Shown here in pieces: positions 1 through 64,000 of a DNA stretch of 64,000 nt. The stretch lies in NCBI GenBank assembly GCA_003987725.1, contig RXJH01000011.1, forward strand, positions 64,930 to 128,929. Direction: 5' to 3'. A program made the position numbers and the translations under genes. How positions within the stretch are numbered: the first letter of the stretch is position 1; every line of letters starts with the position of its first letter. A model generated the notes under the pieces. The model worked only from the letters and a program-made list of their open reading frames with translations, had not been told where the DNA came from and made no database searches. Origin of the DNA: Hyphomicrobium sp. Its GTDB lineage: Bacteria > Pseudomonadota > Alphaproteobacteria > Rhizobiales > Hyphomicrobiaceae.

Positions 1-3000
1 GGCGGCGGAGCGGGCGTAGCGTTCGGGGCGATACATGTCCTCGACCGTCGCAGCAGGGTGCACGAACGTGCCGGGATTTACGGCGCGCACGATGTAGGCG
101 AGCGTCGCCGTTACCTGCGGCGGCTTCTTCTGCGCCGTACCGTCGGGCAGCACGACCGAGCCATTGTCCGGAACTTCGACCGAGTTCTGATCGACACCTT
201 CGACCGAGCTGCCATTGTCGTCGTTCGAGGTCTCCGACGTCGTTCGAACGTTGGCGAAGTTGAAGGCTGCCACGAAGCGATCGTCGCGGAACTCAGTGTG
301 CTCGGGGTCGGCCGTCGATTTCAGCCACGAGAGGCCGGAGATCGCGCCGCTATCGATCAAGTGCGGGTTTTCGATCTCGAAGCCCGCGGGCAGGCGATCG
401 ACGACCATCACACGGCCGGCCGGATCGTCGGACGTCACCTTGACGGTGATGACGAAGCGGTCGTTCTGCTTCACCTCGGACTTGCCGCCGTTGAGGCTTG
501 CGAGATCGATTTTCTTGCCGTCGAGCGCATAGGCCTGACGTTCGATCTTGAAGCCTTTCGATGCGGCCGGTTCCGGCGTCAGCGCGGCACCGATGACGGA
601 GATCACCGCATCGACGGCGGTGTCGCCGTTATTGGCGATCGTCAGCGCGCCGTCCTTCAGCTCGGCCGGTTTCAGACCCTTGAGCAGAGGACCGTTGACG
701 GGCTTGCCGTCGATCGAGAGCGTCGTTGCCTTGACCTCGTCGTTCAGCGCTTTCGCCGCGAGCAGCATCCACGCCTGTTCCTGCGTCGAGGTATAGTTGC
801 GCGTCTCGTAGGCTTTGGCGATGACGGTTGCGAGCTTCGGCTGGGCGTCGCGCGCGATGCCGGTTTCGGCGGCGAGCGTCACGAGCGCCGCACCGTCGCG
901 AAGCGACGAGCCGTAATCGCTACGATAACCGCTGTCCGGCCTATCCGGCATGGCTGCAAGCGCTGCTGCAAACGTCCGCTCGGCGCGTTCCTTGTCGCCC
1001 ATCATCGCGAGCGCGGCGCCGATTTGCGCTTTGGCGAGCGGCGTCGAGAAGCGTTCGATGCGTTCATCGGCGTAGTAGCGGAGATCGCCGACGGGTGCGC
1101 GGCCGTTGCGAGCGAGCACGTAGAGCGCGTAGGCGCGATCTTCGCCACCCTTCTCGAAGTCGGACGCATAGGCGATGAAGTTCTGCAGCTTATCGAGGGC
1201 GCGATTGAAGCCCTCGCGCGGCACGTCGTACTTCGCCTCCTTGGCGCGCGTCAGGAAGTCCGTGACGTAGGCGGTCAGCCAGAGGTCCGTCGATGACGGA
1301 CCCCACACACCGAAGGCGCCGGTCGAGTCCTGCATCTCGAAGACGCGGGCAATTGCGCCTTGCACGCGTTCCTTGAGCGCCTTGTCCTCGGCGAGACCGA
1401 TTTGCGCCGCGACCGCATTGGCGACGACGAGCGGCATCGCGCGCGATACCGTCTGCTCGGCGCAGCCGTAGGGATAGCGGTCGAGCTGAGCGAGGAGCGT
1501 CGGCACGTCGAGACGTGCGGCCGGGCCGACGGAGAGGTTGATGCGCGTCCGCGACGGGATCAGATCTTGTGCGAGGTCGCGCGTGACCTGCAACTTGCCG
1601 CCGGGCTTCAACGACGAGATCGTCGTGCGTTTGATGTCGCCCGCTGGCGGCAGGACCTGGAACGTCATCTCGCGCTTGACGCGAATGTCGTTCGGGCCGG
1701 TGACGATGGCTTTCAGCGTCAGCGCGCCGAGATCCGTTGGCTTAAACGCGATGCGCTGCAAGGTGCGCTCGCCGTTCTTGAGGTCGGCAGTTTTGTCGGC
1801 AATCTCCGTCAGCGTTTCGTTGCTGTCGTCGCCTTCCTTCTTGAACAGCGCGAGCTTGTAGGGCGCTGCGGGTCCATCGACGTTGTGAATGGAGAAGCCG
1901 AGGTTCATTTCGTCTCCGAGCGTCATGAAGCGCGGGACGGCGACCGTCAGCGCCACAGCATCGCGGACGATGAGATCGCCCGAGCCGTGGCCGACCTTGT
2001 CCTTGCTCCAGGCGACGGCCATCACGCGGACGGTGCCGTTGAAGTCGGGCAGTTCGAAGTCGACGCTTGCGGTGCCGTCTGCCTTGACTTGGACGAGACC
2101 AGAGAAGAGCGACACAACCGTTTCGACAGTCGGGTTGCCTTGCAGCGCCGCGCCGCCATCGCCGCCCGAGCGCAGCTTGCCGCGCTCCGCGTGCATGCCG
2201 TCGATCAGCTTGCCGTAGAAGTCGCGGATCTCGAACGCCAGCTTCTGCTGCTCGGAGAAATACTTCTCGGGCGCGGGCGTTTCGTAGCGCGTGAGGTTCA
2301 GGATGCCGAGATCGACGGCTGCGACGACGATGCGTGCGTCTTCGCCGGGTGCGAGGCCTTCGACCTTCAGCGGCACGGTCAGCGTGCTGCCCGACTTCAC
2401 CTTCTCAGGGAGCGTCACAGCCACTTTCAGATGATTGCCGCTCTGATCGATCGGCAGCCAGCGGACGCCGATGGCGCGGCTCGGCATGCGCTTTTGAGCT
2501 TCGTCCATCGGCCGGTAGAGAATGGCCGTGGCATAGGCGCCCGGGCCCCATTCGCTCGAGAGCGGAATTTCGACTTCGCCGCCGCCCTTGGCGATGTCGA
2601 CTTCTTTCATCATGTGGAGGCCGGTGCCGAGTACGGCGATGAGCGCTTTGCCGCCGAGCTTCGAGGCGATGCGCAGCTTCGCCGTTTCGCCGGCTTTGTA
2701 GCTGTCCTTATCGAGCGCAACGTCGAGCTGTTCAGGGCTATCGACGTTTTCGCCCGTCGTGTACCAGCCGGCGTTGAAGAGCACGCTGGATGCGGGGCCA
2801 TCGGCATCGTTGGACGCCACGTCGAGACGATACCGTCCCCACTGGATGGGTTGGGAGATTTTAGCGGCGCCGTCAGCGGTGATGGTGAGAGGGCCGCCGC
2901 CGATCTTGCGCTTCACGGTGACGGCTTCATAGGTCCACGAGCCGTCGCGGCGATACCACTGCCAGTTCGTGTCGAGGCGCGTCAGCGTCCACGTCAGATT

Positions 3001-5334
3001 GTTGTTCGCTTCCGGTTTGCCGTTGGCATCGAGCAGCACGACGTTGAAATCGGCGTTCTGATCCTCGGCGGCGGTGAAGTTCTCGAACAGCGGCTTGATG
3101 CCGATGCGCTCGAGCTTCAGATCGACCGGCAGCGTGAGCTTGCGCTCGATCGTGCGGCCGCCGTCCTCGCGAAGCTTGACGGTGATCGCGGCTTCGAGCG
3201 GCTTCGGTGTCTTCGCCATTTGCGGCAGGACGATCGGGATCGCGGCTTTGCCGTCCTTGTCCATTGCCAGGCTCGCATCGAGCGGCTGGCGTGCCGGGTT
3301 CACGAGTTCATCTGCCTGTCCGAAGACGTAACCGGCAAAGCCAGGCACGTCTTTGTTCGAAGCCTTGACGACGACCTCGCCTTCGATGCCGAGACCTGCG
3401 GCAGGCGGCCCGTAAAGATAGCGGCCATCAGCATTGATCGTCTGATTTTCGTCAGCCACCAGCGCCGGGATGTTGGCGGAGAGCGTCATGTCGAGGCGTT
3501 CGGGCACGAAGTCTTCGACGAGGAAGCTTCTCTCAGCGATCGCCTCGGCCTTCGGGTCGGTGTAGAGGCGGAGACGCCACGTTCCGGTCATTGCGGTTTT
3601 GGCAAGCGGCACGGCGAGTGCGCGTCCGCCGAGGCCCTGATCGTTCATCACGAGGCGACCTTGCTCGACGCCATCGGGGCGGGAGACGATCAGCGTCGTC
3701 GGTACGGCTGAAGATTTGCCGAACTGGTCGCGGACGAGCGCGGTGACGTTCACTTCTTCGCCGCCGCGGTAGACGCCGCGTTCGGTGTAGACGTAGGCGT
3801 CCACGGGGCCGGACGGATCGCGGCCTTGAACGCCACGGTCCGAGAGGTCAAAGGCGTTGAGCGTCAGATCGAGGAAGGCGTATTCGCCCTCGCCCTTCTG
3901 CGCGACGAGGATCGCGGGCGCGGCGCCGCCTTCGCCTTTCGTCAGGGCTGCGTCGAACTTCGCGTAGCCGCGATCATCCGTCGACGCGGTTGCGAGCACT
4001 TCGTTGTTGCGGGCGATCAGCTTGACCGACGTTCCGGCGACGGCGGTCGCTTCGGTCAGCGAGCGAACGAGCGCATGAATGCCGTCGTTGCCGGTGAAGG
4101 CCGTGAGGCCCAGGTCGGAGACGATGAACCACTGCGTGGCGCGCTCGTAGCTCTCTTCCTTCTGCTTCTCGGTCGGCTTCGCGACCATGACGTAGACGCC
4201 GGGTTCGAGCTTGCCCGTCGCGTCGGTCACCGGCACGGCCGTCGAAACTTCTTCGTTAAGCTTCGAGGCGATGTCCATCTCGCCTTGGTAGACCTTGATG
4301 CCGGAGCGATCGCGGATGTTGTCGACATCGTAGCTCGAAAGCTGGCGCGCCATGTCGCCGGACTGCAGGGTCGCCGCAAGGCTGCGGTCGCCGATGCGAT
4401 AGACCTCGATGGCGATCCTGTTCGTATTGGTCGTGAGGACGGGGATGCCCTGCTGGCCGCGAGTCGGCAGTACGTAAGCTTTGCCGCCGAAGTGAACCGA
4501 GGTCGAACGGTCCGGAATGTAGACGGCGATATTTGCGGTTTTCAGCAGCGTTTCGCCGATGTCGGAGGGAAGGCCCGCACGAATTTGGACTTCGTAGCGT
4601 TCGCCGTGCTTCAGGCCTTCGAGGCAGAGCTGCTTGCCGTCCTGCACGAGGTTCTGCGGATCCTTGCCGCCGACGGAGATGAACTTCGTGACGTCGGTTT
4701 GCGTGCGCGAAAGATCTTCCGAGAACTGGAGGCAAAGGCGTGGCGGTGTCGCGTCGTTGTCGGTCTTGTAGTCCGTCATGCGGAAGCCGTACTCGCCGCG
4801 AAGGCGGTCGTACATTTCGCGCGTCGTCTGATCGCTGGCGAGCGAGAGGCTCAAGCTCAGGGCATCGATTGCCGGGCGCCAGTAGGAGCGCGCTTCGAGC
4901 GTGCGGCCGAGAACATATAGAGCGTGGGCTTTCTGCGCGTCATCCGTCGCGCGCTGATAGCCGCGATAGGCGGCGCCGGAGGCGTAGATCGGCAGGTCGT
5001 AGCGTTCGCCGCCTTTGTCGGGATCGGGCTTGATCGCGAGCAAGGCTTCGGCGAGGCGCGTCCAGGCGTTCGAATCCTTCTCGTCGATCGCGACGGCATT
5101 GGCGAGTGATCGCGATGCTGCGCGCGGGTCCGTGGCGAAAACTTTCTCCGCCTCGGATTTCAGCGCGGCGGGCGTCTTGCCGTCGGGCTTCCAGTTGGTC
5201 TTGAGATAGGATTCATAGCGTTTCGCATCGGCCGCAATCCCAGAGTGCAGGAAGGGCTTCTCGGCTGCGGCGACGTTCGAGATCGTTGCCAGCATGAGAG
5301 CGAAAAACACTGCAAGGCGCGCGATAAAGTGCAT
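1..5334 (-). CDS. Alpha-2-macroglobulin family protein (C-terminus beyond window)
   Basis: Very large bacterial alpha-2-macroglobulin, thought to trap attacking proteases in the periplasm. 1778 codons are inside the window and the 3' end is cut by the window start. The protein begins with a type I signal peptide (hydrophobic run to about residue 24, ending VAAAEK) and has no lipobox cysteine. The middle shows repeated beta-rich macroglobulin modules, including a PVDAYVYTERGVYRGGE segment typical of MG domains. The thioester motif Cys-Ala-Glu-Gln is intact at residues 1291-1294 (bases 1453-1464), within PYGCAEQ, and is followed by the alpha-helical thioester domain. The strand call rests on these motifs; the long open frames on the opposite strand have no recognisable content. 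The ATG at 5334 is the only sensible start, with only a weak AGGA upstream. The family often pairs with a class A penicillin-binding protein, and one lies upstream on the same strand (9101-11617). Confidence 0.93.
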   Translation of the reverse strand, partial: MHFIARLAVFFALMLATISNVAAAEKPFLHSGIAADAKRYESYLKTNWKPDGKTPAALKSEAEKVFATDPRAASRSLANAVAIDEKDSNAWTRLAEALLAIKPDPDKGGERYDLPIYASGAAYRGYQRATDDAQKAHALYVLGRTLEARSYWRPAIDALSLSLSLASDQTTREMYDRLRGEYGFRMTDYKTDNDATPPRLCLQFSEDLSRTQTDVTKFISVGGKDPQNLVQDGKQLCLEGLKHGERYEVQIRAGLPSDIGETLLKTANIAVYIPDRSTSVHFGGKAYVLPTRGQQGIPVLTTNTNRIAIEVYRIGDRSLAATLQSGDMARQLSSYDVDNIRDRSGIKVYQGEMDIASKLNEEVSTAVPVTDATGKLEPGVYVMVAKPTEKQKEESYERATQWFIVSDLGLTAFTGNDGIHALVRSLTEATAVAGTSVKLIARNNEVLATASTDDRGYAKFDAALTKGEGGAAPAILVAQKGEGEYAFLDLTLNAFDLSDRGVQGRDPSGPVDAYVYTERGVYRGGEEVNVTALVRDQFGKSSAVPTTLIVSRPDGVEQGRLVMNDQGLGGRALAVPLAKTAMTGTWRLRLYTDPKAEAIAERSFLVEDFVPERLDMTLSANIPALVADENQTINADGRYLYGPPAAGLGIEGEVVVKASNKDVPGFAGYVFGQADELVNPARQPLDASLAMDKDGKAAIPIVLPQMAKTPKPLEAAITVKLREDGGRTIERKLTLPVDLKLERIGIKPLFENFTAAEDQNADFNVVLLDANGKPEANNNLTWTLTRLDTNWQWYRRDGSWTYEAVTVKRKIGGGPLTITADGAAKISQPIQWGRYRLDVASNDADGPASSVLFNAGWYTTGENVDSPEQLDVALDKDSYKAGETAKLRIASKLGGKALIAVLGTGLHMMKEVDIAKGGGEVEIPLSSEWGPGAYATAILYRPMDEAQKRMPSRAIGVRWLPIDQSGNHLKVAVTLPEKVKSGSTLTVPLKVEGLAPGEDARIVVAAVDLGILNLTRYETPAPEKYFSEQQKLAFEIRDFYGKLIDGMHAERGKLRSGGDGGAALQGNPTVETVVSLFSGLVQVKADGTASVDFELPDFNGTVRVMAVAWSKDKVGHGSGDLIVRDAVALTVAVPRFMTLGDEMNLGFSIHNVDGPAAPYKLALFKKEGDDSNETLTEIADKTADLKNGERTLQRIAFKPTDLGALTLKAIVTGPNDIRVKREMTFQVLPPAGDIKRTTISSLKPGGKLQVTRDLAQDLIPSRTRINLSVGPAARLDVPTLLAQLDRYPYGCAEQTVSRAMPLVVANAVAAQIGLAEDKALKERVQGAIARVFEMQDSTGAFGVWGPSSTDLWLTAYVTDFLTRAKEAKYDVPREGFNRALDKLQNFIAYASDFEKGGEDRAYALYVLARNGRAPVGDLRYYADERIERFSTPLAKAQIGAALAMMGDKERAERTFAAALAAMPDRPDSGYRSDYGSSLRDGAALVTLAAETGIARDAQPKLATVIAKAYETRNYTSTQEQAWMLLAAKALNDEVKATTLSIDGKPVNGPLLKGLKPAELKDGALTIANNGDTAVDAVISVIGAALTPEPAASKGFKIERQAYALDGKKIDLASLNGGKSEVKQNDRFVITVKVTSDDPAGRVMVVDRLPAGFEIENPHLIDSGAISGLSWLKSTADPEHTEFRDDRFVAAFNFANVRTTSETSNDDNGSSVEGVDQNSVEVPDNGSVVLPDGTAQKKPPQVTATLAYIVRAVNPGTFVHPAATVEDMYRPERYARSAA

Positions 5335-5724
5335 GGGGGTGGCATCCTGTTTGAGTGCCTGACGATCAGAGCTTCGCAAGGCGCACGATTGGCGCCTCAG
5401 CTTAGCCCGAGGTTGAGTATCGCATTTGACGATGGGTCCGAAAGCCCATCAGGGGCCAACGGCCGAAGCGCGGCAGCAAATTTCGAAATGCTGGCCTTTG
5501 CGCGTTCTTGCGGCCTTTTTCTCTAAGCATCGGCGGAGTTTACCACGCCGCGAAAAGGCGGGGATAAGTTTTGGCCATCACGATTGTGGGTCGCGCTCGC
5601 GTCCGGGCCTTCAAGGATTGGAACGGATACGAAGCGCTGCCTTAGCCCAAAACGAAATCATCCTCGGCGATGAAGCCGAGGATGACAACGCGTGCGTGTG
5701 TTTTTCGGATCGCGACCTTCGCCG
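5335..5724. other. Intergenic region
   Basis: About 390 bases between the macroglobulin start and the 191-aa gene stop. No gene is supported. It holds one perfect hairpin (5658-5685) and must contain the macroglobulin promoter, though I see no clear -35/-10 pair. Confidence 0.5.
5658..5685. repeat. Palindromic hairpin element
   Basis: Perfect 11-bp inverted repeat (TCATCCTCGGC, 6-base loop, GCCGAGGATGA). There is no T-tract on either side, so it is probably a dispersed alphaproteobacterial palindrome and not a strong intrinsic terminator. It lies just downstream of the 191-aa gene and could protect that mRNA's 3' end. Confidence 0.6.
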
Positions 5725-6300
5725 TCAGTGGCGGGGATTGCGGGGCAATGCGTCCGGCTCACCCGATTGCACGGCGATGATCTCAGGCGCGACGCTCTCC
5801 GATTTGAAGGGCTTCAACGGGCGGCCGCGCACCCAGAGTTTCTCGAACGATGCCGTCGCGAAAACGGCAGTGGTCGTTTCATTCGGATGGAAAAGTTCGA
5901 AGGCGTCGCGCTTCGTCGGATCGCGGCGAAGGCAATCGCCGATCCACACCGACTTCTCGCCAACGACGAGCTGCTCGTGGGCGGAGCCGAAGTTCTGATC
6001 GGCGAGGACGCGAAACTCGGCGTGGGCAATGTCGAACAAGGCGCCGGACGCCGCTTCTTCAGAGTTGGTATCGCAGATCAGAATTCTGATCCGCGTATTG
6101 TCGACACGGCCTTCCGACCAAGCGGCGCAGAGCGCACGCGCGACCGGGCTATCCGGATTGCGAACGAAAAGAGTCAAGCACTTCCGATCTGCCAGGCCTT
6201 CGTCGCGGGGCAAAAGACCATCCCCTATGAAGTCCTTGAGGCGTGCTTCCTTGTCCGTTCGAGCCACCATCATGAGACGCGAAGGCGAAGCGATGCGCAT
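5725..6300 (-). CDS. Hypothetical protein, 191 aa
   Basis: I do not recognise this protein. It is a soluble alpha/beta-looking sequence with no signal peptide or membrane segment. Short stretches such as LTLFVRNPDSPVARALCAAW and IRILICDTNSEEA read like folded coding sequence with beta strands followed by helices. The ATG at 6300 has AGGA about ten bases upstream, which supports this frame over the longer antisense frame. It sits between the four-TM coiled-coil protein and the alpha-2-macroglobulin, all on one strand, so a role with the envelope block is possible, but gaps of 160-390 bases argue against a simple operon. Confidence 0.68.
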   Translation of the reverse strand: MRIASPSRLMMVARTDKEARLKDFIGDGLLPRDEGLADRKCLTLFVRNPDSPVARALCAAWSEGRVDNTRIRILICDTNSEEAASGALFDIAHAEFRVLADQNFGSAHEQLVVGEKSVWIGDCLRRDPTKRDAFELFHPNETTTAVFATASFEKLWVRGRPLKPFKSESVAPEIIAVQSGEPDALPRNPRH

Positions 6301-6464
6301 TTAAAAATTTCCTATCTTGAGCCGACAAAAAAATTCGGACTTTCGAACTGCCCCCCGCTGGGCATTCGGTGGCCCCATTAAGCCAGGAAGAATGTTAAAC
6401 AAGCGTTGCCGGTCGGTTCGATTTAAGGCGAACGGCGTTATCGCTATTTCTTTCCAAGTCTTTT

Positions 6465-8876
6465 TCATTCGGCCGCCGGTGGCGCTATGCGCCGGATAAG
6501 TGCCCTATCGTCTTCAGAAAGCTGCATTTCTGCGCCGAGGGCTGCGACTTGTTCACCGGCCTCGATGACGTCGGCCGGCTCGCTTTCCAGTTCGCTCCAG
6601 CGGCCGTCCAGTCCGCGCAAGGCGGCTTCCAGGGAGGGCGGCATGACAGCCTCACCGACGGGCACGGAAAAGGTTGCGGTTTCCCGCTGCAGCGTCACGC
6701 TGGCGCGCGGTTCCGAAGGGTCGGGCGTGATGGCGGTCCCGTCGTTCCGAGGCTGCGACGTGCGCGGGATCGTGACGACGGTGGCCGGCCGGAACTCGGG
6801 GAGAGGAGGCGGCGCTATCGGCGCCGGTTGGACGGTGTTGCTGTTCGCAGCTGTTTTCACGGTCACGTCCGCCTCTGGATCGGGTTTCGGCGGCGGGCGG
6901 CGGACACGCGGGGCTTGCGGCGCAAACTCGGGTTCGGGCCGGTAAACTCCGGCATAGGGCCCGAAGCGAGCCGCGTGCTCGGGGTCGATCGCGAGGTTTG
7001 CTCGTTGGGCGCGCATGGGACGCTCGAAGATCGGCGCGGCCAGCGGCTCATTGCGATCATCTGGGCGATCATCTGCGGGTGACGCCGGCGGCTCGGGGTT
7101 GGACGCTTCCTTTGTCGTGACCTCTGGACTGGTTTCGCGTCCGGCGGAACGCGCGCCCGCGGCATCGCTGCGCTCGGCGCGGCGGGCGGCTCCCATGACG
7201 GCGCCGAGGATGATGTCGGACCAGGCGCCGTTCGTGAACTTATAGACGCGGAACGATTCCGAGCCTGCGAACTTCGAGCCCTGGCGCTGCAAGCGTTTCT
7301 GAATGCTGCCCGTGAGGGGAAGCATCGTCCGCTTGAAGATTTTTTCTCTTTCGAAGCTTGCAAAGAGATTGGCCAGAAGCTGCGCTTCGACGCGCAGGTT
7401 CTCGCGTTCGGTCGGGTTCATGCGCGGCGGGGCGTCGAGCGGTACGGCGACGTAGTAGTCACCGTTCATGTCGAAGACGACGTGCCGGAACAACTCGAAG
7501 TTTTCGCGGATTTGCTTATCGCGGTGAATGTCGTTGAAGCGCGAGAGAATCTCGATGACCGGTCCGCGCTCGGCGGCCTGCATTTTCGGGACCAAGCCGT
7601 CGAGGCGGCCGCCGGGGCGCTGTCCCATCGAGACGAGGAAGAGACAGAGATCGACGAACAGGGCGACGGCGAGCGGAACGTAATCGCGTTTCGAGAGGCC
7701 TGCTGTCTGATCGCCGGCAGAAGCGCGCGGACCACGGGCCTCGGCATCCGGGCTTTCGACGGACTGGATGGCCTTCTTCTGCAACTCGCGCAGCTCGTCG
7801 GCCGAGGGGGGCATCTTGAACGAGAGCAAGCCGTAGAAGGTCGTCGTCAGGCGGCGAAAGGCCTCGATCGTCGCTTCGGAACCTTCAACGGCAGCAATTT
7901 CCGGCTTCTGCAATTCGGGCAGCTGGTCGATGGCCTTGACGACGCCGCGAAGCGCCATCTGCAACTGAGGATCGGGGCAGGAGATCGCGGCGTTCTTGCC
8001 GTCGGCGAACGTCGTGCGCTCGGCGCGGTCGGCGAGGTCGGAGCGGATCTGGCGCAGCTGCGGGTCGGTCCGGAAGGCGTTGAAGCCGGTCACGGTAAGA
8101 TCGAGTTTGCGGCCGAGCGCGCGCATGAACTCGTTGCGGGTTCCGGTTTTGGGATCGAAGGTAGATGCATCGGCGGAGACGATTTTCGTCAGGTCGCCGT
8201 TGAGCGCCGTCATGTCGCCTTTGACGGCGCCAATGCGGCCTTTGACGAAGTCGGAGGCGAAGGAAAAGCGCTGCGCATCGTCTTCACGCATTTTCCGGCG
8301 CGGGCCGTCGCCCGGCTTCGAATTCGGACAGGACGTGCCCTTCGCGCGTTCGAGCTCGGCCTTGTCGGTCGAGACCTGGGTCAGCTGCACCAGCGTCGCC
8401 TGAAGCTGTTCGAGGCGCGTTTCGGCGCCGTGCAAGGAATTTTGCACCTGGCTGACGGCGCTCTCGGCCGAGCGGGAGGCTTCGCCCCGGCTTTCGAGAA
8501 CCTTCCAATAGAAGCCAAAGCCGAAGCCGATCGAGATCAGCGACAGGAATACGTAGCCGCCCGCGTAAAAGAGTTTCGTCGTGAACGGTTGCGGGCGGAA
8601 AAGCTGGTCGAGCAGCCAGATGATCATCGTCATCAGCATGGCGACGGAAAAGCCGACGATGATGCGATGGACGAGCGGCAGGTCGCCCATGTTGGCTTCG
8701 ATCAGCTCGAGCATGCCGACATAGGTCGCGACCCAGGACAGCGCGCCGAGGCCGATGACGAGAATCAGACGTTTCCAATCGCGTGGCGGCTTCTGCGGTG
8801 CGTCGCCCGCGCGCGCATCGACGTAGAGGCGCATCGAGCCCGTCCCGCGCCCGAGTTCAGGACCATCCAGGTTCAT
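6465..8876 (-). CDS. Four-TM membrane protein with large periplasmic coiled-coil domain
   Basis: Unknown membrane protein of about 800 aa. Counted from the upstream TTG, three transmembrane helices lie at about 40-60, 73-93 and 106-126. A long extracytoplasmic region (about 130-400) follows, beginning with a Gln/Glu-rich coiled coil. A fourth helix is at about 401-420, and a cytoplasmic tail ends in Pro-rich, low-complexity sequence before a charged helical C-terminus. The start is ambiguous: ATG at 8876 (GGCGG upstream) or an in-frame TTG at 8885 (GGGGATGGG upstream) gives three extra residues. It lies between the class A PBP and the macroglobulin on the same strand, which suggests a cell-wall or envelope-integrity function. 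That is inference; I cannot name a family. Confidence 0.8.
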   Translation of the reverse strand: MNLDGPELGRGTGSMRLYVDARAGDAPQKPPRDWKRLILVIGLGALSWVATYVGMLELIEANMGDLPLVHRIIVGFSVAMLMTMIIWLLDQLFRPQPFTTKLFYAGGYVFLSLISIGFGFGFYWKVLESRGEASRSAESAVSQVQNSLHGAETRLEQLQATLVQLTQVSTDKAELERAKGTSCPNSKPGDGPRRKMREDDAQRFSFASDFVKGRIGAVKGDMTALNGDLTKIVSADASTFDPKTGTRNEFMRALGRKLDLTVTGFNAFRTDPQLRQIRSDLADRAERTTFADGKNAAISCPDPQLQMALRGVVKAIDQLPELQKPEIAAVEGSEATIEAFRRLTTTFYGLLSFKMPPSADELRELQKKAIQSVESPDAEARGPRASAGDQTAGLSKRDYVPLAVALFVDLCLFLVSMGQRPGGRLDGLVPKMQAAERGPVIEILSRFNDIHRDKQIRENFELFRHVVFDMNGDYYVAVPLDAPPRMNPTERENLRVEAQLLANLFASFEREKIFKRTMLPLTGSIQKRLQRQGSKFAGSESFRVYKFTNGAWSDIILGAVMGAARRAERSDAAGARSAGRETSPEVTTKEASNPEPPASPADDRPDDRNEPLAAPIFERPMRAQRANLAIDPEHAARFGPYAGVYRPEPEFAPQAPRVRRPPPKPDPEADVTVKTAANSNTVQPAPIAPPPLPEFRPATVVTIPRTSQPRNDGTAITPDPSEPRASVTLQRETATFSVPVGEAVMPPSLEAALRGLDGRWSELESEPADVIEAGEQVAALGAEMQLSEDDRALIRRIAPPAAE

Positions 8877-9059
8877 CACCGCCAACCCATCCCCGTTTGA
8901 AGGGCACAGGTTCCGCGTGCAGTCCGCGTTTTTGATGTCGCAACTGCGGCTCGCCGGTGTTTGAGTATTGGCGGATTTTCAGCGGATGGATGAATAGGAG
9001 ATGAGTTTTTTGTTCATTGTGCCTTCGGCACTTCTCACGCTGGATCCCCGAACAGCCTC

Positions 9060-9078
9060 CCCCGGATCAAGTCCGGGG
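9060..9078. repeat. Palindromic element (CCCCGGA-TCAAG-TCCGGGG)
   Basis: Perfect 7-bp stem with a 5-base loop in the gap between the PBP stop and the four-TM gene. This 'CCGGATCAAGTCCGG' palindrome is, from general knowledge, a common dispersed intergenic repeat in alphaproteobacterial genomes. No T-tract follows. Confidence 0.65.
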
Positions 9079-9100
9079 TCGTCCGTTCGAGGATGACGGG

Positions 9101-11617
9101 CTAGTTCGAGGTCAGAGTGCGAAGCTGCTCGTCGGATGGCGAGCGTTTCTGCGCGGTCAGCCTCGCTGAGTCATCGGCCACCGTTCGTGGCGCGTTGCGG
9201 AGGCTCGCGACCGGCGTAGCGCGACGGGCCGGAAGAAAGTCGCGGCGCGGGTTCGATTTCGCGTGAGCGGCCAGATCTTGAAGCAGCACATCGAGAAGGG
9301 GTGCTGCGATCTGTGCCGAGTGGAGATCGCGGGCCCATGGCTTCGAGGGCGTGCCGGTGCCGACGAGCACGACGTAGGAATAGGCCGCGCCGTTTGCGAA
9401 CTGCAGTCCGCCGGACGCCCAGGCATCGACCGTGGCGTTCGGGTCGAGCGATACGGCCGTCCCCGTCTTGGCGAAGTGGAGCCGCAGGTCGCCGCGTCGC
9501 CGCGCGCACCACTGGCTGAGGCTCTTCAGCGTTCCGTAAGACTGGCCGCCGGTCTGATAACAGAGCGGGGCTTCGAGCAGCGAGCGGATCAGCCAGACCG
9601 CGTTCGGCCTGATGAGCGACTTAGGAATGATCGCGGGGCGAGCTTCGGCCATGCGGCCCGCGCCGCCCTGGCCTTTCTGCGTGTAGTCGTAAGCCTCGAT
9701 CAGCGTCGGCGGTTTGATCGGCTTCGTGCCACGTCCGATGAGTGACGCAAGGATCACGCTCGACATGAACTGAACGCGCTGCGGGGCTCCCGCTATTTGT
9801 CCAAGGACGACGGCCGTCGACGGCGGCGTGCCGCCAAGCTCGGCGGCGGGCGGCATCGTAAAGCCGAAGCCGTCGATCAGCCGCTTGACCGGCGTCTGTC
9901 CGAGTTGCGCGCCGCGCGTGATCAGCGGGGCGTTGAGGGAGCAGGCGAAGGCAACGACGGCCTTGCGGTTGCCGGAGCTTCCGCCCTTGGCGCAGGTATC
10001 GAGTCCCTGTGCTGGCGCTTGCGGATCAGCATAGAGGGTGTCGGCGGTATCGCGTCCCTGATTGGCTAGGGCGACGGCCAGGATCATTTTCCCGGTGGAG
10101 GCCACCTGACGGCTTTCGAGCGCGGGATCATAGCGGCCATCGCTTGAGCGGCGGGCGGGGAGCGAGCCGAAGTAGGCTGCCGTTTCGCCCGCCTCGTAGT
10201 AGCGCACGATGTTGCCGTCGCCATCGGCCGCGACGACGATGACATTCGGCAGGGTCTTGTCTGCCGTCACCTTCTTTGGATCGAGCGTGTACGCGGGGTC
10301 GATGCGTGACGTCCATTTCGTATCGAGCGTCGCGAGCGCGCCATCGATCTTTTCGCGGAAGGCCAGGTTTTCGCCGATGTCGAACGTCGTCGTCACGCCG
10401 CGCACGTAATCGCGCCAGCTGTAGCCGTAGCTCTGTTTCATTTCCTCGCGAATGCCGAAGCGGGCGGCCGGAAGCAGCAGATTGGCGCGGATCATGGGAT
10501 TGGCTTCGGCGCGTTTCACGTCGCCGGGTGCGAAGCGCTCGAGGGCGGCTTCGAGTTTCGGTTTGACCTTCGGATCGGGCGGGCCGCCGGCGAGCGCCAT
10601 CAACTCGAAAACGACTTTCTTCTGCTCGGCTTCGTCGGTGATGAGTTTTTCGGCGCACGTGCGTGCGCGGACTTCCGTGATGTAGCGCCAGCGGTCGAGG
10701 CGGACGGCATTCAGCCGGTCGTTGCCTTCGAGCAGAATGATCGGCTTGTTGACGGCGGAGGCGAGCACGAACTGCTCGGCGGTCGAGAGATCCTTCGCTT
10801 CCTTGCCGAAGACGACCTGACTCGTCACCTCGACGCCGTGTAGCGGCTGGCCGCCGGTGCGTTGCGCGAGCCAGATGTGGTTCGCTGCCCACTGCTTCAG
10901 AAGCGTATCGTCGCCGCCGCGGGTCAGCTCGCGATAGATGACCGGCGCGAGCCACCATTCGCCGAGCTTGCGCTGGAGTTTCGTCAGGCCGCTCTCGTCC
11001 AGGCTTGGCGGTGTTTTGTAAATCACGCGGGCGAACTGCATCGGCAGGGTCGAGCCGCCAACGCCGAGGCTCGGCCGGCGGGCGGCAATGGAGCGCGTGA
11101 TCGTCGTTAGCGGAATTTTCAGGACACCGACGAGATCGATGCCGAACGGATTGAGTGGACCGCCGAGGTAGCGATCCTCATGAAATGAGAGGCAGCGCCA
11201 GTACTGTTCCGGGACCTCGCGGACGGGAATGGATTTGTGATCCGGGTTCGCGACGTAATCACCGAGCGCGATGGCGCTGCCCGTGTAGTTCACGTCGCGC
11301 AGGCTATCGAGCCGGGGATCGAACGTGCCGACGAAATTTCCCTTCGGATCATAGATTGCGGTCGCCAGCCACCGCTCGGCGTCGTAGCCGAGCTTGTCGT
11401 GCATCGAAAGGTCGCCAAGATAGCCGCGGATCGGCGCCGCGACGTAGACGAGGAGAACGGCGAAGAGGACGTAGAGCACCGTAGCAGTGAATACGTGGCG
11501 GAGCGGACCGAGCTTCGGATTGAAAGCCACGGTCATCATGAGCCAGCGCACCACAGTGCGCGGAACCCAAAGGCAGAATTCCGCGAGGGCGGTCAGATGC
11601 CGCAGTAAACGTAACAT
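9101..11617 (-). CDS. Bifunctional class A penicillin-binding protein
   Basis: Membrane-anchored peptidoglycan synthase with glycosyltransferase (GT51) and transpeptidase domains, 838 aa. A single N-terminal TM segment lies at about 43-62. The GT51 domain spans about 110-300: catalytic Glu147 in FHEDRY, the GGSTLPMQFAR block at 188-198 and LSTAEQFVLASA at 277-288. The transpeptidase motifs are all present: SxxK as STGK at 507-510, SxN as SLN at 560-562 and KTG at 717-719. The GT51 motifs are divergent (GGSTLPMQ in place of the usual GGSTITQQ), and there is no obvious PBP1C-type C-terminal domain. Class A PBPs often pair with alpha-2-macroglobulin genes so that wall repair accompanies protease trapping. 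Here the two are on the same strand, separated by two genes. The ATG at 11617 has no strong Shine-Dalgarno sequence. Confidence 0.92.
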   Translation of the reverse strand: MLRLLRHLTALAEFCLWVPRTVVRWLMMTVAFNPKLGPLRHVFTATVLYVLFAVLLVYVAAPIRGYLGDLSMHDKLGYDAERWLATAIYDPKGNFVGTFDPRLDSLRDVNYTGSAIALGDYVANPDHKSIPVREVPEQYWRCLSFHEDRYLGGPLNPFGIDLVGVLKIPLTTITRSIAARRPSLGVGGSTLPMQFARVIYKTPPSLDESGLTKLQRKLGEWWLAPVIYRELTRGGDDTLLKQWAANHIWLAQRTGGQPLHGVEVTSQVVFGKEAKDLSTAEQFVLASAVNKPIILLEGNDRLNAVRLDRWRYITEVRARTCAEKLITDEAEQKKVVFELMALAGGPPDPKVKPKLEAALERFAPGDVKRAEANPMIRANLLLPAARFGIREEMKQSYGYSWRDYVRGVTTTFDIGENLAFREKIDGALATLDTKWTSRIDPAYTLDPKKVTADKTLPNVIVVAADGDGNIVRYYEAGETAAYFGSLPARRSSDGRYDPALESRQVASTGKMILAVALANQGRDTADTLYADPQAPAQGLDTCAKGGSSGNRKAVVAFACSLNAPLITRGAQLGQTPVKRLIDGFGFTMPPAAELGGTPPSTAVVLGQIAGAPQRVQFMSSVILASLIGRGTKPIKPPTLIEAYDYTQKGQGGAGRMAEARPAIIPKSLIRPNAVWLIRSLLEAPLCYQTGGQSYGTLKSLSQWCARRRGDLRLHFAKTGTAVSLDPNATVDAWASGGLQFANGAAYSYVVLVGTGTPSKPWARDLHSAQIAAPLLDVLLQDLAAHAKSNPRRDFLPARRATPVASLRNAPRTVADDSARLTAQKRSPSDEQLRTLTSN

Positions 11618-11827
11618 CGCTGTCGCATAGCCGCGCTAATGCCAGCGCCGGGATGGGCGGCGGCCTCAAGCGTCAGACGGTAGTCGAGCTTTGCGGCGTC
11701 AACTCAGCGAAGGCTGGGCGGCTTCCGTTCCGAGATGAGGCAAATATACGGCGCGCGTTGGCAGCGATGCCGCCGACGCTGAAGCAGCTTGGGTCTTTCA
11801 GCGGAAAGCAGGAAAGGCGCCAGAAGC

Positions 11828-11920
11828 TCAGAAGTTATTCATCAGAATAAAAAGGCCGACGCCGACTGCAGGCCCAATGAGCGTTGCAACGACCATCATG
11901 ACGAATGGTTTCGCCATCAT
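11828..11920 (-). CDS. 30-aa membrane micropeptide
   Basis: A very short open frame encodes 30 residues, starting MMAKPFVMMV and ending ILMNNF. It has one continuous hydrophobic helix with Gly/Pro at its centre and a short polar tail. The start is preceded by GGGGTAAG, seven bases upstream, a good ribosome-binding site. The codons use G/C third positions as in neighbouring genes. It lies 211 bases upstream of the PBP start on the same strand, so it may be co-transcribed with the cell-wall block. I do not recognise the sequence. Single-helix proteins of this size usually bind and modulate a larger membrane protein; that role is only inferred here. Confidence 0.5.
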   Translation of the reverse strand: MMAKPFVMMVVATLIGPAVGVGLFILMNNF

Positions 11921-12342
11921 AACACTTACCCCGCACTGAACTCGTCAGTTCGCTCCACTATTACGCGCGGCCCTAAGACGATGTTTCGACCGGTTTTGCC
12001 CCCTCGGTCTCACACCTTATTCCGCTAAATGGAGCCGCCCCCAGTTCAGCGCTGCCGGTCAGAACCCCTCAAGCCCGGCAAACTCCGAGAATACAGCGTT
12101 GCAAAAAAACTTGACAGGGGTTGCAAGGCGTTTGCGCGCTTGGGCGTAGAAACGGGATCACACTAAATTCCCCGGCGCAAGAGAAGAATTAACGGCTTTC
12201 GACGCGCCATAGAAAAATCATATAAATCATGCATTTTCAGTATGTTATGCGTTCAAAATCACGCATCTGTTGCGTCCAGCGCTGCAACTGCTGGCGTCGC
12301 ACCATCACGGAATATGTCGTGGTTTGAAATCAGAATTGAAGT
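11921..12342. other. Intergenic region, relatively AT-rich
   Basis: About 420 bases without a supported gene between the ATPase operon's 3' end and the micropeptide. It contains an isolated TTGACA-like hexamer near 12110 on the plus strand, but no -10 partner at proper spacing, and several A/T runs near 12210-12240. No terminator hairpin with a T-tract was found. Confidence 0.45.
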
Positions 12343-15300
12343 TTAGCGAAGGTCGAAAAGGCGAAGCTGCCTCTCGTCAGTGCCTCTTGTTTCAGCAGCC
12401 AATTGCTCGATCCGGTCGAACGGAACCTGCTCGGCGGCGATCAATGAACGCTGCGCCTTCATGGGCCGTACGAGGCCTTCCTGCACGAGGTGGAATTCGC
12501 CGACCGTTTGGCCCGGCAGTGCGGTCGCCGGATCGAGACCGGACTCCGACTGGAAAGCGGCCTTCAGCTTTCTGAGGGCCGTGTCTTCGCGGACGCGGCC
12601 GATGAACCAGCTCGTGATCTGGTCGCGGCTCTTGTAATCGAGGTCGCCCGGCGACTGGGTGGCGAGCATCATACCGAGACCGGCTGAGCGGGCGCGCTTC
12701 AACAAGCTCTGCAGCGGCTCGGCGGTCGCGGGCTTCGAGTTCGCCGGAATGTAGAGGTCGGCTTCGTCGAACATGACGACGGCTTGCAGCTCGTCGTTCG
12801 GGTTACGCTGACAGAAGCGGAGCGCTTCCGACAGGAACTGCGAGACCCAGAACAAGATGTTCTCGTTGTCGCCGAGGAAGCCCGTGTAGATGACGGACAG
12901 GCGTGTGCGGTTCGGCCTCTGGTACTTGCCAAGGCCAAGCAGGCTGTCCATGCGCAGGCTTTCGCCGCCACCTTCGAACAGCGCGGCGTTGCGGAGGCGG
13001 AGCGAGTCGAGCTGGGCGACGAGATCGCGGCGCAGCTTGCCGGACGGGTCCATGCGCTGCGTCTGGTCGGTGAGTTCGGGATGCTCGTCTTCGAGAAGGT
13101 GGATCAGGTCGGCGAGCGTCACTTCGTTCGTTGAGAGCGAGCCCAGGATGCGCAGCGCGACAGCCAGAACACCCGACTGCTTCTGATGCGTCGCCGAGTT
13201 CTTCAGGTGAAGCATTTCGCCGAGCGCGGCAGCCGAAAGGTTCGCCAGCAACTGCTGCTCGTGATCGGGCAATTCATTGATGCCGTTCGGCAGGAGCGTG
13301 ATCGAGATCGGCCGGCCCGAGGCGCGGCCCGGCGTATAGACGGCGACGTCGATCGCGTCGGCGAGCTTTTCGCGTTCGGCGCGACGTTCAGCCGACTCGT
13401 TGTCGTCCGACCGCCAGACGTCCGGGTTGGCGTAGCTCGCGAGATCGCCTTTGCGATCGATCAGGACGGCCGGAATGCCGCGCAAAAGAAGCTGCTCGAT
13501 GAGAGACAGCGCCAGCGTCGTCTTACCGGAGCCCGAGCCGCCGAGGAATGCCGCGTGCCGCTTCAGCACGCTCTTGTTCATTGTCACGGCGCGGCCGCGA
13601 TTGTTCTTTTCGCCGCCCGCCAGAATGCTGGCGCCGTAGCTGCCGTTCTCGTCGAGGATGACGGACATCGGCAGATCGTCGTCGTTCGCCGCCAGGCCGT
13701 TGTCGCCTTCGCCCTGTTCGTTGGCGCGCGCCTGTTCGGCCGAGACGGCGTCGAATCCGTCCAGCGTCGATTGCGGGTCGTCCATGTTCTTGGCGACGAG
13801 GCGCGGCACCGGACGTCCGAGCAGATCGAGACGCAACAGGTGAATGATCGAGATGAGGCTCGACAGCGGCTTGGTGCCTTCGAGCCATTGCGTCATGCCA
13901 GCATCGTTGCGGTGATGGGCGGTGAACTCGCGCACCGTCATCATGCGTTCCCACTCGGGAATCGGCACGAGCAGCTGGCGTCCGCCGCCGTCGCGGAATT
14001 TGCGGAAAGCTTGCGCCGTCTGGTTCTTCTTGTTCGGCGGGAAGTCGCTGGCGCGCAGCATGAAGCAGGGTTTGCCCTGCATTGCCGTCAGCACCTTGTC
14101 GAGCTGGCGCTTCAGGCCGCCACCCTGCGTCGGCCGATTGCAGAGGAACACGCGCACGTCGTTGGCGAAGCCGGTGCGGTGGCGGACGGTCAAGTCGAAC
14201 GCCGGCAGGTCGTCGCCAAGCTCCAGACGCTTGACGGTGACTTCGATCGAGCGACCCCATTCGTCGCGCGCGAGTAGAAGGGCGGCCGATAGAACGTCGA
14301 CCAGCTCCTGATCGTCGGCGGGCATTTCAGCTTCGCTTTCATTGGCGAAGCGTTCCCACATCTCGCGGAACTGCACGGCGGACAGTGTCGAGGGCGCTTC
14401 GTCGTCCTGGCCGCCGAAGCCGACGACTTGACCGAGCGCCTGGGCAAGCGTGCTGATGAACGACGGTCTTTCGGGCTCGGGCTCACGCTCGTCGCCTTCC
14501 GTCGAAGTCGCTTCGCGCAGGCGCGACTGCGCGTGCTCCAAGAGGCGGCGCGTCGAGAGGCCGCCGAATTCTTCGAAGAACTGCGGGCCGAAAAATTGCG
14601 AGGCGTCCGGGAAGCTCATGCCGCCGCCGCTCATCTCCGACTGGTGGGCGAGCCGCTTCGAGATGATGAGGCGCGCTTCTTCGGGCGTCCGGCTTTCGCG
14701 GAGCAGAACCGGACCGGATTTCTCGATGCGATCGATATAGGACTGCGCGACGAGGCCGCGTACCTGGCCGTAAAAGTCTTCGAGGCACGAGATGATGATG
14801 ATGGCGTTCGTCAGCCGGTTGGCGATCTGGATGAGATCGCGAACGGCGCGCTGGAAGCGGTCCTCGGCATTATCGAAGAAGCGCAGGTCTTCGACCTGGT
14901 CGATGCAGAATACGAGCGCGGCGCGATCGACGGTCCAGATGAGCGCACCGAGCGCGGCGATGATTTCGAAGGCGCGGTCTTCGCCGTCGTTCGGATCGAG
15001 CGCGCTGACGGCTTCATGCGCGATCGCCGTCAACTGGCGGCCGTTGAGATACTGCCTGACGCGCTGATCGATGCGCGGATCGTGGCGCTGCAGATAAAGG
15101 AGCGCGCGCACGATGTTGATGTCGAGCTCGCGCGTCTGGAACTTGTCGCAGGCGACGATCTGGTCGGCGAGGCGAAGGATGAGCTGCGCGAGCTGCTTGT
15201 CATCGAGCGTCGCGTCGCGAAGCTTTTCGAGATCCGCTGACGAGATGACCTCGGAGTCGAGCACCATGCGGTTCGTCAGCCGCGACAGGGCGGACTCGCC

Positions 15301-15729
15301 GAAGCGATCGGGATCGTATGGTTTTTCGAGCGAGTGGACGAGACGGCGGAGATAGAAATCGGCGTAATTCTGCACGTCCGGCGTCATTTGCGCGTAGCCG
15401 AAGTAGCTCTGGCCGGTGCGATGAGAGTCGGTGCGCAAAGCCCGCAAAAGATGGGTTTTTCCGGCGCCGGACTGGCCGTGGAACAGCAGGATGCGATCCT
15501 GCATGTGGTAACCGCGGCCGGATGTGACGCTCGTCAGAAGCTCGTTGAATTTTTGGCGCGCCTTGGCATGGATCTCAGGCACGTCGACGGGGTCGGCGCG
15601 CCAGAGATCGTCTTCCCAGGTAATGGAATGCTCGAACGCTTCGCTCAGCTTGTCAGGCGCGAGCGAGGGAGCAAACGTCGGCTTGAGGGAAGCGCCTTCA
15701 ACACCCATTGCGTACCGGAATGCCTTCAA
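12343..15729 (-). CDS. Dual-ATPase protein: AAA/STAND-like plus HerA/FtsK-like
   Basis: 1128-aa protein with two complete P-loop NTPase modules. The N-terminal module has Walker A GQSGAGKT at 85-92 and Walker B ALVFCIDQVED at 271-281, as in AAA/STAND-type ATPases. A middle region (about 450-645) is not recognised; it has alternating beta strands with an Arg/Lys-rich stretch. The C-terminal module resembles HerA/FtsK (DUF87-like) DNA translocases: Walker A GGSGSGKTT at 730-738, then VLIDRKGD, Walker B VVMFDEAD at 984-991 and a sensor-like ATQSPGDLD. No nuclease motif is evident. The start ATG overlaps the stop of the 385-aa gene by four bases, so translation is coupled. The architecture suggests a DNA-loading or translocating machine whose first ATPase may sense or regulate. 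Defence, replication-fork or plasmid-type roles are all possible; function unknown. Confidence 0.85.
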   Translation of the reverse strand: MKAFRYAMGVEGASLKPTFAPSLAPDKLSEAFEHSITWEDDLWRADPVDVPEIHAKARQKFNELLTSVTSGRGYHMQDRILLFHGQSGAGKTHLLRALRTDSHRTGQSYFGYAQMTPDVQNYADFYLRRLVHSLEKPYDPDRFGESALSRLTNRMVLDSEVISSADLEKLRDATLDDKQLAQLILRLADQIVACDKFQTRELDINIVRALLYLQRHDPRIDQRVRQYLNGRQLTAIAHEAVSALDPNDGEDRAFEIIAALGALIWTVDRAALVFCIDQVEDLRFFDNAEDRFQRAVRDLIQIANRLTNAIIIISCLEDFYGQVRGLVAQSYIDRIEKSGPVLLRESRTPEEARLIISKRLAHQSEMSGGGMSFPDASQFFGPQFFEEFGGLSTRRLLEHAQSRLREATSTEGDEREPEPERPSFISTLAQALGQVVGFGGQDDEAPSTLSAVQFREMWERFANESEAEMPADDQELVDVLSAALLLARDEWGRSIEVTVKRLELGDDLPAFDLTVRHRTGFANDVRVFLCNRPTQGGGLKRQLDKVLTAMQGKPCFMLRASDFPPNKKNQTAQAFRKFRDGGGRQLLVPIPEWERMMTVREFTAHHRNDAGMTQWLEGTKPLSSLISIIHLLRLDLLGRPVPRLVAKNMDDPQSTLDGFDAVSAEQARANEQGEGDNGLAANDDDLPMSVILDENGSYGASILAGGEKNNRGRAVTMNKSVLKRHAAFLGGSGSGKTTLALSLIEQLLLRGIPAVLIDRKGDLASYANPDVWRSDDNESAERRAEREKLADAIDVAVYTPGRASGRPISITLLPNGINELPDHEQQLLANLSAAALGEMLHLKNSATHQKQSGVLAVALRILGSLSTNEVTLADLIHLLEDEHPELTDQTQRMDPSGKLRRDLVAQLDSLRLRNAALFEGGGESLRMDSLLGLGKYQRPNRTRLSVIYTGFLGDNENILFWVSQFLSEALRFCQRNPNDELQAVVMFDEADLYIPANSKPATAEPLQSLLKRARSAGLGMMLATQSPGDLDYKSRDQITSWFIGRVREDTALRKLKAAFQSESGLDPATALPGQTVGEFHLVQEGLVRPMKAQRSLIAAEQVPFDRIEQLAAETRGTDERQLRLFDLR

Positions 15730-16883
15730 TCTTGAACGCGCACAAAGTGCCAGACAGTGTTTTTGTAGAGGATCTTCGAGTCCTCGAGCGATTTGAGATC
15801 GCGACCGTCTTTGAGATCAGCGGTCGCGAGTTCGAGCTGACCTGAACGGTGGGCTTCCGCGAGCATTCCCTTGAACGCAATCTCGGATAGACCCCAGTCG
15901 GGACGCGCGTTGCGAATCGCCTTCCATACCAAAGAGATAAACGCCTTCCGGTTGCCTGGCCAGCCCTCCGCGACCGGTCGTGCCGCATCGACAACAGCGC
16001 GACAGAATTCTGGCATGTCGGGAGGGGATACAACTTCGAACAGCGATGGCTGGCCGGATGCGAGCGGCGAGCGGTCGTTCGCGGGGTTCGGCGCCGTCGC
16101 GCGGATCGGCCGCCGCTGCGGCTCGACACGCGGACGCGGGGGCGAGGGGGCAGTGCTCTCGGTCTTGGGCACCATGAGCGCCCGGAGGAGTGCGAGTTCG
16201 AGCGCGGCGAGAGACGTTTCGCGGCTACCGGCGATTTCGCACGCCAGGCCGATAATGAGCTTGCCGTCGCTGGCGATCTCGCGCGGCTGCTTGAAGAGCT
16301 GACCGGCGAGAAGCCTGCCGGGTTTCGCCGGCAGACCCGCGCCCTTGCCGAGGCCGGTCTTTATCTTATTGCCGAAGGCGCGTTCGAGGGCGACGATTGC
16401 GAGTTCGGCTCGGAGATCGGCGGGCGAGAGGACGCGCGAGGTCGATTTTCCAAAATGATGCTGCAACACGAGTGCGGCGAGACCTTCGGCGCGCTGGATG
16501 GCTTTCCTGACTGCGGGGCCGTCATTGGTACCGACCGCAGTGAGGACGAGCGCCGTTTTCACGTCGGCCCAGGTCTCGGGGAAGGAGCGCGCCGTAGGCA
16601 GCAGGTCTGCCGCCGCCTTCAGACCTTTGGGACTGGCCGTCAGGCGCCCTTTCGACTCGGAGATCGCATGCGAGCCGGCAAGCGTGCTCAGCGCCAGCTC
16701 GGCGGCGCGGCGGAACTCGGTGCCAGAAATCCGCGGGGTCAGCAACGGCGCAACGTCGCGCTGCAGGTCGGCGCGCGTGGCACCGCCCGTCGCGATGCGC
16801 AACAGCAAAAGATCGCGGACGCCCAGATGGCTCGAAGGCCCGGCTGCGGCTGTCCGTTCTGATTGTTCGATGGCTGCACTCAT
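15726..16883 (-). CDS. Winged-helix-like partner of the dual ATPase
   Basis: 385-aa protein, first gene of a two-gene operon whose stop overlaps the ATPase start (ATGA). The N-terminal about 80 residues (LGVRDLLLLRIATGG, then a second helix pair and ISESKGRLTASPKGLKAA) look like a winged helix-turn-helix. The centre is helical. A Pro/Arg-rich linker lies at about 240-285, and the C-terminal about 100 residues form a second compact domain with a Trp-rich helix (LVWKAIRNARPDWGL) and a terminal beta hairpin. There is no catalytic signature. It probably acts as a DNA- or protein-binding adaptor for the ATPase (inference from the coupling). I do not recognise the family by name. Confidence 0.78.
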   Translation of the reverse strand: MSAAIEQSERTAAAGPSSHLGVRDLLLLRIATGGATRADLQRDVAPLLTPRISGTEFRRAAELALSTLAGSHAISESKGRLTASPKGLKAAADLLPTARSFPETWADVKTALVLTAVGTNDGPAVRKAIQRAEGLAALVLQHHFGKSTSRVLSPADLRAELAIVALERAFGNKIKTGLGKGAGLPAKPGRLLAGQLFKQPREIASDGKLIIGLACEIAGSRETSLAALELALLRALMVPKTESTAPSPPRPRVEPQRRPIRATAPNPANDRSPLASGQPSLFEVVSPPDMPEFCRAVVDAARPVAEGWPGNRKAFISLVWKAIRNARPDWGLSEIAFKGMLAEAHRSGQLELATADLKDGRDLKSLEDSKILYKNTVWHFVRVQD

Positions 16884-17244
16884 CGAATTGGTCTCCCCGC
16901 GCGAATCAGAAGCGCTGTCTCGACAACTTCGATGATTGATCCTTCACTTCCAAGGGCCGCCCGCATTTGACCCACAACGCGTCTATGTCTCGAAATGCTC
17001 GACTTCGGCCGCGCCGCCGGGCTTTCGCCGCGCGACGGTCAAAATCGCGACACCTTATTCAGGCGATTATCGAGCTTGGGGCAGGGGTTCGAGTTCAGGG
17101 ATCCGGCGTAATGAGTGGCTCTGATCGTTCGCAGTGGCGGGGCGAGGTCGCGCGCGAATCGCAACTCGTTAGCGTTAACGACCAGTTAACGGATTTCCGG
17201 CAATGCTGAGGACAGCCGCACGTCCCGTGCCGGGGGTAGCAAAA
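16884..17244. other. Divergent promoter region
   Basis: About 360 bases between the divergent dual-ATPase operon and the CAP-domain lipoprotein. It must hold both promoters. I see a GTTAAC-containing imperfect repeat near 17170-17195, close to the lipoprotein start, but no named operator. Confidence 0.4.
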
Positions 17245-17922
17245 ATGTATCGCGTAGCGCTCACTGCCGGACTTGCGACCGCGCTAGCCGGTTGCAGTCT
17301 CGGTTCGTCATCCATCTCGTCGGGATTTACAGATCCCAACACCACCTCGTCGCTGGCCTCGCCTGCGCCGTCGGCTTCGTTTTCGCCTTCGGTTCCAAGC
17401 GTCGGTCTCGGCGGCGAGCCTTCAACGCCGCGCAGCAACGTGAAAGTCGCGGCGCTCGACAAGGCGCCCTCGGGCACGTTCGAGAAGGCCGCGCCCGGCG
17501 TTCTTTCCGATCGCGACTATTCGCGCACGTCTCTCAATGCGGAAATGGCGCGCGACCTCATCAATGCCTATCGAAAGAAGCACGGCCTCAAGCCGTTGAA
17601 GCTCAATCCGGAGCTGACGGAAGCCGCCAAGTCGCATTCACGCGATCTCGCGAAGTGGGACCGTATTTCCCATTATGGTTCGGACGGCTCCAATCCCTGG
17701 GATCGCGTCAAGCGCGCCGGCTATCGCGCGCGTCTCACGGCCGAGAACGTCGGCACGGGGCAAGTCAATTTCAATGAAGTGCTGAAGGGCTGGGAAGAGA
17801 GCCCCGGTCACAACAAGAATCTCCTCACGCCGGACGCCGAGCACATGGGCATCGCGCTCGTTCAAGATCCCAAGACGGAATTCAAATCCTTCTGGACACT
17901 CGTCATCGGCTCGCCGATGTGA
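17245..17922 (+). CDS. CAP-domain lipoprotein
   Basis: Secreted SCP/CAP-superfamily protein. The ATG at 17245 is chosen over an in-frame ATG 42 bases upstream because it puts a lipoprotein signal at the very N-terminus: MYRVALTAGLATALAGC, with lipobox LAGC and acylated Cys17. A Ser/Pro-rich low-complexity linker follows to about residue 90, then the CAP domain to the C-terminus, with the recognisable HSRDLAKWDRISHYGSDG, AENVGTG and GWEESPGHNKNLL blocks. The His and Glu of these blocks are the usual CAP cavity residues. The substrate is unknown in most bacterial members. A strong terminator follows at 17955. Confidence 0.88.
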   Translation: MYRVALTAGLATALAGCSLGSSSISSGFTDPNTTSSLASPAPSASFSPSVPSVGLGGEPSTPRSNVKVAALDKAPSGTFEKAAPGVLSDRDYSRTSLNAEMARDLINAYRKKHGLKPLKLNPELTEAAKSHSRDLAKWDRISHYGSDGSNPWDRVKRAGYRARLTAENVGTGQVNFNEVLKGWEESPGHNKNLLTPDAEHMGIALVQDPKTEFKSFWTLVIGSPM

Positions 17923-17954
17923 AGATTGCGCAGGTCCCAAAGAAAGAATGTTGC

Positions 17955-17989
17955 AAATGGCTCCGCTCAAACGGAGCCATTTTTGTTTT
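17955..17989 (+). terminator. Rho-independent terminator
   Basis: Perfect 11-bp stem (AAATGGCTCCG / CGGAGCCATTT) with a CTCAAA loop, followed by TTGTTTT. It lies 33 bases after the CAP gene stop. The A-rich left flank lets it also work for the convergent minus-strand gene at 18061. Confidence 0.88.
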
Positions 17990-17990
17990 A

Positions 17991-18014
17991 CCCCTCCCCG
18001 TCGAAGGGGAGGGG
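17991..18014. repeat. Palindromic element (CCCCTCCCC/GGGGAGGGG)
   Basis: Perfect 9-bp inverted repeat with loop GTCGAA, immediately next to the terminator. It is of the CCCTCCCC...GGGGAGGG type that is dispersed in alphaproteobacterial intergenic regions. Confidence 0.6.
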
Positions 18015-18060
18015 AATCCGAGGGTGTCACAACTTCGGCAGATCGTTCAATTCTCGCCCT

Positions 18061-18297
18061 TCAAATCCCTTCGAGGCGTTCCCGTTCCCGCGTCCGAACA
18101 AGATCGGCGACCCCCGTCCATGCCCATGCTCGCCCTGCGTCACCGCGCTGCCCATGATAGAGGGCGAAGAAGTCGGCGATCCCCGCTGCAAGAGATCCGT
18201 GTTGTCCTTCGAGAACTTCGGCCATCGCGCCGAGATCTTGGGGTGGCGGCGTACAGTCCAGTTCAGCGTTCTCTCTCGCACGCAACGGCAAGGCCAT
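18061..18297 (-). CDS. Small conserved-looking hypothetical protein, 78 aa
   Basis: A short soluble, mostly helical protein starting MALPLRARENAE. The core (EVLEGQHGSLAAGIADFFALYH, then GDAGRAWAWTGVADLVRTRER) has the amphipathic pattern of a small alphaproteobacterial family with no assigned function, in my recollection. The ATG at 18297 has AGTAGGA nine bases upstream. Several antisense frames cover the same bases but lack ribosome-binding sites. No partner is apparent: the CAP gene converges from the left, and the exported acidic protein is divergent on the right. Confidence 0.6.
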   Translation of the reverse strand: MALPLRARENAELDCTPPPQDLGAMAEVLEGQHGSLAAGIADFFALYHGQRGDAGRAWAWTGVADLVRTRERERLEGI

Positions 18298-18467
18298 CGT
18301 AAGGTCCTACTCAAGGCTTAAATCCAGATTGACGGATTTTGGAAAAGCAAGTTTGACGCCATTTTCGTAGGCTCGTGATTCATGCCTGTTGTATCGATTG
18401 GTTAACTAGAGGTAGACGTGACCGTCAGCGCACCTCGCGGCCGGAAAATAGCTAGGACGAAATCAAT

Positions 18468-18791
18468 ATGATTTGGATTTCGAGGGCTGTGGGGCTCGTT
18501 GCGATGATGCTGTTCGGCGCGTGCGCAGGGGTGGCGGCCGCAGCCGGCGGCAGTGCTTGCCACATGCCTGGCTGTGCCGGAATGGAACTCGTCCAAGGCG
18601 CGTCGCCGAAAGAGGACAGTCCGGATGTCGATCCCGATACAACGCCTGATGGCGGAACGGGCGGACAGAAGTCTCAGGAACCCGGCGATAACGATAATAA
18701 CGACGATGGCGGAGGTTCAGACCAGGCATCGCCGCCCGATGCGGTTCCGGGCTGCATCTTTCAGAAGGGTCCGCTCGACCTGATCGTCTAG
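18468..18791 (+). CDS. Small exported acidic protein, 107 aa
   Basis: Unknown secreted protein. It has an N-terminal hydrophobic signal of about 26 residues ending in an Ala run. The mature part is short, with two Cys in CHMPGC near its start and one Cys near the C-terminus, and a very acidic Asp/Asn/Gly-rich repeat region in the middle (about 50-85). AGGA lies about 13 bases before the ATG. A Cys in LFGAC could be a non-canonical lipobox, but signal peptidase I cleavage after the Ala run is more likely. Low complexity limits any functional guess. Confidence 0.6.
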   Translation: MIWISRAVGLVAMMLFGACAGVAAAAGGSACHMPGCAGMELVQGASPKEDSPDVDPDTTPDGGTGGQKSQEPGDNDNNDDGGGSDQASPPDAVPGCIFQKGPLDLIV

Positions 18792-18822
18792 TCGCGGCGA
18801 GCTAGGGAGTAGGAAGGGGACC

Positions 18823-19917
18823 CTATTCCGAGGTCGCTTGGGCGGCTTCTGGTTGCGCCGAGCCGCTCGAAGCGCTTGATGAAGCTCCCTCGGCGTCGGA
18901 ACCCTTCAGCGCAGACTGGCTATCGCCCGTTGCTTCGCTGCTTTTTTTCGCGGCCTTGTTCTTAGCTGCGAGCTTGTTTTTCGATTTATGCTTGCCGCCC
19001 GCGATGTGCCGCTTATGGCCGCCGCATCCCCACGCCGTCACGGTATCGCGGACCGAGACGACGCCTCTGGCATTCGGGTCCATCGGCAGGTTGTCGACGG
19101 TCGATGTATTGAAAAGCTGCTTCCAGTCGTAATTCTGGAATCCGTATTCCAAGAGGCTCGCGGCGCGGACCGCCCGTTCGTTGCCGGATGACTCGCCCAA
19201 AACGACCGCCATCAGACGGCGGCCGTCGCGCGTAGCGCTGGCGACGACGTTATAGCCGGAATCGCATGTGAAGCCCGTCTTCAAGCCGTCGGCCCCTGGG
19301 AACGTCTTCAGAAGCGCGTTGTGGCTGCCGAGCCGCCGCTTGCCGATGCGCATGTCCGGCATTGCCCAGTAGCTTGCATACTGCGGATATTCACTGACGA
19401 CGGCGCGAGCAATTTTCGCGATGTCGCGCGCGCTGGTCAGCTGCCCTGGATCGGGCAGACCGTTCGTATTGACGAAATTTGTGTGTGTCATGCCTAGGCG
19501 GCGGGCCGTCGCGTTCATCTTGTCGATGAATGCGGATTCGCTGCCGGAAATCGCCTCGGCGAGCATCACGGTGACGTCGTTCGCGGATTTTATGATCACG
19601 GCCTTCAGCGCCTGCTCGACGGAGAGCGTCGCACCGACATTCAAGCCGACTTTGCTCGGCGGCTGCAGGGTTGCGACCAGCGAGCAGGAAATCTTGTCGT
19701 CGAGATGGATCTTACCCTCTTTGATCGCTTCGAAGGTGACGTAGGCCGTCATCAGCTTCGTCAACGAGGCCGGATGCCAAATGTCGTCAATATCTTCGGA
19801 ATAGAGGATCTTGCCCGTCTCAGGCTCGAACAGCAGCGTCGGACTAGCCGATGCCGGCGGGATTGCCGTCAGCCATATCAACAGTGTTGCAACGATGCAG
19901 GCTGCGCGTGACCGCAT
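18823..19917 (-). CDS. D-alanyl-D-alanine carboxypeptidase (peptidase S11)
   Basis: Low-molecular-weight PBP that trims the terminal D-Ala from peptidoglycan stem peptides in the periplasm; 364 aa. The ATG at 19917 has GAGGA six bases upstream and begins a clean signal peptide (MRSRAACIVATLLIW to about residue 26); the frame stays open far upstream, but that extension has no coding character. Catalytic motifs are SLTK (SxxK), SAN (SxN, in KSANDVTVML) and KTG (in LKTGFTCDSGYN). In place of the usual PBP5 C-terminal domain, the tail is Lys-rich then Ser/Ala/Glu-rich low complexity, with no clear amphipathic anchor. That tail could bind anionic wall polymers. Confidence 0.92.
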   Translation of the reverse strand: MRSRAACIVATLLIWLTAIPPASASPTLLFEPETGKILYSEDIDDIWHPASLTKLMTAYVTFEAIKEGKIHLDDKISCSLVATLQPPSKVGLNVGATLSVEQALKAVIIKSANDVTVMLAEAISGSESAFIDKMNATARRLGMTHTNFVNTNGLPDPGQLTSARDIAKIARAVVSEYPQYASYWAMPDMRIGKRRLGSHNALLKTFPGADGLKTGFTCDSGYNVVASATRDGRRLMAVVLGESSGNERAVRAASLLEYGFQNYDWKQLFNTSTVDNLPMDPNARGVVSVRDTVTAWGCGGHKRHIAGGKHKSKNKLAAKNKAAKKSSEATGDSQSALKGSDAEGASSSASSGSAQPEAAQATSE

Positions 19918-20239
19918 AATGTCCTCAGGATTTGCCAGAGATCGGCTACCATATTCGCGAAGGGGGGCCAACCGAACGCGATTTGGCGGCGACCTTATGA
20001 TTGGTTGTGTTGCTCGTGCGGCGCTATCTGCGGATATGCCGGGATGAGCGGGATTCAGAAATCCACGATTCCCGTGGTCCAGCAGGGAATACTTGGCACG
20101 GGCGCTCAGGTTCCGCTTGAGGCGCTCAAGAGCAATAGTCGTATGCGCTGGCCCTTCAGCGGGTTGACAGGCCGTGCTTAAATCGTGCCCTCTCGAAAAT
20201 ATAGACGCCACATAATCACAGCCCCGGCGTTTCGGCATC
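19918..20239. other. Divergent intergenic region
   Basis: About 320 bases between the carboxypeptidase and the divergent MFS pump. An open frame crosses it on the minus strand but shows no homology-like features. I see no clear operator; a MarR-type palindrome was looked for and not found. Confidence 0.4.
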
Positions 20240-22243
20240 ATGCAGCACACAAATTCTGAAACACCGCTTCGGCCAGAAACCAGCGCCCGCGGCCGAATGG
20301 CGATCTTTTTCGCGCTTTCGCTCGTTCTGCTTCTTGCCTCGCTCGATCAGACGATTGTTGCGACGGCGCTTCCGACAATCGTGCGCGATATTGGCGGGTT
20401 AACGCATTTGACGTGGATCGTGACGGCCTATTTGCTGTCCACCACCGTCGTCGTGCCGCTTTACGGAAAACTCGGTGATCTGTTCGGACGGCGCCTGGTC
20501 TTGCAAGTCGCCGTGATCATTTTTCTCGTCGGCTCTGCGCTCTGCGGTATCGCACAGAACCTGCCGGAAATGATTGCCTTTCGGTTTCTGCAGGGCTTGG
20601 GCGGCGGCGGCCTGATCGTCACCTCGGTCGCGGTGGTCGGCGACGTCGTGCCGCCGCGCGAACGCGGGAAGTATCAGGGATTTTTCGGCGGGATCTTTGG
20701 ACTGTCCACCGTGCTCGGGCCGCTGCTCGGCGGTTTCATCGTCGATCAGTTTTCGTGGCGCTGGATATTTCTGATCAATCTGCCGTTCGGATTGCTTGCG
20801 CTTTTCGTCATCAACCGGACGTTCCGCCCGCATCCGCGGAAGGCGAATATCTCCATCGACTACGCAGGCGCTGTTCTGCTCGGCATGGCGCTCACCGCGC
20901 TCGTCATTCTCACGAGCCTCGGACAGACGCTCGTCAAAGAAGCGCCGGTCAGCATGTTCGCGTTCGCATTGCTCGGCGTCGTGTCGCTCGCCTCGTTCAT
21001 CTATATCGAGACGCAGGTGCCCGATCCTTTGATGCCGCTGTCGCTGTTCAAAAACCGGACGTTCGTCATCGCTGTGTCGATCGGTTTTATCGTCGGGCTC
21101 GCGCTTTTCGGATCAATTACGCTTCTGCCGCTCTATTTCCAGATCGTCAAAGGTCTCGATCCGACGAGCGCGGGGTGGCATCTGACGCCGATGATGGTCG
21201 GGGTGTTTCTAACGTCGATCACGAGCGGCCAAATCATCTCTCGAATTGGGCGCTACAAGATATTCCCGATCATCGGCACTGGTCTCATGACGTCGGCGCT
21301 CTTCCTTCTTTCGCGCATCACGGTCGAGACCACGCCCTTCACGGCGTCTGTCTACATGCTCATTCTCGGCTTCGGTCTCGGCATGGTCATGCAGATCCTC
21401 GTCATGGCGGTGCAGAATACCGTCGATTTCGAACAGCTCGGCGTTGCGACGTCCGGAACGACGCTTTTCCGATCCATCGGCGGCGTCGTCGGAGTGGCTA
21501 TGTTCGGGGCGATTTTCGCCTACACGCTTCAGTATCATGTGATGGCGACTGCTCCCGAGCTTGCCGCGACCTTGACCAACCCGGATGCCGTGATCGCGCT
21601 GTCGGGAGATTTAAAGGCCACCTACGACAAGCTTTTCGTCGCGTCACTGCATCCGGTTTTTCACACCGCGTCGCTGCTGGCATTCCTGGCTTTCATGCTT
21701 TCGTTCGCCATCGAGGAAGTGCCGCTTCGGAGCAGCATCACCTCGAAGCCGGCGACCGATCCTCTGCTCATCCCGCGAGACGCAACATCGCTCGCGGAGT
21801 TGGAGCGGATCGTCGAGCGCATCACGGCGCGCGAAAACCGCTGGCGCGTCTATCAGAGCGCCGCCGCGCGCCTCGACGTCGATCTGCAGCCGGATGAATT
21901 GTGGTTGCTGGCGCGGCTCGGCGAGCGGGGCGGAAAGGCGGAGAAGGACGTGCTTCGGGGCCTGCTCGGTCCGAAGGATGGGCGGCCGCCGCGGCCGTTC
22001 AGCCGGATAGAGGCTGCAGGGATGGCCCGCGCCGCCGGCGATGCGATCGAGCTCACGGAAAAAGGGCAATCGGTCTACGACCGGCTGCTTCGTCAGCGCG
22101 AAGACGATCTTCGTCACATGCTGCGCGATTGGGACCGGAACGAGCATCCGGAAGTTCGCGCGATGCTGAAAGAGATGGCGAACTCTTTCGCGAGTTCGCC
22201 ACCGGTACCGCCTGCGTCTGCTATTTCTTCGATAGCTCACTGA
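20240..22243 (+). CDS. DHA2-family MFS efflux pump with C-terminal MarR-like domain
   Basis: 667-aa protein. Residues about 18-495 form a 14-TM drug:H+ antiporter of the EmrB/QacA (DHA2) type: [19 protein letters not shown] (motif D1-like), [10 protein letters not shown] (motif A) and [12 protein letters not shown] (motif C). The last 150 residues are not membrane. They resemble a MarR-type winged helix, with helix [18 protein letters not shown], wing-like [18 protein letters not shown] and a terminal dimerisation-like helix. A pump fused to its own regulator-like domain is unusual. The domain may act as a cytoplasmic ligand sensor, since a membrane-tethered repressor is harder to picture. 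The start at 20240 has a weak ribosome-binding site; Met20 is an alternative. Its 3' end overlaps the convergent reductase gene by 23 bases. Confidence 0.88.
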
Positions 22244-23090
22244 GTTCGGCGAATTCCGCGTCGCTCAATTTGATGTTGGCGCCCGCGACGTTCTCTTCGA
22301 GATGCTTGACCTTCGATGTTCCTGGAATCGGTAGCATCACGGGGCTCCGCTTCAGAAGCCACGCCAGCGCGATCTGGCTCGGAACGGCGTTGTGCTTTTT
22401 CGCGATCGCCTCGAGACGCGATCCCGGCTTCGCGAGATCGCCAGCGGCAAGCGGAAACCACGGGATGAAGCCGATGGTGTGCTTCTCGCAGAAGTTCAGC
22501 ACGTCCTCGCTGCTGCGATTGGCCAGGTTATAAAGATTCTGGACTGTCGCAACCTTGAAGAATTTCTGAGCCGCTTCGATTTCGCTTACCTTGACCTCGC
22601 TCAGACCGACATGGCGGATCAGGCCTTCCTTCTGCATCGCCGCGATGGCTTCGAACTGCTCCTTCTGCGGCACCTTTGGATCGATGCGGTGCAGCTGCCA
22701 GAGGTCCAGTCGTTCGACGCCGAGGCGGCGGATGCTCAGCAGCACTTCCTGCCGGAGATATTCAGGCCGGCCGAGCGGGATCCATACGTCGGGACCTGTG
22801 CGTGCGAGACCTGCCTTCGTTGCGATGGTGAGACCGCGATAGGGATGAAGTGCTTCGTGGATCAGCCGTTCGCTGACTTCGGGCCCGTAGCTGTCGGCCG
22901 TGTCGATGAAATTGACGCCAAGCTCGGGAAGTTTACGAAGCGTGCGGAGCGATTCTTCCTTATCGTCCGGTTCGCCCCATATGCCTTTGCCGGTGATACG
23001 CATCGCGCCGAAGCCGAGACGGTTGACGGGAATATCGCCGCCAATGGAGAAGACGCCGGCATGGCTTTTCGTAGCTGTGGTCGTGGACAT
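22221..23090 (-). CDS. Aldo/keto reductase
   Basis: NAD(P)H-dependent oxidoreductase of the AKR superfamily, 289 aa, a single TIM barrel. Signatures are [22 protein letters not shown] (catalytic Asp and Tyr), IATKAG (catalytic Lys), [10 protein letters not shown] (catalytic His) and the C-terminal cofactor-binding [14 protein letters not shown]. It resembles the AKR subfamily that includes pyridoxal and general aldehyde reductases; the substrate cannot be told. The start ATG has AAGG upstream. It is convergent with, and overlaps, the MFS pump gene tail to tail. Confidence 0.92.
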
Positions 23091-23170
23091 GGCTGCTTGC
23101 CTTTCTTCAGGGATTGGCGAGCTTGATTGTATGCGGAGCGCCGCGAGTTTGCGGTGCCGTATCTATCAAA

Positions 23171-23479
23171 CTAGCGGGTATCGCGGGACCCCGGCAGAAC
23201 TTCCTCACATGCGGTGTGCACGCGAATATCGCTGCCGATGAACCTGCAGATCTCTTCTTTGCGGGATGGGTTGTTGCGGATGGTGCTGTCGGAGACCTTG
23301 TAGCCGTAGGTGCGCGCCACGGCTGCGAGGTAGTTGTCACGGCAGTAGGGTGTGGATACGGGTCTGCCCTGAACGATCTGATAATCTTCATCGCATTCGA
23401 TGGCACTGGCCGAACTGGCGGCAGCGGCAAGAACCGCGACCGTCATAAGACATAGTCGTGCGGTGCCGAACGTCGTCAT
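23171..23479 (-). CDS. Small exported cysteine-containing protein, 102 aa
   Basis: Unknown periplasmic protein. The ATG has a textbook AGGAG eight bases upstream. A signal peptide ends in ASSASA at about residue 26. The mature part of about 76 residues has four cysteines (CDED, YCRDN, ICRF, ACEE), suggesting two disulfides. No family name is known to me. The next gene upstream on the same strand is the LprI-like protein, and both are small exported proteins. Confidence 0.78.
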   Translation of the reverse strand: MTTFGTARLCLMTVAVLAAAASSASAIECDEDYQIVQGRPVSTPYCRDNYLAAVARTYGYKVSDSTIRNNPSRKEEICRFIGSDIRVHTACEEVLPGSRDTR

Positions 23480-23596
23480 GCAAAATCTCCTAACGGTGCA
23501 GGTGCATGCGGGCGAGAAGCGGAGCCACGCTCGGTGGCGGAACGCGATAAACTGGCGCGCGTTCCCGCCGGTATATGGGTGCAGACGCGGCGGCGC

Positions 23597-23953
23597 TCAA
23601 TACGGGCCGCGGGACGCGATGCCTGCCATGACGTTTTCGAGCTGCTGGATGCGCGCGGCGTAACTTTCGCGCAGACAGGCAAGGTTATCGCCGCAGGCGT
23701 TCCGCGATTGCAGCCATTTTCGCTGGTCATCCTGGATGTTGCCGCGCTGTCCCATAGCGACGAGGGATGTCACAATTGAAAATAGCGTCGCCATCCGCGC
23801 TTCGCTTTGGCCGAGGCTGTAATTCTTGCAGATAGTCCGTTCGGCCGATGATTGTGCCTTGCTGCAATCGAGGGGCGCGTATTCGCCAGCGTTCGCCGCC
23901 GCTGATGCCATAGCCATGGCGATAATCGCGACAGTTCGGGCGATCGGTCGCAT
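23597..23953 (-). CDS. LprI-like (DUF1311) exported protein
   Basis: 118-aa periplasmic protein with an N-terminal signal peptide (to about residue 22, ANA). The mature part has the DUF1311/LprI pattern: LDCSKAQSSAERTICKNYSL, then a helix and RKWLQSRNACGDNLACLRESY, with four conserved Cys. The founding member LprI from mycobacteria inhibits lysozyme; most proteobacterial members are uncharacterised. GGGAGG precedes the ATG by seven bases. It follows the peptidoglycan-binding-like gene (23978) on the same strand by 24 bases, so the two are probably co-transcribed. Confidence 0.85.
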   Translation of the reverse strand: MRPIARTVAIIAMAMASAAANAGEYAPLDCSKAQSSAERTICKNYSLGQSEARMATLFSIVTSLVAMGQRGNIQDDQRKWLQSRNACGDNLACLRESYAARIQQLENVMAGIASRGPY

Positions 23954-23977
23954 GAAAGCCTCCCCGTTGCGAAGCCT

Positions 23978-25036
23978 CTAGAACATCGACGAGAGCGACC
24001 GCTGGAAGTTGTCGAAGCTCTTGCTGATCGATGTTTGGACATCGTCGTAGGCGCTAGGCTTGCGTTTGGCAGTCTTTTTCTTCGGCTTCGGCGGTGCAAC
24101 CGGAGCCGCGCCAGGGTCAGCGACTGCAGCGGTGGAACTCGGATCGGCCTGCGGATCGAGCGGAGCGGCCCTGTTATCCTCGAAGTGAACCGTCGAAACG
24201 GGCGACGCGGACCGGGCATCGGCGGGCATCCGTTCGTTGGCCGCCGCTTCGACTGGCATCGGCGCGGGGCGTTCACTCGGCGGGGGCGTAACGGCCGCGA
24301 CTTCTTCCTTCGGCATCGTCAGCATTTCGGCGCGGGCCCACGGATGGTCCAGCATCGTTCGCTCTTCCACTGCTGGAGGTGGGGTGAGTGGTGCTGGCGC
24401 TGTGGGCGTTCGAATTTCTTCGCGCGTCTGTTCGAGCGACACCGGTTGGACGCTGGCTCCCAGGGCTCCCGTTGCGATCGCGCGGCCGCGGGCACACGTG
24501 GCCATCTCATTGGATTCGACCAGCGCCACGAGGGTATCGTCAGGGCTGTCGACCGGTAGCTGCGCATTCACAGTGGCCGCGAAGCCGCGCATCGCATCCT
24601 TGGAGGCATCGCTCCAGATGCCGCTGATCGGGCCATTATAGCATTGAGCGCGCGCCAGGGCCTTCTGCAGCTGGCGTACGCGCGCGGCGCGGTCCGACGA
24701 CGGAGCGGGTGGCGCGACGGGCTTCGTCAACGCCATCGTCGCGACCTCGACGACAGTCGGTGCGGGTGATGGCGCTGTCACGGGTTCGGCTCTGACGAGC
24801 GGAGGATTGGCGACGGCCTTCACTTGAACTTGAGCGGGTGCCGAGACACTGTCGGGAGTTGTCGCCACATAGAGGGCAAGGCCCAGCCCTACCGTCACCG
24901 ACACGAGAAAGAAGCTTCCAGCCGTGCTGGAGAAACTCGCTACGATCTTTCTACCGACGCTCACAGGACAATACTCACAAGACCAACACAACTCGAACGC
25001 CACGTCCGGCCGCCTACTCACGGCCCTTTCTGACAT
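23978..25036 (-). CDS. Membrane-anchored peptidoglycan-binding-like protein
   Basis: Bitopic protein with one N-terminal TM helix (SFFLVSVTVGLGLALYVAT), a Pro/Ala-rich linker, a peptidoglycan_binding_1-like module (RVRQLQKALARAQCYNGPISGIWSDASKDAM), a second long Pro/Ala linker and a Lys-rich C-terminal segment ending FQRSLSSMF. The start is uncertain: the frame is open to 25063, ATG at 25036 is used here, and a GTG at 24964 would place the TM helix nearer the N-terminus. None has a clear ribosome-binding site. It probably tethers the inner membrane to the wall (inference from the module). Confidence 0.72.
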   Translation of the reverse strand: MSERAVSRRPDVAFELCWSCEYCPVSVGRKIVASFSSTAGSFFLVSVTVGLGLALYVATTPDSVSAPAQVQVKAVANPPLVRAEPVTAPSPAPTVVEVATMALTKPVAPPAPSSDRAARVRQLQKALARAQCYNGPISGIWSDASKDAMRGFAATVNAQLPVDSPDDTLVALVESNEMATCARGRAIATGALGASVQPVSLEQTREEIRTPTAPAPLTPPPAVEERTMLDHPWARAEMLTMPKEEVAAVTPPPSERPAPMPVEAAANERMPADARSASPVSTVHFEDNRAAPLDPQADPSSTAAVADPGAAPVAPPKPKKKTAKRKPSAYDDVQTSISKSFDNFQRSLSSMF

Positions 25037-25405
25037 GCGCGGACATAAGCCGCAATCGAGCAAAAGACGAACGACGACGGCGCGCTGGACTTTTTAGGCC
25101 TGGCCGCTGAGGCCGCCTAGTGCACACGTGCCAGCTTCAACCGAAATCGGCTGCTGAAATAAGTTCATCCGAGGTGCAGGGTGGCGGGCGGGTCACATCG
25201 GGATTGCGAATACAAGATGGCGGGAAGAATTCCGCGATCCGTCTCAACGGCTTCCAATTTCTATGAAATTTCACGGCCGACAGCGCCGCTTGCCGGCGTA
25301 GGTCGTTTTAAATTATGGACGCAATTTATTTGGATCAATTCGGCGGTCTTTCGGACTTCTGCATCGTGCGCGGCCGTCGTGATCAGCATCTAAAAGGGAG
25401 CCACT
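25037..25405. other. Divergent intergenic region
   Basis: About 370 bases between the wall-binding protein and fabF. A relatively AT-rich stretch (25300-25340) precedes fabF and could hold its promoter. No supported gene; short open frames here lack ribosome-binding sites. Confidence 0.4.
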
Positions 25406-26686
25406 GTGGCAGATCGTAAAACAGGTTCACGGATCGTGGTGACCGGCATGGGGCTCGTTTCGCCGCTTGGAGCGAACGTAGACGCAGCATGGAAACGTCT
25501 CATCGCCGGGCAATCGGGAATACGGCGCCTCGATGAAGCGATTGTGCCGGATGTCGATTGCAAGGTCGGCGGCGTCGTTCCCGATGTTTCGGAAGATCCA
25601 GAAGGCTTCGATCTCGGGGCAGCGGTTCCCGCCAAAGATCGCAAGAAGATGGACCGCTTCATCCATTTTGCGATCGACGCGTCGCGACAAGCCTTGGCGC
25701 AAGCGGGTTGGGCGCCGCAAGACGAGCAATCGCGCGAGCGGACGGGAACGGTCATTGCGTCGGGCATTGGTGGATTTCTTACGATTACGGACGCGGTGCG
25801 GACGGTCGACAATCGCGGCGCCAAAAAGCTTTCGCCGTTCACGGTCCCGTCGTTTCTCGTCAACCTTGCCGCCGGGAATGTCTCGATCCTGTTTGGTCTC
25901 AAGGGGCCAATCGGCGCGCCAGTAACGGCGTGCGCGGCGAGCGTGCAAGCCATCGGCGACGGCATGCGGTTGATACGCAGCGGCGAAGCCGATGTCGTGG
26001 TCTGCGGTGGCGCAGAGGCGTGCATCAACAGAGTGGCGCTCGGAGCGTTTGCGGCATCTCGGGCGCTTTCGACAGGCTTCAACGACGCGCCCGAAAAGGC
26101 GTCGCGACCGTTCGACAGGGCGCGCGATGGCTTCGTGATGGGCGAGGGTGCGGGCATGCTCGTAATCGAGAGCGAGGAACATGCATTGAGGCGCGGAGCC
26201 GTTCCGCTCGCGGAAGTCGTTGGGTACGGCACCAGCGCGGACGCCTTTCACCTCACCTCGGGTCCGCCCGACGGGAATGGAGCATTGAGGGCCATGCGTG
26301 ACGCACTCGCGATGGCCGGACTTTCGCCTGACGCCATCGGCTATCTCAATGCGCACGCGACCTCGACGCAGGTCGGCGATGCGGGTGAGCTTGCTGCGAT
26401 GCGCACCATGTTCGGGCATGGCCGCGGGCCCGCGATCTCATCGACCAAGTCGGCCACGGGGCATTTGCTCGGCGCTGCCGGTGGGCTCGCGGCGGTTTTT
26501 TCCATTCTCGCTCTGCGAAACGGCATGCTGCCGCCGACTCTCAATCTCACCGACCCGGATCCGGTGGCAGAGGGGCTGGATCTTATCGGCCCCAAGTCGC
26601 GGAAGAGCGATGTCGAATACGTTCTTTCGAACGGGTTCGGCTTTGGCGGGGTCAACGCTTCGGTGATTTTCCGCCGCTGGTCCTGA
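25406..26686 (+). CDS. fabF: 3-oxoacyl-[acyl-carrier-protein] synthase II (FabF-type)
   Basis: Condensing enzyme of fatty-acid elongation, 426 aa, thiolase fold. It starts with GTG, with GGGAG eight bases upstream. Catalytic triad Cys-His-His: Cys in VTACAASVQAIGDG, His in LNAHATSTQVGD and His in SATGHLLGAAGG; the C-terminal GFGFGGVNAS glycine loop is present. It is not next to acpP or other fab genes, so it may be a second FabF copy with specialised acyl substrates. It converges with the lytic transglycosylase gene. Confidence 0.92.
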   Translation: MADRKTGSRIVVTGMGLVSPLGANVDAAWKRLIAGQSGIRRLDEAIVPDVDCKVGGVVPDVSEDPEGFDLGAAVPAKDRKKMDRFIHFAIDASRQALAQAGWAPQDEQSRERTGTVIASGIGGFLTITDAVRTVDNRGAKKLSPFTVPSFLVNLAAGNVSILFGLKGPIGAPVTACAASVQAIGDGMRLIRSGEADVVVCGGAEACINRVALGAFAASRALSTGFNDAPEKASRPFDRARDGFVMGEGAGMLVIESEEHALRRGAVPLAEVVGYGTSADAFHLTSGPPDGNGALRAMRDALAMAGLSPDAIGYLNAHATSTQVGDAGELAAMRTMFGHGRGPAISSTKSATGHLLGAAGGLAAVFSILALRNGMLPPTLNLTDPDPVAEGLDLIGPKSRKSDVEYVLSNGFGFGGVNASVIFRRWS

Positions 26687-26708
26687 ACGTCGATTGCCGC
26701 GGCAATCG

Positions 26709-27554
26709 TCAGCGACGACCGAGTTCATCGGCCATTTTCGCGATGGTCCGATCGTAGACGTCTGCCTTGTTCCATTCGGCAATGACGCCGTAATTGTGAG
26801 AGCCTGGCTGGTAGTCGCCGCCGCGCTGCCAGCCGTGGCCCGCGAGGAAGCTTGCCGTCGATGCGAGGATGTCCGGCACGCTGTGAATCAAATCCTTCTT
26901 GCCGTCACCGTCGAAGTCGACGGCGAAGCGGATATACGGGGTCGGCAAAAACTGGGTCTGGCCGATTTCGCCCGCCCAACCACCGCGCAATTGCGCTGGC
27001 GTCAGATCGCCTTCATCGACGATCCGCAATGCGTCGAGCAATTGGCCGGTGAAGAACTCGCTTCGCCGGCAATCGTAGGCCAGGGTCGCGAGCGAACGGA
27101 TGATCGAATAGCGGGCGGTGGCGTCGGCGCCATAATGCGTTTCGAGACCCCAGATGGCGATGATGACCTCGCCCGGTACGCCGAAGCGCTTTTCGACGCG
27201 GTCGAGCAGCGCACGATGACGCTGCATCAGCACCCGGCCCTTGTTGATCAGCGCCTTGTCAACGCGACGCGCGTAGAATTGCTGAAAGCTCAGTTTGAAC
27301 GAATGTTGCGAGCGATCGAGGCGGATGATGGTTGGATCATAGGTCACATCGGAGAGCGCCGAGAGAACGGTTCCCGATCCGATGCCCTGTGCGGCCGCCT
27401 GAAGCCGGAACCGCTGAAGCCAGCTCTGGAATCCCGCCGGTCCGCTGCCACATTGCGCCGCGGCCGCTTCGCCCGCCGTCCCGGCGAGGACGAGGGCGAT
27501 CAGGCATATTGCATTCAGCCTGATCCTGATTGGCGCAACAAACGTCAACGGCAT
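26709..27554 (-). CDS. Lytic murein transglycosylase (MltB-like)
   Basis: Exported enzyme that cleaves peptidoglycan glycan strands with formation of anhydro-muramyl ends; 281 aa. The signal peptide ends near residue 33 (AAAA). The fold is goose-lysozyme/MltB-like: catalytic Glu in AIWGLETHYGAD, followed by YSIIRSLATLAYDCRR, GGWAGEIGQTQFLP and the FDGDGKKDL loop. It lacks a lipobox, so it is a soluble periplasmic member. Confidence 0.92.
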   Translation of the reverse strand: MPLTFVAPIRIRLNAICLIALVLAGTAGEAAAAQCGSGPAGFQSWLQRFRLQAAAQGIGSGTVLSALSDVTYDPTIIRLDRSQHSFKLSFQQFYARRVDKALINKGRVLMQRHRALLDRVEKRFGVPGEVIIAIWGLETHYGADATARYSIIRSLATLAYDCRRSEFFTGQLLDALRIVDEGDLTPAQLRGGWAGEIGQTQFLPTPYIRFAVDFDGDGKKDLIHSVPDILASTASFLAGHGWQRGGDYQPGSHNYGVIAEWNKADVYDRTIAKMADELGRR

Positions 27555-27796
27555 CGCGGGTTCTTTCGTTGGCAGGGGGAATCATTCGGAAGGGCGGCCA
27601 AGCCGAACGCCATCCTTACTGTCACATCTTCCGCGCGCCGCCAAATGCGCATGTCACCGCGCGAAAAAAGCACGCGGTTTCAAGGTCCGAGAAGACGTGT
27701 TCGAGGCCCGGCTCATGCAACTGCTGTTACGCCGGGAACAGTTCCGGGGCGAGCCTCCGGGCTAAATTCGTCTCCGCCTCCGGAGGACGAAGCGTC

Positions 27797-28120
27797 ATGA
27801 TGATTCGAGCCGCGACGACAGACCCATTTTCGTTGAGCGATGCCGCTGCGCTGGTCGGCGGGCTGCTCGTCGTCGGGGTTTTGGTTTTCTGCGTTTCGAT
27901 ATGCGCAGAAGACTCGCCGATTTCGAATTTTCTGCACCGGACACAGACGGAGGCGGATGCATCGCGCTTCAACGCGCTCTTGAGTGCGCTCAATGGGCCG
28001 CAACAGGCCTCAAAACCGAATTCGAAATACGCGGCTTCCCATGCAAGCGCGCCGGCGGCGGACGCGAGTATTTCGCCCGGACGACGGCGCGAAGAGATCA
28101 GGCTTTCGGATAAGGACTGA
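27797..28120 (+). CDS. Small single-TM protein, 107 aa
   Basis: Unknown. GGAGG lies about 12 bases before the ATG. One TM helix sits at about 18-36 (AALVGGLLVVGVLVFCVSI), followed by a polar, Ala/Ser-rich cytoplasmic or periplasmic tail with a charged C-terminus. An in-frame extension upstream to 27530 has no ribosome-binding site and looks non-coding. A minus-strand frame covers the same bases, so the call is moderate. Confidence 0.5.
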   Translation: MMIRAATTDPFSLSDAAALVGGLLVVGVLVFCVSICAEDSPISNFLHRTQTEADASRFNALLSALNGPQQASKPNSKYAASHASAPAADASISPGRRREEIRLSDKD

Positions 28121-28232
28121 CGTCAAAGCTCAGCCAGTAAAGCGCCACCATGAGCAGAGGCTGAGAGCTTGCGCATGTTGGCGATAGAGGGGCGGTCCCG
28201 CCGCCGCCCCATTCGTCAAACCAACGTCTGCA

Positions 28233-28544
28233 TCACATTTTGCAGATGGTCGCTTGTGCGTGACAGGTCGACATGACGCCGTCTTGCGAGCAGCGGTACT
28301 TGCGAGGGCCGAAGGAATAGCCCGGTGTGCCGCCGCCGGTCACCCAGACCATAAACACGCCCATGTCGGTCTGCTGAAGAAGCGATTCATCAGCAAGGAA
28401 TTTCGCGTTGGTTTCGCCAAGGGGGGATGATCCCAGCGAAGCCTTTTTGAAGCATTCCCTGGCATCGGCGGGGGCTGAGGCGAAGGCTGCGGCCGCCAGT
28501 AGAGCCAGTGTCAAACCGGTCATCTGGCCAGAAAACTTGCGCAT
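28233..28544 (-). CDS. Small exported protein, 103 aa
   Basis: Unknown secreted protein. The ATG at 28544 has GGGAGGG eight bases upstream and begins a signal peptide ending APADA (about residue 28); the longer in-frame start at 28613 is not needed. The mature part has four Cys and a Gly-rich turn (VTGGGTPGYSFGPRKYRC). No family recognised. Confidence 0.68.
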   Translation of the reverse strand: MRKFSGQMTGLTLALLAAAAFASAPADARECFKKASLGSSPLGETNAKFLADESLLQQTDMGVFMVWVTGGGTPGYSFGPRKYRCSQDGVMSTCHAQATICKM

Positions 28545-28792
28545 TGAATTCCCTCCCAGTGGTTGGTGTGAGATAGCGGAGAAACCGTGCCACGTCTTGA
28601 AAACGGCAAGCATGAAAAATCGACAAAGAAGCGCAGATTCCGGTGGGATCGCGTCGTCGATACATCACATCGCGCGCTGCGCTTCGCTTGCGGGCTAAGC
28701 TATTCGCGGTATTATCCGAATCCAGTATATCCGCCTCCGGAGAAATCTTTCGGCTAGGGGGAAGGCGTTCATGAGCAGGGGGCGGAGCGCAA

Positions 28793-29041
28793 ATGCCTCG
28801 TTCGTTTAGAAGTCATCGTAGAGGCGATATTCTCATCGGCCAGCGTATAAGGCTTTTCCGCCATGCTTCGGGCATTTCGGCTGAAGAAATGGCGCGCGTT
28901 TCCGGGCTTGATATCGGCGAATATGCAAGCTGCGAGTTGGGCGAGGCCCGCTTCAAGACAGCCGAACTCTATGAAATCGGGAAGGCGCTGAAGGTCCGAT
29001 TGACGGACATCGTCGGTGTCATCGGTAGCACCGTCGATTAG
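28793..29041 (+). CDS. Small XRE-family helix-turn-helix regulator
   Basis: 82-aa single-domain DNA-binding protein. The whole length is a Cro/C1-type HTH: IGQRIRLFRHASGISAEEMARVSGLDIGEYASCELGEARFKTAELYEIGKAL, matching helices 1-5. GGAG precedes the ATG. Its last bases overlap the end of the convergent 63-aa gene by four. Targets are unknown; it lies just beyond the quorum-sensing locus. Confidence 0.8.
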   Translation: MPRSFRSHRRGDILIGQRIRLFRHASGISAEEMARVSGLDIGEYASCELGEARFKTAELYEIGKALKVRLTDIVGVIGSTVD

Positions 29042-29229
29042 TCGTCTGGCGGCAGGCGGTCGATGAGATCAGCGAACTGCTGAAGGCGCGTGCCGAGTTC
29101 CTTCGTGATATTGCTTTGTCCGCGACGCTGCGACGTGTCCATCGCATCGCGAATGGCATCGATGACGCGGCATAGGTGGATGACCAGTTCGTCGGGCTGA
29201 TCGTACTGAATGAGAAATTGGCGCTTCAT
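29038..29229 (-). CDS. Small hypothetical protein at the end of the luxI-P450 operon, 63 aa
   Basis: Helical soluble protein beginning MKRQFLIQYD, with a predicted four-turn amphipathic pattern through DAIRDAMDTSQRR to FADLIDRLPPDD. It begins 22 bases after the P450 stop on the same strand, so it is probably the third gene of that transcript. The ribosome-binding site is weak. No family recognised. Confidence 0.55.
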   Translation of the reverse strand: MKRQFLIQYDQPDELVIHLCRVIDAIRDAMDTSQRRGQSNITKELGTRLQQFADLIDRLPPDD

Positions 29230-29250
29230 GCAAAGTGCTTTTCGAAAATT

Positions 29251-30570
29251 TCAGGAGGCGGCGCGGACCTGCATCGGCTCTTCGGGAAGCGCGATGCTTT
29301 TCTCCCATGGCTCACGTACCTTGAGCGACAGGCGGATATCCGGGGGAACGAGCGTGACAGAGGGTGTCGGCAGTGGCGCGGGAACAGCGCTTTTGACCGA
29401 GATCGAAAATGCCGCCGCCATTTCCAGGGCAAGGAGCTGCAACTCGAGGTTCGCCAATCCCATGCCGATGCAAACGCGCGGTCCGGCGCCGAACGGGAGG
29501 TAGGCTTTGCCGGTGAAATTGCGCGTCAGGTCGAACTTGTGGGGTTCGCTCCAGTAATGCTCGTCGCGGTGTAATTGCCATGGGCAGAAGATCAGCGAGT
29601 CCCCGGTCTTCAGCGGAATATTGCGGACGGTGATGTCGGTTCGGACGTCGCGCGAGAACCAGTGCGCCGAAGGGTAGAGCCGCAAGACTTCGCGGACGAA
29701 GGCGAGGCTCTTCGATGCGCGCGGCAGGATGTCGGGCCGCAACTCGCCCGCGTCGTCCGAGGAGGCTTCGGCTTCCTCGGCGAGTTCGTCAGCAAGACCG
29801 GGCACCGTGCCCAGGTAATAGAGAATCCAAGCCGCGGCAGAACCTGTCGTGTGATGTCCGGCAAGCAACATTGTCACAATCTCGTCGCGGATCTCGACGT
29901 CGGTCAGGCCGAGATTGATCAGGGCGCCGACGGCAGTCGACGATGCGGCCTGGGCACGGACCCTCGCCACGACGGCGTCGATCATGCGCCGCGCCAATTC
30001 CCGTTTGCGCCAGCGCGCGCGGGCTTTCCAGGGTGGAAGCGGCAGGACGCGGAACAAGTCGTCCGCCAGGTCGGACTCGACGAGCCGGACAGCTTCGACG
30101 ATCGCTCGCTCGTCGCCGCGGGACAGCACGTCCTTACCGAACATGGCGATGCAGATCATGCGAAGCGCCAGGGGTGCGGTGAGGTCGTGAGCGGAGACTT
30201 CCGATTGTCTCGAGGCGTAAATCGCTGTCTCGCGTATGGCAGACGACATTTCCGGGACGAACCGCTGGGCAACACCTTTTGCGAAGACGGAGTGAAGCAC
30301 GGCGCGGCGCTTTCGGTTTTCCTCGCCGTTGAGCGTCAGCGTGCTCTGGCCCACGACCGGGCGGAGCTTGCTTACGAACCGTCCCTTGTCGACCAGGACT
30401 TCATCGGCCTTCAACAGATGCCTGACGAGGTCAGGATCGGTTACCAACCAAATAGGTTTCGGCCCAAGATGGAGCCTCACCAGTGGATCGATCGCCGATT
30501 CCGCCTGAGTCAGGAAGAACTTCAGCGGGTCCCGATTGAACGACCTCAGGTCTGAAAACCAGTGTTTCAT
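29251..30570 (-). CDS. Cytochrome P450
   Basis: Soluble bacterial P450 monooxygenase, 439 aa. The ATG at 30570 (MKHWFSDLRSF) gives a normal-length N-terminus; the frame stays open upstream but only because it runs under the luxI-type gene. Motifs: heme-binding FGAGPRVCIG with the axial Cys; ExxR as EVLR in the K helix; I-helix AGHHTT. In that I-helix the usual acid of the acid-alcohol pair is His, as in CYP51 enzymes. No ferredoxin or reductase gene is nearby, so redox partners are encoded elsewhere. It overlaps the upstream LuxI-type synthase gene by 140 bases in another frame, implying coupled expression. It may act on the acyl-homoserine lactone or on a metabolite made under quorum control; that is inference. 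Confidence 0.92.
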   Translation of the reverse strand: MKHWFSDLRSFNRDPLKFFLTQAESAIDPLVRLHLGPKPIWLVTDPDLVRHLLKADEVLVDKGRFVSKLRPVVGQSTLTLNGEENRKRRAVLHSVFAKGVAQRFVPEMSSAIRETAIYASRQSEVSAHDLTAPLALRMICIAMFGKDVLSRGDERAIVEAVRLVESDLADDLFRVLPLPPWKARARWRKRELARRMIDAVVARVRAQAASSTAVGALINLGLTDVEIRDEIVTMLLAGHHTTGSAAAWILYYLGTVPGLADELAEEAEASSDDAGELRPDILPRASKSLAFVREVLRLYPSAHWFSRDVRTDITVRNIPLKTGDSLIFCPWQLHRDEHYWSEPHKFDLTRNFTGKAYLPFGAGPRVCIGMGLANLELQLLALEMAAAFSISVKSAVPAPLPTPSVTLVPPDIRLSLKVREPWEKSIALPEEPMQVRAAS

Positions 30571-31183
30571 CGATGATCTCAACTGTTTGGAGGAGATCCA
30601 TGAGAGCTTCGTAGCCTTCGCCGCCCTGCTCCTGGATAGGTATTTCGCCGGCAACCGCCGTGAGCCTTCGGCCCTTCCGGTCGTTCCCGATGTACTGGGG
30701 AGATCCGTAGCGGCGCGTCTTGATGCCGATCTGCCGGAGCAAGCGTTCATGGCAGAGGTCGACGAGCGCCACCAAAGCCTTGGCACCGCGCTGGCGCGCG
30801 AGATGAAGCATTACCGCATAGGTCACACCGGCGATATTCAGGTCCGGCGGATGGACGCCCAGCCGGCTGATTTCCCACATATCCGGCGCTCTGGGATACG
30901 GGCGCTCGGTGGCAAGTTGCGGGAATACCGAAAGGGCTAGGTATTCGTGATCGCAGCGTATTGCCCGGAATCCGCTGATGAGTTTCGCGTCGGCATAGAT
31001 GGCGCAATAGGTCGCGGTGGCCCCGTCGAATTGGTCAATCTCAAGGTTACCGAATACGGGTAAGTCCCACTGCAACGTATCGACGAAGAGCTTTCGTCGG
31101 AATTCCTGAAATTCGGTCACGAGTGCGGAATTGCTCTGGACATCGCAAAGTTTCGCAACCAGTCTCGGTCTTTGGGAACTCAT
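30431..31183 (-). CDS. LuxI-type acyl-homoserine lactone synthase
   Basis: Autoinducer synthase of about 250 aa. All invariant LuxI residues are present, counted from the ATG at 31183: Arg29, Phe33 and Trp39 (FRRKLFVDTLQW), Asp50 and Asp53 (EIDQFD), Arg in ISGFRAIR, and Glu and Arg in WEISRLG. The ATG at 31183 is chosen over an in-frame TTG at 31237; neither has a good ribosome-binding site. The family is usually 200-220 aa, and here the C-terminus is about 35 residues longer. That extra tail is the part that overlaps the P450 gene. The gene is divergent from a LuxR-family regulator 123 bases away. The signal's acyl or aryl group cannot be told from sequence. Confidence 0.92.
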   Translation of the reverse strand: MSSQRPRLVAKLCDVQSNSALVTEFQEFRRKLFVDTLQWDLPVFGNLEIDQFDGATATYCAIYADAKLISGFRAIRCDHEYLALSVFPQLATERPYPRAPDMWEISRLGVHPPDLNIAGVTYAVMLHLARQRGAKALVALVDLCHERLLRQIGIKTRRYGSPQYIGNDRKGRRLTAVAGEIPIQEQGGEGYEALMDLLQTVEIIDETLVFRPEVVQSGPAEVLPDSGGIGDRSTGEAPSWAETYLVGNRS

Positions 31184-31306
31184 GGCCACTACTGTGCGCA
31201 AAGTTTCGACCTCATCGGTGCTCGGTGTGTACGGCAATTTCGATGGGGAACTTTTTCGCGAGATGACTTGCTTGGGAAATCCCCTGAAAGGGGGAGAGTC
31301 TGCGAA

Positions 31307-32080
31307 ATGAACGTGGAAGAGGCGATTACCGCGGTCGAAGCTTCAAGCGACCTCGATGAACTCAGAGATACTTTGCAGAAGATTGCGGAGGACTACGGGT
31401 TCGCGTCGTTTAATTTTCTCGATGTCGGGAATCCGCATCAGGATGTTCCGTTTTATATGGGAACAACAGGCGAAGCCTGGGAGAGCGACTACAAGTCGAA
31501 CAAGTTCGTTCATGTCGATCATTGCGTGAAATTCGCGCGGCGGACGAATACGCCATTTTCGTGGGACGAGGTGCCGCTGCCGAGCGTGTCGAGCGGGCCG
31601 AAGCCGGGCGCATACAAGATCATGGAGGCCGCGCAGGACCACGGGTTCAAGAACGGTGTCGTGGTTCCGTTTCACTATCGTGATCGTCTCGGCCGCATGA
31701 ATTCGAGCCTCTGCTCCTTCTATTGGAAGGACACGATCAGCCGCTTCCGCTTCATGATCCTGCGGAAGAAGATCGATCTGCATGTGGTGCTGGTCTACTG
31801 GGTTCAGCGCGCGGTCGATCTGATTGCTGAAAAACATAGAGACGATCCCAACAGGGTGCTCGCGCCGGAATCTGTTTCAAGCGTGCCTCTGAGCGACCGC
31901 GAGCGCGACGTGCTGGCGTGGGCGGGCCGGGGCAAGACCGTTTTGGAGACGGCTGAAATTCTGGGACTGAGCGAAGAGACGATCAAAAGCCATCTGCGGA
32001 ATTCCATGCGGAAGCTTGGGGCCGCTAACAAAACGCATGCCGCTGTTCGTGCTCTCTATCTTGGACTGATCGATTACTGA
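31307..32080 (+). CDS. LuxR-family quorum-sensing regulator
   Basis: 257-aa transcription factor. The ATG at 31307 follows GGGGGAG by ten bases; a longer in-frame start at 31172 would run into the luxI-type gene. The N-terminal autoinducer-binding domain (about 5-165) has W-x3-Y (WESDY), Asp in VDHC and Trp in PFSWDEV. The Pro that usually follows the Asp is His here, suggesting an altered ligand pocket. The C-terminal LuxR HTH spans about 190-255 (LSDRERDVLAWAGRG, then AEILGLSEETIKSHLRNSMRKL). It is divergent from the synthase and 28 bases upstream of an outer-membrane channel gene, probably in the same operon. I could not find a convincing lux box. Confidence 0.93.
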   Translation: MNVEEAITAVEASSDLDELRDTLQKIAEDYGFASFNFLDVGNPHQDVPFYMGTTGEAWESDYKSNKFVHVDHCVKFARRTNTPFSWDEVPLPSVSSGPKPGAYKIMEAAQDHGFKNGVVVPFHYRDRLGRMNSSLCSFYWKDTISRFRFMILRKKIDLHVVLVYWVQRAVDLIAEKHRDDPNRVLAPESVSSVPLSDRERDVLAWAGRGKTVLETAEILGLSEETIKSHLRNSMRKLGAANKTHAAVRALYLGLIDY

Positions 32081-32108
32081 GGTTGATATCGTAGCGGGGG
32101 GAGCGGGA

Positions 32109-33050
32109 ATGCTCGGTAGCCGGAGATGTCTCTATCGCGTGTGTCGATTGCGTAGAAACATTGCCCTTGCGGCGGCAGTCTGTGCTTTTCCCCTGTTCCC
32201 AATTCCCGAAGCTCGCGCAGCCGAGGGCGGGCTCACCAACTACGTTCCCGGTTACTACGGAGACTTCGCGGTGGCGGTCGCACCTCAGAAGGGTCTGTAC
32301 GTCTACGGAACTGCCTACAGTTACCAGGCGAAGTTGAAAGGCCCCGCCGTTCCCGACACGGTGTCCGCCAGCGCCATGCTTTATCTCGGTGGTTTCCAGT
32401 ACGTCACCGATTACAAGTTTCTGGGCGCGACCTACGCGTTCGGCTCGTATACGACTTTCCTCGACGCCAACACCGGAGCCAAGGCGCCTCCGTTCGATCT
32501 CGATGCGAGCGTTAGCAACCGCGGCGACACCAGTATCTCACCGCTCGTTCTCTATTGGGCGTTTGGAAACTTCTACGTCAGCGCTTATCAATCGATCATC
32601 ATGCCGACAGGCGCCTACCGCGACGGCGCAGCGCTCAATTCCAGCCGAAATTACTTCAGCTTCGATTCCGTCGTCGCAATGACCTGGCTCGACCAGAAGC
32701 AGGGCTATGAAATTTCGCTCGTGCCTGGCATCATGTTCAATACGGAAAATCCGTCTACGCATTACCGAACGGGCAATGAGTTCCATCTCGATGGCATGCT
32801 CAACAAATATTTCTCGCAGAGCTTTGCCGTCGGATTGCACGGGTACTTCTATTCGCAATTCACGGACGACAGCGGTGCGGGAGCGCCGGACATCCAGAGC
32901 TCATCGGCTGGCATCGGGCCGGCGCTGCTCTGGAACACGACCTCCATAGGCGTTCCCGGCAAGATCGTCGGGAAATGGTTGCACGAGATCGACGCGACCA
33001 ATCGTTTTCAAGGCGATATTTTAAGCGTGACGGCCGCACTCAAATTCTAG
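32109..33050 (+). CDS. Outer-membrane transport protein (MetA-pathway phenol-degradation family)
   Basis: 313-aa predicted outer-membrane beta-barrel with a signal peptide (ending ARAAE, about residue 38), alternating aromatic beta strands and a terminal Phe. The GGLTNYVPGYYGDFAVAV opening and the spacing of strands fit the Phenol_MetA_deg (PF13557) family, which is proposed to move hydrophobic compounds. A GGGGGGAG ribosome-binding site precedes the ATG, 28 bases after luxR, so the channel is probably co-expressed with the regulator. It could export or import the signal or the P450 product (inference). Confidence 0.82.
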   Translation: MLGSRRCLYRVCRLRRNIALAAAVCAFPLFPIPEARAAEGGLTNYVPGYYGDFAVAVAPQKGLYVYGTAYSYQAKLKGPAVPDTVSASAMLYLGGFQYVTDYKFLGATYAFGSYTTFLDANTGAKAPPFDLDASVSNRGDTSISPLVLYWAFGNFYVSAYQSIIMPTGAYRDGAALNSSRNYFSFDSVVAMTWLDQKQGYEISLVPGIMFNTENPSTHYRTGNEFHLDGMLNKYFSQSFAVGLHGYFYSQFTDDSGAGAPDIQSSSAGIGPALLWNTTSIGVPGKIVGKWLHEIDATNRFQGDILSVTAALKF

Positions 33051-33077
33051 CCGGAAGGCGCGAATGGAGAATTCGGC

Positions 33078-33692
33078 CTAATTGTCTCCGTCGTCGATCT
33101 TGGCCAGATCGCGTGCCTGCGTGGTGGTTCGCTTTTTTACGGGCTGTTTCGCCACGACGTCGGCAAAGACGCGACTGATCTCATTTCCCAAGTCCGCCAA
33201 ATCGATGAAATGATCGGCCTGCCGGCGGAGTTCGTCGGAGATCATCGGTGAATCGGTTCGGAGGGTGGAAACGACTGTGATGCGTTTTCCCAATTCCTGA
33301 AGCGCGGCGACGAGACTTCGAAGATTGCCGTCACCGGAAAAGATGATGATATGATCGAGCTGGTTCGCCATTCGCATGGCGTCGACGGCCAATTCGACGT
33401 CCATGTTTCCTTTGAACTTCTTTCGGCCTCCGGCATCCGTCAATTCCTTCATAGGTTTCGTAATGACAGAATAGCCGTTGTAATCGAGCCAATCGACCAA
33501 CGGACGTGTTGCGAAGTATTCGGGTTCCTCGGGGATCGCCGTGTAGTAATGCGCTCTGACGAGCCGGACTTTGCTTCGAAACAGGTCGAGGAGCCGACGG
33601 TAGTCGATGTCAAATCCCAACGACTTTGCAGTGGCGTGAAAATTCGCTCCGTCGATCAGGAGCAGAGTTCGTTCATTCGGGTAAAGCTTCAT
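33078..33692 (-). CDS. NYN-domain (LabA/DUF88-like) protein
   Basis: 204-aa PIN-like nuclease-fold protein. Conserved acidic residues lie in LLLIDGANFHA, GNMDVELAVDAM and IIIFSGDGNLRSLV, the standard NYN active-site set, so RNase activity is likely but unproven. A short basic tail follows (KKRTTTQARDLAK). It is transcribed alone and converges with the quorum-sensing channel gene. Confidence 0.88.
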   Translation of the reverse strand: MKLYPNERTLLLIDGANFHATAKSLGFDIDYRRLLDLFRSKVRLVRAHYYTAIPEEPEYFATRPLVDWLDYNGYSVITKPMKELTDAGGRKKFKGNMDVELAVDAMRMANQLDHIIIFSGDGNLRSLVAALQELGKRITVVSTLRTDSPMISDELRRQADHFIDLADLGNEISRVFADVVAKQPVKKRTTTQARDLAKIDDGDN

Positions 33693-33979
33693 CTCTCGGC
33701 CTGGCGCGGGCTAATTTTTTTGATCTAAGAAATCATTCTCTACGGCAAAATGGTAGAAGCCGTCAGGGGAATTTGATGTGCTTCTGCAATCTTCGCAGTT
33801 ATGCGCGGAGATTGCGGCGTTCTTGTCGAGAACAGCGCTCGTTTGCAGCCCGCGGCGGAATTTTTTTTGCAGCTGTCGAGTTCTTGCAGCTGCGAACTTG
33901 CAGCCGAACCGTCTGCTGGACTTTGTTCGCGATGGCTTCGCGTTATTTCCCAGCCCCGCCTTCTCGTCGGTCCAAACAA
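33693..33979. other. Intergenic region
   Basis: Bases between the NYN gene start and the terminator at 33980. It holds the NYN promoter region. Several short open frames with low-complexity translations are not supported. A TTGCAGCTG-type sequence is repeated near 33840-33900. Confidence 0.4.
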
Positions 33980-34012
33980 AAAAGGGCCCGCAGTGGCGGG
34001 CCCTTTTCCTGA
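33975..34012 (-). terminator. Rho-independent terminator
   Basis: 12-bp perfect stem (AAAAGGGCCCGC / GCGGGCCCTTTT; 33980-33991 and 33996-34007) with loop AGTG. Read on the minus strand it is followed by TTTTTTGTTT-type sequence, and it lies 20 bases beyond the stop of the 34027 gene. Confidence 0.9.
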
Positions 34013-34026
34013 TTTAGATGATGGTC

Positions 34027-34377
34027 TTACGGCTTCGGCGCGTTCGGGGGGGTAGTGTTGGTTTCCGGCGTCTTCGCGGCAGGCATCTCCTGCGCAGGCT
34101 GGGCGCTCGGGGTCGTCGTCGTGCCGCTGGTGCCGGTCGAAGCGCCCGTCGACGAGCTATTGTCGGGTTGGGCTGCCGGGGTCGTGGTGGTTCCGGCCGT
34201 GTTCGTTGCCGGGTGATTCAAATCGGCGACGTTGCGTGTGTGGTCGTAGTAATACCAAGCACCAAAGGCGACTGCCGCCAGGATGATGAGGCCCGCGATC
34301 CACGATCCCGTCGAGGTTCCGACGTCGTCTTGGCCGAGGTTGCGCTCGCGACCGGAGCGAGGATCTTCATAGGTCAT
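34027..34377 (-). CDS. Small single-TM protein with Thr/Pro-rich tail, 116 aa
   Basis: Unknown membrane protein. The ATG at 34377 has GGAGG eight bases upstream; a longer in-frame start at 34479 lacks one. A cytoplasmic N-terminus (YEDPRSGRERNLGQDD) precedes a TM helix (WIAGLIILAAVAFGAWYYY), then an extracytoplasmic Thr/Ser/Pro/Ala low-complexity tail. Similar small proteins are common in Hyphomicrobium-like genomes, in my recollection, with no known role. Confidence 0.75.
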   Translation of the reverse strand: MTYEDPRSGRERNLGQDDVGTSTGSWIAGLIILAAVAFGAWYYYDHTRNVADLNHPATNTAGTTTTPAAQPDNSSSTGASTGTSGTTTTPSAQPAQEMPAAKTPETNTTPPNAPKP

Positions 34378-34754
34378 ATCGTTTCCTCCAAATTGCTTCG
34401 ATGAAGGAACGAAACGAGCGCGATTCGGTTCCTGCCGGTTCTCTCCGCCGGCCCGCCTCAGCCCGCCTTTGCCGGTCACGAATGATTGCTATCCTTTGCC
34501 AAAGCGGCCGATTTCCTCCGCGTGAGTTGAATGATCAACATCTGTGCAGTCCGGTCCGCCGTTGCATAGATTTCAGTCCAAATGCTCCGTACGCCATTTT
34601 GGTCGTCACCCGTCCCATGAACGCGCATTCTGCCTAGTTTCAAGGCCTTGACTGATTTTTGGTCAGGCTGGCACGATTTTTGTTTCATTTCTTGGCGGGC
34701 CCTGCTCGTGCGCTGGGCCCGGTCGCCTCCACGACATCTGAAACCGGGGGGCCA
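34378..34754. other. Intergenic region
   Basis: About 380 bases between the single-TM gene and the glnK-like relic. No gene is supported. The stretch TTGACT...TTGGTCAG near 34645-34665 could be part of an amtB promoter, but I cannot assign a sigma-54 site. Confidence 0.4.
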
Positions 34755-34919
34755 ATGAAAACGATCTCAGTTGTTCTGAAGCCGCTCAAGCGTCAGGAAC
34801 TCAGCGAAGCGCCGACTGATCTCGGCGTGGCTCGTGGAAGCGTTTCCCGGCGTACTTTTCTCGAAAATTCAGATTTGCAATTTTTGCGATCGACGCTCCT
34901 CACCGACCGCTGGAAGTGA
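34755..34919 (+). pseudogene. Decayed glnK (PII protein) remnant
   Basis: A 54-codon frame starting MKTISVVLKPLKRQELSEA and continuing through DLGVARGSV. This matches the PII N-terminus pattern (MKxIxxxIKPFKxxEvxeAL...lGVxGxtV) in about its first 32 residues, with KP, E and GV at the expected spacing. The rest of PII, including the T-loop, is missing; a shifted frame reads RPLEVKIRI, which resembles the FLPKVKI strand that normally follows the T-loop. It sits about 100 bases before amtB, exactly where glnK normally lies. The expected length is 112 aa. I interpret it as a truncated, frameshifted glnK; a short functional peptide cannot be excluded. GGGGGG precedes the ATG. Confidence 0.55.
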
Positions 34920-35018
34920 AGATTCGCATACCGAACGCGTGCGGATGATTTGCGCACGATAAGCATACTTACCTGCAATTGCGATCCCATTCGAATTCGA
35001 TCACAGGAGATTCAGGCG

Positions 35019-36506
35019 ATGCCTCATCCCGACATTCCGCTCGCTAGATTTGCCAAGTGCAGGCTTCCATCGATCGCTAAACTATCTCGAGGCATCGTCC
35101 TTGCGCTGTTCGTGACGAGCCTCGCGAGCGTATTCGCATCGTCATTCTCGGCGGCGCAGGATGCCGCTCCCGCTCCGGCCGCGACGACGCCAGCGGCCCC
35201 TGCGGCCGCCGCTCCCGCTGCTCCGGCGCCGCTTCCTGCTTGCGATGCAAAGACGTTGGAGAAGTGCACCGTCAATTCCGGCGACACGGCATGGATGCTG
35301 ACGTCGGTTGCACTCGTCTTGATGATGACGATCCCCGGTCTTGGGCTGTTTTACGGGGGAATGGTGCGAAGGAAAAACGTCGGCGACACGGTAATGACGT
35401 CGTTCGCGATCACATGCCTCGTGACGGTATTGTGGGCAGCGTTCAACTACAGCTTCGCGTTCCGGGCCGGAACGCCCTTCATCGGGGGCCTCGATCGGGC
35501 ATTTCTGCAGGGCATATTGAGCGATATTTCGAACGGCGCGAACAATCCCAACCCCCTTGCGCCGACGATCCCCGAGACGGTCTACATCTGCTTCCAAATG
35601 ACATTCGCGATCATCACGCCTGCCCTGATCGCGGGGGCGTTTGCTGAGCGCATGAAGTTCTCGTCGATGCTTTGGTTCATTGCTCTCTGGGCAACCATCG
35701 TTTATGCGCCAATTGCGCACTGGGTCTGGGGACCGGGCGGGATCCTGAATTCGTCGAACGATCAGGCCTGGTTCAAGGTTCTGGATTTTGCGGGCGGCAC
35801 CGTCGTTCACATCAACTCGGGGACGGCGGGATTGGTCGCGTGTCTCGTGCTCGGAGCGCGCAAGGACAGCGGGCCTGCCCACAACATTGTTCTTACGTTC
35901 ATCGGGGCGTCGCTGCTTTGGGTCGGCTGGTTCGGCTTCAATGCCGGTTCGGCGGTGACGGCGAACATCCAGGCCGGCATGGCGATGCTCGTCACGCAGC
36001 TCGCGACGGCGATGGCCGCTCTGACATGGATGCTCATCGAATGGATATTGCGGCGCAAACCGACGGTGGTCGGCATCTGCTCGGGAGCCGTCGCCGGGCT
36101 CGTGGCGATCACGCCCGCTTCGGGGTTCGTCGGACCAGCCGGCGCGCTGGTCATCGGAATCGGTGCAGGCGTCTTCTGCTACTGGGGGACGACGGGTCTC
36201 AAGCACATGTTCGGCTACGACGATGCGCTGGACGCTTTCGGCGTGCACGGGATCGGCGGTATCGTCGGTGCACTGCTGACTGGCGTCTTCGCAATCAACG
36301 AGTACGGTGGAACGCCGGGCTGGATCGAAGGTAATCCGCATCAGGTGATCAACCAGGCGGCCGGCATTTCGATCGTCTTCGTTTATGATGTGATCGTCAC
36401 GTTCATCATCCTGAAGCTTATCGACTGGACGATCGGTCTCCGCGTCGCGCCGGACGTCGAGCGCGAAGGTCTCGATCTGACGCTTCACGGCGAGGTCGTA
36501 CACTAG
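35019..36506 (+). CDS. amtB: Ammonium transporter (Amt family)
   Basis: Inner-membrane ammonium channel, about 495 aa. The ATG at 35019 (MPHPDIPLAR) has AGGAG ten bases upstream. An N-terminal signal-like helix and an Ala/Pro-rich linker precede the channel, which begins at about residue 67. The eleven-TM core shows GLGLFYGGMVRRKN, the IAHWVWG region with the first pore His and DAFGVHGIGGIVGALLTG with the second pore His; the conserved Asp precedes the latter. The companion glnK upstream appears decayed, so control by PII must come from another locus. Confidence 0.93.
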   Translation: MPHPDIPLARFAKCRLPSIAKLSRGIVLALFVTSLASVFASSFSAAQDAAPAPAATTPAAPAAAAPAAPAPLPACDAKTLEKCTVNSGDTAWMLTSVALVLMMTIPGLGLFYGGMVRRKNVGDTVMTSFAITCLVTVLWAAFNYSFAFRAGTPFIGGLDRAFLQGILSDISNGANNPNPLAPTIPETVYICFQMTFAIITPALIAGAFAERMKFSSMLWFIALWATIVYAPIAHWVWGPGGILNSSNDQAWFKVLDFAGGTVVHINSGTAGLVACLVLGARKDSGPAHNIVLTFIGASLLWVGWFGFNAGSAVTANIQAGMAMLVTQLATAMAALTWMLIEWILRRKPTVVGICSGAVAGLVAITPASGFVGPAGALVIGIGAGVFCYWGTTGLKHMFGYDDALDAFGVHGIGGIVGALLTGVFAINEYGGTPGWIEGNPHQVINQAAGISIVFVYDVIVTFIILKLIDWTIGLRVAPDVEREGLDLTLHGEVVH

Positions 36507-36631
36507 GCTCGGAAACGGGGGGAATCTCTTCGGGAGCCGGATCTTCCGGTTCCCGAATGTATACGGTGCACTAGATTATCTGCGGGGCAAAAGCGGCCTC
36601 GTGATTTCGACTCGCGTGCGAGAAGCGGGCC

Positions 36632-37195
36632 ATGCTTCGAGCTGCCGCCATGACTGCCGAGAACGACGATCGCCACGACCGGTATACGGTCGCTTACGAT
36701 CAGGAGGAGATCCAATTTCCTGTTTGGATCCTGATGATCTTTGGCGCCGGGTTCCTCTATGCGTCGCTGGCCAAAGGGAGCGTGACCCTATTTCTGACGA
36801 GCGTGTGCTTCGCTTGCCTCGTCTACTACAGCTATCCGCTGCTGGAGACAGGCAAACCGCGGCTCGCGGCCAATTGCGATGGGCTTTTCATCGAGGCTCT
36901 TGGGCGCCTCGCCTGGAGGGAAATCGCTGCTATCGACGTCGTCGAAGTCGTCGTTCGGGGAAGTATTTACAGGGAAGCCGAGATTTCGCTGTCGGAGCCG
37001 TTGGCGGTTGCGCTCGGGCGCGACGCGCCGACGGTTCCACTCTACCGGCGGTTCATGCGACGGCCATTCTATCTCATCTCAAGATCGAAGGTTCGCGTGC
37101 CGCTCGATATCCTCGACCACACGCCGGAGGAGATCATCGGTTCGCTTACGCGGATGTGGCTTTACAATCGGGGCCGCAGACTTAACAGGCCGTAA
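36632..37195 (+). CDS. Two-TM membrane protein, 187 aa
   Basis: Unknown. After an acidic N-terminus there are two TM helices (about 31-50 and 52-70), followed by a cytoplasmic domain rich in alternating beta strands (LAWREIAAIDVVEVVVRGSIYREAEISL), which resembles a small PH/STM3941-like domain in layout, and a basic C-terminus. The start at 36632 is used; Met7 is possible. It stands alone 126 bases after amtB. Confidence 0.68.
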   Translation: MLRAAAMTAENDDRHDRYTVAYDQEEIQFPVWILMIFGAGFLYASLAKGSVTLFLTSVCFACLVYYSYPLLETGKPRLAANCDGLFIEALGRLAWREIAAIDVVEVVVRGSIYREAEISLSEPLAVALGRDAPTVPLYRRFMRRPFYLISRSKVRVPLDILDHTPEEIIGSLTRMWLYNRGRRLNRP

Positions 37196-37336
37196 GCAAG
37201 CACAAGACCAATCGCTTCAAAGCTCAGTCGAAGAGCAAGCTCGACAATCACCATAACGGCTTGTTCCTCTTGCTCGCGCCTGTGGTTGAGGCGTGTCGTG
37301 AGCGCGCGAAAACAGCTACGACGTGGAGGATCGGAA

Positions 37337-37576
37337 ATGAAAATCAGATTGATCGGTTTTGCCTTGGCCTTGGCCGCCGCGACCTCTGCGGAGGCCATGC
37401 CGGTCGCGCCCGTTCATCAGCCGGACAGCGTGGTCACCCAGGTGCGCTTCGGATGCGGTCTGGGCAGGACGCGAATCAATGGTGTCTGCGTATCAAGAAG
37501 AAACATTCGCCGTGTTCGCCGCGATGTTCGCAGGTGCAGGCGTTGGAATGGAGGTGTTTGCGTCCTGCGGTGGTGA
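37337..37576 (+). CDS. Small exported GC-motif protein, 79 aa
   Basis: Signal peptide to about residue 20 (TSAEA), then a short mature part with RFGCGLGRTRINGVCVSRR followed by an Arg-rich stretch. It belongs to a type of small secreted proteins with a 'GCGxGxTR...GxC' core that is frequent in Rhizobiales; function unknown. GGAGGATCGGAA precedes the ATG. Confidence 0.65.
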   Translation: MKIRLIGFALALAAATSAEAMPVAPVHQPDSVVTQVRFGCGLGRTRINGVCVSRRNIRRVRRDVRRCRRWNGGVCVLRW

Positions 37577-37652
37577 ACCACCTTCCAGGAACATCCGGCA
37601 TATGAGGCATGACCGAACTCGGCGATGCTGACGTGACCGGGCAACGCATCAT

Positions 37653-37819
37653 GGCGTCGTTCAGCGTTTCCCCGGCGCTGCCACCACCGACGCGGGCACT
37701 GGCGTGGCGGTATTTGGATCTACGACGACTATGATGTCGGATATGGTGGCGGCTATTGCTATCGCTGGCGCCACGTTTGCGCAGACCGTTGGGGTTGGGG
37801 CGGCTATTCGGGCGGCTAA
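37653..37819 (+). pseudogene. 3' remnant of a Trp/Gly-rich small exported protein
   Basis: One frame reads RRCHHRRGHWRGGIWIYDDY... and ends CYRWRHVCADRWGWGGYSGG at a TAA (37817-37819). This composition is typical of the C-terminal half of small secreted His/Trp/Gly-rich Rhizobiales proteins. An in-frame stop lies just upstream and there is no start codon, so the 5' half with signal peptide is missing. It could be a decayed tandem relative of the 79-aa gene before it. Confidence 0.35.
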
Positions 37820-38430
37820 CTTTACGCCTCGTTCAATGAACGCCTTCCCTCGGCAACTTTATTATTGCTCGACCGGACTTTTGCTTTTGCGCAAATCTTG
37901 GCCTTGGGGAAGAGGACAGTAGGGAAGCGCTGTCGATTAGGCGCAGGTCACGACGCGCTCTTTCAAACGCAGCTTCGAATTTCGCTTTTTTGGAGAGCCG
38001 GCACGCACGGGCGCGTCCAGCGAATTCGCTGACTTTCATCGCGATCCTATTTGAGAAGAGTTAGTCCAACGAGGCACCAGCCAATCTGTCAGCCGGTGCC
38101 CCAATTTCGGAGAAAGTATTCGCTTCCTTCCGACGCGGTCAACGACGGTGAGGTTGACTTGGTTCCAAAGGACATCTGCGCGGACGGGAAACGTCAGCGC
38201 TGCGCATGTTTCCCTGCCGGTACAAAGCCGCAAGCTAACTCGCTCGCAGCTCTCATCACGGATCGCTGTCCCGCAATCCGTCAGCCAGTGGATTGAGCAA
38301 CGCCGGAGGACACGTAGAAGCGCCTATTTCTTGCTAGCGGGGGAACTCGAAGACAGCAGTGCAATTGTAGCCGTCGCAACCCATCGCGCTCGACATCCGC
38401 TTGACCACTATTTAGGGTGCCTCATGGCGA
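37820..38430. other. Intergenic region, no supported gene
   Basis: About 610 bases before the hybrid kinase. Frames of 60-80 codons exist on both strands, but none has a ribosome-binding site or recognisable content. The stretch must include the kinase promoter. Confidence 0.45.
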
Positions 38431-41121
38431 ATGTCGTTTGCGCACGCACCAAGGGAGCCACAGATTTCAGATTTCGCGTTTCTAACGGGTGGTGGCGAAG
38501 CTTCGCTAGTGATAGCCAACTTTGACTGGACGAGCACATCACTCGGCCCAATAGAGCAATGGCCGACGAGCTTAAAATCGTCTCTGGCCCTGATACTTCG
38601 CTCGCCCGTCCCCATCGTCACGCTATGGGGAGAAGACGGCATCATGATTTACAACGATGCCTATTCTGAATTTGCCGGCCAACGTCATCCTGCACTTTTC
38701 GGATCGAAAGTTCGCGAAGGCTGGCCGGAAGTTGCCGACTTCAATGACAACATAATGAAGGTTTGTCTGGCCGGGAGAACGCTCGCTTACCGAGAGTTTC
38801 CACTTACGCTTTATCGGCGCGGGGGGGTGGCGGAAGAAGTATGGCTCAATCTTGATTATTCACCTTTGCTCGACGAGCAAGGACAGCCAGCAGGTGTGAT
38901 GGCAATTGTCGTCGAGATCACCGCCAAAGTTAAAGCAGAACGAGAGCTGCACGGCGAACGCGAAAGTCTTCGCCAGATGTTCAATCAGGCACCGGGTTTC
39001 ATCGCTGCATTGAGCGGGCCTCAACACGTCTTCACGATGGCGAACGAAGCCTATTTGAAACTCGTGGGGAGTCGTCCCATTTTAGGCAAATCCGTTGCCG
39101 ATGCGCTGCCAGAAGTCGAAAGCCAAGGCTTCATCGATTTGTTGGACCGCGTCTTTCATTCGGGTGAACCATTTATCGGTCGTGGGGTTGCGGTCGACCT
39201 TCACGGTCCCGATGGGGCCGTTTCCTCGCACCATCTTGATTTTGTTTACCAGCCAATAATCACCGACGATGGAGCGACCACTGGCATTTTTATCCAGGGG
39301 CACGACGTAACCGAACAGAAGCGCATTGAAGAGGTTCTACGAGCAGAAACTCGGAAGCTGAGCGTCTTGAACCATACTGGCTCGGCGGTTGCGTCTGAGC
39401 TTGACGTCGACAACATCGTACAGATCGTAACGGACGCCTGTACCCAACTCGTTGGAGCGCAGTTTGGTGCCTTCTTCTACAACGTGGTCAACGACAAGGG
39501 CGAGAGTTACATGCTCTATGCTCTATCGGGGGTCGAACCCGCAAATTTTGACAAGTTTCCGATGCCAAGAAATACGGCTGTGTTTGAGCCGACCTTTAGA
39601 GGCGGCGGGGTGGTTCGCTCCGACGATATTCTCAAAGACCCGAGATACGGAAAAAACGATCCGTATCATGGCATGCCGCCGGGGCATCTTCCCGTGCGAA
39701 GCTATCTTGCGGTTCCGGTTACTTCGCGATCTGGTGAAGTTCTCGGCGGTCTCTTCTTCGGCCACGAGTTACCGGCAAAGTTCGTGGTCGAAGATGAAGA
39801 ATTATTGACCGGGATTGCGGGGCAAGCGGCAACCGCGATCGATAATGCGCGGCTATATCAAAAGGTCGAACGGGAGCTTTCCGAGCGGCGTCGCGCTGAA
39901 GAGGCGCTTTTGGTGCTGAATAACACTCTAGAACAACGCGTCGTCGATGAAATTTTTGCCCGATCCAAGGTTGAAGAGCAGCTGAGGCAATCTCAGAAGA
40001 TGGAAGCCGTTGGTCAATTGACCGGCGGCATCGCTCACGATTTCAACAATATGCTTGCGGTCGTTCTGAGTGGCCTCGACCTCCTCAAGAGAAAGCTCGC
40101 GAAGGGCGAAACCGATGTTCAACGCTTCGCTGACGCTGCGATCGAGGGCGCCAAACGGGCCGCTAATCTGACGCAACGTTTGCTCGCATTTTCACGTCAA
40201 CAGCCGCTGGCCCCTGAGCCACTCGACGCAAACAGGTTTGTCTCTCGAATTAGCGAACTTCTGGGCCGGACGTTAGGAGAGATGGTCAGGATCGAGCCTG
40301 TCCTGACGGCGGGGCTTTGGCAGATGAATGCCGATCCCGACCAACTCGAAAATACCCTCATCAATCTCGCCGTCAATGCGCGCGATGCCATGCCTAAAGG
40401 TGGGAAGCTTACGATCGAAACGATGAACGCGGTGGTCGATGATGAGTACGCCGCAGAATATTCGCTGACGCCTGGCCAATATGTCCTTATCGCCGTAACC
40501 GACACGGGCAGCGGAATGACTGCCGAAATCATGGAGAAAGCTTTCGATCCCTTTTACACTACGAAAGAGGTCGGGAAAGGCACTGGTCTAGGTCTCAGTC
40601 AGGTCTACGGATTTGTTCGCCAGTCCGGGGGACACGTCAAGCTCTACTCGGAAGTCGGAGTGGGCACGACGGTGAAGATTTACCTGCCCAGATATTATGG
40701 CGATCCAGGTAGTATTACCCGCGAACGCGAGACGGCGATCGCGCAGCGAGGTTCAACAAAGGAGATAATTTTGGTGGTCGAGGACGACGAACGCGTTCGC
40801 GTACTCTCCGTCGAAGCTCTCAAAGAACTGGGCTACTCTGTGATTGAAGCACCTGGTCCGCTTCAGGCGCTGCAAATTTTGAGTGACGAGCGTGATATTT
40901 CGCTGCTGTTCACCGATGTCGTGATGCCGGATATGTCCGGACGGGAACTCGCAGACCGTGCCCGGCAAAAGCTGCCGTCCTTGAAGGTCCTTTACACGAC
41001 TGGCTATACGCGTAACGCCATTGTCCATAACGGTGTCTTGGACGCCGACACGAGCCTTCTGAGCAAGCCCTATAGAATTGCCGAACTTGCCTCGAAGGTG
41101 CGAAAAATCTTGGACGAATAG
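38431..41121 (+). CDS. Hybrid histidine kinase (PAS-PAS-GAF-HK-REC)
   Basis: 896-aa soluble sensor kinase without membrane segments. Domains in order: PAS about 55-165, PAS about 175-300, GAF about 310-475 (QLVGAQFGAFFYN through AATAIDNARLY), coiled coil, HisKA with phospho-acceptor His536 in GGIAHDFNNML, HATPase with NAVNARDAM-type N box (about 643-653), G1 VTDTGSGM and G2 GKGTGLGLS, and C-terminal receiver with Asp829 in LFTDVVMPD. The HDFNNML box and HK-REC fusion place it in the HWE-distinct HisKA group common in Rhizobiales. It converges with a second hybrid kinase of nearly the same C-terminal half, suggesting a duplication. The start has a poor ribosome-binding site. Confidence 0.92.
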   Translation: MSFAHAPREPQISDFAFLTGGGEASLVIANFDWTSTSLGPIEQWPTSLKSSLALILRSPVPIVTLWGEDGIMIYNDAYSEFAGQRHPALFGSKVREGWPEVADFNDNIMKVCLAGRTLAYREFPLTLYRRGGVAEEVWLNLDYSPLLDEQGQPAGVMAIVVEITAKVKAERELHGERESLRQMFNQAPGFIAALSGPQHVFTMANEAYLKLVGSRPILGKSVADALPEVESQGFIDLLDRVFHSGEPFIGRGVAVDLHGPDGAVSSHHLDFVYQPIITDDGATTGIFIQGHDVTEQKRIEEVLRAETRKLSVLNHTGSAVASELDVDNIVQIVTDACTQLVGAQFGAFFYNVVNDKGESYMLYALSGVEPANFDKFPMPRNTAVFEPTFRGGGVVRSDDILKDPRYGKNDPYHGMPPGHLPVRSYLAVPVTSRSGEVLGGLFFGHELPAKFVVEDEELLTGIAGQAATAIDNARLYQKVERELSERRRAEEALLVLNNTLEQRVVDEIFARSKVEEQLRQSQKMEAVGQLTGGIAHDFNNMLAVVLSGLDLLKRKLAKGETDVQRFADAAIEGAKRAANLTQRLLAFSRQQPLAPEPLDANRFVSRISELLGRTLGEMVRIEPVLTAGLWQMNADPDQLENTLINLAVNARDAMPKGGKLTIETMNAVVDDEYAAEYSLTPGQYVLIAVTDTGSGMTAEIMEKAFDPFYTTKEVGKGTGLGLSQVYGFVRQSGGHVKLYSEVGVGTTVKIYLPRYYGDPGSITRERETAIAQRGSTKEIILVVEDDERVRVLSVEALKELGYSVIEAPGPLQALQILSDERDISLLFTDVVMPDMSGRELADRARQKLPSLKVLYTTGYTRNAIVHNGVLDADTSLLSKPYRIAELASKVRKILDE

Positions 41122-41157
41122 GGGAATCCGCGGCTTCAACACACGCTGGCGCGCAAT

Positions 41158-43185
41158 TCACGCCCCGTCGAGGACACTTCGTATCTTGGATGCTAATTGC
41201 TCAATGGTGAAAGGCTTTTGGAGAAAGTGTGTTCCGCTGTCCAGCACGCTGTTGTGAACGATCGCATTACGCGTGTAGCCGGTGGTGAAAAGAACTTTGA
41301 GGTCAGGCCTTAATTTCAAGGCTCGGTCCGCAAGTTCGCGTCCGTTCATCTCGGGCATGACAACATCAGTGAAGAGAAGAGTCAGCGCGTGGCTCTCTTC
41401 TATCATCCGCACTGCCTCTATCCCGTTCGAAGCTTGCAGTACCGAATAACCAAGCTCGCGAAGGGCATCGACCGCAATTAATCGAACGCGATCTTCATCC
41501 TCGACAACCAAAATAACTTCTTTCGATTTTCCCGCTTCTGGAGGCCGACGCGTCCTTTTCGTTCGGTATGTATCGCTTCCAAAGTGACGTGGCAGATAGA
41601 CTTTTACCGATGTGCCCACGCCTTTCTCGGAGTAAATTTTAACGTGGCCACCGGATTGACGGACGAACCCGAAAACCTGGCTGAGGCCCAGTCCCGTGCC
41701 TTTGCCGACTGGCTTCGTAGTGAAGAAGGGGTCGAACGCCTTTGCGATTGTTTCCGGTGACATGCCGGATCCCGTGTCGGTGACGGCGATCATAACGTAC
41801 TGACCCGCGGAGATTTGATGCTCGGCTGCGTAATCGTCGTCGATGTGCGCATTCGCCGTTTCGATCGTCAACTTTCCTTCGCTGTTCATCGCGTCGCGTC
41901 CATTGACCGACAGATTGAGGAGAGCGCTTTCGAGCTGCCCAGGGTCCGCCTTGATTTTCCAAAGACCCGCCCCGAGAACGGTTTCGATTTTGATCAACTC
42001 TCCAAGCGAACGGTCGAGAAGGCCGGTCAGCTTGGTGACAAGTTTATTGGCATCCAGAGTCTCGGGTGACAGGGGTTGCTGCCGCGAAAATGCGAGCAAT
42101 TGCTGGGTCAGGTCGGCGGCTCGTCTTGCACTCTCGGTCACGCTCTGGAGGTATTGGCCTACATCCGTCTTTCCCCGCGCCAGCTGACGTTCGATAAGCC
42201 CGATGCCAGAAATCACGACCGCTAGCATGTTGTTAAAATCGTGCGCGATGCCGCCGGTCATTTTCCCGAGCGCTTCCATTTTCTGGCTCTGCCGTAACTG
42301 CGCTTCTGCGTTTTCCCGCTCCTCCATCTCGGACTGCAATCGCTTGTTTGCCGTCTCGAGCTCCCGCGTCCTTTCCGCGACTCGCTGCTCGAGCGTCGCA
42401 TTCAAATCCTGCAATGCTCTTTCTGCTTCGAATTGACCGGTCTGATCGCGAAGTATTTTGAGAAAGCCGGGAGTGGCGGGAGGAGATAAGCGAGTCATGA
42501 CACCAACAGCATAGAACCGTTGGCCATCTTTCTTTATCAACCAGCGACGGTCGTCGGCGCTTCCCGTGCTTAGCGCCAGTTGTCGCTCCTTTAGTGGAAC
42601 GCCGGCCTCGCGGTCCTCATCACTAAAAAGAAAGGCAATATCCTGCCCTAACGCCTCTTGTTCGCTCCAGCCAAAGATAGCCGCAGCTCCTGCGCTCCAC
42701 CCTTTGATGAAGCCGTCTTCCTCAATCCGAATAATCGCATAGTCCACTGCACTCGCGAGAACACCCTGGAGATGCGCTTCGCTTTTTCGCAAGGCCTTTT
42801 CGGCGGAGCGTATACGCAGCAGTGCGCGTATCGAAGCAGCGAGTTCGTTCGGGGCAACCGGTTGCGTGAGATAGGAATCGGCGCCTCCTTCAAGTCCCCG
42901 AACTCTATCGCCTTCGGTCGTCAGCGAAGCCGAAATCTGCAATACAAGGATTTCAGGGTGATCGCGCTTGATGATCCGACAAACTTCGAGGCCGTTGATA
43001 TCCGGGAGCTTGACGTCGAGCAGAACGAGTTCCGGCTTTCTCTCTTCGGTAAAAGCAAGCGCTTGTGCTCCGTTGATCGCATCAACCACATCGTACCCAG
43101 CCTGACGAAGGATCCGGTTCTTCGTGTAGCGTCCGACTTCGTTGTCGTCGACGTTCAGTATCAGGGCGGGCGATGACGTGGTCAT
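41158..43185 (-). CDS. Hybrid histidine kinase (REC-PAS-HK-REC), end of stressosome operon
   Basis: 675-aa cytoplasmic kinase. N-terminal receiver with Asp57 (LLDVKLPD), PAS about 135-250, coiled coil, HisKA His315 (GGIAHDFNNML), HATPase with G2 box GKGTGLGLS at 495-503, and a second receiver with Asp607 (LFTDVVMPE). It begins within the stop of the preceding gene (four-base overlap at 43182-43185), the last member of the rsbR-S-T operon. The N-terminal receiver can take phosphate from the 605-aa kinase just upstream, making a relay likely (inference). Confidence 0.92.
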   Translation of the reverse strand: MTTSSPALILNVDDNEVGRYTKNRILRQAGYDVVDAINGAQALAFTEERKPELVLLDVKLPDINGLEVCRIIKRDHPEILVLQISASLTTEGDRVRGLEGGADSYLTQPVAPNELAASIRALLRIRSAEKALRKSEAHLQGVLASAVDYAIIRIEEDGFIKGWSAGAAAIFGWSEQEALGQDIAFLFSDEDREAGVPLKERQLALSTGSADDRRWLIKKDGQRFYAVGVMTRLSPPATPGFLKILRDQTGQFEAERALQDLNATLEQRVAERTRELETANKRLQSEMEERENAEAQLRQSQKMEALGKMTGGIAHDFNNMLAVVISGIGLIERQLARGKTDVGQYLQSVTESARRAADLTQQLLAFSRQQPLSPETLDANKLVTKLTGLLDRSLGELIKIETVLGAGLWKIKADPGQLESALLNLSVNGRDAMNSEGKLTIETANAHIDDDYAAEHQISAGQYVMIAVTDTGSGMSPETIAKAFDPFFTTKPVGKGTGLGLSQVFGFVRQSGGHVKIYSEKGVGTSVKVYLPRHFGSDTYRTKRTRRPPEAGKSKEVILVVEDEDRVRLIAVDALRELGYSVLQASNGIEAVRMIEESHALTLLFTDVVMPEMNGRELADRALKLRPDLKVLFTTGYTRNAIVHNSVLDSGTHFLQKPFTIEQLASKIRSVLDGA

Positions 43186-44999
43186 GGACTGCCTCCAAGA
43201 ATTCGATCAAGCGCTGAAGCAATCGAATGCTGATTGAGGTCACGTTTCGAGAGAAAGCCAACGGCAGCCGCTATCCGCTCTTTGATAATAGTGTCGAAAT
43301 CGGCTGATGACGAAATCAGCACCGGTATATCGCAGGTCGCGGAATCCGCTGTCAGAACCCCGAGAACGGCGTAACCGTCACGGTGCGGCATTTGCAAGTC
43401 AAGGATAATGACATCCGGCTTAAGTTTTCGCGCCATTTCCAAGCATTCGTTGCCGTCATGCGCTTCGCTGACGATGTACGGCCGAGGATTGGACTGGATC
43501 AGCTGAGTAAGGGCGTAGCGAAAAGCCGGATCGTCGTCGACCACGAGTACCGTGGGCTTTTTTTCGTCTTTCGCCGTTTCCAAGATGACCTGAGCCACTG
43601 GCCTCTTGAGCCACTCCGCGCCAGCATCGACATTTGCGCCTTCGATTGCCGGCGGAATGGAAAGTGTAAAAGTCGATCCCGCATCAACCTTACTGGTCAA
43701 CAAGATCTCGCCCTTTAAAACTTCGGCGAGGCGGCGGCAAAGCGACAAGCCGAGGCCTGTCCCTTTGACCAATCTTTGCGTTGGACTATCGATTTGCGAG
43801 AATTCTTCGAAGATGCGGACTTGATCTGCATCGGCGATGCCTATTCCGGTATCTCTGACAGCAAAGAGCAAGCGATTTTCCCGCTTGTCATATGTGACTT
43901 TAACTCGGACTTCGCCGGACAGCGTGAATTTGAGCGCGTTCGATATGAGGTTGCGAATGACCTGAGCGATTTTGCCTTCGTCGCTCACAAGTACCGGAAG
44001 GTCCGCCGGAGGGTCGTCGAAGACGAGTTGAACAATGCCCTCTTTCTGAAGCGGCTTTAGCGCGCCACGTAAGCCACTGAAAAGATCGAGTGCGCTGAAC
44101 GATGAAAGCCTAAGGTCGACGCGGCCAGCCTCCAGCTTTGCAATGTCGAGTAGATCATTGACCATTTCATAGAGGCTTTCGGCCGATCGCTTGATGTAGC
44201 CGACCTGACGTTCCTGCTCGCTGGTGAGTTCTCCGTCGGCGCGTTTGATCAAAAGATCGGACAACGCGAGAATAGAATTGAGCGGTGTGCGAAATTCATG
44301 GCTCATGTGGGATAAAAAGCGTGTCTTAAGCTCGCTCGCCTGGCGAAGCTGCTCCGCTTTTTGTTCGAGCTCTCCGTAGAGAGCAACGACACCACGATTG
44401 GTATCCTCGAGCTCCTGATTGAGCTTTCCGAGCTCGTTCTGACGCTGGCGCACTTCGTCTAAGCTGTGCACGAGCTCTGCGTTTTGCTCGGCAAGAATTG
44501 TCAGTGGCTCATAGTCTCTCCGCTCCTGCGAAAGTGTCGTCGTTATTTTAGCCAGATCGTCTTTGGTGACGGTCTTTTGGCGCTTGGGGAGCGCCTTTCC
44601 AAGTTCGACCAGCGTTCCATGGCCTAGCTTGCTCTCGATCCGGAAATCTTCGACGAGACGCTTTGCACCGAGGATTCCAACCCCCATGCCATGACGCGAC
44701 TCATAACGACCTTCGAGTATCGTCTCTGTATCCCCGATGCCTGGACCGTCATCCTTTACGGCAATGACGAAGAACTGAGGAGAGTCACGCTTCACGTCCA
44801 AGCGGAAGGTCACCTTGCCACGTTTTGCGTATTCAAATGCATTGCGGGCTATTTCTGAAACCGCTGTCGCGACTCTGGTCTGATCTTGTTTCTCGAACCC
44901 AATGAGTTCGGCAATTCGGCGCGCTCGCTGTCGAACGGCAACGACGTCCGCCTCTCTATTTATGTCCATCGTAAGGATCGGCCATGCGGTCATTCGCAA
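43182..44999 (-). CDS. RsbT-like ATPase fused to a hybrid histidine kinase
   Basis: 605-aa protein with two GHKL ATPase domains. Residues 1-140 are an RsbT/anti-sigma-type HATPase: N box EIARNAFEYA at 49-58, KDDGPGIG at 82-89 and HGMGVGILGAKRL at 103-115. A coiled coil (about 155-225) leads to HisKA with His234 in MSHEFRTPL, a second HATPase (N box LISNALKF at 351-358, G1 DTGIGI, G2 GTGLGLS at 413-419) and a C-terminal receiver with Asp534 (IILDLQMPH). In stressosomes RsbT is released from RsbR-RsbS to activate a partner; here an RsbT-like module is built into the kinase itself. Overlaps the previous gene by ten bases and the next by four. Confidence 0.92.
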   Translation of the reverse strand: MRMTAWPILTMDINREADVVAVRQRARRIAELIGFEKQDQTRVATAVSEIARNAFEYAKRGKVTFRLDVKRDSPQFFVIAVKDDGPGIGDTETILEGRYESRHGMGVGILGAKRLVEDFRIESKLGHGTLVELGKALPKRQKTVTKDDLAKITTTLSQERRDYEPLTILAEQNAELVHSLDEVRQRQNELGKLNQELEDTNRGVVALYGELEQKAEQLRQASELKTRFLSHMSHEFRTPLNSILALSDLLIKRADGELTSEQERQVGYIKRSAESLYEMVNDLLDIAKLEAGRVDLRLSSFSALDLFSGLRGALKPLQKEGIVQLVFDDPPADLPVLVSDEGKIAQVIRNLISNALKFTLSGEVRVKVTYDKRENRLLFAVRDTGIGIADADQVRIFEEFSQIDSPTQRLVKGTGLGLSLCRRLAEVLKGEILLTSKVDAGSTFTLSIPPAIEGANVDAGAEWLKRPVAQVILETAKDEKKPTVLVVDDDPAFRYALTQLIQSNPRPYIVSEAHDGNECLEMARKLKPDVIILDLQMPHRDGYAVLGVLTADSATCDIPVLISSSADFDTIIKERIAAAVGFLSKRDLNQHSIASALDRILGGSP

Positions 45000-46021
45000 G
45001 CGCCTTTCGTTACCACGATGGTCGCGTCGTCGCGGCCGCGAGCAAAATCACGGTAGAGAACGGCCGCCAGCATCGCCGGGTGTTGGGTGATAAGTCCTGG
45101 ATAAGTATCGAAGGACCAGCTGCTGCTCAGACCGTCGGAGTGCAAGATGATCTCCGCAGATGCGGGGTCTTCGATGGGGTAGACAATTTCCTGAAAATGT
45201 CTCGCGTTGTGTCCGATCGTGCCGTTGTAGGATAGCATCCTCTTGATTTGTCCGTTGCCGGCAGCAATGACGCCGACAATGTTTCCAACACCGGCATACA
45301 CCACGCGTTTGGAAACCGGCTCTATTCGCGCGATAGCAACAGCTCCGCCGCGTGTCGCTCTCAACCCAGCGTGCAGCGACTTCAATGTTTCCGCAGGACC
45401 GGAGCGCCAGTATTTATCGAATAGCCGGATAGCTTCAGTAGCAACCTTTGCAGCATCGGGACCGTGGCCCAGTCCGTCGACAACCATAACGGTGCGGCTT
45501 GTACTATCGGATCGAATGGCCCAAGCGTCACCGCAAACGGTCTCACCCGGCATTGGAACGCTGACTGCGCCCCAGGCGGGCAGCTGGCCATTTGAACTGC
45601 GCCCATGGGCCATTTTGGCGAGCAAGCGAGATACGATGACTGTCCCATGCCCGCGCTGCGAAAAAATTTCGAATGCGTAAGACTGCCGACGAATCGCACC
45701 AAGGCCGTTACCGGCGGTTCCGGCGGTTGACACACCATCGTCTAAGGAAGAGCGAACATTCGCCATGCCCGGCCCTTTGTCGATGGCGATCAGCTCGACG
45801 CCCTGAGTACCGTTTTGGTCGTCAAATGAGCTTGATAGGATAATTCCGCCGCCGCCATGCTTGACGAGATTTGTTGCAAGCTCGGTCGCGACGATCGCGA
45901 CTCGCCCCGCTGCTTCGTCATCGAAACCGTGCCGGCGCGCCAAATCCACCGATACGCGTCGCGCCTCAGCTACTTGGCTCGACTCTGTAACGGCGACCGG
46001 GGTCATTTTTTCTATTTCCAC
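44990..46021 (-). CDS. RsbX-like phosphatase with N-terminal RsbT-like ATPase domain
   Basis: 343-aa protein. Residues about 8-135 form an anti-sigma-type GHKL ATPase (VAIVATELATNLVKHGGGG N box, AIDKGPGM G1). Residues about 150-340 form a SpoIIE/PP2C-like phosphatase (SVPMPGETVCGDAWAIR, VMVVDGLGHGPDAAKVA, LHSDGL, GRDDATIVV metal-binding Asp residues). RsbX normally dephosphorylates RsbS and RsbR to reset the stressosome; the added ATPase domain is found in Gram-negative versions. It overlaps rsbT by ten bases upstream. Confidence 0.9.
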   Translation of the reverse strand: MEIEKMTPVAVTESSQVAEARRVSVDLARRHGFDDEAAGRVAIVATELATNLVKHGGGGIILSSSFDDQNGTQGVELIAIDKGPGMANVRSSLDDGVSTAGTAGNGLGAIRRQSYAFEIFSQRGHGTVIVSRLLAKMAHGRSSNGQLPAWGAVSVPMPGETVCGDAWAIRSDSTSRTVMVVDGLGHGPDAAKVATEAIRLFDKYWRSGPAETLKSLHAGLRATRGGAVAIARIEPVSKRVVYAGVGNIVGVIAAGNGQIKRMLSYNGTIGHNARHFQEIVYPIEDPASAEIILHSDGLSSSWSFDTYPGLITQHPAMLAAVLYRDFARGRDDATIVVTKGACE

Positions 46022-46416
46022 CGAGTAATAGAAACTCGGGTGCCTTGCCCAAGGTTCGATGCAATTGAAAATTCATTGGCAAGACGCTTGGCGCCACCCA
46101 ATCCCAGGCCCAAGCCGCCACCGGTGGTATAACCGTCAGTAAGCGCTTTTTCGATGTCGGCAATGCCTGGACCTTGGTCCTCGAAAGTTAATCGGACTGC
46201 TTTGCGACCCCCGACGTCGACCCGCTCGATTAAAACGGTTCCACCGCCGCCATAGTCCAAGGTGTTGCGCGCAAGCTCACTGGCCGCGGTCACGATCTTT
46301 GTTTGATCAACCAAAGAAAATCCGGCTTCAACTGCGCGAGCTCGCACATCTTGGCGAACACGTACGACATCATCGCCGGTCAGAATTTGAACAACCTCAC
46401 TCCGCACTACGGTCAT
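46012..46416 (-). CDS. rsbT: RsbT-type serine kinase / switch ATPase
   Basis: 134-aa GHKL kinase that phosphorylates STAS proteins RsbS and RsbR and, when freed, activates downstream signalling. The ATG at 46416 is preferred because it yields the 133-aa family length; it overlaps rsbS by 20 bases. N box ASELARNTLDYGGGG, G1 EDQGPGI, G2-like GGGLGLGLGGAKRL and C-terminal GQGTRVSITRW are all present. Confidence 0.92.
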   Translation of the reverse strand: MTVVRSEVVQILTGDDVVRVRQDVRARAVEAGFSLVDQTKIVTAASELARNTLDYGGGGTVLIERVDVGGRKAVRLTFEDQGPGIADIEKALTDGYTTGGGLGLGLGGAKRLANEFSIASNLGQGTRVSITRWK

Positions 46417-46798
46417 CGAGCTCTCCCCGATCGACCACGTCGGCATCGATGCGCCTTTGTATGAGCGCCATGCCTCGTTCGACGTTCAGTGCCGTTTTCA
46501 CGCCGGTCAACGCCAGTCCCAGCTCCACCAATGTAATTGCAACAGCCGGCCGCATTCCCACGACGACAGTCTCAGCATCAAGCATCCGTGATACGGCAGC
46601 GATGTTATCGAGCATTCTGCCGATGAATGAATCGACGATTTCAAGCGCGGAAATATCGATAAGCACGCCCTTTGAAGCGTTCCCCGCGATCTTGGCCGTC
46701 AGATCCTCTTCGAGTGCCATCGCCAAGCGATCGTGCATATCGACTTGGATCGTCACGAGCAGGGCTGCGCCCATTTTCAGGATTGGTATACGTTCCAT
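46397..46798 (-). CDS. rsbS: RsbS-type STAS stressosome core protein
   Basis: 133-aa single STAS domain. Ser57 in EIVDSFIGRML occupies the position of the phosphorylated Ser59 of Bacillus RsbS; DISALEIVDS is the STAS signature loop. It forms the stressosome core with RsbR and binds RsbT when unphosphorylated. The start lies ten bases downstream of rsbR. Confidence 0.92.
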   Translation of the reverse strand: MERIPILKMGAALLVTIQVDMHDRLAMALEEDLTAKIAGNASKGVLIDISALEIVDSFIGRMLDNIAAVSRMLDAETVVVGMRPAVAITLVELGLALTGVKTALNVERGMALIQRRIDADVVDRGELDDRSAE

Positions 46799-46807
46799 GA
46801 GCCGGCG

Positions 46808-47701
46808 CTACTCCGCGGGCCCATTTTTCTGAACACGGCTCAATGCCTTCACGGACACGACCGTCTTATTGACGCGTGCCAGCGCGAGTGCAAAAGCATC
46901 GGCAAGATTTGCCTTTGAGACCACGTTTAACTCGACGCCGAGGTGCACCATCGTCTGGGCGATCTGAGGACGAATTCCGGAGATAACGCAATCTGCTCCC
47001 ATCAACCGAGCAGCAGCTATCGTTTTAAGAAGATGTTGCGCCGTTAGAGTATCGACGGTCGGGACACCGGTGATGTCGATGATTGCGATTTCCGCTCCCT
47101 GATCGACAATGGCTTGGAGCAAGTTCTCCATGATGGTCTGAGTGCGCTCGCTATCGAGGGTTCCGATAACCGGAAGGGCTAAGATGCCATCCCAGAGCTT
47201 GACGACGGGTGTCGAAAGCTCTGAAATCTCGCGAGTTTGCCGAGCAATGATCTCCTCGCGAGTCTTAGCGAAAACGTCGATCGTATAAAGCCCAAGCTCG
47301 TCGAGCAGCAGCGACGTGTACCAAATGGACGCCGCTTTCGTCGCTGCATCGTCGCTGCTTTTATTTATGGCGTTAAACAGCGGCTGCTTCAGAGAGAATA
47401 CGAAACCAGCTGTCTCGGTTGGAGAGAAACCCTGCACAGCCCGGGAACGCGAAATATCGCCGAGCATCGACCGAAGCGAACTGTAAGAGTTTCCCGATTT
47501 GTCGACGCCACCGTCGGTTCCAACAGATGCTCGCAACTGCGAAAGAAACGTTTTGCACTGAGTATCGAGCTCTGCCTCTTTGATACGTCCAGTTTGCAAT
47601 GCCCCGCCGGCTTTGAGGAGGTTTTGCCAATCGGTCAGGATCGCGTGTTCCTGCCCACCCAGTACTTTGAATAACGTAACGTCGGTTTGGTTCGCCATCA
47701 C
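46808..47701 (-). CDS. rsbR: RsbR-type stressosome sensor
   Basis: 297-aa protein. The N-terminal non-heme globin-like helical domain (about 1-155) is joined by a helix to a C-terminal STAS domain (about 165-285). Ser184 (LDSERTQ) sits where RsbRA has its phosphorylated Thr171, and Thr218 (TVDTLTAQHLL) where it has Thr205; the 34-residue spacing is kept. IDITGVPTVDT is the STAS signature. It is the first gene of the six-gene operon. The sensed signal is unknown. Confidence 0.92.
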   Translation of the reverse strand: MMANQTDVTLFKVLGGQEHAILTDWQNLLKAGGALQTGRIKEAELDTQCKTFLSQLRASVGTDGGVDKSGNSYSSLRSMLGDISRSRAVQGFSPTETAGFVFSLKQPLFNAINKSSDDAATKAASIWYTSLLLDELGLYTIDVFAKTREEIIARQTREISELSTPVVKLWDGILALPVIGTLDSERTQTIMENLLQAIVDQGAEIAIIDITGVPTVDTLTAQHLLKTIAAARLMGADCVISGIRPQIAQTMVHLGVELNVVSKANLADAFALALARVNKTVVSVKALSRVQKNGPAE

Positions 47702-47959
47702 TCCTACTTTCTTTTCTTTCGCGCAGCCGTAAGCAGGCTACTTATCTCGGCTATTTTTGGTAGAAGCGTCCCCCAAAGGCTGGAACAGTTAAGATGGCGA
47801 GCGGCCGACCGGGCAGACAGGCTTAAGTCAGCCTAGGCGACGATCAGAAACGCAAAGCGCTTCCCGTAGTTCCCGGATGGCTGGAATTTTTTGAGAGACA
47901 AGAGGAAGCGAGCACCGGCGTAGAGGCCAGAGCTGTTCGAACGCTCGAAGCCGGCTTGG

Positions 47960-48286
47960 CTATCTGCGAGTAACCTCGACTCGCGTCAGTCCCGAGGCGC
48001 CGATAGCGTTCGCCGCTCCTTCCGATAGATCAATGATGCGCCGCTTCACGAAGGGCCCGCGATCCACCACCGTGACGGTAACGGATCGGCCGTTAGCGAG
48101 GTTTCTCACTCTCAGACGTGTGCCGAATGGGAGGGTAGGATGGGCTGCTACTTTCGCCGCGCACGACAGCTTTCGCCCGCTGGAACTTTGATGATGGCAA
48201 TACCGCGAGGCGATCCCCACTTGACCAGCGACGGCGCACTGCGGAATGAGGATAGCGAATAATGCGGTGAAATGGGTTGTGCGCAT
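47960..48286 (-). CDS. RlpA-like double-psi beta-barrel protein
   Basis: 108-aa exported protein with signal peptide (to about AVAG, residue 21) and a single RlpA-type barrel: GIASRYCHH, LPFGTRLRVRNLANGRSVTVTVVDRGPF and RIIDLSEGAANAIG. It lacks the SPOR domain of full RlpA. The catalytic Asp/Glu of active RlpA (in DRGPF) is present, but the Glu is uncertain. AGAGGAGG precedes the ATG. Confidence 0.87.
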   Translation of the reverse strand: MRTTHFTALFAILIPQCAVAGQVGIASRYCHHQSSSGRKLSCAAKVAAHPTLPFGTRLRVRNLANGRSVTVTVVDRGPFVKRRIIDLSEGAANAIGASGLTRVEVTRR

Positions 48287-48439
48287 CTTAGCCTCCTCTC
48301 TGGCGTTGTCGGGGCTGTAACCAATACGCGATGACGCGGTTGCAATTACTATGTGGTTAAAAACTCAGTGAGCGACGTTTTTGGGTCACGCCAGACGCTG
48401 CGCGCCATGGAGACCGCTCCCCGAGAGACAAGATGCCCT

Positions 48440-48868
48440 TTAGGGACTTGTCTGACGCTCTATAAGGCGAAAGAAGGCGTTGAGGCGCGCCCTGTCATGA
48501 TAGACGTCCATGGTCGCGATCTGCATATTCCGAAAGGTAATGATCTGGCGCAGATTAGCTGTGTAACTTGTGCCTATCTGTCTGTCTTTGAGATAGTATA
48601 ACGCTCGTGCACGGCCAATGCCGGAATGAAAAGTGAAGCTGTCGATGAACGACATGCACTCCGCTTTTTGCATGATATTCTTTAGGAAGGAACGCATCGC
48701 ATCCTTGCCCTCGATGATTAGCGGGGCCCCAATAAAATCCTCGGCGTTGCGCTTGAAATAAAAGTCGTCAGTGTAAGTCTCAAGAACAGCCTCGACGTCA
48801 CCTGCGCTGAAGGCACGGTGAGCTTCGTCAGCTATGGCTCTTGCGGTTTCGCAATTCAGCAACGGCAA
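48440..48868 (-). CDS. NTF2-like (SnoaL-like) protein
   Basis: 142-aa single-domain protein with the NTF2-like pattern: helix AIADEAHRAFSAGDVEAVLETYTDDFYF, then IIEGKDAMRSFLKNIM and beta strands ending in an Arg-rich helix. Family members are small isomerases or ligand-binding proteins; no catalytic residues can be assigned. The opposite-strand frame here is a shadow. Confidence 0.75.
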   Translation of the reverse strand: MPLLNCETARAIADEAHRAFSAGDVEAVLETYTDDFYFKRNAEDFIGAPLIIEGKDAMRSFLKNIMQKAECMSFIDSFTFHSGIGRARALYYLKDRQIGTSYTANLRQIITFRNMQIATMDVYHDRARLNAFFRLIERQTSP

Positions 48869-49408
48869 CGTTCCAACCTACAGCGATCATGCGCTCGCCT
48901 TTCAACCCAAACGGTGCCGTCGCTCGATCCCGTCGCAAGCTTATTCGAGACGAGGTGCGGTGCCTTGCGGCCGATCGCATTTTTGGCAAAGCGCCGGCGC
49001 GGCTGGAGCCGCATCAGCGTGTTCGCTCATTCTGGTCATGATCGGTGCGCCGGATCAAGTGGTGCGGCCGGAGGCACCGGCCAGGAAGAAGAAGCGTCAG
49101 CAGACGGAATCCCCGTCCCCAAGGTGCAGCAACGGTTTGGGAGTGGTTACGGCGCCTGCGTCGCGGCGAGGTTTCTCTCGTCGAAGTGAAGCGCAGCCGC
49201 AGGGAACGGCACGATTGAAATGCCGAACCCCTTGACGCTGCCCGGCACTTCTCTCACCCCGCTGCGATCGGCATTGGCTTAGCCAACTGTTGCTTCTTGC
49301 AGGCGAGGCCGTAAAGTTTTGTTGTGATGAAGGCGCCGTAGGCAACGGATACGACGCCTTCCTTCTTTCCAGCCGGGAGTCTATCCCTTCCTGCGTGGCC
49401 ACACCGTC
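48869..49408. other. Intergenic region, no confident gene
   Basis: About 540 bases. Plus-strand frames up to about 130 codons exist, but their translations are Arg/Ser/Pro-rich without family features. An imperfect hairpin AAGGCG...CGCCTT followed by CCTTCTTT lies near 49330-49365 and could end the minus-strand 49409 gene. Confidence 0.45.
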
Positions 49409-49690
49409 TCAATCCATCGACTTCTGTTTGGTCGGGTCCGGCGTACGATTTGATGTACCTTCAGGCGTCTTAGCCGCGTCCGTTCCGGCTGCGCCGGTCG
49501 TGCCAGCGCCCGCCCCGCGGTCGGGCGATTCTGTGCCCGGGGTCCGGTCAGAAGTCTTACCACCGGGTTGGTTCACTACCGCGCCGTTGTCGTTCATTTT
49601 GGTTTTGTCCGTCGTGTTATCGGCGTACGCCGGACCCGCCACCGTCACCGCTAACAATCCCGCGATCGAATAGAGAATGGAAACGCGCAT
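49409..49690 (-). CDS. Small exported low-complexity protein, 93 aa
   Basis: Signal peptide (MRVSILYSIAGLLAVTVAGPAYA) followed by an Asp/Thr/Gly/Pro-rich, probably disordered mature part. AAGGAGG lies seven bases before the ATG, a near-perfect ribosome-binding site. No family recognised; the tail composition resembles that of the 34027 protein. Confidence 0.68.
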   Translation of the reverse strand: MRVSILYSIAGLLAVTVAGPAYADNTTDKTKMNDNGAVVNQPGGKTSDRTPGTESPDRGAGAGTTGAAGTDAAKTPEGTSNRTPDPTKQKSMD

Positions 49691-49891
49691 GCATTCCTCC
49701 TTGATTTTTATCTGGCAAGCGTTCTGCCTGCTTTGACGAAAATGCTCTGGGATCCTGGTTGTTCCGTATGGTTGTGCGACCGGTTACTTCTGCGAAACGC
49801 AGGCGATCTCCAGCGCTCTTCGATCTCCGGAGTCGATCCGCTTGTGGGCGTCGGGAGGTCAGGACACTGATTTTGGGTTTTGGTCGTGATG

Positions 49892-50323
49892 TCAGGAATG
49901 GGGCTGGCTGGCGCAATCGCCGAGGCGCTTGCCGCTTTGACGCTCTGTCATCGTCATGTTCTTACCGCCCATTTTCATGTCGAAAGCTCCGGCAAAGCGT
50001 TCGCGAAACAGTTCGAACTTGGCCGAAGCAACGGCCTGATTGTGCCCCTCGCAAATGAGGTCGAAAGTGAGTTCCCCGCCACTTTCCTTAATGTTCGAGG
50101 CTGGACAGCGGATCAGGGGATTGTTCTCGCTCAGCACCACGATGCCGTGCGTGCCTGTAGCAGTGATGCAGACCTTGGCAGTCTTTTGTGCGCTCATGTC
50201 TTCGATGTGCGGCAGCTCCAGCCGCATCTGCACCTCGTATTCGCCAGGCTGTAAGTTGCTGTCTTGGCCAGCCAGCGCGGCGGCAGGCATAGCGAGTAGA
50301 GCAAGAAGCCAAAGTGTTCGCAT
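49892..50323 (-). CDS. DUF3617-type exported protein
   Basis: 143-aa periplasmic protein with signal peptide ending ALAG. The LQPGEYEVQMRLELP opening, paired Cys (KVCITA, IRCPASN, LICEGHN, GDCAS) and the late MTMTERQSGKRLGDC segment fit the DUF3617 family, whose function is unknown. Confidence 0.8.
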   Translation of the reverse strand: MRTLWLLALLAMPAAALAGQDSNLQPGEYEVQMRLELPHIEDMSAQKTAKVCITATGTHGIVVLSENNPLIRCPASNIKESGGELTFDLICEGHNQAVASAKFELFRERFAGAFDMKMGGKNMTMTERQSGKRLGDCASQPHS

Positions 50324-50494
50324 TGAGCCCCCAGTGTTTAGGTCGAGCGTCTAAGAGCACGAGGATCAAGCCGGCGCGCTCCGTTTCTTGCTGTTGAATT
50401 CGCTCCGGGCGCTTAAGTTTGAGAGCAAGAATCGAGGTGTGACCTCGGCCTCGGGCGGATAAAATTCGCTTTGTTTAGAGACCGAGAGCCCTTG

Positions 50495-51637
50495 ATGTCA
50501 GATCATAAATTTTACGCGAACACCGTTCGGTCGGTTGCTCCTGGCCAGCGGATAGTTCTTTCGTCTCGAAGACACACGCGCCCGGCCCATCCGATGACTG
50601 CTCGGTTGGGCGTGCCCATGGCTCGCCGCGCTTTCATGGCGGGCGGTTCCGCGAGCATTTTGACGGCAGGCTTACCTGCAACGGCGAAACCGTCCGCAAC
50701 ATTGTTGGTGTCGCATCCTGCATTCGCCCAGCACAACCCAGGGCCATTCATCCCCGAGCGGCCCGCGCGCGAGATCGCGATCATGGAAGCCTTGGCCGCG
50801 CCCGCATTCGCGGCTCTTGTGCGCCACGAGGCTCCGCTACATGGCGCGCTCAGAGAAGCCATCCTGCGCGTGCATGCGCCGGAATATTTCGACATGCTCA
50901 ACGGGTACGCGAGCGATACACCCAACCTTCCGCATGCATTCGATCTCGACACTGTTCTTGGAGATCGAAGTTGGGACGCGGCGTTACTTGCCGTTAGCGC
51001 GGGATTGCACGCCGTCGATTGCGTATTTGACAAGGACGGCGGGATCCGCAACGCCTTTTGCCCTGTCCGGCCGCCGGGCCACCATGCGGAAGCGGCCCGA
51101 GCGATGGGCTTTTGCTTCTTCTCCAATGTCGCCATTGCCGCGAAATACGCGTGCGCAGCGCACGGCGCGGAACGCGTTGCGGTCATCGACTTCGATGTTC
51201 ATCACGGCAACGGTACTCAGAGCGCGTTTTGGGATGAGAAGAACCTGTTCTACGGTTCGACGCATGAGTTGCCGCTTTTCCCGGGAACCGGCGCCGTGTC
51301 AGAGACCGGCGTTCGCAATGTTTTCAACGCGCCGCTCAAGGCCGGGGACGGCACCGTGCAATTTCAGCTTGCCATGACCGAGCGAATTCTGCCTGCACTG
51401 GATGACTTCCGACCCGACCTCATTCTTATCTCTGCTGGCTTCGATGCGCACGAGGGCGACCCGCTCGCACACATTCGCTTGCAGGAGGCAGACTTCACCT
51501 GGATTACGATGAAGGTCATGGAGATCGCAGACAAACACTGCGACGACCGCATCGTCTCGATGCTCGAAGGTGGTTATGTGCTCAAGGATCTCGCTCATTC
51601 GGCGTCCGCGCATGTTTCTCAGTTGATGCGCGTTTAG
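50495..51637 (+). CDS. Histone deacetylase-family hydrolase, possible Tat export
   Basis: Zn-dependent deacetylase of the arginase/HDAC fold, about 380 aa. Motifs: RPPGHHAE (active-site His pair), IDFDVHHGNGTQ (Zn ligands Asp and His), AGFDAHEGDPL (third Zn ligand Asp) and LEGGYVL. Bacterial members deacetylate small molecules or polyamines. Residues about 42-66 read MARRAFMAGGSASILTAG, a twin-arginine-like signal ahead of the enzyme, so export is possible though unusual. Start uncertain: ATG at 50495 is used, and ATGs at 50594 or 50618 would put the twin Arg at the N-terminus. Confidence 0.88.
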   Translation: MSDHKFYANTVRSVAPGQRIVLSSRRHTRPAHPMTARLGVPMARRAFMAGGSASILTAGLPATAKPSATLLVSHPAFAQHNPGPFIPERPAREIAIMEALAAPAFAALVRHEAPLHGALREAILRVHAPEYFDMLNGYASDTPNLPHAFDLDTVLGDRSWDAALLAVSAGLHAVDCVFDKDGGIRNAFCPVRPPGHHAEAARAMGFCFFSNVAIAAKYACAAHGAERVAVIDFDVHHGNGTQSAFWDEKNLFYGSTHELPLFPGTGAVSETGVRNVFNAPLKAGDGTVQFQLAMTERILPALDDFRPDLILISAGFDAHEGDPLAHIRLQEADFTWITMKVMEIADKHCDDRIVSMLEGGYVLKDLAHSASAHVSQLMRV

Positions 51638-51860
51638 GATCAATCATGTGCGACGTCCGCTTTTGTATATCAGCGGCTATTCCGACGAGCAGGCCTACGT
51701 CCGACGTGATGACCGGTTCTGGGATTGAGCGGCCTTCTGCGTCGAAGGCGATCGAGGAGAGAAAACTCGAATAGCGAAGCCTCAACTCGTCCGTCGATAA
51801 TCCGACGGAGCTAGCGGTTGTGCTGAATTGTGGTGCCTCAGGAGGGGCCGTACATCGCTA
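51582..51860 (-). pseudogene. Possible gene fragment interrupted at the island boundary
   Basis: A minus-strand frame open from a stop near 51860 to 51582 reads ...VGLSTDELRLRYSSFLSSIA, then a plausible folded stretch ending RTSHMIDP. No good start codon or ribosome-binding site is visible, and it runs through the island boundary repeat into the end of the deacetylase gene. It may be a remnant; it may also be chance. Confidence 0.22.
51831..51846. repeat. Left attachment-site repeat (copy of tRNA-Leu 3' end)
   Basis: 16-base sequence TGGTGCCTCAGGAGGG, identical to the 3' end (CCA, acceptor and T stem) of the tRNA-Leu gene at 53872-53887. It marks the far boundary of a 2.04-kb inserted segment. 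Confidence 0.82.
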
Positions 51861-51873
51861 TTGAAATCAATCG

Positions 51874-51894
51874 GTTAGGATAAAAGTTAGGATA
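51874..51894. repeat. Paired GTTAGGATA repeats near left end of island
   Basis: Two direct copies of GTTAGGATA at 51874-51882 and 51886-51894, 28-48 bases inside the left attachment repeat. The same 9-mer recurs near the right end. They look like arm-type sites for a tyrosine recombinase or accessory factor (inference). Confidence 0.6.
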
Positions 51895-51895
51895 G

Positions 51896-51942
51896 AATAC
51901 CGCCCGTACGACCCCGTATCGTCTCGCGGAGCGGGCGGTATT
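51896..51942 (-). terminator. Inverted repeat downstream of the 290-aa gene
   Basis: 11-bp perfect stem (AATACCGCCCG / CGGGCGGTATT) with a 25-base loop, 40 bases after the stop of the minus-strand island gene. It could be that gene's terminator, though the loop is long and the T-tract short. Confidence 0.45.
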
Positions 51943-51981
51943 TCGTGATGAAAAATAGAGCTGTTTCGCGTTCCTTGTCGA

Positions 51982-52854
51982 TCACTCCGCCTCGCCATCG
52001 TCAATTGGGATTGATCGATGTATCTCCGTGATTACGTAGACCTTGGGACGGTCATCGACGAACTGAACAATCGCATCAACCACAAACGCTGTCTGGAAAG
52101 GGTTCACCTCACCAGAGACTATCTGATGCTTCAGGTAGCCTAAACTCTCTGGAAACCAGAGGGGCAGAGCCTTCCCGGTGATCGAAGATATAATCCCTTT
52201 GTCTACAGTGCGCCCGGCGGCCTTTCCTGCCCTCCGGTTGGCAGCCTCTATAATGAGGATCACGTCAGTCCTTTTTTCCGAGCGCACGGCCGGCCGCCCA
52301 TCGGGACGTTCAAGCAGTGCCGTAGGACCCTCTTGAACCTGGTGACTTATGGCCCGCGAGGCCCTGTCGATTTCGCTCTGATTGTAATCGTAGGAGATCA
52401 CTGTTGATCGATCGCCGTCGTGACGTTCGAATTTGGCGTGACTGATCCTTAGGGAAGAAGCAGACCGTCCGACAAGCGGCTTCAAGAATTGCGCAATCGC
52501 CGCTGCGTCATCAATGGTAACGCCAGCAGATACCTGAGCGGGGTTGGGTGTCTTTCCCGCGAACGCGCTCAATGCATCGGTTAGGCGCTTTACGAAATCT
52601 GCAACGGTTATTGTGTTTCCGGCCGTCGTGACCAACGCGCCCAATATGACGGTATAAGGGATCAGCTCCAGCTCGATGCATTTAGTTTTTAGCTCAGTGA
52701 CGTACAATTTGTTTGTTTGATCGTCGCCGAAGTTGTTTTCGTAATAGGTCGCTAACCCGGCAAAACTGTCGGTTAATTCCGAGAACTCGAATTTTTCATT
52801 CGGCTCCAAAACAATTACGACGCTATCCGTTGCGTCACCGGTATCGCGCGCCAT
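51982..52854 (-). CDS. Island-borne hypothetical protein, 290 aa
   Basis: I do not recognise a named family. The N-terminal about 100 residues (VVIVLEPNEKFEFSELTDSF, then LYVTELKTKCIELELIP and a hydrophobic helix TVILGALVTT) resemble a domain seen in other mobile-element proteins where beta strands lead into a helical segment ('xxVxEixxGSixxxLiP' style). The C-terminal about 130 residues are mixed alpha/beta with a charged end. GGGGG precedes the ATG. It diverges from the PAPS-reductase-like gene across 88 bases, inside the tRNA-bounded island. Codon use looks less G/C-biased than in flanking genes. Confidence 0.75.
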   Translation of the reverse strand: MARDTGDATDSVVIVLEPNEKFEFSELTDSFAGLATYYENNFGDDQTNKLYVTELKTKCIELELIPYTVILGALVTTAGNTITVADFVKRLTDALSAFAGKTPNPAQVSAGVTIDDAAAIAQFLKPLVGRSASSLRISHAKFERHDGDRSTVISYDYNQSEIDRASRAISHQVQEGPTALLERPDGRPAVRSEKRTDVILIIEAANRRAGKAAGRTVDKGIISSITGKALPLWFPESLGYLKHQIVSGEVNPFQTAFVVDAIVQFVDDRPKVYVITEIHRSIPIDDGEAE

Positions 52855-52942
52855 TTAGAAAAACCCCCATTCTGAAAAACGGTATTGCTTTTTTTTGGCC
52901 TTTTACAAATAGACTTGTTCCCCTCGATTTTCGGGAACGACA

Positions 52943-53743
52943 ATGTCCACTACAAAACTTCGTATTCTTTCGCTGGGCGCGGGCGTCCAGTCAACGACGC
53001 TTGCATTGATGGCGGCTCATGGCGAGGTCGGGCCGATGCCAGATGCCGCGATCTTCGCCGATACAGGTGACGAGCCAGATGCTGTCTACGACCACCTTCG
53101 ATGGTTGATGTCGCCGAACGTGCTGCCGTTTCCCGTCCATATCACCTCAACTGGTCGCCTAAGTGAGAAGCTGTTCCAGGGCGATGACGAAGCGCGAGTT
53201 CCGTTCCATGTTGGGGCGGGCGGTTTATCCAAGCGACAATGCACTCGAAACTATAAGCTGCGCCCGATCCGCCGAAAGGTGCGCAAGCTTTTGGGTGTTG
53301 GTCCAAAGGGAAGGATCGCGGCCGGCGCTGTTGAGATTTGGGTCGGTATTTCGCTCGACGAGGCGATCCGCATAAAGCCGTCGGGTCGGGATTACCTGAC
53401 CAATCGATGGCCGTTGATCGAGAAACGGATCAGACGCACTGATTGCATGCGGTGGCTGGAGCGGCGCGGGTACGACGTTCCTCCGAAGTCTTCCTGCGTT
53501 TACTGCCCTTACCGCAGCGATGCGCAATGGCGCGATCTTCGCGATAGCGACCCGGCCGGCTGGCAGCGAGCGGTAGAGGTTGATCGGAGGCTCCGCGAGC
53601 CGGATCAGGTCGCCCGTTTCAGAGGTCAACTTTATGCGCATCGCTCATGTAAGCCGCTCGACCAAGTTGATCTGTCCACCCCTGAGGATCACGGCCAACT
53701 CAATCTGTTTTTGAATGAGTGTGAGGGCATGTGCGGAGTTTGA
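52943..53743 (+). CDS. Island-borne PAPS-reductase-like PP-loop protein
   Basis: 266-aa adenine-nucleotide alpha-hydrolase-fold protein. N-terminal PP-loop SLGAGVQSTTLALMAAHGE, FADTGDEPDAVYDHL, the QCTRNYKLRPIRRKVR block, then SSCVYCPYRSDAQW with a CxxC pair and a Cys-containing tail. This is the PAPS-reductase/DndC-like relative common in phages and genomic islands, where substrates (DNA, tRNA or nucleotides) are mostly unknown. True sulfate-assimilation CysH has a different C-terminal motif, so a metabolic role is unlikely. Confidence 0.88.
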   Translation: MSTTKLRILSLGAGVQSTTLALMAAHGEVGPMPDAAIFADTGDEPDAVYDHLRWLMSPNVLPFPVHITSTGRLSEKLFQGDDEARVPFHVGAGGLSKRQCTRNYKLRPIRRKVRKLLGVGPKGRIAAGAVEIWVGISLDEAIRIKPSGRDYLTNRWPLIEKRIRRTDCMRWLERRGYDVPPKSSCVYCPYRSDAQWRDLRDSDPAGWQRAVEVDRRLREPDQVARFRGQLYAHRSCKPLDQVDLSTPEDHGQLNLFLNECEGMCGV

Positions 53744-53816
53744 TCCTCATACAACGATCAGTCGTTGGAGGGGTTGTAGTCCGGATTGGAAAACAAAAAT
53801 CACGTCGAAATAAGCG

Positions 53817-53850
53817 GTTAGGATAATCGTCGAAAAATACCTATCCTAAC
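53817..53850. repeat. GTTAGGATA inverted pair near right end of island
   Basis: GTTAGGATA at 53817-53825 and its reverse complement TATCCTAAC at 53842-53850. The first copy extends to an 11-base match, CGGTTAGGATA, with the left-end copy at 51872-51882. They lie 22-55 bases inside the tRNA-side boundary. They could be recombinase arm sites or a hairpin ending the PAPS-like transcript. Confidence 0.6.
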
Positions 53851-53871
53851 TCATTGATTTTATTATATTTC

Positions 53872-53957
53872 TGGTGCCTCAGGAGGGACTCGAACCCCCA
53901 CACCCGATGGATAGCAGATTTTGAGTCTGCCGCGTCTACCGTTCCGCCACTGAGGCA
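53872..53957 (-). tRNA. tRNA-Leu (CAA)
   Basis: 86-base cloverleaf including encoded CCA. Acceptor stem TGCCTCA/TGAGGCA, anticodon stem GCAGA/TCTGC with loop CTCAAAA giving anticodon CAA, a long variable arm as expected for leucine, and T-arm GGGGGTTCGAGTCCCTC. Its last 16 bases (53872-53887) are the integration target repeated at 51831. Confidence 0.95.
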
Positions 53958-54027
53958 TCAACCCGGATATTCCGAGCGAAGCGGCGACATATACCGGCCC
54001 TGGCCGCCGCGTCAACGCGTGAAGAGA

Positions 54028-54372
54028 TTATCTCAGCGTATGCGTCACCCGGCCCGTCGCATGGTGGTGCTCCACGACCTGGATTTTGTCGCCGATCTTG
54101 ATGTTGCGGGACTTGTAGGCCAGCACGCGGACCAGAGGCCCGCCGTCAAGCCTGACGATGACGTTCTCGCCATCGGCGGAGTTCTGCTTGGAGACCAGCG
54201 GCTCGATGTCGGTGACGGTGCCCTGGACATCCGTGTTGGAGACGGACATATCCAGCGTTTCGTAGCCGAAGGCCAAGCCTATCGCCGCGACGATCGCCAG
54301 GGCGATCCCGAGTTTCTTGGCGCGGTCGAGCCAAAGTGCCCGTTCGAGCCGCTTTCGAGTTTCTTCGCGCAA
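54028..54372 (-). CDS. Small membrane-anchored protein, 114 aa
   Basis: Unknown. One TM helix (LGIALAIVAAIGLAFGYETL, about 20-40) is followed by a small beta-rich extracytoplasmic domain (VQGTVTDIEPLV through VIVRLDGGPLVRVLAYKSRNIKIGDKIQVVEHHH), reminiscent of an OB-like fold. It lies 11 bases after the next gene upstream on the same strand, which has the same layout, so the pair is probably an operon. Confidence 0.75.
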   Translation of the reverse strand: MREETRKRLERALWLDRAKKLGIALAIVAAIGLAFGYETLDMSVSNTDVQGTVTDIEPLVSKQNSADGENVIVRLDGGPLVRVLAYKSRNIKIGDKIQVVEHHHATGRVTHTLR

Positions 54373-54382
54373 CAGCCCCTCC

Positions 54383-54685
54383 CTAGTCGCGCTGCCTGTA
54401 CCAGATCTGTCCCCAGGGTGTCATCAGCTCCGTAAGAGTTATAGGGGCTCCGACGGGGATGTTCAGCGGCGTTTTGGCGGCGACCGCGACCAGACGGCCG
54501 TCCGGCAGGCGCGCGGTATATTTTGGGGGCGTCGCCGGATACCATTTCGGCTGCGGATTGCCGAAATCCACGGCGGTGACGATACCGACGACCGTGCCCT
54601 GCTGGCGGGACCACAAATCGCGTGCCACGCCGAAGGCAATGCCTACGGCGAGCAAAAGAAGAAAAAGGACGACCCAGATTTTCAT
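54383..54685 (-). CDS. Small membrane-anchored protein, 100 aa
   Basis: Unknown. The start ATG at 54685 (MKIWVVLFLLLLAVG) gives an N-terminal TM helix, and the frame is open 12 codons further. A beta-rich domain follows (GTVVGIVTAVDFG, YTARLPDGRLVAVAA, IPVGAPITLTEL) with the same organisation as the protein encoded next, suggesting an ancient duplication. It sits just downstream of the ethylmalonyl-CoA mutase gene's stop on the same strand. Confidence 0.72.
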   Translation of the reverse strand: MKIWVVLFLLLLAVGIAFGVARDLWSRQQGTVVGIVTAVDFGNPQPKWYPATPPKYTARLPDGRLVAVAAKTPLNIPVGAPITLTELMTPWGQIWYRQRD

Positions 54686-54728
54686 CGGCCGAGGGTAGCG
54701 AGAGCCGGCCGGCTCCCGCAAGGGCTGG

Positions 54729-56741
54729 TTACGCGGCCTTGGCGTAGCGGTCCACGAGCTTCACGATGTCCGCCATGATGTCGTTCAGCTGGAAGTCCTT
54801 GGGCGTGTAGACGGCGGCGACGCCGAAGGCTTTCAGCGTTTTCTCGTCTTCGGGCGGGATGATGCCGCCGACGACGAGCGGCACGTCGTCCAGTCCTTCT
54901 TTTCGCATGCGCTCAACCACGTCCTTCACCAAAGGAACGTGCGAACCCGACAGGATCGATAGGCCGACGACGTGAACGCCCTCGTCGACTGCGGCGCGAA
55001 CGATTTGAGCAGGCGTCAGGCGGATGCCTTCGTAGACAACTTCCATGCCGACATCGCGGGCGCGCACAGCAATCTGTTCGGCGCCATTGGAATGGCCATC
55101 GAGGCCCGGCTTTCCTACGAGGAACTTCAAACGGCGGCCGAGTTTCTCGGAGGCCGCATCGACTGATTTTCGGACCTCTTCCAAGGCGGCGCTGTCGCGA
55201 GCGACCGCGGCTTGCGAGACGCCGGTCGGGGCGCGGTACTCGCCGAATATCTTGCGCAAAAGCCCGCCCCATTCCCCAGTCGTCACGCCGGCTTTGGCCG
55301 CCGCGATCGAGGGTTCCATAATGTTGCGTCCTTCTTTCGCAGCCGCTTCGAGATCCGCGAGGGCTTTCGCAACGGCCTTGTCGTCGCGCGCCGCGCGCCA
55401 AGCCTTCAGGCGCTCGACCTGGTCGATTTCCACGGCCGGGTCGACGACGAGGATGGCCCCTTCACCCGCGCCAAGAGGCGAAATTTCAGTCTCCGTCCAT
55501 TTGTTGACGCCGACCAAGGTCTGATCGCCTGTCTCGATGGCGGAAAGGCGAGCCGTGTTGCTCTCTACAAGCTTGCGCTTCATGTAATCGATGGAAGCGA
55601 TTGCGCCGCCCATGCGCTCGATCGTTTTGAGCTCGTCCTTTGCCTCTTCTTTCAGGGCCTCGACCTTGCGTTTGATCTCGGCCGAGCCGTCGAAGATGTC
55701 TCCGAAATCCAACAGATCGGTTTCGTAGGCGAGCACTTGCTGCATACGCAGTGACCATTGCTGATCCCACGGTCGCGGAAGGCCGAGCGCCTCGTTCCAT
55801 GCTGGAAGCTGGAGCGCGCGACAGCGCGCGTTCTTGGAGAGCGTGACGCCGAGCGCAGCTATTAAAATCCGGTAGACGTTATTTTCGGCTTGCGGCTCGG
55901 TGAGGCCGAGCGAGTTCACTTGTACGCCGTAGCGGAACATGCGGTTCTTGGGATCAGTCACGCCGTAACGGTCACGCGTGATCTCGTCCCACAGTTCGTT
56001 GAACGCGCGCATTTTGCAGACCTCGGTAATGAATTTGAGGCCTGCGTTCACGAAGAAGGAGACGCGCCCGACAACTGTGCCGAAGTCCTTTTCGGGCACC
56101 TCACCGGAGGCTTTTACTGTGTCCAGAACGGCGATACCCGTTGCCAGCGCATAGGCGAGTTCCTGCACCGGCGTGGCCCCCGCCTCTTGTAGATGGTAGG
56201 AGCAGACGTTTGTCGGGTTCCACTTCGGAACGTGTTGGTAGGAGTAAACGATCGTGTCCTTGATCAGGCGCAGCGACGGCTCGGGCGGGAAGACGTAGGT
56301 GCCTCGCGAGAGGTATTCCTTGATGATGTCGTTCTGAATGGTGCCCTGCAACTTCCTGCGGTCGGCACCCTGTTCGTCGGCGGCGGCGATGTAGAGCGAC
56401 AAGAGCCACGCGGCCGTGGCATTGATTGTCATCGAGGTATTCATCTGCTCGATGGGAATATCGGCGAATAGAGTACGCATATCGCCGAGGTGCGAGACCG
56501 GAACGCCGACTTTACCAACCTCACCGCGAGCCAGTTCGTGATCGGAATCGTAGCCCGTCTGCGTCGGAAGGTCGAAGGCGATCGAAAGGCCTGTCTGACC
56601 CTTCGCGAGGTTCATCTTGTAAAGGGCGTTCGACTTCGCTGCCGTCGAGTGGCCGGCATAGGTCCGGAACAGCCACGGCTTATCGCGCAGGGCTTTCGCT
56701 GATTTGGTCGTCGCGTGGTCACGGGACTTGGTGTCCGACAT
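54729..56741 (-). CDS. ecm: Ethylmalonyl-CoA mutase
   Basis: Adenosylcobalamin-dependent mutase that turns ethylmalonyl-CoA into methylsuccinyl-CoA in the ethylmalonyl-CoA pathway; 670 aa. The N-terminal TIM-barrel domain has SIAFDLPTQTGYDSDHELARGEVGKVGV and QNDIIKEYLSRGTYVFPPEPSLRL; the C-terminal B12 domain has DGHSNG (His as lower axial cobalt ligand) and later GLSILSGSH and VVGGIIPPED. It is a single-subunit, about 670-aa form, unlike the larger methylmalonyl-CoA mutases. It is divergent from the carboxylase/reductase gene, with one small membrane-protein gene between. Confidence 0.95.
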   Translation of the reverse strand: MSDTKSRDHATTKSAKALRDKPWLFRTYAGHSTAAKSNALYKMNLAKGQTGLSIAFDLPTQTGYDSDHELARGEVGKVGVPVSHLGDMRTLFADIPIEQMNTSMTINATAAWLLSLYIAAADEQGADRRKLQGTIQNDIIKEYLSRGTYVFPPEPSLRLIKDTIVYSYQHVPKWNPTNVCSYHLQEAGATPVQELAYALATGIAVLDTVKASGEVPEKDFGTVVGRVSFFVNAGLKFITEVCKMRAFNELWDEITRDRYGVTDPKNRMFRYGVQVNSLGLTEPQAENNVYRILIAALGVTLSKNARCRALQLPAWNEALGLPRPWDQQWSLRMQQVLAYETDLLDFGDIFDGSAEIKRKVEALKEEAKDELKTIERMGGAIASIDYMKRKLVESNTARLSAIETGDQTLVGVNKWTETEISPLGAGEGAILVVDPAVEIDQVERLKAWRAARDDKAVAKALADLEAAAKEGRNIMEPSIAAAKAGVTTGEWGGLLRKIFGEYRAPTGVSQAAVARDSAALEEVRKSVDAASEKLGRRLKFLVGKPGLDGHSNGAEQIAVRARDVGMEVVYEGIRLTPAQIVRAAVDEGVHVVGLSILSGSHVPLVKDVVERMRKEGLDDVPLVVGGIIPPEDEKTLKAFGVAAVYTPKDFQLNDIMADIVKLVDRYAKAA

Positions 56742-56883
56742 CGAAAAGGCGCCCCTAGGCTCGGGTCAAATTGTGGTGGCGAGACATTTACCGTAGCTGA
56801 AGCCCTTGAAAAGGCAAAACCGGCAGTTCGCCGCGCTCTGCCGGTAGGGAATGGTACAAAGACTGGGTTGCCGTGGACCCGGG

Positions 56884-57255
56884 CTAGCGCCGCAGGCGGG
56901 GTGGCCGGCTTGGAATACCGACGAGCCGAGCCCGGCTGACGCGATGCTCGTTAATGACCGTCCATAGCCACTTGGCGAGCAGGATGACGAGCAACGCCAC
57001 GAGGACGCCCAATGCTGTCGCAGTGACGACGTTGACGTTCTTATCGTATGAAAGCGCGATCATCTGCTGGGTAAAGAAAGCCGGGCCTGCAATTCCGCCG
57101 ATTGTCAGCAAAGGGAGCGAGCTCAAGGCAAGCCCCGAAGAGCCGGCGATTTCGCGGATAAACCAGCCGACGATCCCGACGAAAACGAGCGTCGTGTAAA
57201 TGATGAAGGAGTCGGTATTCTTGAGCTGCCAAAAGAGGTCTTGCATGAGCCGCAT
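56884..57255 (-). CDS. Small membrane protein, 123 aa
   Basis: Unknown protein with about three TM helices (FIIYTTLVFVGIVGWFI, LLTIGGIAGPAFFTQQMIAL, VVTATALGVLVALLVILLAKWLW) and a basic C-terminal tail. Met4 is an alternative start. Located between ccr and ecm; association with the pathway is only positional. Confidence 0.7.
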   Translation of the reverse strand: MRLMQDLFWQLKNTDSFIIYTTLVFVGIVGWFIREIAGSSGLALSSLPLLTIGGIAGPAFFTQQMIALSYDKNVNVVTATALGVLVALLVILLAKWLWTVINEHRVSRARLVGIPSRPPRLRR

Positions 57256-57471
57256 CCCAACTGCCCGAATGGGTAGGAAAAGGAAGCCGGAACAATAACC
57301 CTCTCTCGTTAAAGAGGAATTGAGCGGGCATTAACGGCCGCCTAACCCTCTTCATTGCAGCGCAAAAACGTGCTTCATACTGCGATCCCCAAGCGAGGTT
57401 GGGGAGAAACGCGAAGAAGATGAGCCATAACGGCCCTCGTCGCGGGGAAAAGGTCGGGAGACGCAACACCA

Positions 57472-58785
57472 ATGTCGAGCCAGAAGTTGGCAGCAAAAAG
57501 TGACGTGGCCGATGCTCAGTCGGCAGCGGGCATCAAGAAAGATCTCTACGAGATCGGGGAAATTCCGCCGCTCGGGCACGTGCCGAAGAACATGTATGCC
57601 TGGACCATCCGCAAAGAGCGTGAGGGTCTGCCCGAAACGGCGATGCAAATCGAAGTCGTTCCGACGTGGGAGCTGGATAGCCACGACGTGCTCGTCCTCG
57701 TCATGGCGGCGGGCGTCAATTACAACGGCGTCTGGGCCTCGCTCGGCACGCCCGTCTCGATGTTCAACGTCCACAAGCAGCCGTACCACATCGCAGGTTC
57801 GGACGCGTCCGGCATCGTCTGGGCGGTCGGCTCGAAGGTGAAGCGGTGGAAGGTCGGCGATGAAGTCGTCGTTCACTGCAATCAGGACGACGGCGACGAC
57901 GAAGAGTGCAACGGCGGCGATCCGATGTTCTCGCCCTCGCAGCGCATCTGGGGTTACGAGACGCCGGATGGCTCGTTCGCCCAGTTCTGCCGCGTGCAGG
58001 ACCGCCAGCTTCTCGAGCGCCCGAAGCATCTGACGTGGGAAGAAAGCGCCTGCTATACGCTGACGCTCGCAACAGCCTACCGCATGCTTTTCGGCCATCG
58101 TCCGCACGTGCTCAGGCCCGGCCATAACGTGCTCGTGTGGGGTGCGGCCGGCGGTCTCGGTGCCTTCGCGATCCAGCTCTGTGCGACCTCGGGCGCCAAC
58201 GCGATCGGCGTCGTTTCGGACGACGACAAGTTCGACTTCGTGAAGCAGCTCGGCGCCAAGGGCGTGATCAATCGTAAGAAGTTCAATTGCTGGGGACAGC
58301 TCCCGAAGGTGAACTCGCCCGAGTATCAAGAGTGGCTGAAGGAGATGCGCAAGTTCGGCCAGGCGATCTGGGAGATCACCGGCAAGGGCGTCAACGTCGA
58401 CTGCGTCTTCGAACACCCGGGTGAGACGACCATTCCGGTTTCCGTGCAGGTCGTGAAGCGCGGCGGCATGGTCGTGATCTGCGCCGGCACCACCGGTTAC
58501 AACCTGACGATGGACGCGCGGTATCTCTGGATGCACCAGAAGCGCGTGCAGGGTTCGCACTTTGCCAACCTCGCCCAAGCGTCGCAGGCCAACAAGCTGG
58601 TCGTCGAGCGCCGCATCGATCCGTGCATGTCGGAAGTGTTCTCGTGGGAGCAGATCCCTAAGGCCCACATGCGGATGTATCGGAACGAGCACAAGCCCGG
58701 CAACATGGCGGTGCTGGTGTCGGCTCCGACGACGGGTCTCAGGACCCTGGAAGACGTCATCGAAGCTGGGCCACAGCCCCGATAA
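57472..58785 (+). CDS. ccrA: Crotonyl-CoA carboxylase/reductase
   Basis: Key enzyme of the ethylmalonyl-CoA pathway: NADPH-dependent reductive carboxylation of crotonyl-CoA to ethylmalonyl-CoA. 437 aa, medium-chain dehydrogenase fold. Characteristic blocks: PPLGHVPKNMYAWTIRKER, VMAAGVNYNGVWASLGTP, HIAGSDASGIVWAVG, LVWGAAGGLGAFAIQL (nucleotide loop), the insertion with KKFNCWGQLP and the C-terminal GSHFANLAQASQAN. These distinguish Ccr from ordinary quinone reductases. A strong hairpin follows at 58794. Confidence 0.96.
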   Translation: MSSQKLAAKSDVADAQSAAGIKKDLYEIGEIPPLGHVPKNMYAWTIRKEREGLPETAMQIEVVPTWELDSHDVLVLVMAAGVNYNGVWASLGTPVSMFNVHKQPYHIAGSDASGIVWAVGSKVKRWKVGDEVVVHCNQDDGDDEECNGGDPMFSPSQRIWGYETPDGSFAQFCRVQDRQLLERPKHLTWEESACYTLTLATAYRMLFGHRPHVLRPGHNVLVWGAAGGLGAFAIQLCATSGANAIGVVSDDDKFDFVKQLGAKGVINRKKFNCWGQLPKVNSPEYQEWLKEMRKFGQAIWEITGKGVNVDCVFEHPGETTIPVSVQVVKRGGMVVICAGTTGYNLTMDARYLWMHQKRVQGSHFANLAQASQANKLVVERRIDPCMSEVFSWEQIPKAHMRMYRNEHKPGNMAVLVSAPTTGLRTLEDVIEAGPQPR

Positions 58786-58793
58786 TGCACGAT

Positions 58794-58821
58794 CTTCCTT
58801 CGCCGGTAACGGCGAAGGAAG
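58794..58821 (+). terminator. Terminator hairpin after ccrA
   Basis: Perfect 12-bp stem (CTTCCTTCGCCG / CGGCGAAGGAAG) with a GTAA tetraloop, nine bases after the ccrA stop, followed by a T-containing CTGTCTCTTTTC stretch. The convergent YihY gene ends at 58868, so it may serve both directions. Confidence 0.8.
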
Positions 58822-58867
58822 GCTGTCTCTTTTCCCGAGAAAATTTCCGATTGCCGAGGCGGCGCCT

Positions 58868-59758
58868 TTACGCGCCGCCTATCGTGCTGAGGCGAAGCGC
58901 CTCTCGCTCGGCCGCTTCGCGGCGCATCCGCTTCATTTCCATGAGACCGCGATTGAATTCGGCCCCCAATAGAATGGTGATGGCGGTGAACTGGAAGAAG
59001 ATCAACGCGATCATCAGCTGCGAAAGACCGGCGTAGAACAACGAATAGTTGCTGATTTTAATGTAGTAGGACCACAGCCCGGCGAGCGCGAGCCAAAGGC
59101 CGATCGTCAGAAGGATGCCGGGCCAGACATCGGCGACACGCCGTCTGCCCGCCACCAGCCACAAGTGAAGCGCAAACAACTGCACGGCCATCACGGTGCC
59201 CGCAACGCCGTAGCGGAGCCCGGGTCCGAGGCTGATCGAGTCGATAAACGTCTTGATCCAACCGGCAGAAAAGCTTTCGACGATCGCTGGTCCGAAGATG
59301 CCCGGGCCGACGACGACGACCCAGGTGATCACGAGCGTCGAGAACGCGTTCACGAATACGAAGAGCATGCTGATCAGCAGGCATAGCGCGTAGGGCCGTT
59401 TCTCGCGCACCCGGTAGGCGCCGTTCAAGGCGGCGCGCAATGTCTCGACCGCACTCGTGGCGAAGAACAGGGCCAGGAACGCGGAGGCCGTCAGAAGATC
59501 GATACGCTGCGATCCCATCACCGCTTCGATCTGTGGAGCGATGCCCTTGGCGACCGGCTCCGGCAGGATGGCAAACAATTGATTGATGGCATCCTGAGCA
59601 AGCTCGCGGCCGCCGAAAATACCGGAGAGGGCGCCGAGAAAGATGCAAAAGGGAAAAATGGAAACGACAAAAGAAAATGCGATCGCGCCGGCCATCGCGA
59701 AGCCCGAATGCTCGTAGACCCGGTAGAGGGCCTCGAACAATCTTCGCATGCGCTTCAT
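58868..59758 (-). CDS. YihY/BrkB-family membrane protein
   Basis: 296-aa inner-membrane protein of the YihY/virulence factor BrkB (former 'RNase BN') family, function uncertain. About six TM helices, with signature AMAGAIAFSFVVSIFPFCIF near the N-terminus, RAALNGAYRVREKRPY in the middle loop and GAEFNRGLMEMKR near the C-terminus. Convergent with ccrA. Confidence 0.9.
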   Translation of the reverse strand: MKRMRRLFEALYRVYEHSGFAMAGAIAFSFVVSIFPFCIFLGALSGIFGGRELAQDAINQLFAILPEPVAKGIAPQIEAVMGSQRIDLLTASAFLALFFATSAVETLRAALNGAYRVREKRPYALCLLISMLFVFVNAFSTLVITWVVVVGPGIFGPAIVESFSAGWIKTFIDSISLGPGLRYGVAGTVMAVQLFALHLWLVAGRRRVADVWPGILLTIGLWLALAGLWSYYIKISNYSLFYAGLSQLMIALIFFQFTAITILLGAEFNRGLMEMKRMRREAAEREALRLSTIGGA

Positions 59759-60098
59759 GAGTTAACGTCTCTCCCCAGGCTTTTCGTGTTTTGTCGCGCG
59801 GAACCTAGTGTCTTGGAGAACCGGGGTCCACACCGGACGTCATAAGTCTGATGGAGGCGACAATTTGGACGCAGGTTCAGGCTCATGCTCCGTCCTGTAA
59901 CTGGCGGAAACCTTACAGGGTTCACGATCGTTCCCGGGAGCGTCCGGGCGGCTGGTTTTGCGCAAATACGTCGCGCGAGGGTTGGTTCATGGCCCGGACC
60001 AGTTGACTAATCCTGCAGAGCAGTGAATTGGTCGCGCAGTACCGCTCGGATGGGCAAAATACCTTGTCCAGCGCATTGTCATTCCTCAGGAGAAACGC
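59759..60098. other. Divergent intergenic region
   Basis: About 340 bases between the YihY gene and the methylsuccinyl-CoA dehydrogenase gene. It holds both promoters. No gene or named operator recognised; the minus-strand frame here is a shadow. Confidence 0.45.
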
Positions 60099-61778
60099 AT
60101 GTCCGTTACGCCGATGAAGGCTGGAGCCAGCATCCTTGCAGGGGGAGCCGCCAAGCTCATCGAGCGTACCGGTGAAGTCGTTGCCGGGGCCGACAAAATA
60201 CTTCAGGCCGCCAAGGCGGGCGTCAGGATCAAGATCCAGGAAGCTGGTGGCATCGACGAGGCGCAGCACGCGGCACACGGGCTCGCATGGCTTGCGACGA
60301 CGGTCGAGGGCCTTCGCCAGATGCACGATTGGGCGGCTCGTCTCGAGGGCGAAGGGCGCTTCGGGGAATTCGAGCAGCAGCTGCTCATTGCAGCCTTCGG
60401 TGAATACGCCGCGCAGATCGCCAACGGCATTCCGATGAGCCAGCTCGAAATCGCGCGCGCCGACGCGCTGGGCGTCCCGAAGAGCGATCTTCGCCGCTTT
60501 GAGGATTCGGTTACCGACATCGTCGCTGAAGGCGGCTCCGAACCGGTCAAGGCGCGTCTTGGCGAATTGATCGCCTCACAGCCCGAAGCGATGACCTTTG
60601 GCGATACGGGTCTCGACGAGACGCACGCGCAGATCCAGGATCTGATGCGCCGCTTCTGTCTCGATGAAGTTTATCCGCACGCGCACGAGTGGCACCTCAA
60701 GAACGAATACATTCCGCTCGACGTCATCGCGAAGCTTGCAGAGCTTGGCGTTTTCGGTCTCGCGCTGCCGGAGGAGTTCGGCGGCATGGCGCTCGGCAAG
60801 GAATCGATGTGCGTCGCCTCGGAAGAGCTTTCGCGTGGCTACATCGGCGTGGGCTCGCTCGGCACGCGCGCGGAGATCGCCGGCGAACTCATTCATAACA
60901 ATGGCACGCCGGAGCAGAAAGCAAAGTATCTGCCGAAGATCGCGAGCGGCGAGTGGCTGCCGACGGCCGTATTCACCGAGCCGAACACCGGCTCCGATCT
61001 TGCCTCGCTGACGACGCGCGCAGTGAAGGACGGTGACGTTTACAAGATCACCGGTCAGAAGACGTGGATCACACATCCCGTCCGCGCCGACGTCATGACG
61101 GTGCTGACGCGCACCAATCCGAACGAAAAGGGCTACAAGGGCCTGTCGATGTTCATCGCCGAGAAGCCGCGCGGAACGGATGAGGATCCATTTCCGGCGC
61201 AGGGCATGACCGGCGGCGAGATCGAGGTTCTCGGCTACCGCGGCATGAAGGAATACGACATTTCCTTCGACAACTTCGAAGTGCCGGCGGAAAACCTGCT
61301 CGGCGGCGTCGAAGGGCAAGGCTTCAAGCAGCTGATGAACACGTTCGAGGGCGCGCGCATCCAGACGGCGGCGCGCGCCGTCGGCGTCGCGCAGTGCGCT
61401 ATGGATCTCGGGCTCAAATACGCCCTTGAACGCTCGCAGTTCGGCAAGCCGATCTATTCGTTCCCGCGTGTCCGCAACAAGGTCGTCATGATGGCCGTCG
61501 AGACAATGATCGCGCGGCAGCTTACGTATTTCTCGGCGCGGCAGAAGGATGCCGGCCGGCGCTGCGATCTCGAAGCGGGCATGGCGAAGCTGCTTGGTGC
61601 TCGCGTCGCCTGGGCGAACGCGGACAATGCTTTGCAGATCCATGGCGGCAACGGTTTTGCGCTCGAGTATCCAGTGAGCCGCGTTCTTTGCGACGCGCGC
61701 ATTCTCAATATTTTCGAGGGTGCTGCGGAAATTCAGGCGCAGGTGATCGCGCGGCGTCTGCTTGAGGGCGCGAACTAA
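60099..61778 (+). CDS. mcd: Methylsuccinyl-CoA dehydrogenase
   Basis: FAD-dependent acyl-CoA dehydrogenase variant oxidising methylsuccinyl-CoA to mesaconyl-CoA in the ethylmalonyl-CoA pathway; 559 aa, longer than ordinary acyl-CoA dehydrogenases because of an N-terminal extension of about 150 residues, as known for Mcd. Core motifs: LPEEFGGMALG, FTEPNTGSDLASL, ITGQKTWITH, ERSQFGKPI and the C-terminal QIHGGNGFALEYPVSRVLCDARI. AGGAG precedes the ATG. Confidence 0.93.
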   Translation: MSVTPMKAGASILAGGAAKLIERTGEVVAGADKILQAAKAGVRIKIQEAGGIDEAQHAAHGLAWLATTVEGLRQMHDWAARLEGEGRFGEFEQQLLIAAFGEYAAQIANGIPMSQLEIARADALGVPKSDLRRFEDSVTDIVAEGGSEPVKARLGELIASQPEAMTFGDTGLDETHAQIQDLMRRFCLDEVYPHAHEWHLKNEYIPLDVIAKLAELGVFGLALPEEFGGMALGKESMCVASEELSRGYIGVGSLGTRAEIAGELIHNNGTPEQKAKYLPKIASGEWLPTAVFTEPNTGSDLASLTTRAVKDGDVYKITGQKTWITHPVRADVMTVLTRTNPNEKGYKGLSMFIAEKPRGTDEDPFPAQGMTGGEIEVLGYRGMKEYDISFDNFEVPAENLLGGVEGQGFKQLMNTFEGARIQTAARAVGVAQCAMDLGLKYALERSQFGKPIYSFPRVRNKVVMMAVETMIARQLTYFSARQKDAGRRCDLEAGMAKLLGARVAWANADNALQIHGGNGFALEYPVSRVLCDARILNIFEGAAEIQAQVIARRLLEGAN

Positions 61779-61798
61779 TCGCTCGGGGGCAAAAGCAC

Positions 61799-62191
61799 AT
61801 GCGATACATAAGGGCGATGCTCTTCGGCGCGCTGGCGTTGGCGATGACCACTCCGGCGTTCGCCGGCGACGACGAGGACGGTCCGCTGGCCGCAAGCTGG
61901 GTCGCGACCGAACTCAACGGCAAGCCAGTCGAGGGGCTCACCTTCGATTACACGACGGAAAAGGTTTCGGGGACCGGTGGCTGCAACCGCTTCAGCGGTC
62001 CGATTTCCATCGAGGACGATGCCATTCAGATCGGGCCGTTGGCAGCGACCAAGATGGCGTGCGAAGGCAAGTCCGACATCGAAACGCAATACTTCACGGC
62101 GCTCGAAGCCGCGCGTTCCTTCGTCGTGGAGGGCGACGTGCTGACCCTCCGGGCGGATGACGGCCACGTGCTCGTAAAGTTCAAGAAATAG
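61799..62191 (+). CDS. META-domain (HslJ-like) exported protein
   Basis: 130-aa periplasmic protein with signal peptide (ending PAFAG, residue 23) and a META domain: SWVATELNGKPVEGLTFDYTTEKVSGTGGCNRFSGP, IGPLAATKMACEGK and EGDVLTLRA. The paired Cys of the GGCN and MAC positions are typical. HslJ relatives are linked to heat shock or novobiocin response; here the role is unknown. It starts 20 bases after mcd and may be co-transcribed. Confidence 0.88.
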   Translation: MRYIRAMLFGALALAMTTPAFAGDDEDGPLAASWVATELNGKPVEGLTFDYTTEKVSGTGGCNRFSGPISIEDDAIQIGPLAATKMACEGKSDIETQYFTALEAARSFVVEGDVLTLRADDGHVLVKFKK

Positions 62192-62256
62192 CCGGGCCGG
62201 GATGTGCGCAGTAGAACGCGCTAAAATCCGGCGGATATTCTGATTCGGGCCCGCAC

Positions 62257-62278
62257 CGAGGCGATACGCATCGCCTCG
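62257..62278. terminator. Hairpin between META and SDR genes
   Basis: Perfect 9-bp stem (CGAGGCGAT / ATCGCCTCG) with loop ACGC, 65 bases after the META-domain stop. No T-tract, so a weak or factor-assisted terminator. Confidence 0.5.
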
Positions 62279-62313
62279 TGCTAAGCTTGGATCGGCGCAA
62301 CGGCCGGAGCCCA

Positions 62314-63138
62314 ATGACTCGCTCTATTCTCATCACCGGATGTTCGTCCGGCATCGGTCTCGATGCGGCGCGGACGATGCGCGAGCGCGGCTGGCGCGTG
62401 ATCGCGACTGCCCGCAAATCCGAAGATCTGGCGCGGCTCAAGAATTTCCTTGGCATCGAAGCCTTGCCCCTCGAGCTTGCGGATCCCCAATCGATCGCGA
62501 CGTGCGCCGTCAGGGCGCTGGAGATGACGCGCGGCAAGATCGACGCGCTGTTCAATAACGCCGCCTTTGCACAGCCAGGTGCGATCGAAGATCTGTCGCC
62601 GAAGCTATTGCGCGAGCAGTTCGAAGTGAACGTCATTGGCACGCATGATCTGACGCGGCGGCTCATTCCGTCGATGCGTAAGAACGGATCGGGGCGCATC
62701 GTCAACTGCTCGTCAGTGCTCGGCCTAGTGGTCGCGCCGTATCGGGGAGCCTATTGCGCTTCGAAGTTCGCGCTCGAAGCGTTGACGGCGTCGCTGCGGC
62801 TCGAACTCGAGGGATCGGGAATTTCCGTTTCGCTGATCGAGCCGGGGCCGATCCGTTCGCGGTTTGTCGAACATGCGCTGGCGCGGCTGCTCGCGACGGT
62901 CGATATCGAGAATTCACCGCACCGGGATGTGTATCAGGCGCGCATCGCGGCGATGGAGGCTGGCGGGAAAGCGACGTTCAAGCTCGAGCCTGAAGCGGTG
63001 AGCAAGCGTCTCATTCACGCTGTCGAAAGCGCGCGGCCGCGGCGGCATTATTACGTTACGACGCCGACATATGTCGCGGTTGCCATGCGGCGGGCTTTGC
63101 CGCAGTTCGCGATCGATTATTTCACGCGGAAGTCCTAG
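62314..63138 (+). CDS. Short-chain dehydrogenase/reductase
   Basis: Classical SDR, 274 aa from the ATG at 62314 (CGGAG upstream; the frame is open 12 codons further). Cofactor motif TGCSSGIG, NNAA, catalytic Ser in NCSSVLG and YCASK (Tyr and Lys). The TGCSSGIG Cys variant and the long C-terminal part after EPGPIRSRF are typical of a subfamily often annotated as SDR of unknown substrate. Convergent with the DNA glycosylase gene by a four-base overlap. Confidence 0.9.
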   Translation: MTRSILITGCSSGIGLDAARTMRERGWRVIATARKSEDLARLKNFLGIEALPLELADPQSIATCAVRALEMTRGKIDALFNNAAFAQPGAIEDLSPKLLREQFEVNVIGTHDLTRRLIPSMRKNGSGRIVNCSSVLGLVVAPYRGAYCASKFALEALTASLRLELEGSGISVSLIEPGPIRSRFVEHALARLLATVDIENSPHRDVYQARIAAMEAGGKATFKLEPEAVSKRLIHAVESARPRRHYYVTTPTYVAVAMRRALPQFAIDYFTRKS

Positions 63139-63680
63139 CGCTTGCGGCGCGGCTCGGTGTGGGGCGCAAGTTTCTCGCGCCAAACGGCGAGCTTTTCGTC
63201 GAGCGTCTTCGTGTAAAGCGGACTTGAAGACGGCAACGCGATCATCGCGAAATCATTCTCTGCAACGATACCCGGCTTGATGACGAAGCGGCGGAAGAGT
63301 GTGCGAGCCTTCTGTCCGTTGAAAGCGATCGCGCGGATTTCCGGATTTGCCGCGAAGTACGCGCCGAATGCATTCGCGGCCGGATTTCTGATCGCGGCGT
63401 CGGCGCTGCCGATGCGCTCGGCGCCTTCGAGGACATCCCAAACCGCCCATCGATTGACGTTAAGGAGCGCGAGGCGGTCCTCATACGAGAGAGGAAGCGG
63501 CTTATCGGCGAGGGCGGCGATCAGGGGCCAGAAATGATTTCTCGGATGTCCGTAATACTGCTGACGGCGGAGGGATTCTTCTCCGGGCAGCGTGCCGAGA
63601 ATGAGCAGGCGCGCGCCAGCGGGGCTGATCGGCGGGAAGCTGTATTTGACGCTCGGATCGCTTCTTGGCTCGGCAGCCAT
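63135..63680 (-). CDS. DNA-deoxyinosine glycosylase (UDG family 6-like)
   Basis: DNA-repair glycosylase, 181 aa from the ATG at 63680 (GAGGGG upstream). The frame is open to 63791, but that extension overlaps rlmH. Motifs: LLILGTLPGEESLRRQQYYGHPRNHFWP, DVLEGAERIGSADAAI, IAFNGQKA and LPSSSPLY, the signature of the hypoxanthine-DNA glycosylase group. It removes deaminated adenine from DNA. Eight bases after rlmH, probably co-transcribed. Confidence 0.88.
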   Translation of the reverse strand: MAAEPRSDPSVKYSFPPISPAGARLLILGTLPGEESLRRQQYYGHPRNHFWPLIAALADKPLPLSYEDRLALLNVNRWAVWDVLEGAERIGSADAAIRNPAANAFGAYFAANPEIRAIAFNGQKARTLFRRFVIKPGIVAENDFAMIALPSSSPLYTKTLDEKLAVWREKLAPHTEPRRKR

Positions 63681-63687
63681 TGTCCCC

Positions 63688-64000
63688 TCATGCTCGATGA
63701 TAGGGATGTCCGGAAAGGATGGTCGCCGCGCGGTAAAGCTGTTCCGCGAGGACGACGCGGGCGAGGCCGTGCGGAAGCGTGAGCGCACCAAGCGATAATT
63801 TCATCGACGCGGCAGTCAGTACGGCGTCGCCGTGGCCGTCCGGGCCGCCGATCAGGAAGTGGCACGTTTTGGCGCCGCCATCGCGGGTGTCGCGGATGTA
63901 GGCGGCAAAGGCTTCGCTGGTCAGAGATCGTCCCAACGGGTCGAGTGCGACTGCCACGTCGCCCGTGCCGATGTCCTTGAGGAGGCGCGCCGCTTCATCG
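63688..64000 (-). CDS. rlmH: 23S rRNA pseudouridine-1915 N3-methyltransferase (5' end beyond window)
   Basis: C-terminal part of RlmH, a SPOUT-fold methyltransferase acting on helix 69 of 23S rRNA. Visible: LDPLGRSLTSEAFAAYI, FLIGGPDGHG (the SAM-binding knot), SLGALTLPHGLARVVLAEQLYRAATILSGHPYHR, ending with the conserved YHR. The start lies beyond the window end. Confidence 0.95.
   Translation of the reverse strand, partial: DEAARLLKDIGTGDVAVALDPLGRSLTSEAFAAYIRDTRDGGAKTCHFLIGGPDGHGDAVLTAASMKLSLGALTLPHGLARVVLAEQLYRAATILSGHPYHRA

Follow-up and report, generated by a model that had tools for sequence, protein, structure and literature searches.

A 2,041-bp unit without an integrase at the tRNA-Leu(CAA) gene of Hyphomicrobium sp. 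with paired 9-mer repeats inside both ends

The unit at the tRNA-Leu(CAA) gene

The window (the whole stretch of 64,000 nucleotides that was analysed) was found to contain a tRNA-Leu(CAA) gene, the integration target, at 53872..53956 on the minus strand, recognised by ARAGORN and by the Rfam tRNA model. The 3′ end of the gene contained the 16-bp core TGGTGCCTCAGGAGGG at 53872..53887 (plus strand), and an exact copy (16/16 identical) was found by sequence search at 51831..51846 (plus strand), the distal end of the unit. The 2,041-bp unit contained two divergent genes alone between the cores, at 51982-52854 on the minus strand and at 52943-53743 on the plus strand. Both the direct repeat and the two-gene content had been described in the initial annotation and were confirmed here, the two cores being the sole exact pair in the whole 4.25-Mb genome, where one further copy with 2 mismatches was present elsewhere and the reversed core, used as a control, gave 0 copies. 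At up to 3 mismatches, TGGTGCCTCAGGAGGG gave no match in the window besides these 2, against a shuffle mean of 0.39, and two or more such matches were found in 6 of 100 window shuffles.

Flanks resembling attL and attR, in which the core directly repeats the end of the target gene, were present by sequence. No match to the tyrosine-integrase family PF00589 was found inside the unit and neither gene was assigned to a Pfam family, in agreement with the earlier statement that the unit carries no integrase of its own. A tRNA-targeted unit of 2,041 bp without an integrase is supported by these results.

Repeats inside the two ends

Each end of the unit was found to contain, just inside the core, two copies of the 9-mer GTTAGGATA. 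The motif search placed these putative arm-type sites at 51874..51882, 51886..51894 and 53817..53825 on the plus strand and at 53842..53850 on the minus strand. All four lie past the stop codons of the two genes, a position that speaks against a promoter function. The 4.25-Mb genome contained 8 copies of GTTAGGATA, 4 of the 8 in the two ends of the unit and the other four as single copies, none of them near a PF00589 match; the reversed control gave 5 copies. The motif was picked after being seen. Among 5,000 dinucleotide shuffles, 3 had any 9-mer at least four times in the ends, as did 0 of 4,936 random stretch pairs from the window, and a 10-mer at one mismatch reached at least four copies in 2 of 100 window shuffles. 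In L228, a control island that carries an integrase, no 9-mer was present more than twice in the ends.

The GTTAGGATA repeats resemble arm-type sites in the attP of a tyrosine integrase, where such sites flank the core on both sides and bind the enzyme, and we infer from the sequence that they are arm sites; the unit seems to have lost or never had the enzyme while retaining both attachment ends. The two ends also shared an imperfect inverted repeat of 24 nt, its left arm (51859..51882, plus strand) being 83% complementary to its right arm (53842..53865, plus strand), and was not significant by itself, with 27 inverted pairs in the same 5 kb. The hairpin found 3′ of the minus-strand gene was not significant (z -1.5), and the promoter and terminator scan remained below shuffle level.

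The two genes of the unit

The plus-strand gene (52943..53743) was found to encode a PP-loop protein of 266 aa, PAPS-reductase-like, which matched phrog_424 with E 2.7e-43. The protein had no Pfam match and did not pass the gathering score of PAPS reductase (PF01507), which was passed by its relative HTVC034P (28.3 vs 22.5 bits). It retained 53 of the 58 columns invariant in ten homologues, including the PP-loop variant and six cysteines, and one of the departures at the 5 remaining columns was found directly after the C-x2-C pair. A PADLOC match to SspD (E 4.8e-15) covered residues 8-217; no partner gene of an SspD/DndC phosphorothioation system was seen beside it, the only other gene of the unit having no PADLOC match. 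Matches to a toxin B subunit spanned 22-23 residues (E 0.06-0.7) and were judged to be chance.

Of 11 plasmid loci inspected, 9 had the anti-restriction gene ardC upstream of the PP-loop homologue, which suggests that the PP-loop gene is DNA-protection cargo. One homologue was fused to part of a C5-methyltransferase, and an annotated ardC neighbour was present in 0 of the 3 phage loci inspected. The initial annotation had tied PAPS-reductase-like proteins on mobile elements to DNA modification or phage conflict, a link that gains indirect support from the plasmid loci and the fusion, and the recurrent ardC neighbourhood makes phrog_424, a PP-loop family of phages and plasmids, a concrete candidate for DNA protection.

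The minus-strand gene (51982..52854) was found to encode a 290-aa protein of the phrog_9226 family, of unknown function, with no Pfam family and no PADLOC match; Pfam matches of single family members were dismissed as chance (best E 0.0014). Relatives were found in 11 of 397 genomes of the order, the source genome counted, and on one plasmid at 25% identity. None was found in phage records, and none was confirmed in genome_contigs or viral_contigs by a single-protein search. Two homologues were found to adjoin tRNA genes and an integrase: in G228, exact 30-bp repeats at tRNA-Thr enclosed about 7.05 kb, and the locus in G394 lay beside tRNA-Leu(GAG), where no tRNA-end repeat was seen.

The PP-loop protein had no match among the ORFs of the ten other genomic loci and the plasmid locus of the 290-aa gene, and the 290-aa protein was absent from 29 other PP-loop loci (3.0-8.9 kb each). 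A search for the same pair elsewhere had been suggested in the earlier annotation; the two genes were not found together in the other loci compared and do not form a conserved module among them.

Search for integrases and a helper element

The genome was found to contain 11 matches to PF00589, 10 of them above the cut-off, and none was located between 37.6 kb and 53.9 kb of the window; this genome-wide search covered the tyrosine family alone. The paired motif, searched for as the mark of a helper, was found in 1 of 397 order genomes, namely the source genome, and the motif together with the core was found in 0 stretches of genome_contigs, the exact patterns being such that a helper with one changed base would be missed. 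A looser arm pattern gave at least 120 stretches in viral_contigs, which were judged to be at chance level and dropped; one two-copy match among those listed was dropped as a repeat. The pair pattern gave 34 matches in viral_contigs, which looked unrelated, their surroundings resembling coding DNA or simple tandem repeats; the gene lists for 3 of the 34 contained no recognised integrase, and the remaining 31 were assessed from their sequence alone. The collections searched yielded neither a helper nor a further copy of the unit.

The tRNA locus in related genomes

The two most similar relatives, G015 and G018, were found to contain empty sites at the tRNA, where 16.2 kb (about 37,628-53,871) was missing, reaching beyond the 2-kb unit. 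A comparison of relatives for empty sites had been suggested in the initial annotation; the missing stretch was 16.2 kb, not 2 kb. Similarity on the far side ran to within 9 bp of the tRNA core in G015 and to within 29 bp in G018, and the outer left end of the 16.2 kb contained no core within 2 mismatches. To the left of the unit lay a variable block of 14.2 kb (37628..51830), absent at the tRNA in both relatives, which contained a sensor kinase, stressosome-type genes and a histone-deacetylase-like gene, and no PF00589 match. At its right border, the stretch at 51768..51847 (plus strand) was found by sequence comparison to be 78% identical to G000:C12:29301-29381, which has a degenerate integrase fragment about 220 bp away, and is possibly the scar of an older element's attachment end.

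No relative showed the 2-kb step alone and none carried the 14.2-kb block without the unit. Neither gene of the unit was found in the 21 other same-genus genomes, some of which were just 71-88% complete; two of the 20 compared loci (L080, L081) were not tRNA-Leu loci and were excluded from the count of relatives. In G006, a second core-like copy (2 mismatches) was found 13.4 kb from the tRNA, and G014 (L070) contained the tRNA with no core within 2 mismatches.

Proposed integration and alternative readings

The unit is, as the explanation that we hold with moderate confidence, a site-specifically integrated element without an integrase, whose GTTAGGATA arm sites served the tyrosine integrase of another element and which stands in a tandem array. 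The flanking marks of integration together with the lack of an own enzyme make hitch-hiking on the enzyme of another mobile element probable. This explanation is favoured by the genome-unique core, the paired 9-mers, the attP-like size of the predicted joint, the empty sites in G015 and G018, the lack of both genes in the other genomes of the genus, the two homologues beside tRNA genes with an integrase and the columns retained by the PP-loop protein. Against it stand the searches that yielded no helper, the single state of the other four motif copies, the control island L228, the shuffle counts and the choice of the motif after inspection, the missing repeat in G394, the lack of a relative with the 14.2-kb block alone and the 5 departing columns of the PP-loop protein. 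The identical core copies would be the attR-like site, at the 3′ end of tRNA-Leu(CAA), and the attL-like site, at 51831, and the four 9-mers would be bound by the N-terminal domain of the foreign integrase, by which the unit would have been integrated, in trans or perhaps in cis with a partner since lost. Excision by recombination of the two cores would yield a circle, with a joint of about 279 bp made of the right end, one core and the left end. The unit would lie between the tRNA and a 14.2-kb insertion that is apparently older, an order of events that makes the locus a presumptive tandem array. The predicted cargo would be a PP-loop enzyme protecting DNA on entry, by anti-restriction or DNA modification, and a phage- or island-type protein of unknown role.

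A bolder form of this explanation, which we regard as doubtful, takes the unit as a minimal gene-bearing hitch-hiker, the counterpart of a MITE, which in 2 kb combines the cores with four arm sites and two genes for DNA protection; it would be a functional non-autonomous element moved in trans by the integrase of an unrelated helper, with no decay involved.

The initial annotation had set a deletion remnant beside mobilisation in trans, and this choice is refined by the four identical 9-mers, which suggest that both ends were kept. A dead remnant, in which a larger integrase-bearing island was cut by deletion to its ends and two genes and became immobile, is somewhat unlikely, and is the strongest of the rivals. 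The portions consulted of PMC7563491 and PMC5704250 describe a route by which an ICE or IME decays into a CIME flanked by att sites, and decay at this locus is plausible given that the adjacent 14.2-kb block also has no PF00589 match and adjoins the possible scar; the lack of a second copy in the searched collections also fits. However, the unit contained no recognised fragment of other genes, both genes had open frames and homologues, the cores and 9-mers were exact at both ends and the spacing was compact, with 88 bp between the genes.

The arrival of the whole 16.2 kb as one island, the core at 51831 being an inherited inner junction, is quite improbable. The whole stretch is missing in G015 and G018, with similarity ending close to the tRNA core, and acquisition of a whole composite is described as possible in the consulted part of PMC5704250, but the outer left end had no core within 2 mismatches, the 9-mers flanked the inner pair only, and the 2-kb unit would still have formed earlier in the same manner. 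A chance repeat beside ordinary chromosomal genes by a tRNA, to which the presence of just one exact 16-bp pair might point, is highly improbable and already disfavoured by the uniqueness of the exact tRNA-end core in 4.25 Mb, the paired GTTAGGATA repeats at both ends and the lack of both genes in the other genomes of the genus.

If the integrated hitch-hiker reading is true, with full ends kept and the integrases of others moving the unit, island surveys based on integrases miss such units, and there is a testable way to account for short segments of unexplained origin at tRNA genes.

Comparison with known systems

Integrase-less islands have been published and such a lifestyle is recorded in other bacteria; the paired GTTAGGATA repeats just inside both ends of the unit are new here. 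The unit is best filed as a CIME-like or 'hitcher' element. An autonomous island, ICE or prophage has its own integrase, and the unit has none; a CIME has no integrase, relaxase or transfer genes, and the unit contained two genes without a Pfam family and no PF00589 match. A CIME also derives from an ICE or IME by deletion and transfers by accretion with an incoming element. Homologues of the unit's cargo were found on conjugative plasmids and at tRNA genes that had an integrase nearby, and no parent ICE or IME of the unit was found.

The CIMEs of Streptococcus salivarius are described in the consulted part of PMC7563491 as att-flanked elements of 1.2-13 kb with cargo and without integrase or transfer genes, which form tandem arrays where the target gene has its 3′ end; for S. 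agalactiae, solitary CIMEs at a tRNA-Lys gene are cited there. The unit resembles them in being att-flanked, cargo-bearing, without an integrase and in an apparent tandem array. Unlike the unit, which adjoins the tRNA, those array members are always farthest from the target gene (PMC7563491, same part), and the unit differs also in belonging to another bacterial group and in having no intact driver element.

The microcin H47 island of E. coli is bounded by direct repeats, as the unit is, and has no recombination genes of its own, so that its movement has to rely on functions provided by the rest of the cell (PMC3191183, in the abstract). It differs in its 13 kb, in its extensive imperfect repeats and in that the abstract names no tRNA target; its excision and integration were detected by experiment, those of the unit being putative. 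Tandem islands without integration modules at the ssrA gene of Dehalococcoides, proposed in the consulted part of PMC3146451 to be cis-mobilizable, are likewise repeat-bounded segments that encode no integration; they differ in their tmRNA gene target and in neighbouring islands that use serine recombinases.

Hitchers, such as MITEs and CALINs, are described in the consulted part of PMC11389934 as having recombination sites without the enzyme, which holds for the unit too. By the same part, MITEs differ from the unit in having no protein-coding genes and in using transposases, and CALINs in depending on integron integrases and attC sites.

The attP of ICEMlSymR7A, used by IntS, is compact, with five short repeated arm sites in 283 bp (PMC11963761, in the part consulted), against four 9-bp repeats in a predicted joint of about 279 bp for the unit. 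According to the same part, ICEMlSymR7A differs in its motif, TGKTGGTATC, and in having its own integrase and excision factor.

Target tRNA, core repeat and gene content

The tRNA-Leu(CAA) gene (minus strand, 53872-53956) was supported by the tRNA gene call and by Rfam tRNA. Its final 16 bases were found to have a second exact copy at 51831-51846. These were the only exact copies of the 16-mer core in the 4.25-Mb genome, both flanking the unit, whereas the reversed control gave none; one further copy with two mismatches was found outside the locus. The unit was found to contain a gene for a 290-aa protein on the minus strand and a gene for a 266-aa PP-loop protein on the plus strand, which were divergent and separated by 88 bp. 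The 16-bp direct repeat at tRNA-Leu(CAA) and the two divergent genes, as described in the initial annotation, were thus borne out by an exact pair that is unique in the genome.

Repeats in the ends of the unit

The 9-mer GTTAGGATA, a putative arm-type site of a tyrosine integrase, was found four times in the 64-kb window, always within the two ends of the unit: at 51874-51882, 51886-51894 and 53817-53825 on the plus strand and at 53842-53850 on the minus strand. Each pair is located past the stop codon of the adjacent gene, a position that speaks against promoter sites. The genome as a whole contained eight copies, against five of the reversed control. The 10-mer at one mismatch was found at the same four places of the window, with 0.73 expected and at least four copies in 2 of 100 shuffles. 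For the unit ends, with the motif chosen after being seen, dinucleotide shuffling yielded a 9-mer present at least four times in 3 of 5,000 trials, and none of 4,936 random pairs of window stretches of the same lengths contained one. The two ends also contained a common 24-nt inverted repeat (83% complementary), which was one of 27 inverted pairs in 5 kb.

Short repeats beside a core have been described as arm sites bound by tyrosine integrases (PMC2951348, PMC11963761). The attP of ICEMlSymR7A is reported to span 283 bp and to hold five arm sites (PMC11963761). The predicted joint of the unit spans 279 bp and would hold the four putative arm sites. The ends of a control island with its own integrase (locus L228) contained no 9-mer more than twice, so the arm-repeat signature is not general. 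Searches of the own genome, of the 397 order genomes and, among the matches listed, of the genome and viral contigs revealed no helper element carrying the motif together with an integrase; a helper whose motif differs by a single base would escape the exact patterns.

Occupancy of the tRNA-Leu(CAA) site in relatives

Eighteen tRNA-Leu(CAA) loci of relatives were compared, each with about 14-19 kb of DNA, two further fetched regions being other places. An empty site was found in two loci (G015 and G018), in which similarity to the window extended up to about 37.6 kb and was found again at the tRNA, stopping short of the core by 9 bp in G015 (about 91% identity in aligned pieces) and by 29 bp in G018. 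Both lacked the segment from about 37,628 to 53,871, i.e. 16.2 kb. In three more loci (G020, G001 and G003), the match to the window at 36.55 kb stopped 119-440 bp from the tRNA core, and the flanks of the remaining 13 were different, more distant or not resolved. The site is variable, but what varies is a segment of 16.2 kb and not 2 kb. The 9-mer GTTAGGATA was absent from all 20 fetched regions of relatives, and neither the 290-aa gene nor the 266-aa gene was found in the 21 other same-genus genomes, some of which are incomplete.

The 14.2-kb block left of the unit (37628-51830) was found to contain a PAS/GAF sensor kinase, SpoIIE- and RsbRD-type stressosome genes and a histone-deacetylase-like gene in the part of its ORFs that was Pfam-scanned. 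No PF00589 match was found within the block and no core copy was recognisable at its outer junction, which was located near the tRNA-adjacent position. In G006, a second core-like copy with two mismatches (L077:4487) was present at a distance of 13.4 kb from tRNA-Leu(CAA), possibly representing an alternative occupant of the same site.

Window positions 51768-51847 were 78% identical to an 80-bp stretch of a relative (G000:C12:29301-29381) that includes part of the core, and a degenerate tyrosine-integrase fragment was found about 220 bp from that similar stretch (region G000:C12:29301-29860; loci L080 and L240). With low confidence, 51768-51847 may be an attachment end left by an older element that has since lost its integrase; on this reading the locus would be a tandem array in which the 2-kb unit arrived later.

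Comparison with known elements

Cis-mobilizable elements (CIMEs) are described as att-flanked and devoid of recombination and transfer genes, the classical ones being of 1.2-13 kb, carrying cargo and occurring in tandem arrays (PMC7563491, PMC5704250). The unit agrees with them in size and content, and descent from an ICE or IME would be a possible origin. CIMEs in arrays are described as always farthest from the target gene (PMC7563491), whereas the unit adjoins it. The published microcin H47 island has no integrase and relies on functions from elsewhere (PMC3191183), and repeat-bounded segments without integration genes have been reported in Dehalococcoides (PMC3146451). Given these islands and the fit to CIMEs, the unit was filed among an already known kind of element. 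It is distinctive in that its two ends at the target gene are apparently complete and that no driver was found in the searches above.

The 290-aa protein

The 290-aa protein matched no family in Pfam or NCBIfam; like all 11 members of its family alignment (A2), it matched phrog_9226 (function unknown). Homologues were found in 11 of the 397 order genomes, own genome counted, and in one plasmid record. G228 was found to contain about 7.05 kb at tRNA-Thr between exact 30-bp repeats (L228:2198-9280), with a resolvase and an integrase (DUF6538/PF00589; score 27.4 bits, cut-off 27.1); of the genes in this segment, the 290-aa-family gene is the one closest to the distal repeat. In G394, an integrase lies between the homologue and tRNA-Leu(GAG), which are 4.7 kb apart, and no tRNA-end repeat was found there or at tRNA-Gly of G064. 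An ArdC gene was present about 4 kb from the homologue of G040, and no comparable context was recognised at the other homologue loci. Three homologues (L081, L231 and L232) were near ORFs resembling one kind of insertion-sequence transposase, which we take to be IS1595-type.

The 266-aa PP-loop protein

The 266-aa protein matched phrog_424 at E 2.7e-43; its match to PADLOC SspD was weaker, and it had none to Pfam PAPS_reduct. Relatives were found by tblastn in 52 phage records and 195 plasmid records, and by the genome search in 11 of the 397 order genomes at E 1e-30, own genome counted. An alignment with ten homologues showed 58 columns invariant among them; the protein matches 53 of these, the PP-loop variant and six cysteines among them, and differs at five, one directly after the C-x2-C pair; the filing of the unit is independent of this conservation and its likelihood is unchanged by it.

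Eleven plasmid loci from the top of two match listings (ten and one) were inspected, and an ArdC-type gene was found upstream of the PP-loop gene in nine, which are not independent since several plasmids are related and four belong to replicon cluster 490. The ArdC gene was directly upstream in seven, followed by a 363-bp gap in H29 and by one intervening gene in H38; it was Pfam-confirmed in seven of the nine and assigned to the ArdC family by record annotation in H22 and H37. The two loci without upstream ArdC were H39 and H34, the latter with the PP-loop protein fused to a partial C5-methyltransferase. No annotated ardC was found beside the PP-loop gene in three phage loci. ArdC is reported to enable plasmid R388 to overcome the restriction of a new host (PMC7213743), and from this anti-restriction role and the ArdC neighbourhood our best guess for the PP-loop protein is a role in DNA protection. 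The words 'PAPS' and 'phosphosulfate' were absent on a word search of the main text of a plasmid leading-region study (PMC11541004). In the Mesorhizobium plasmid MesoLjLa5, a phrog_424-type PP-loop protein was found as a fusion in which a partial C5 cytosine methyltransferase domain precedes it (L286:3485-4804), with primase and methyltransferase genes near this fusion gene.
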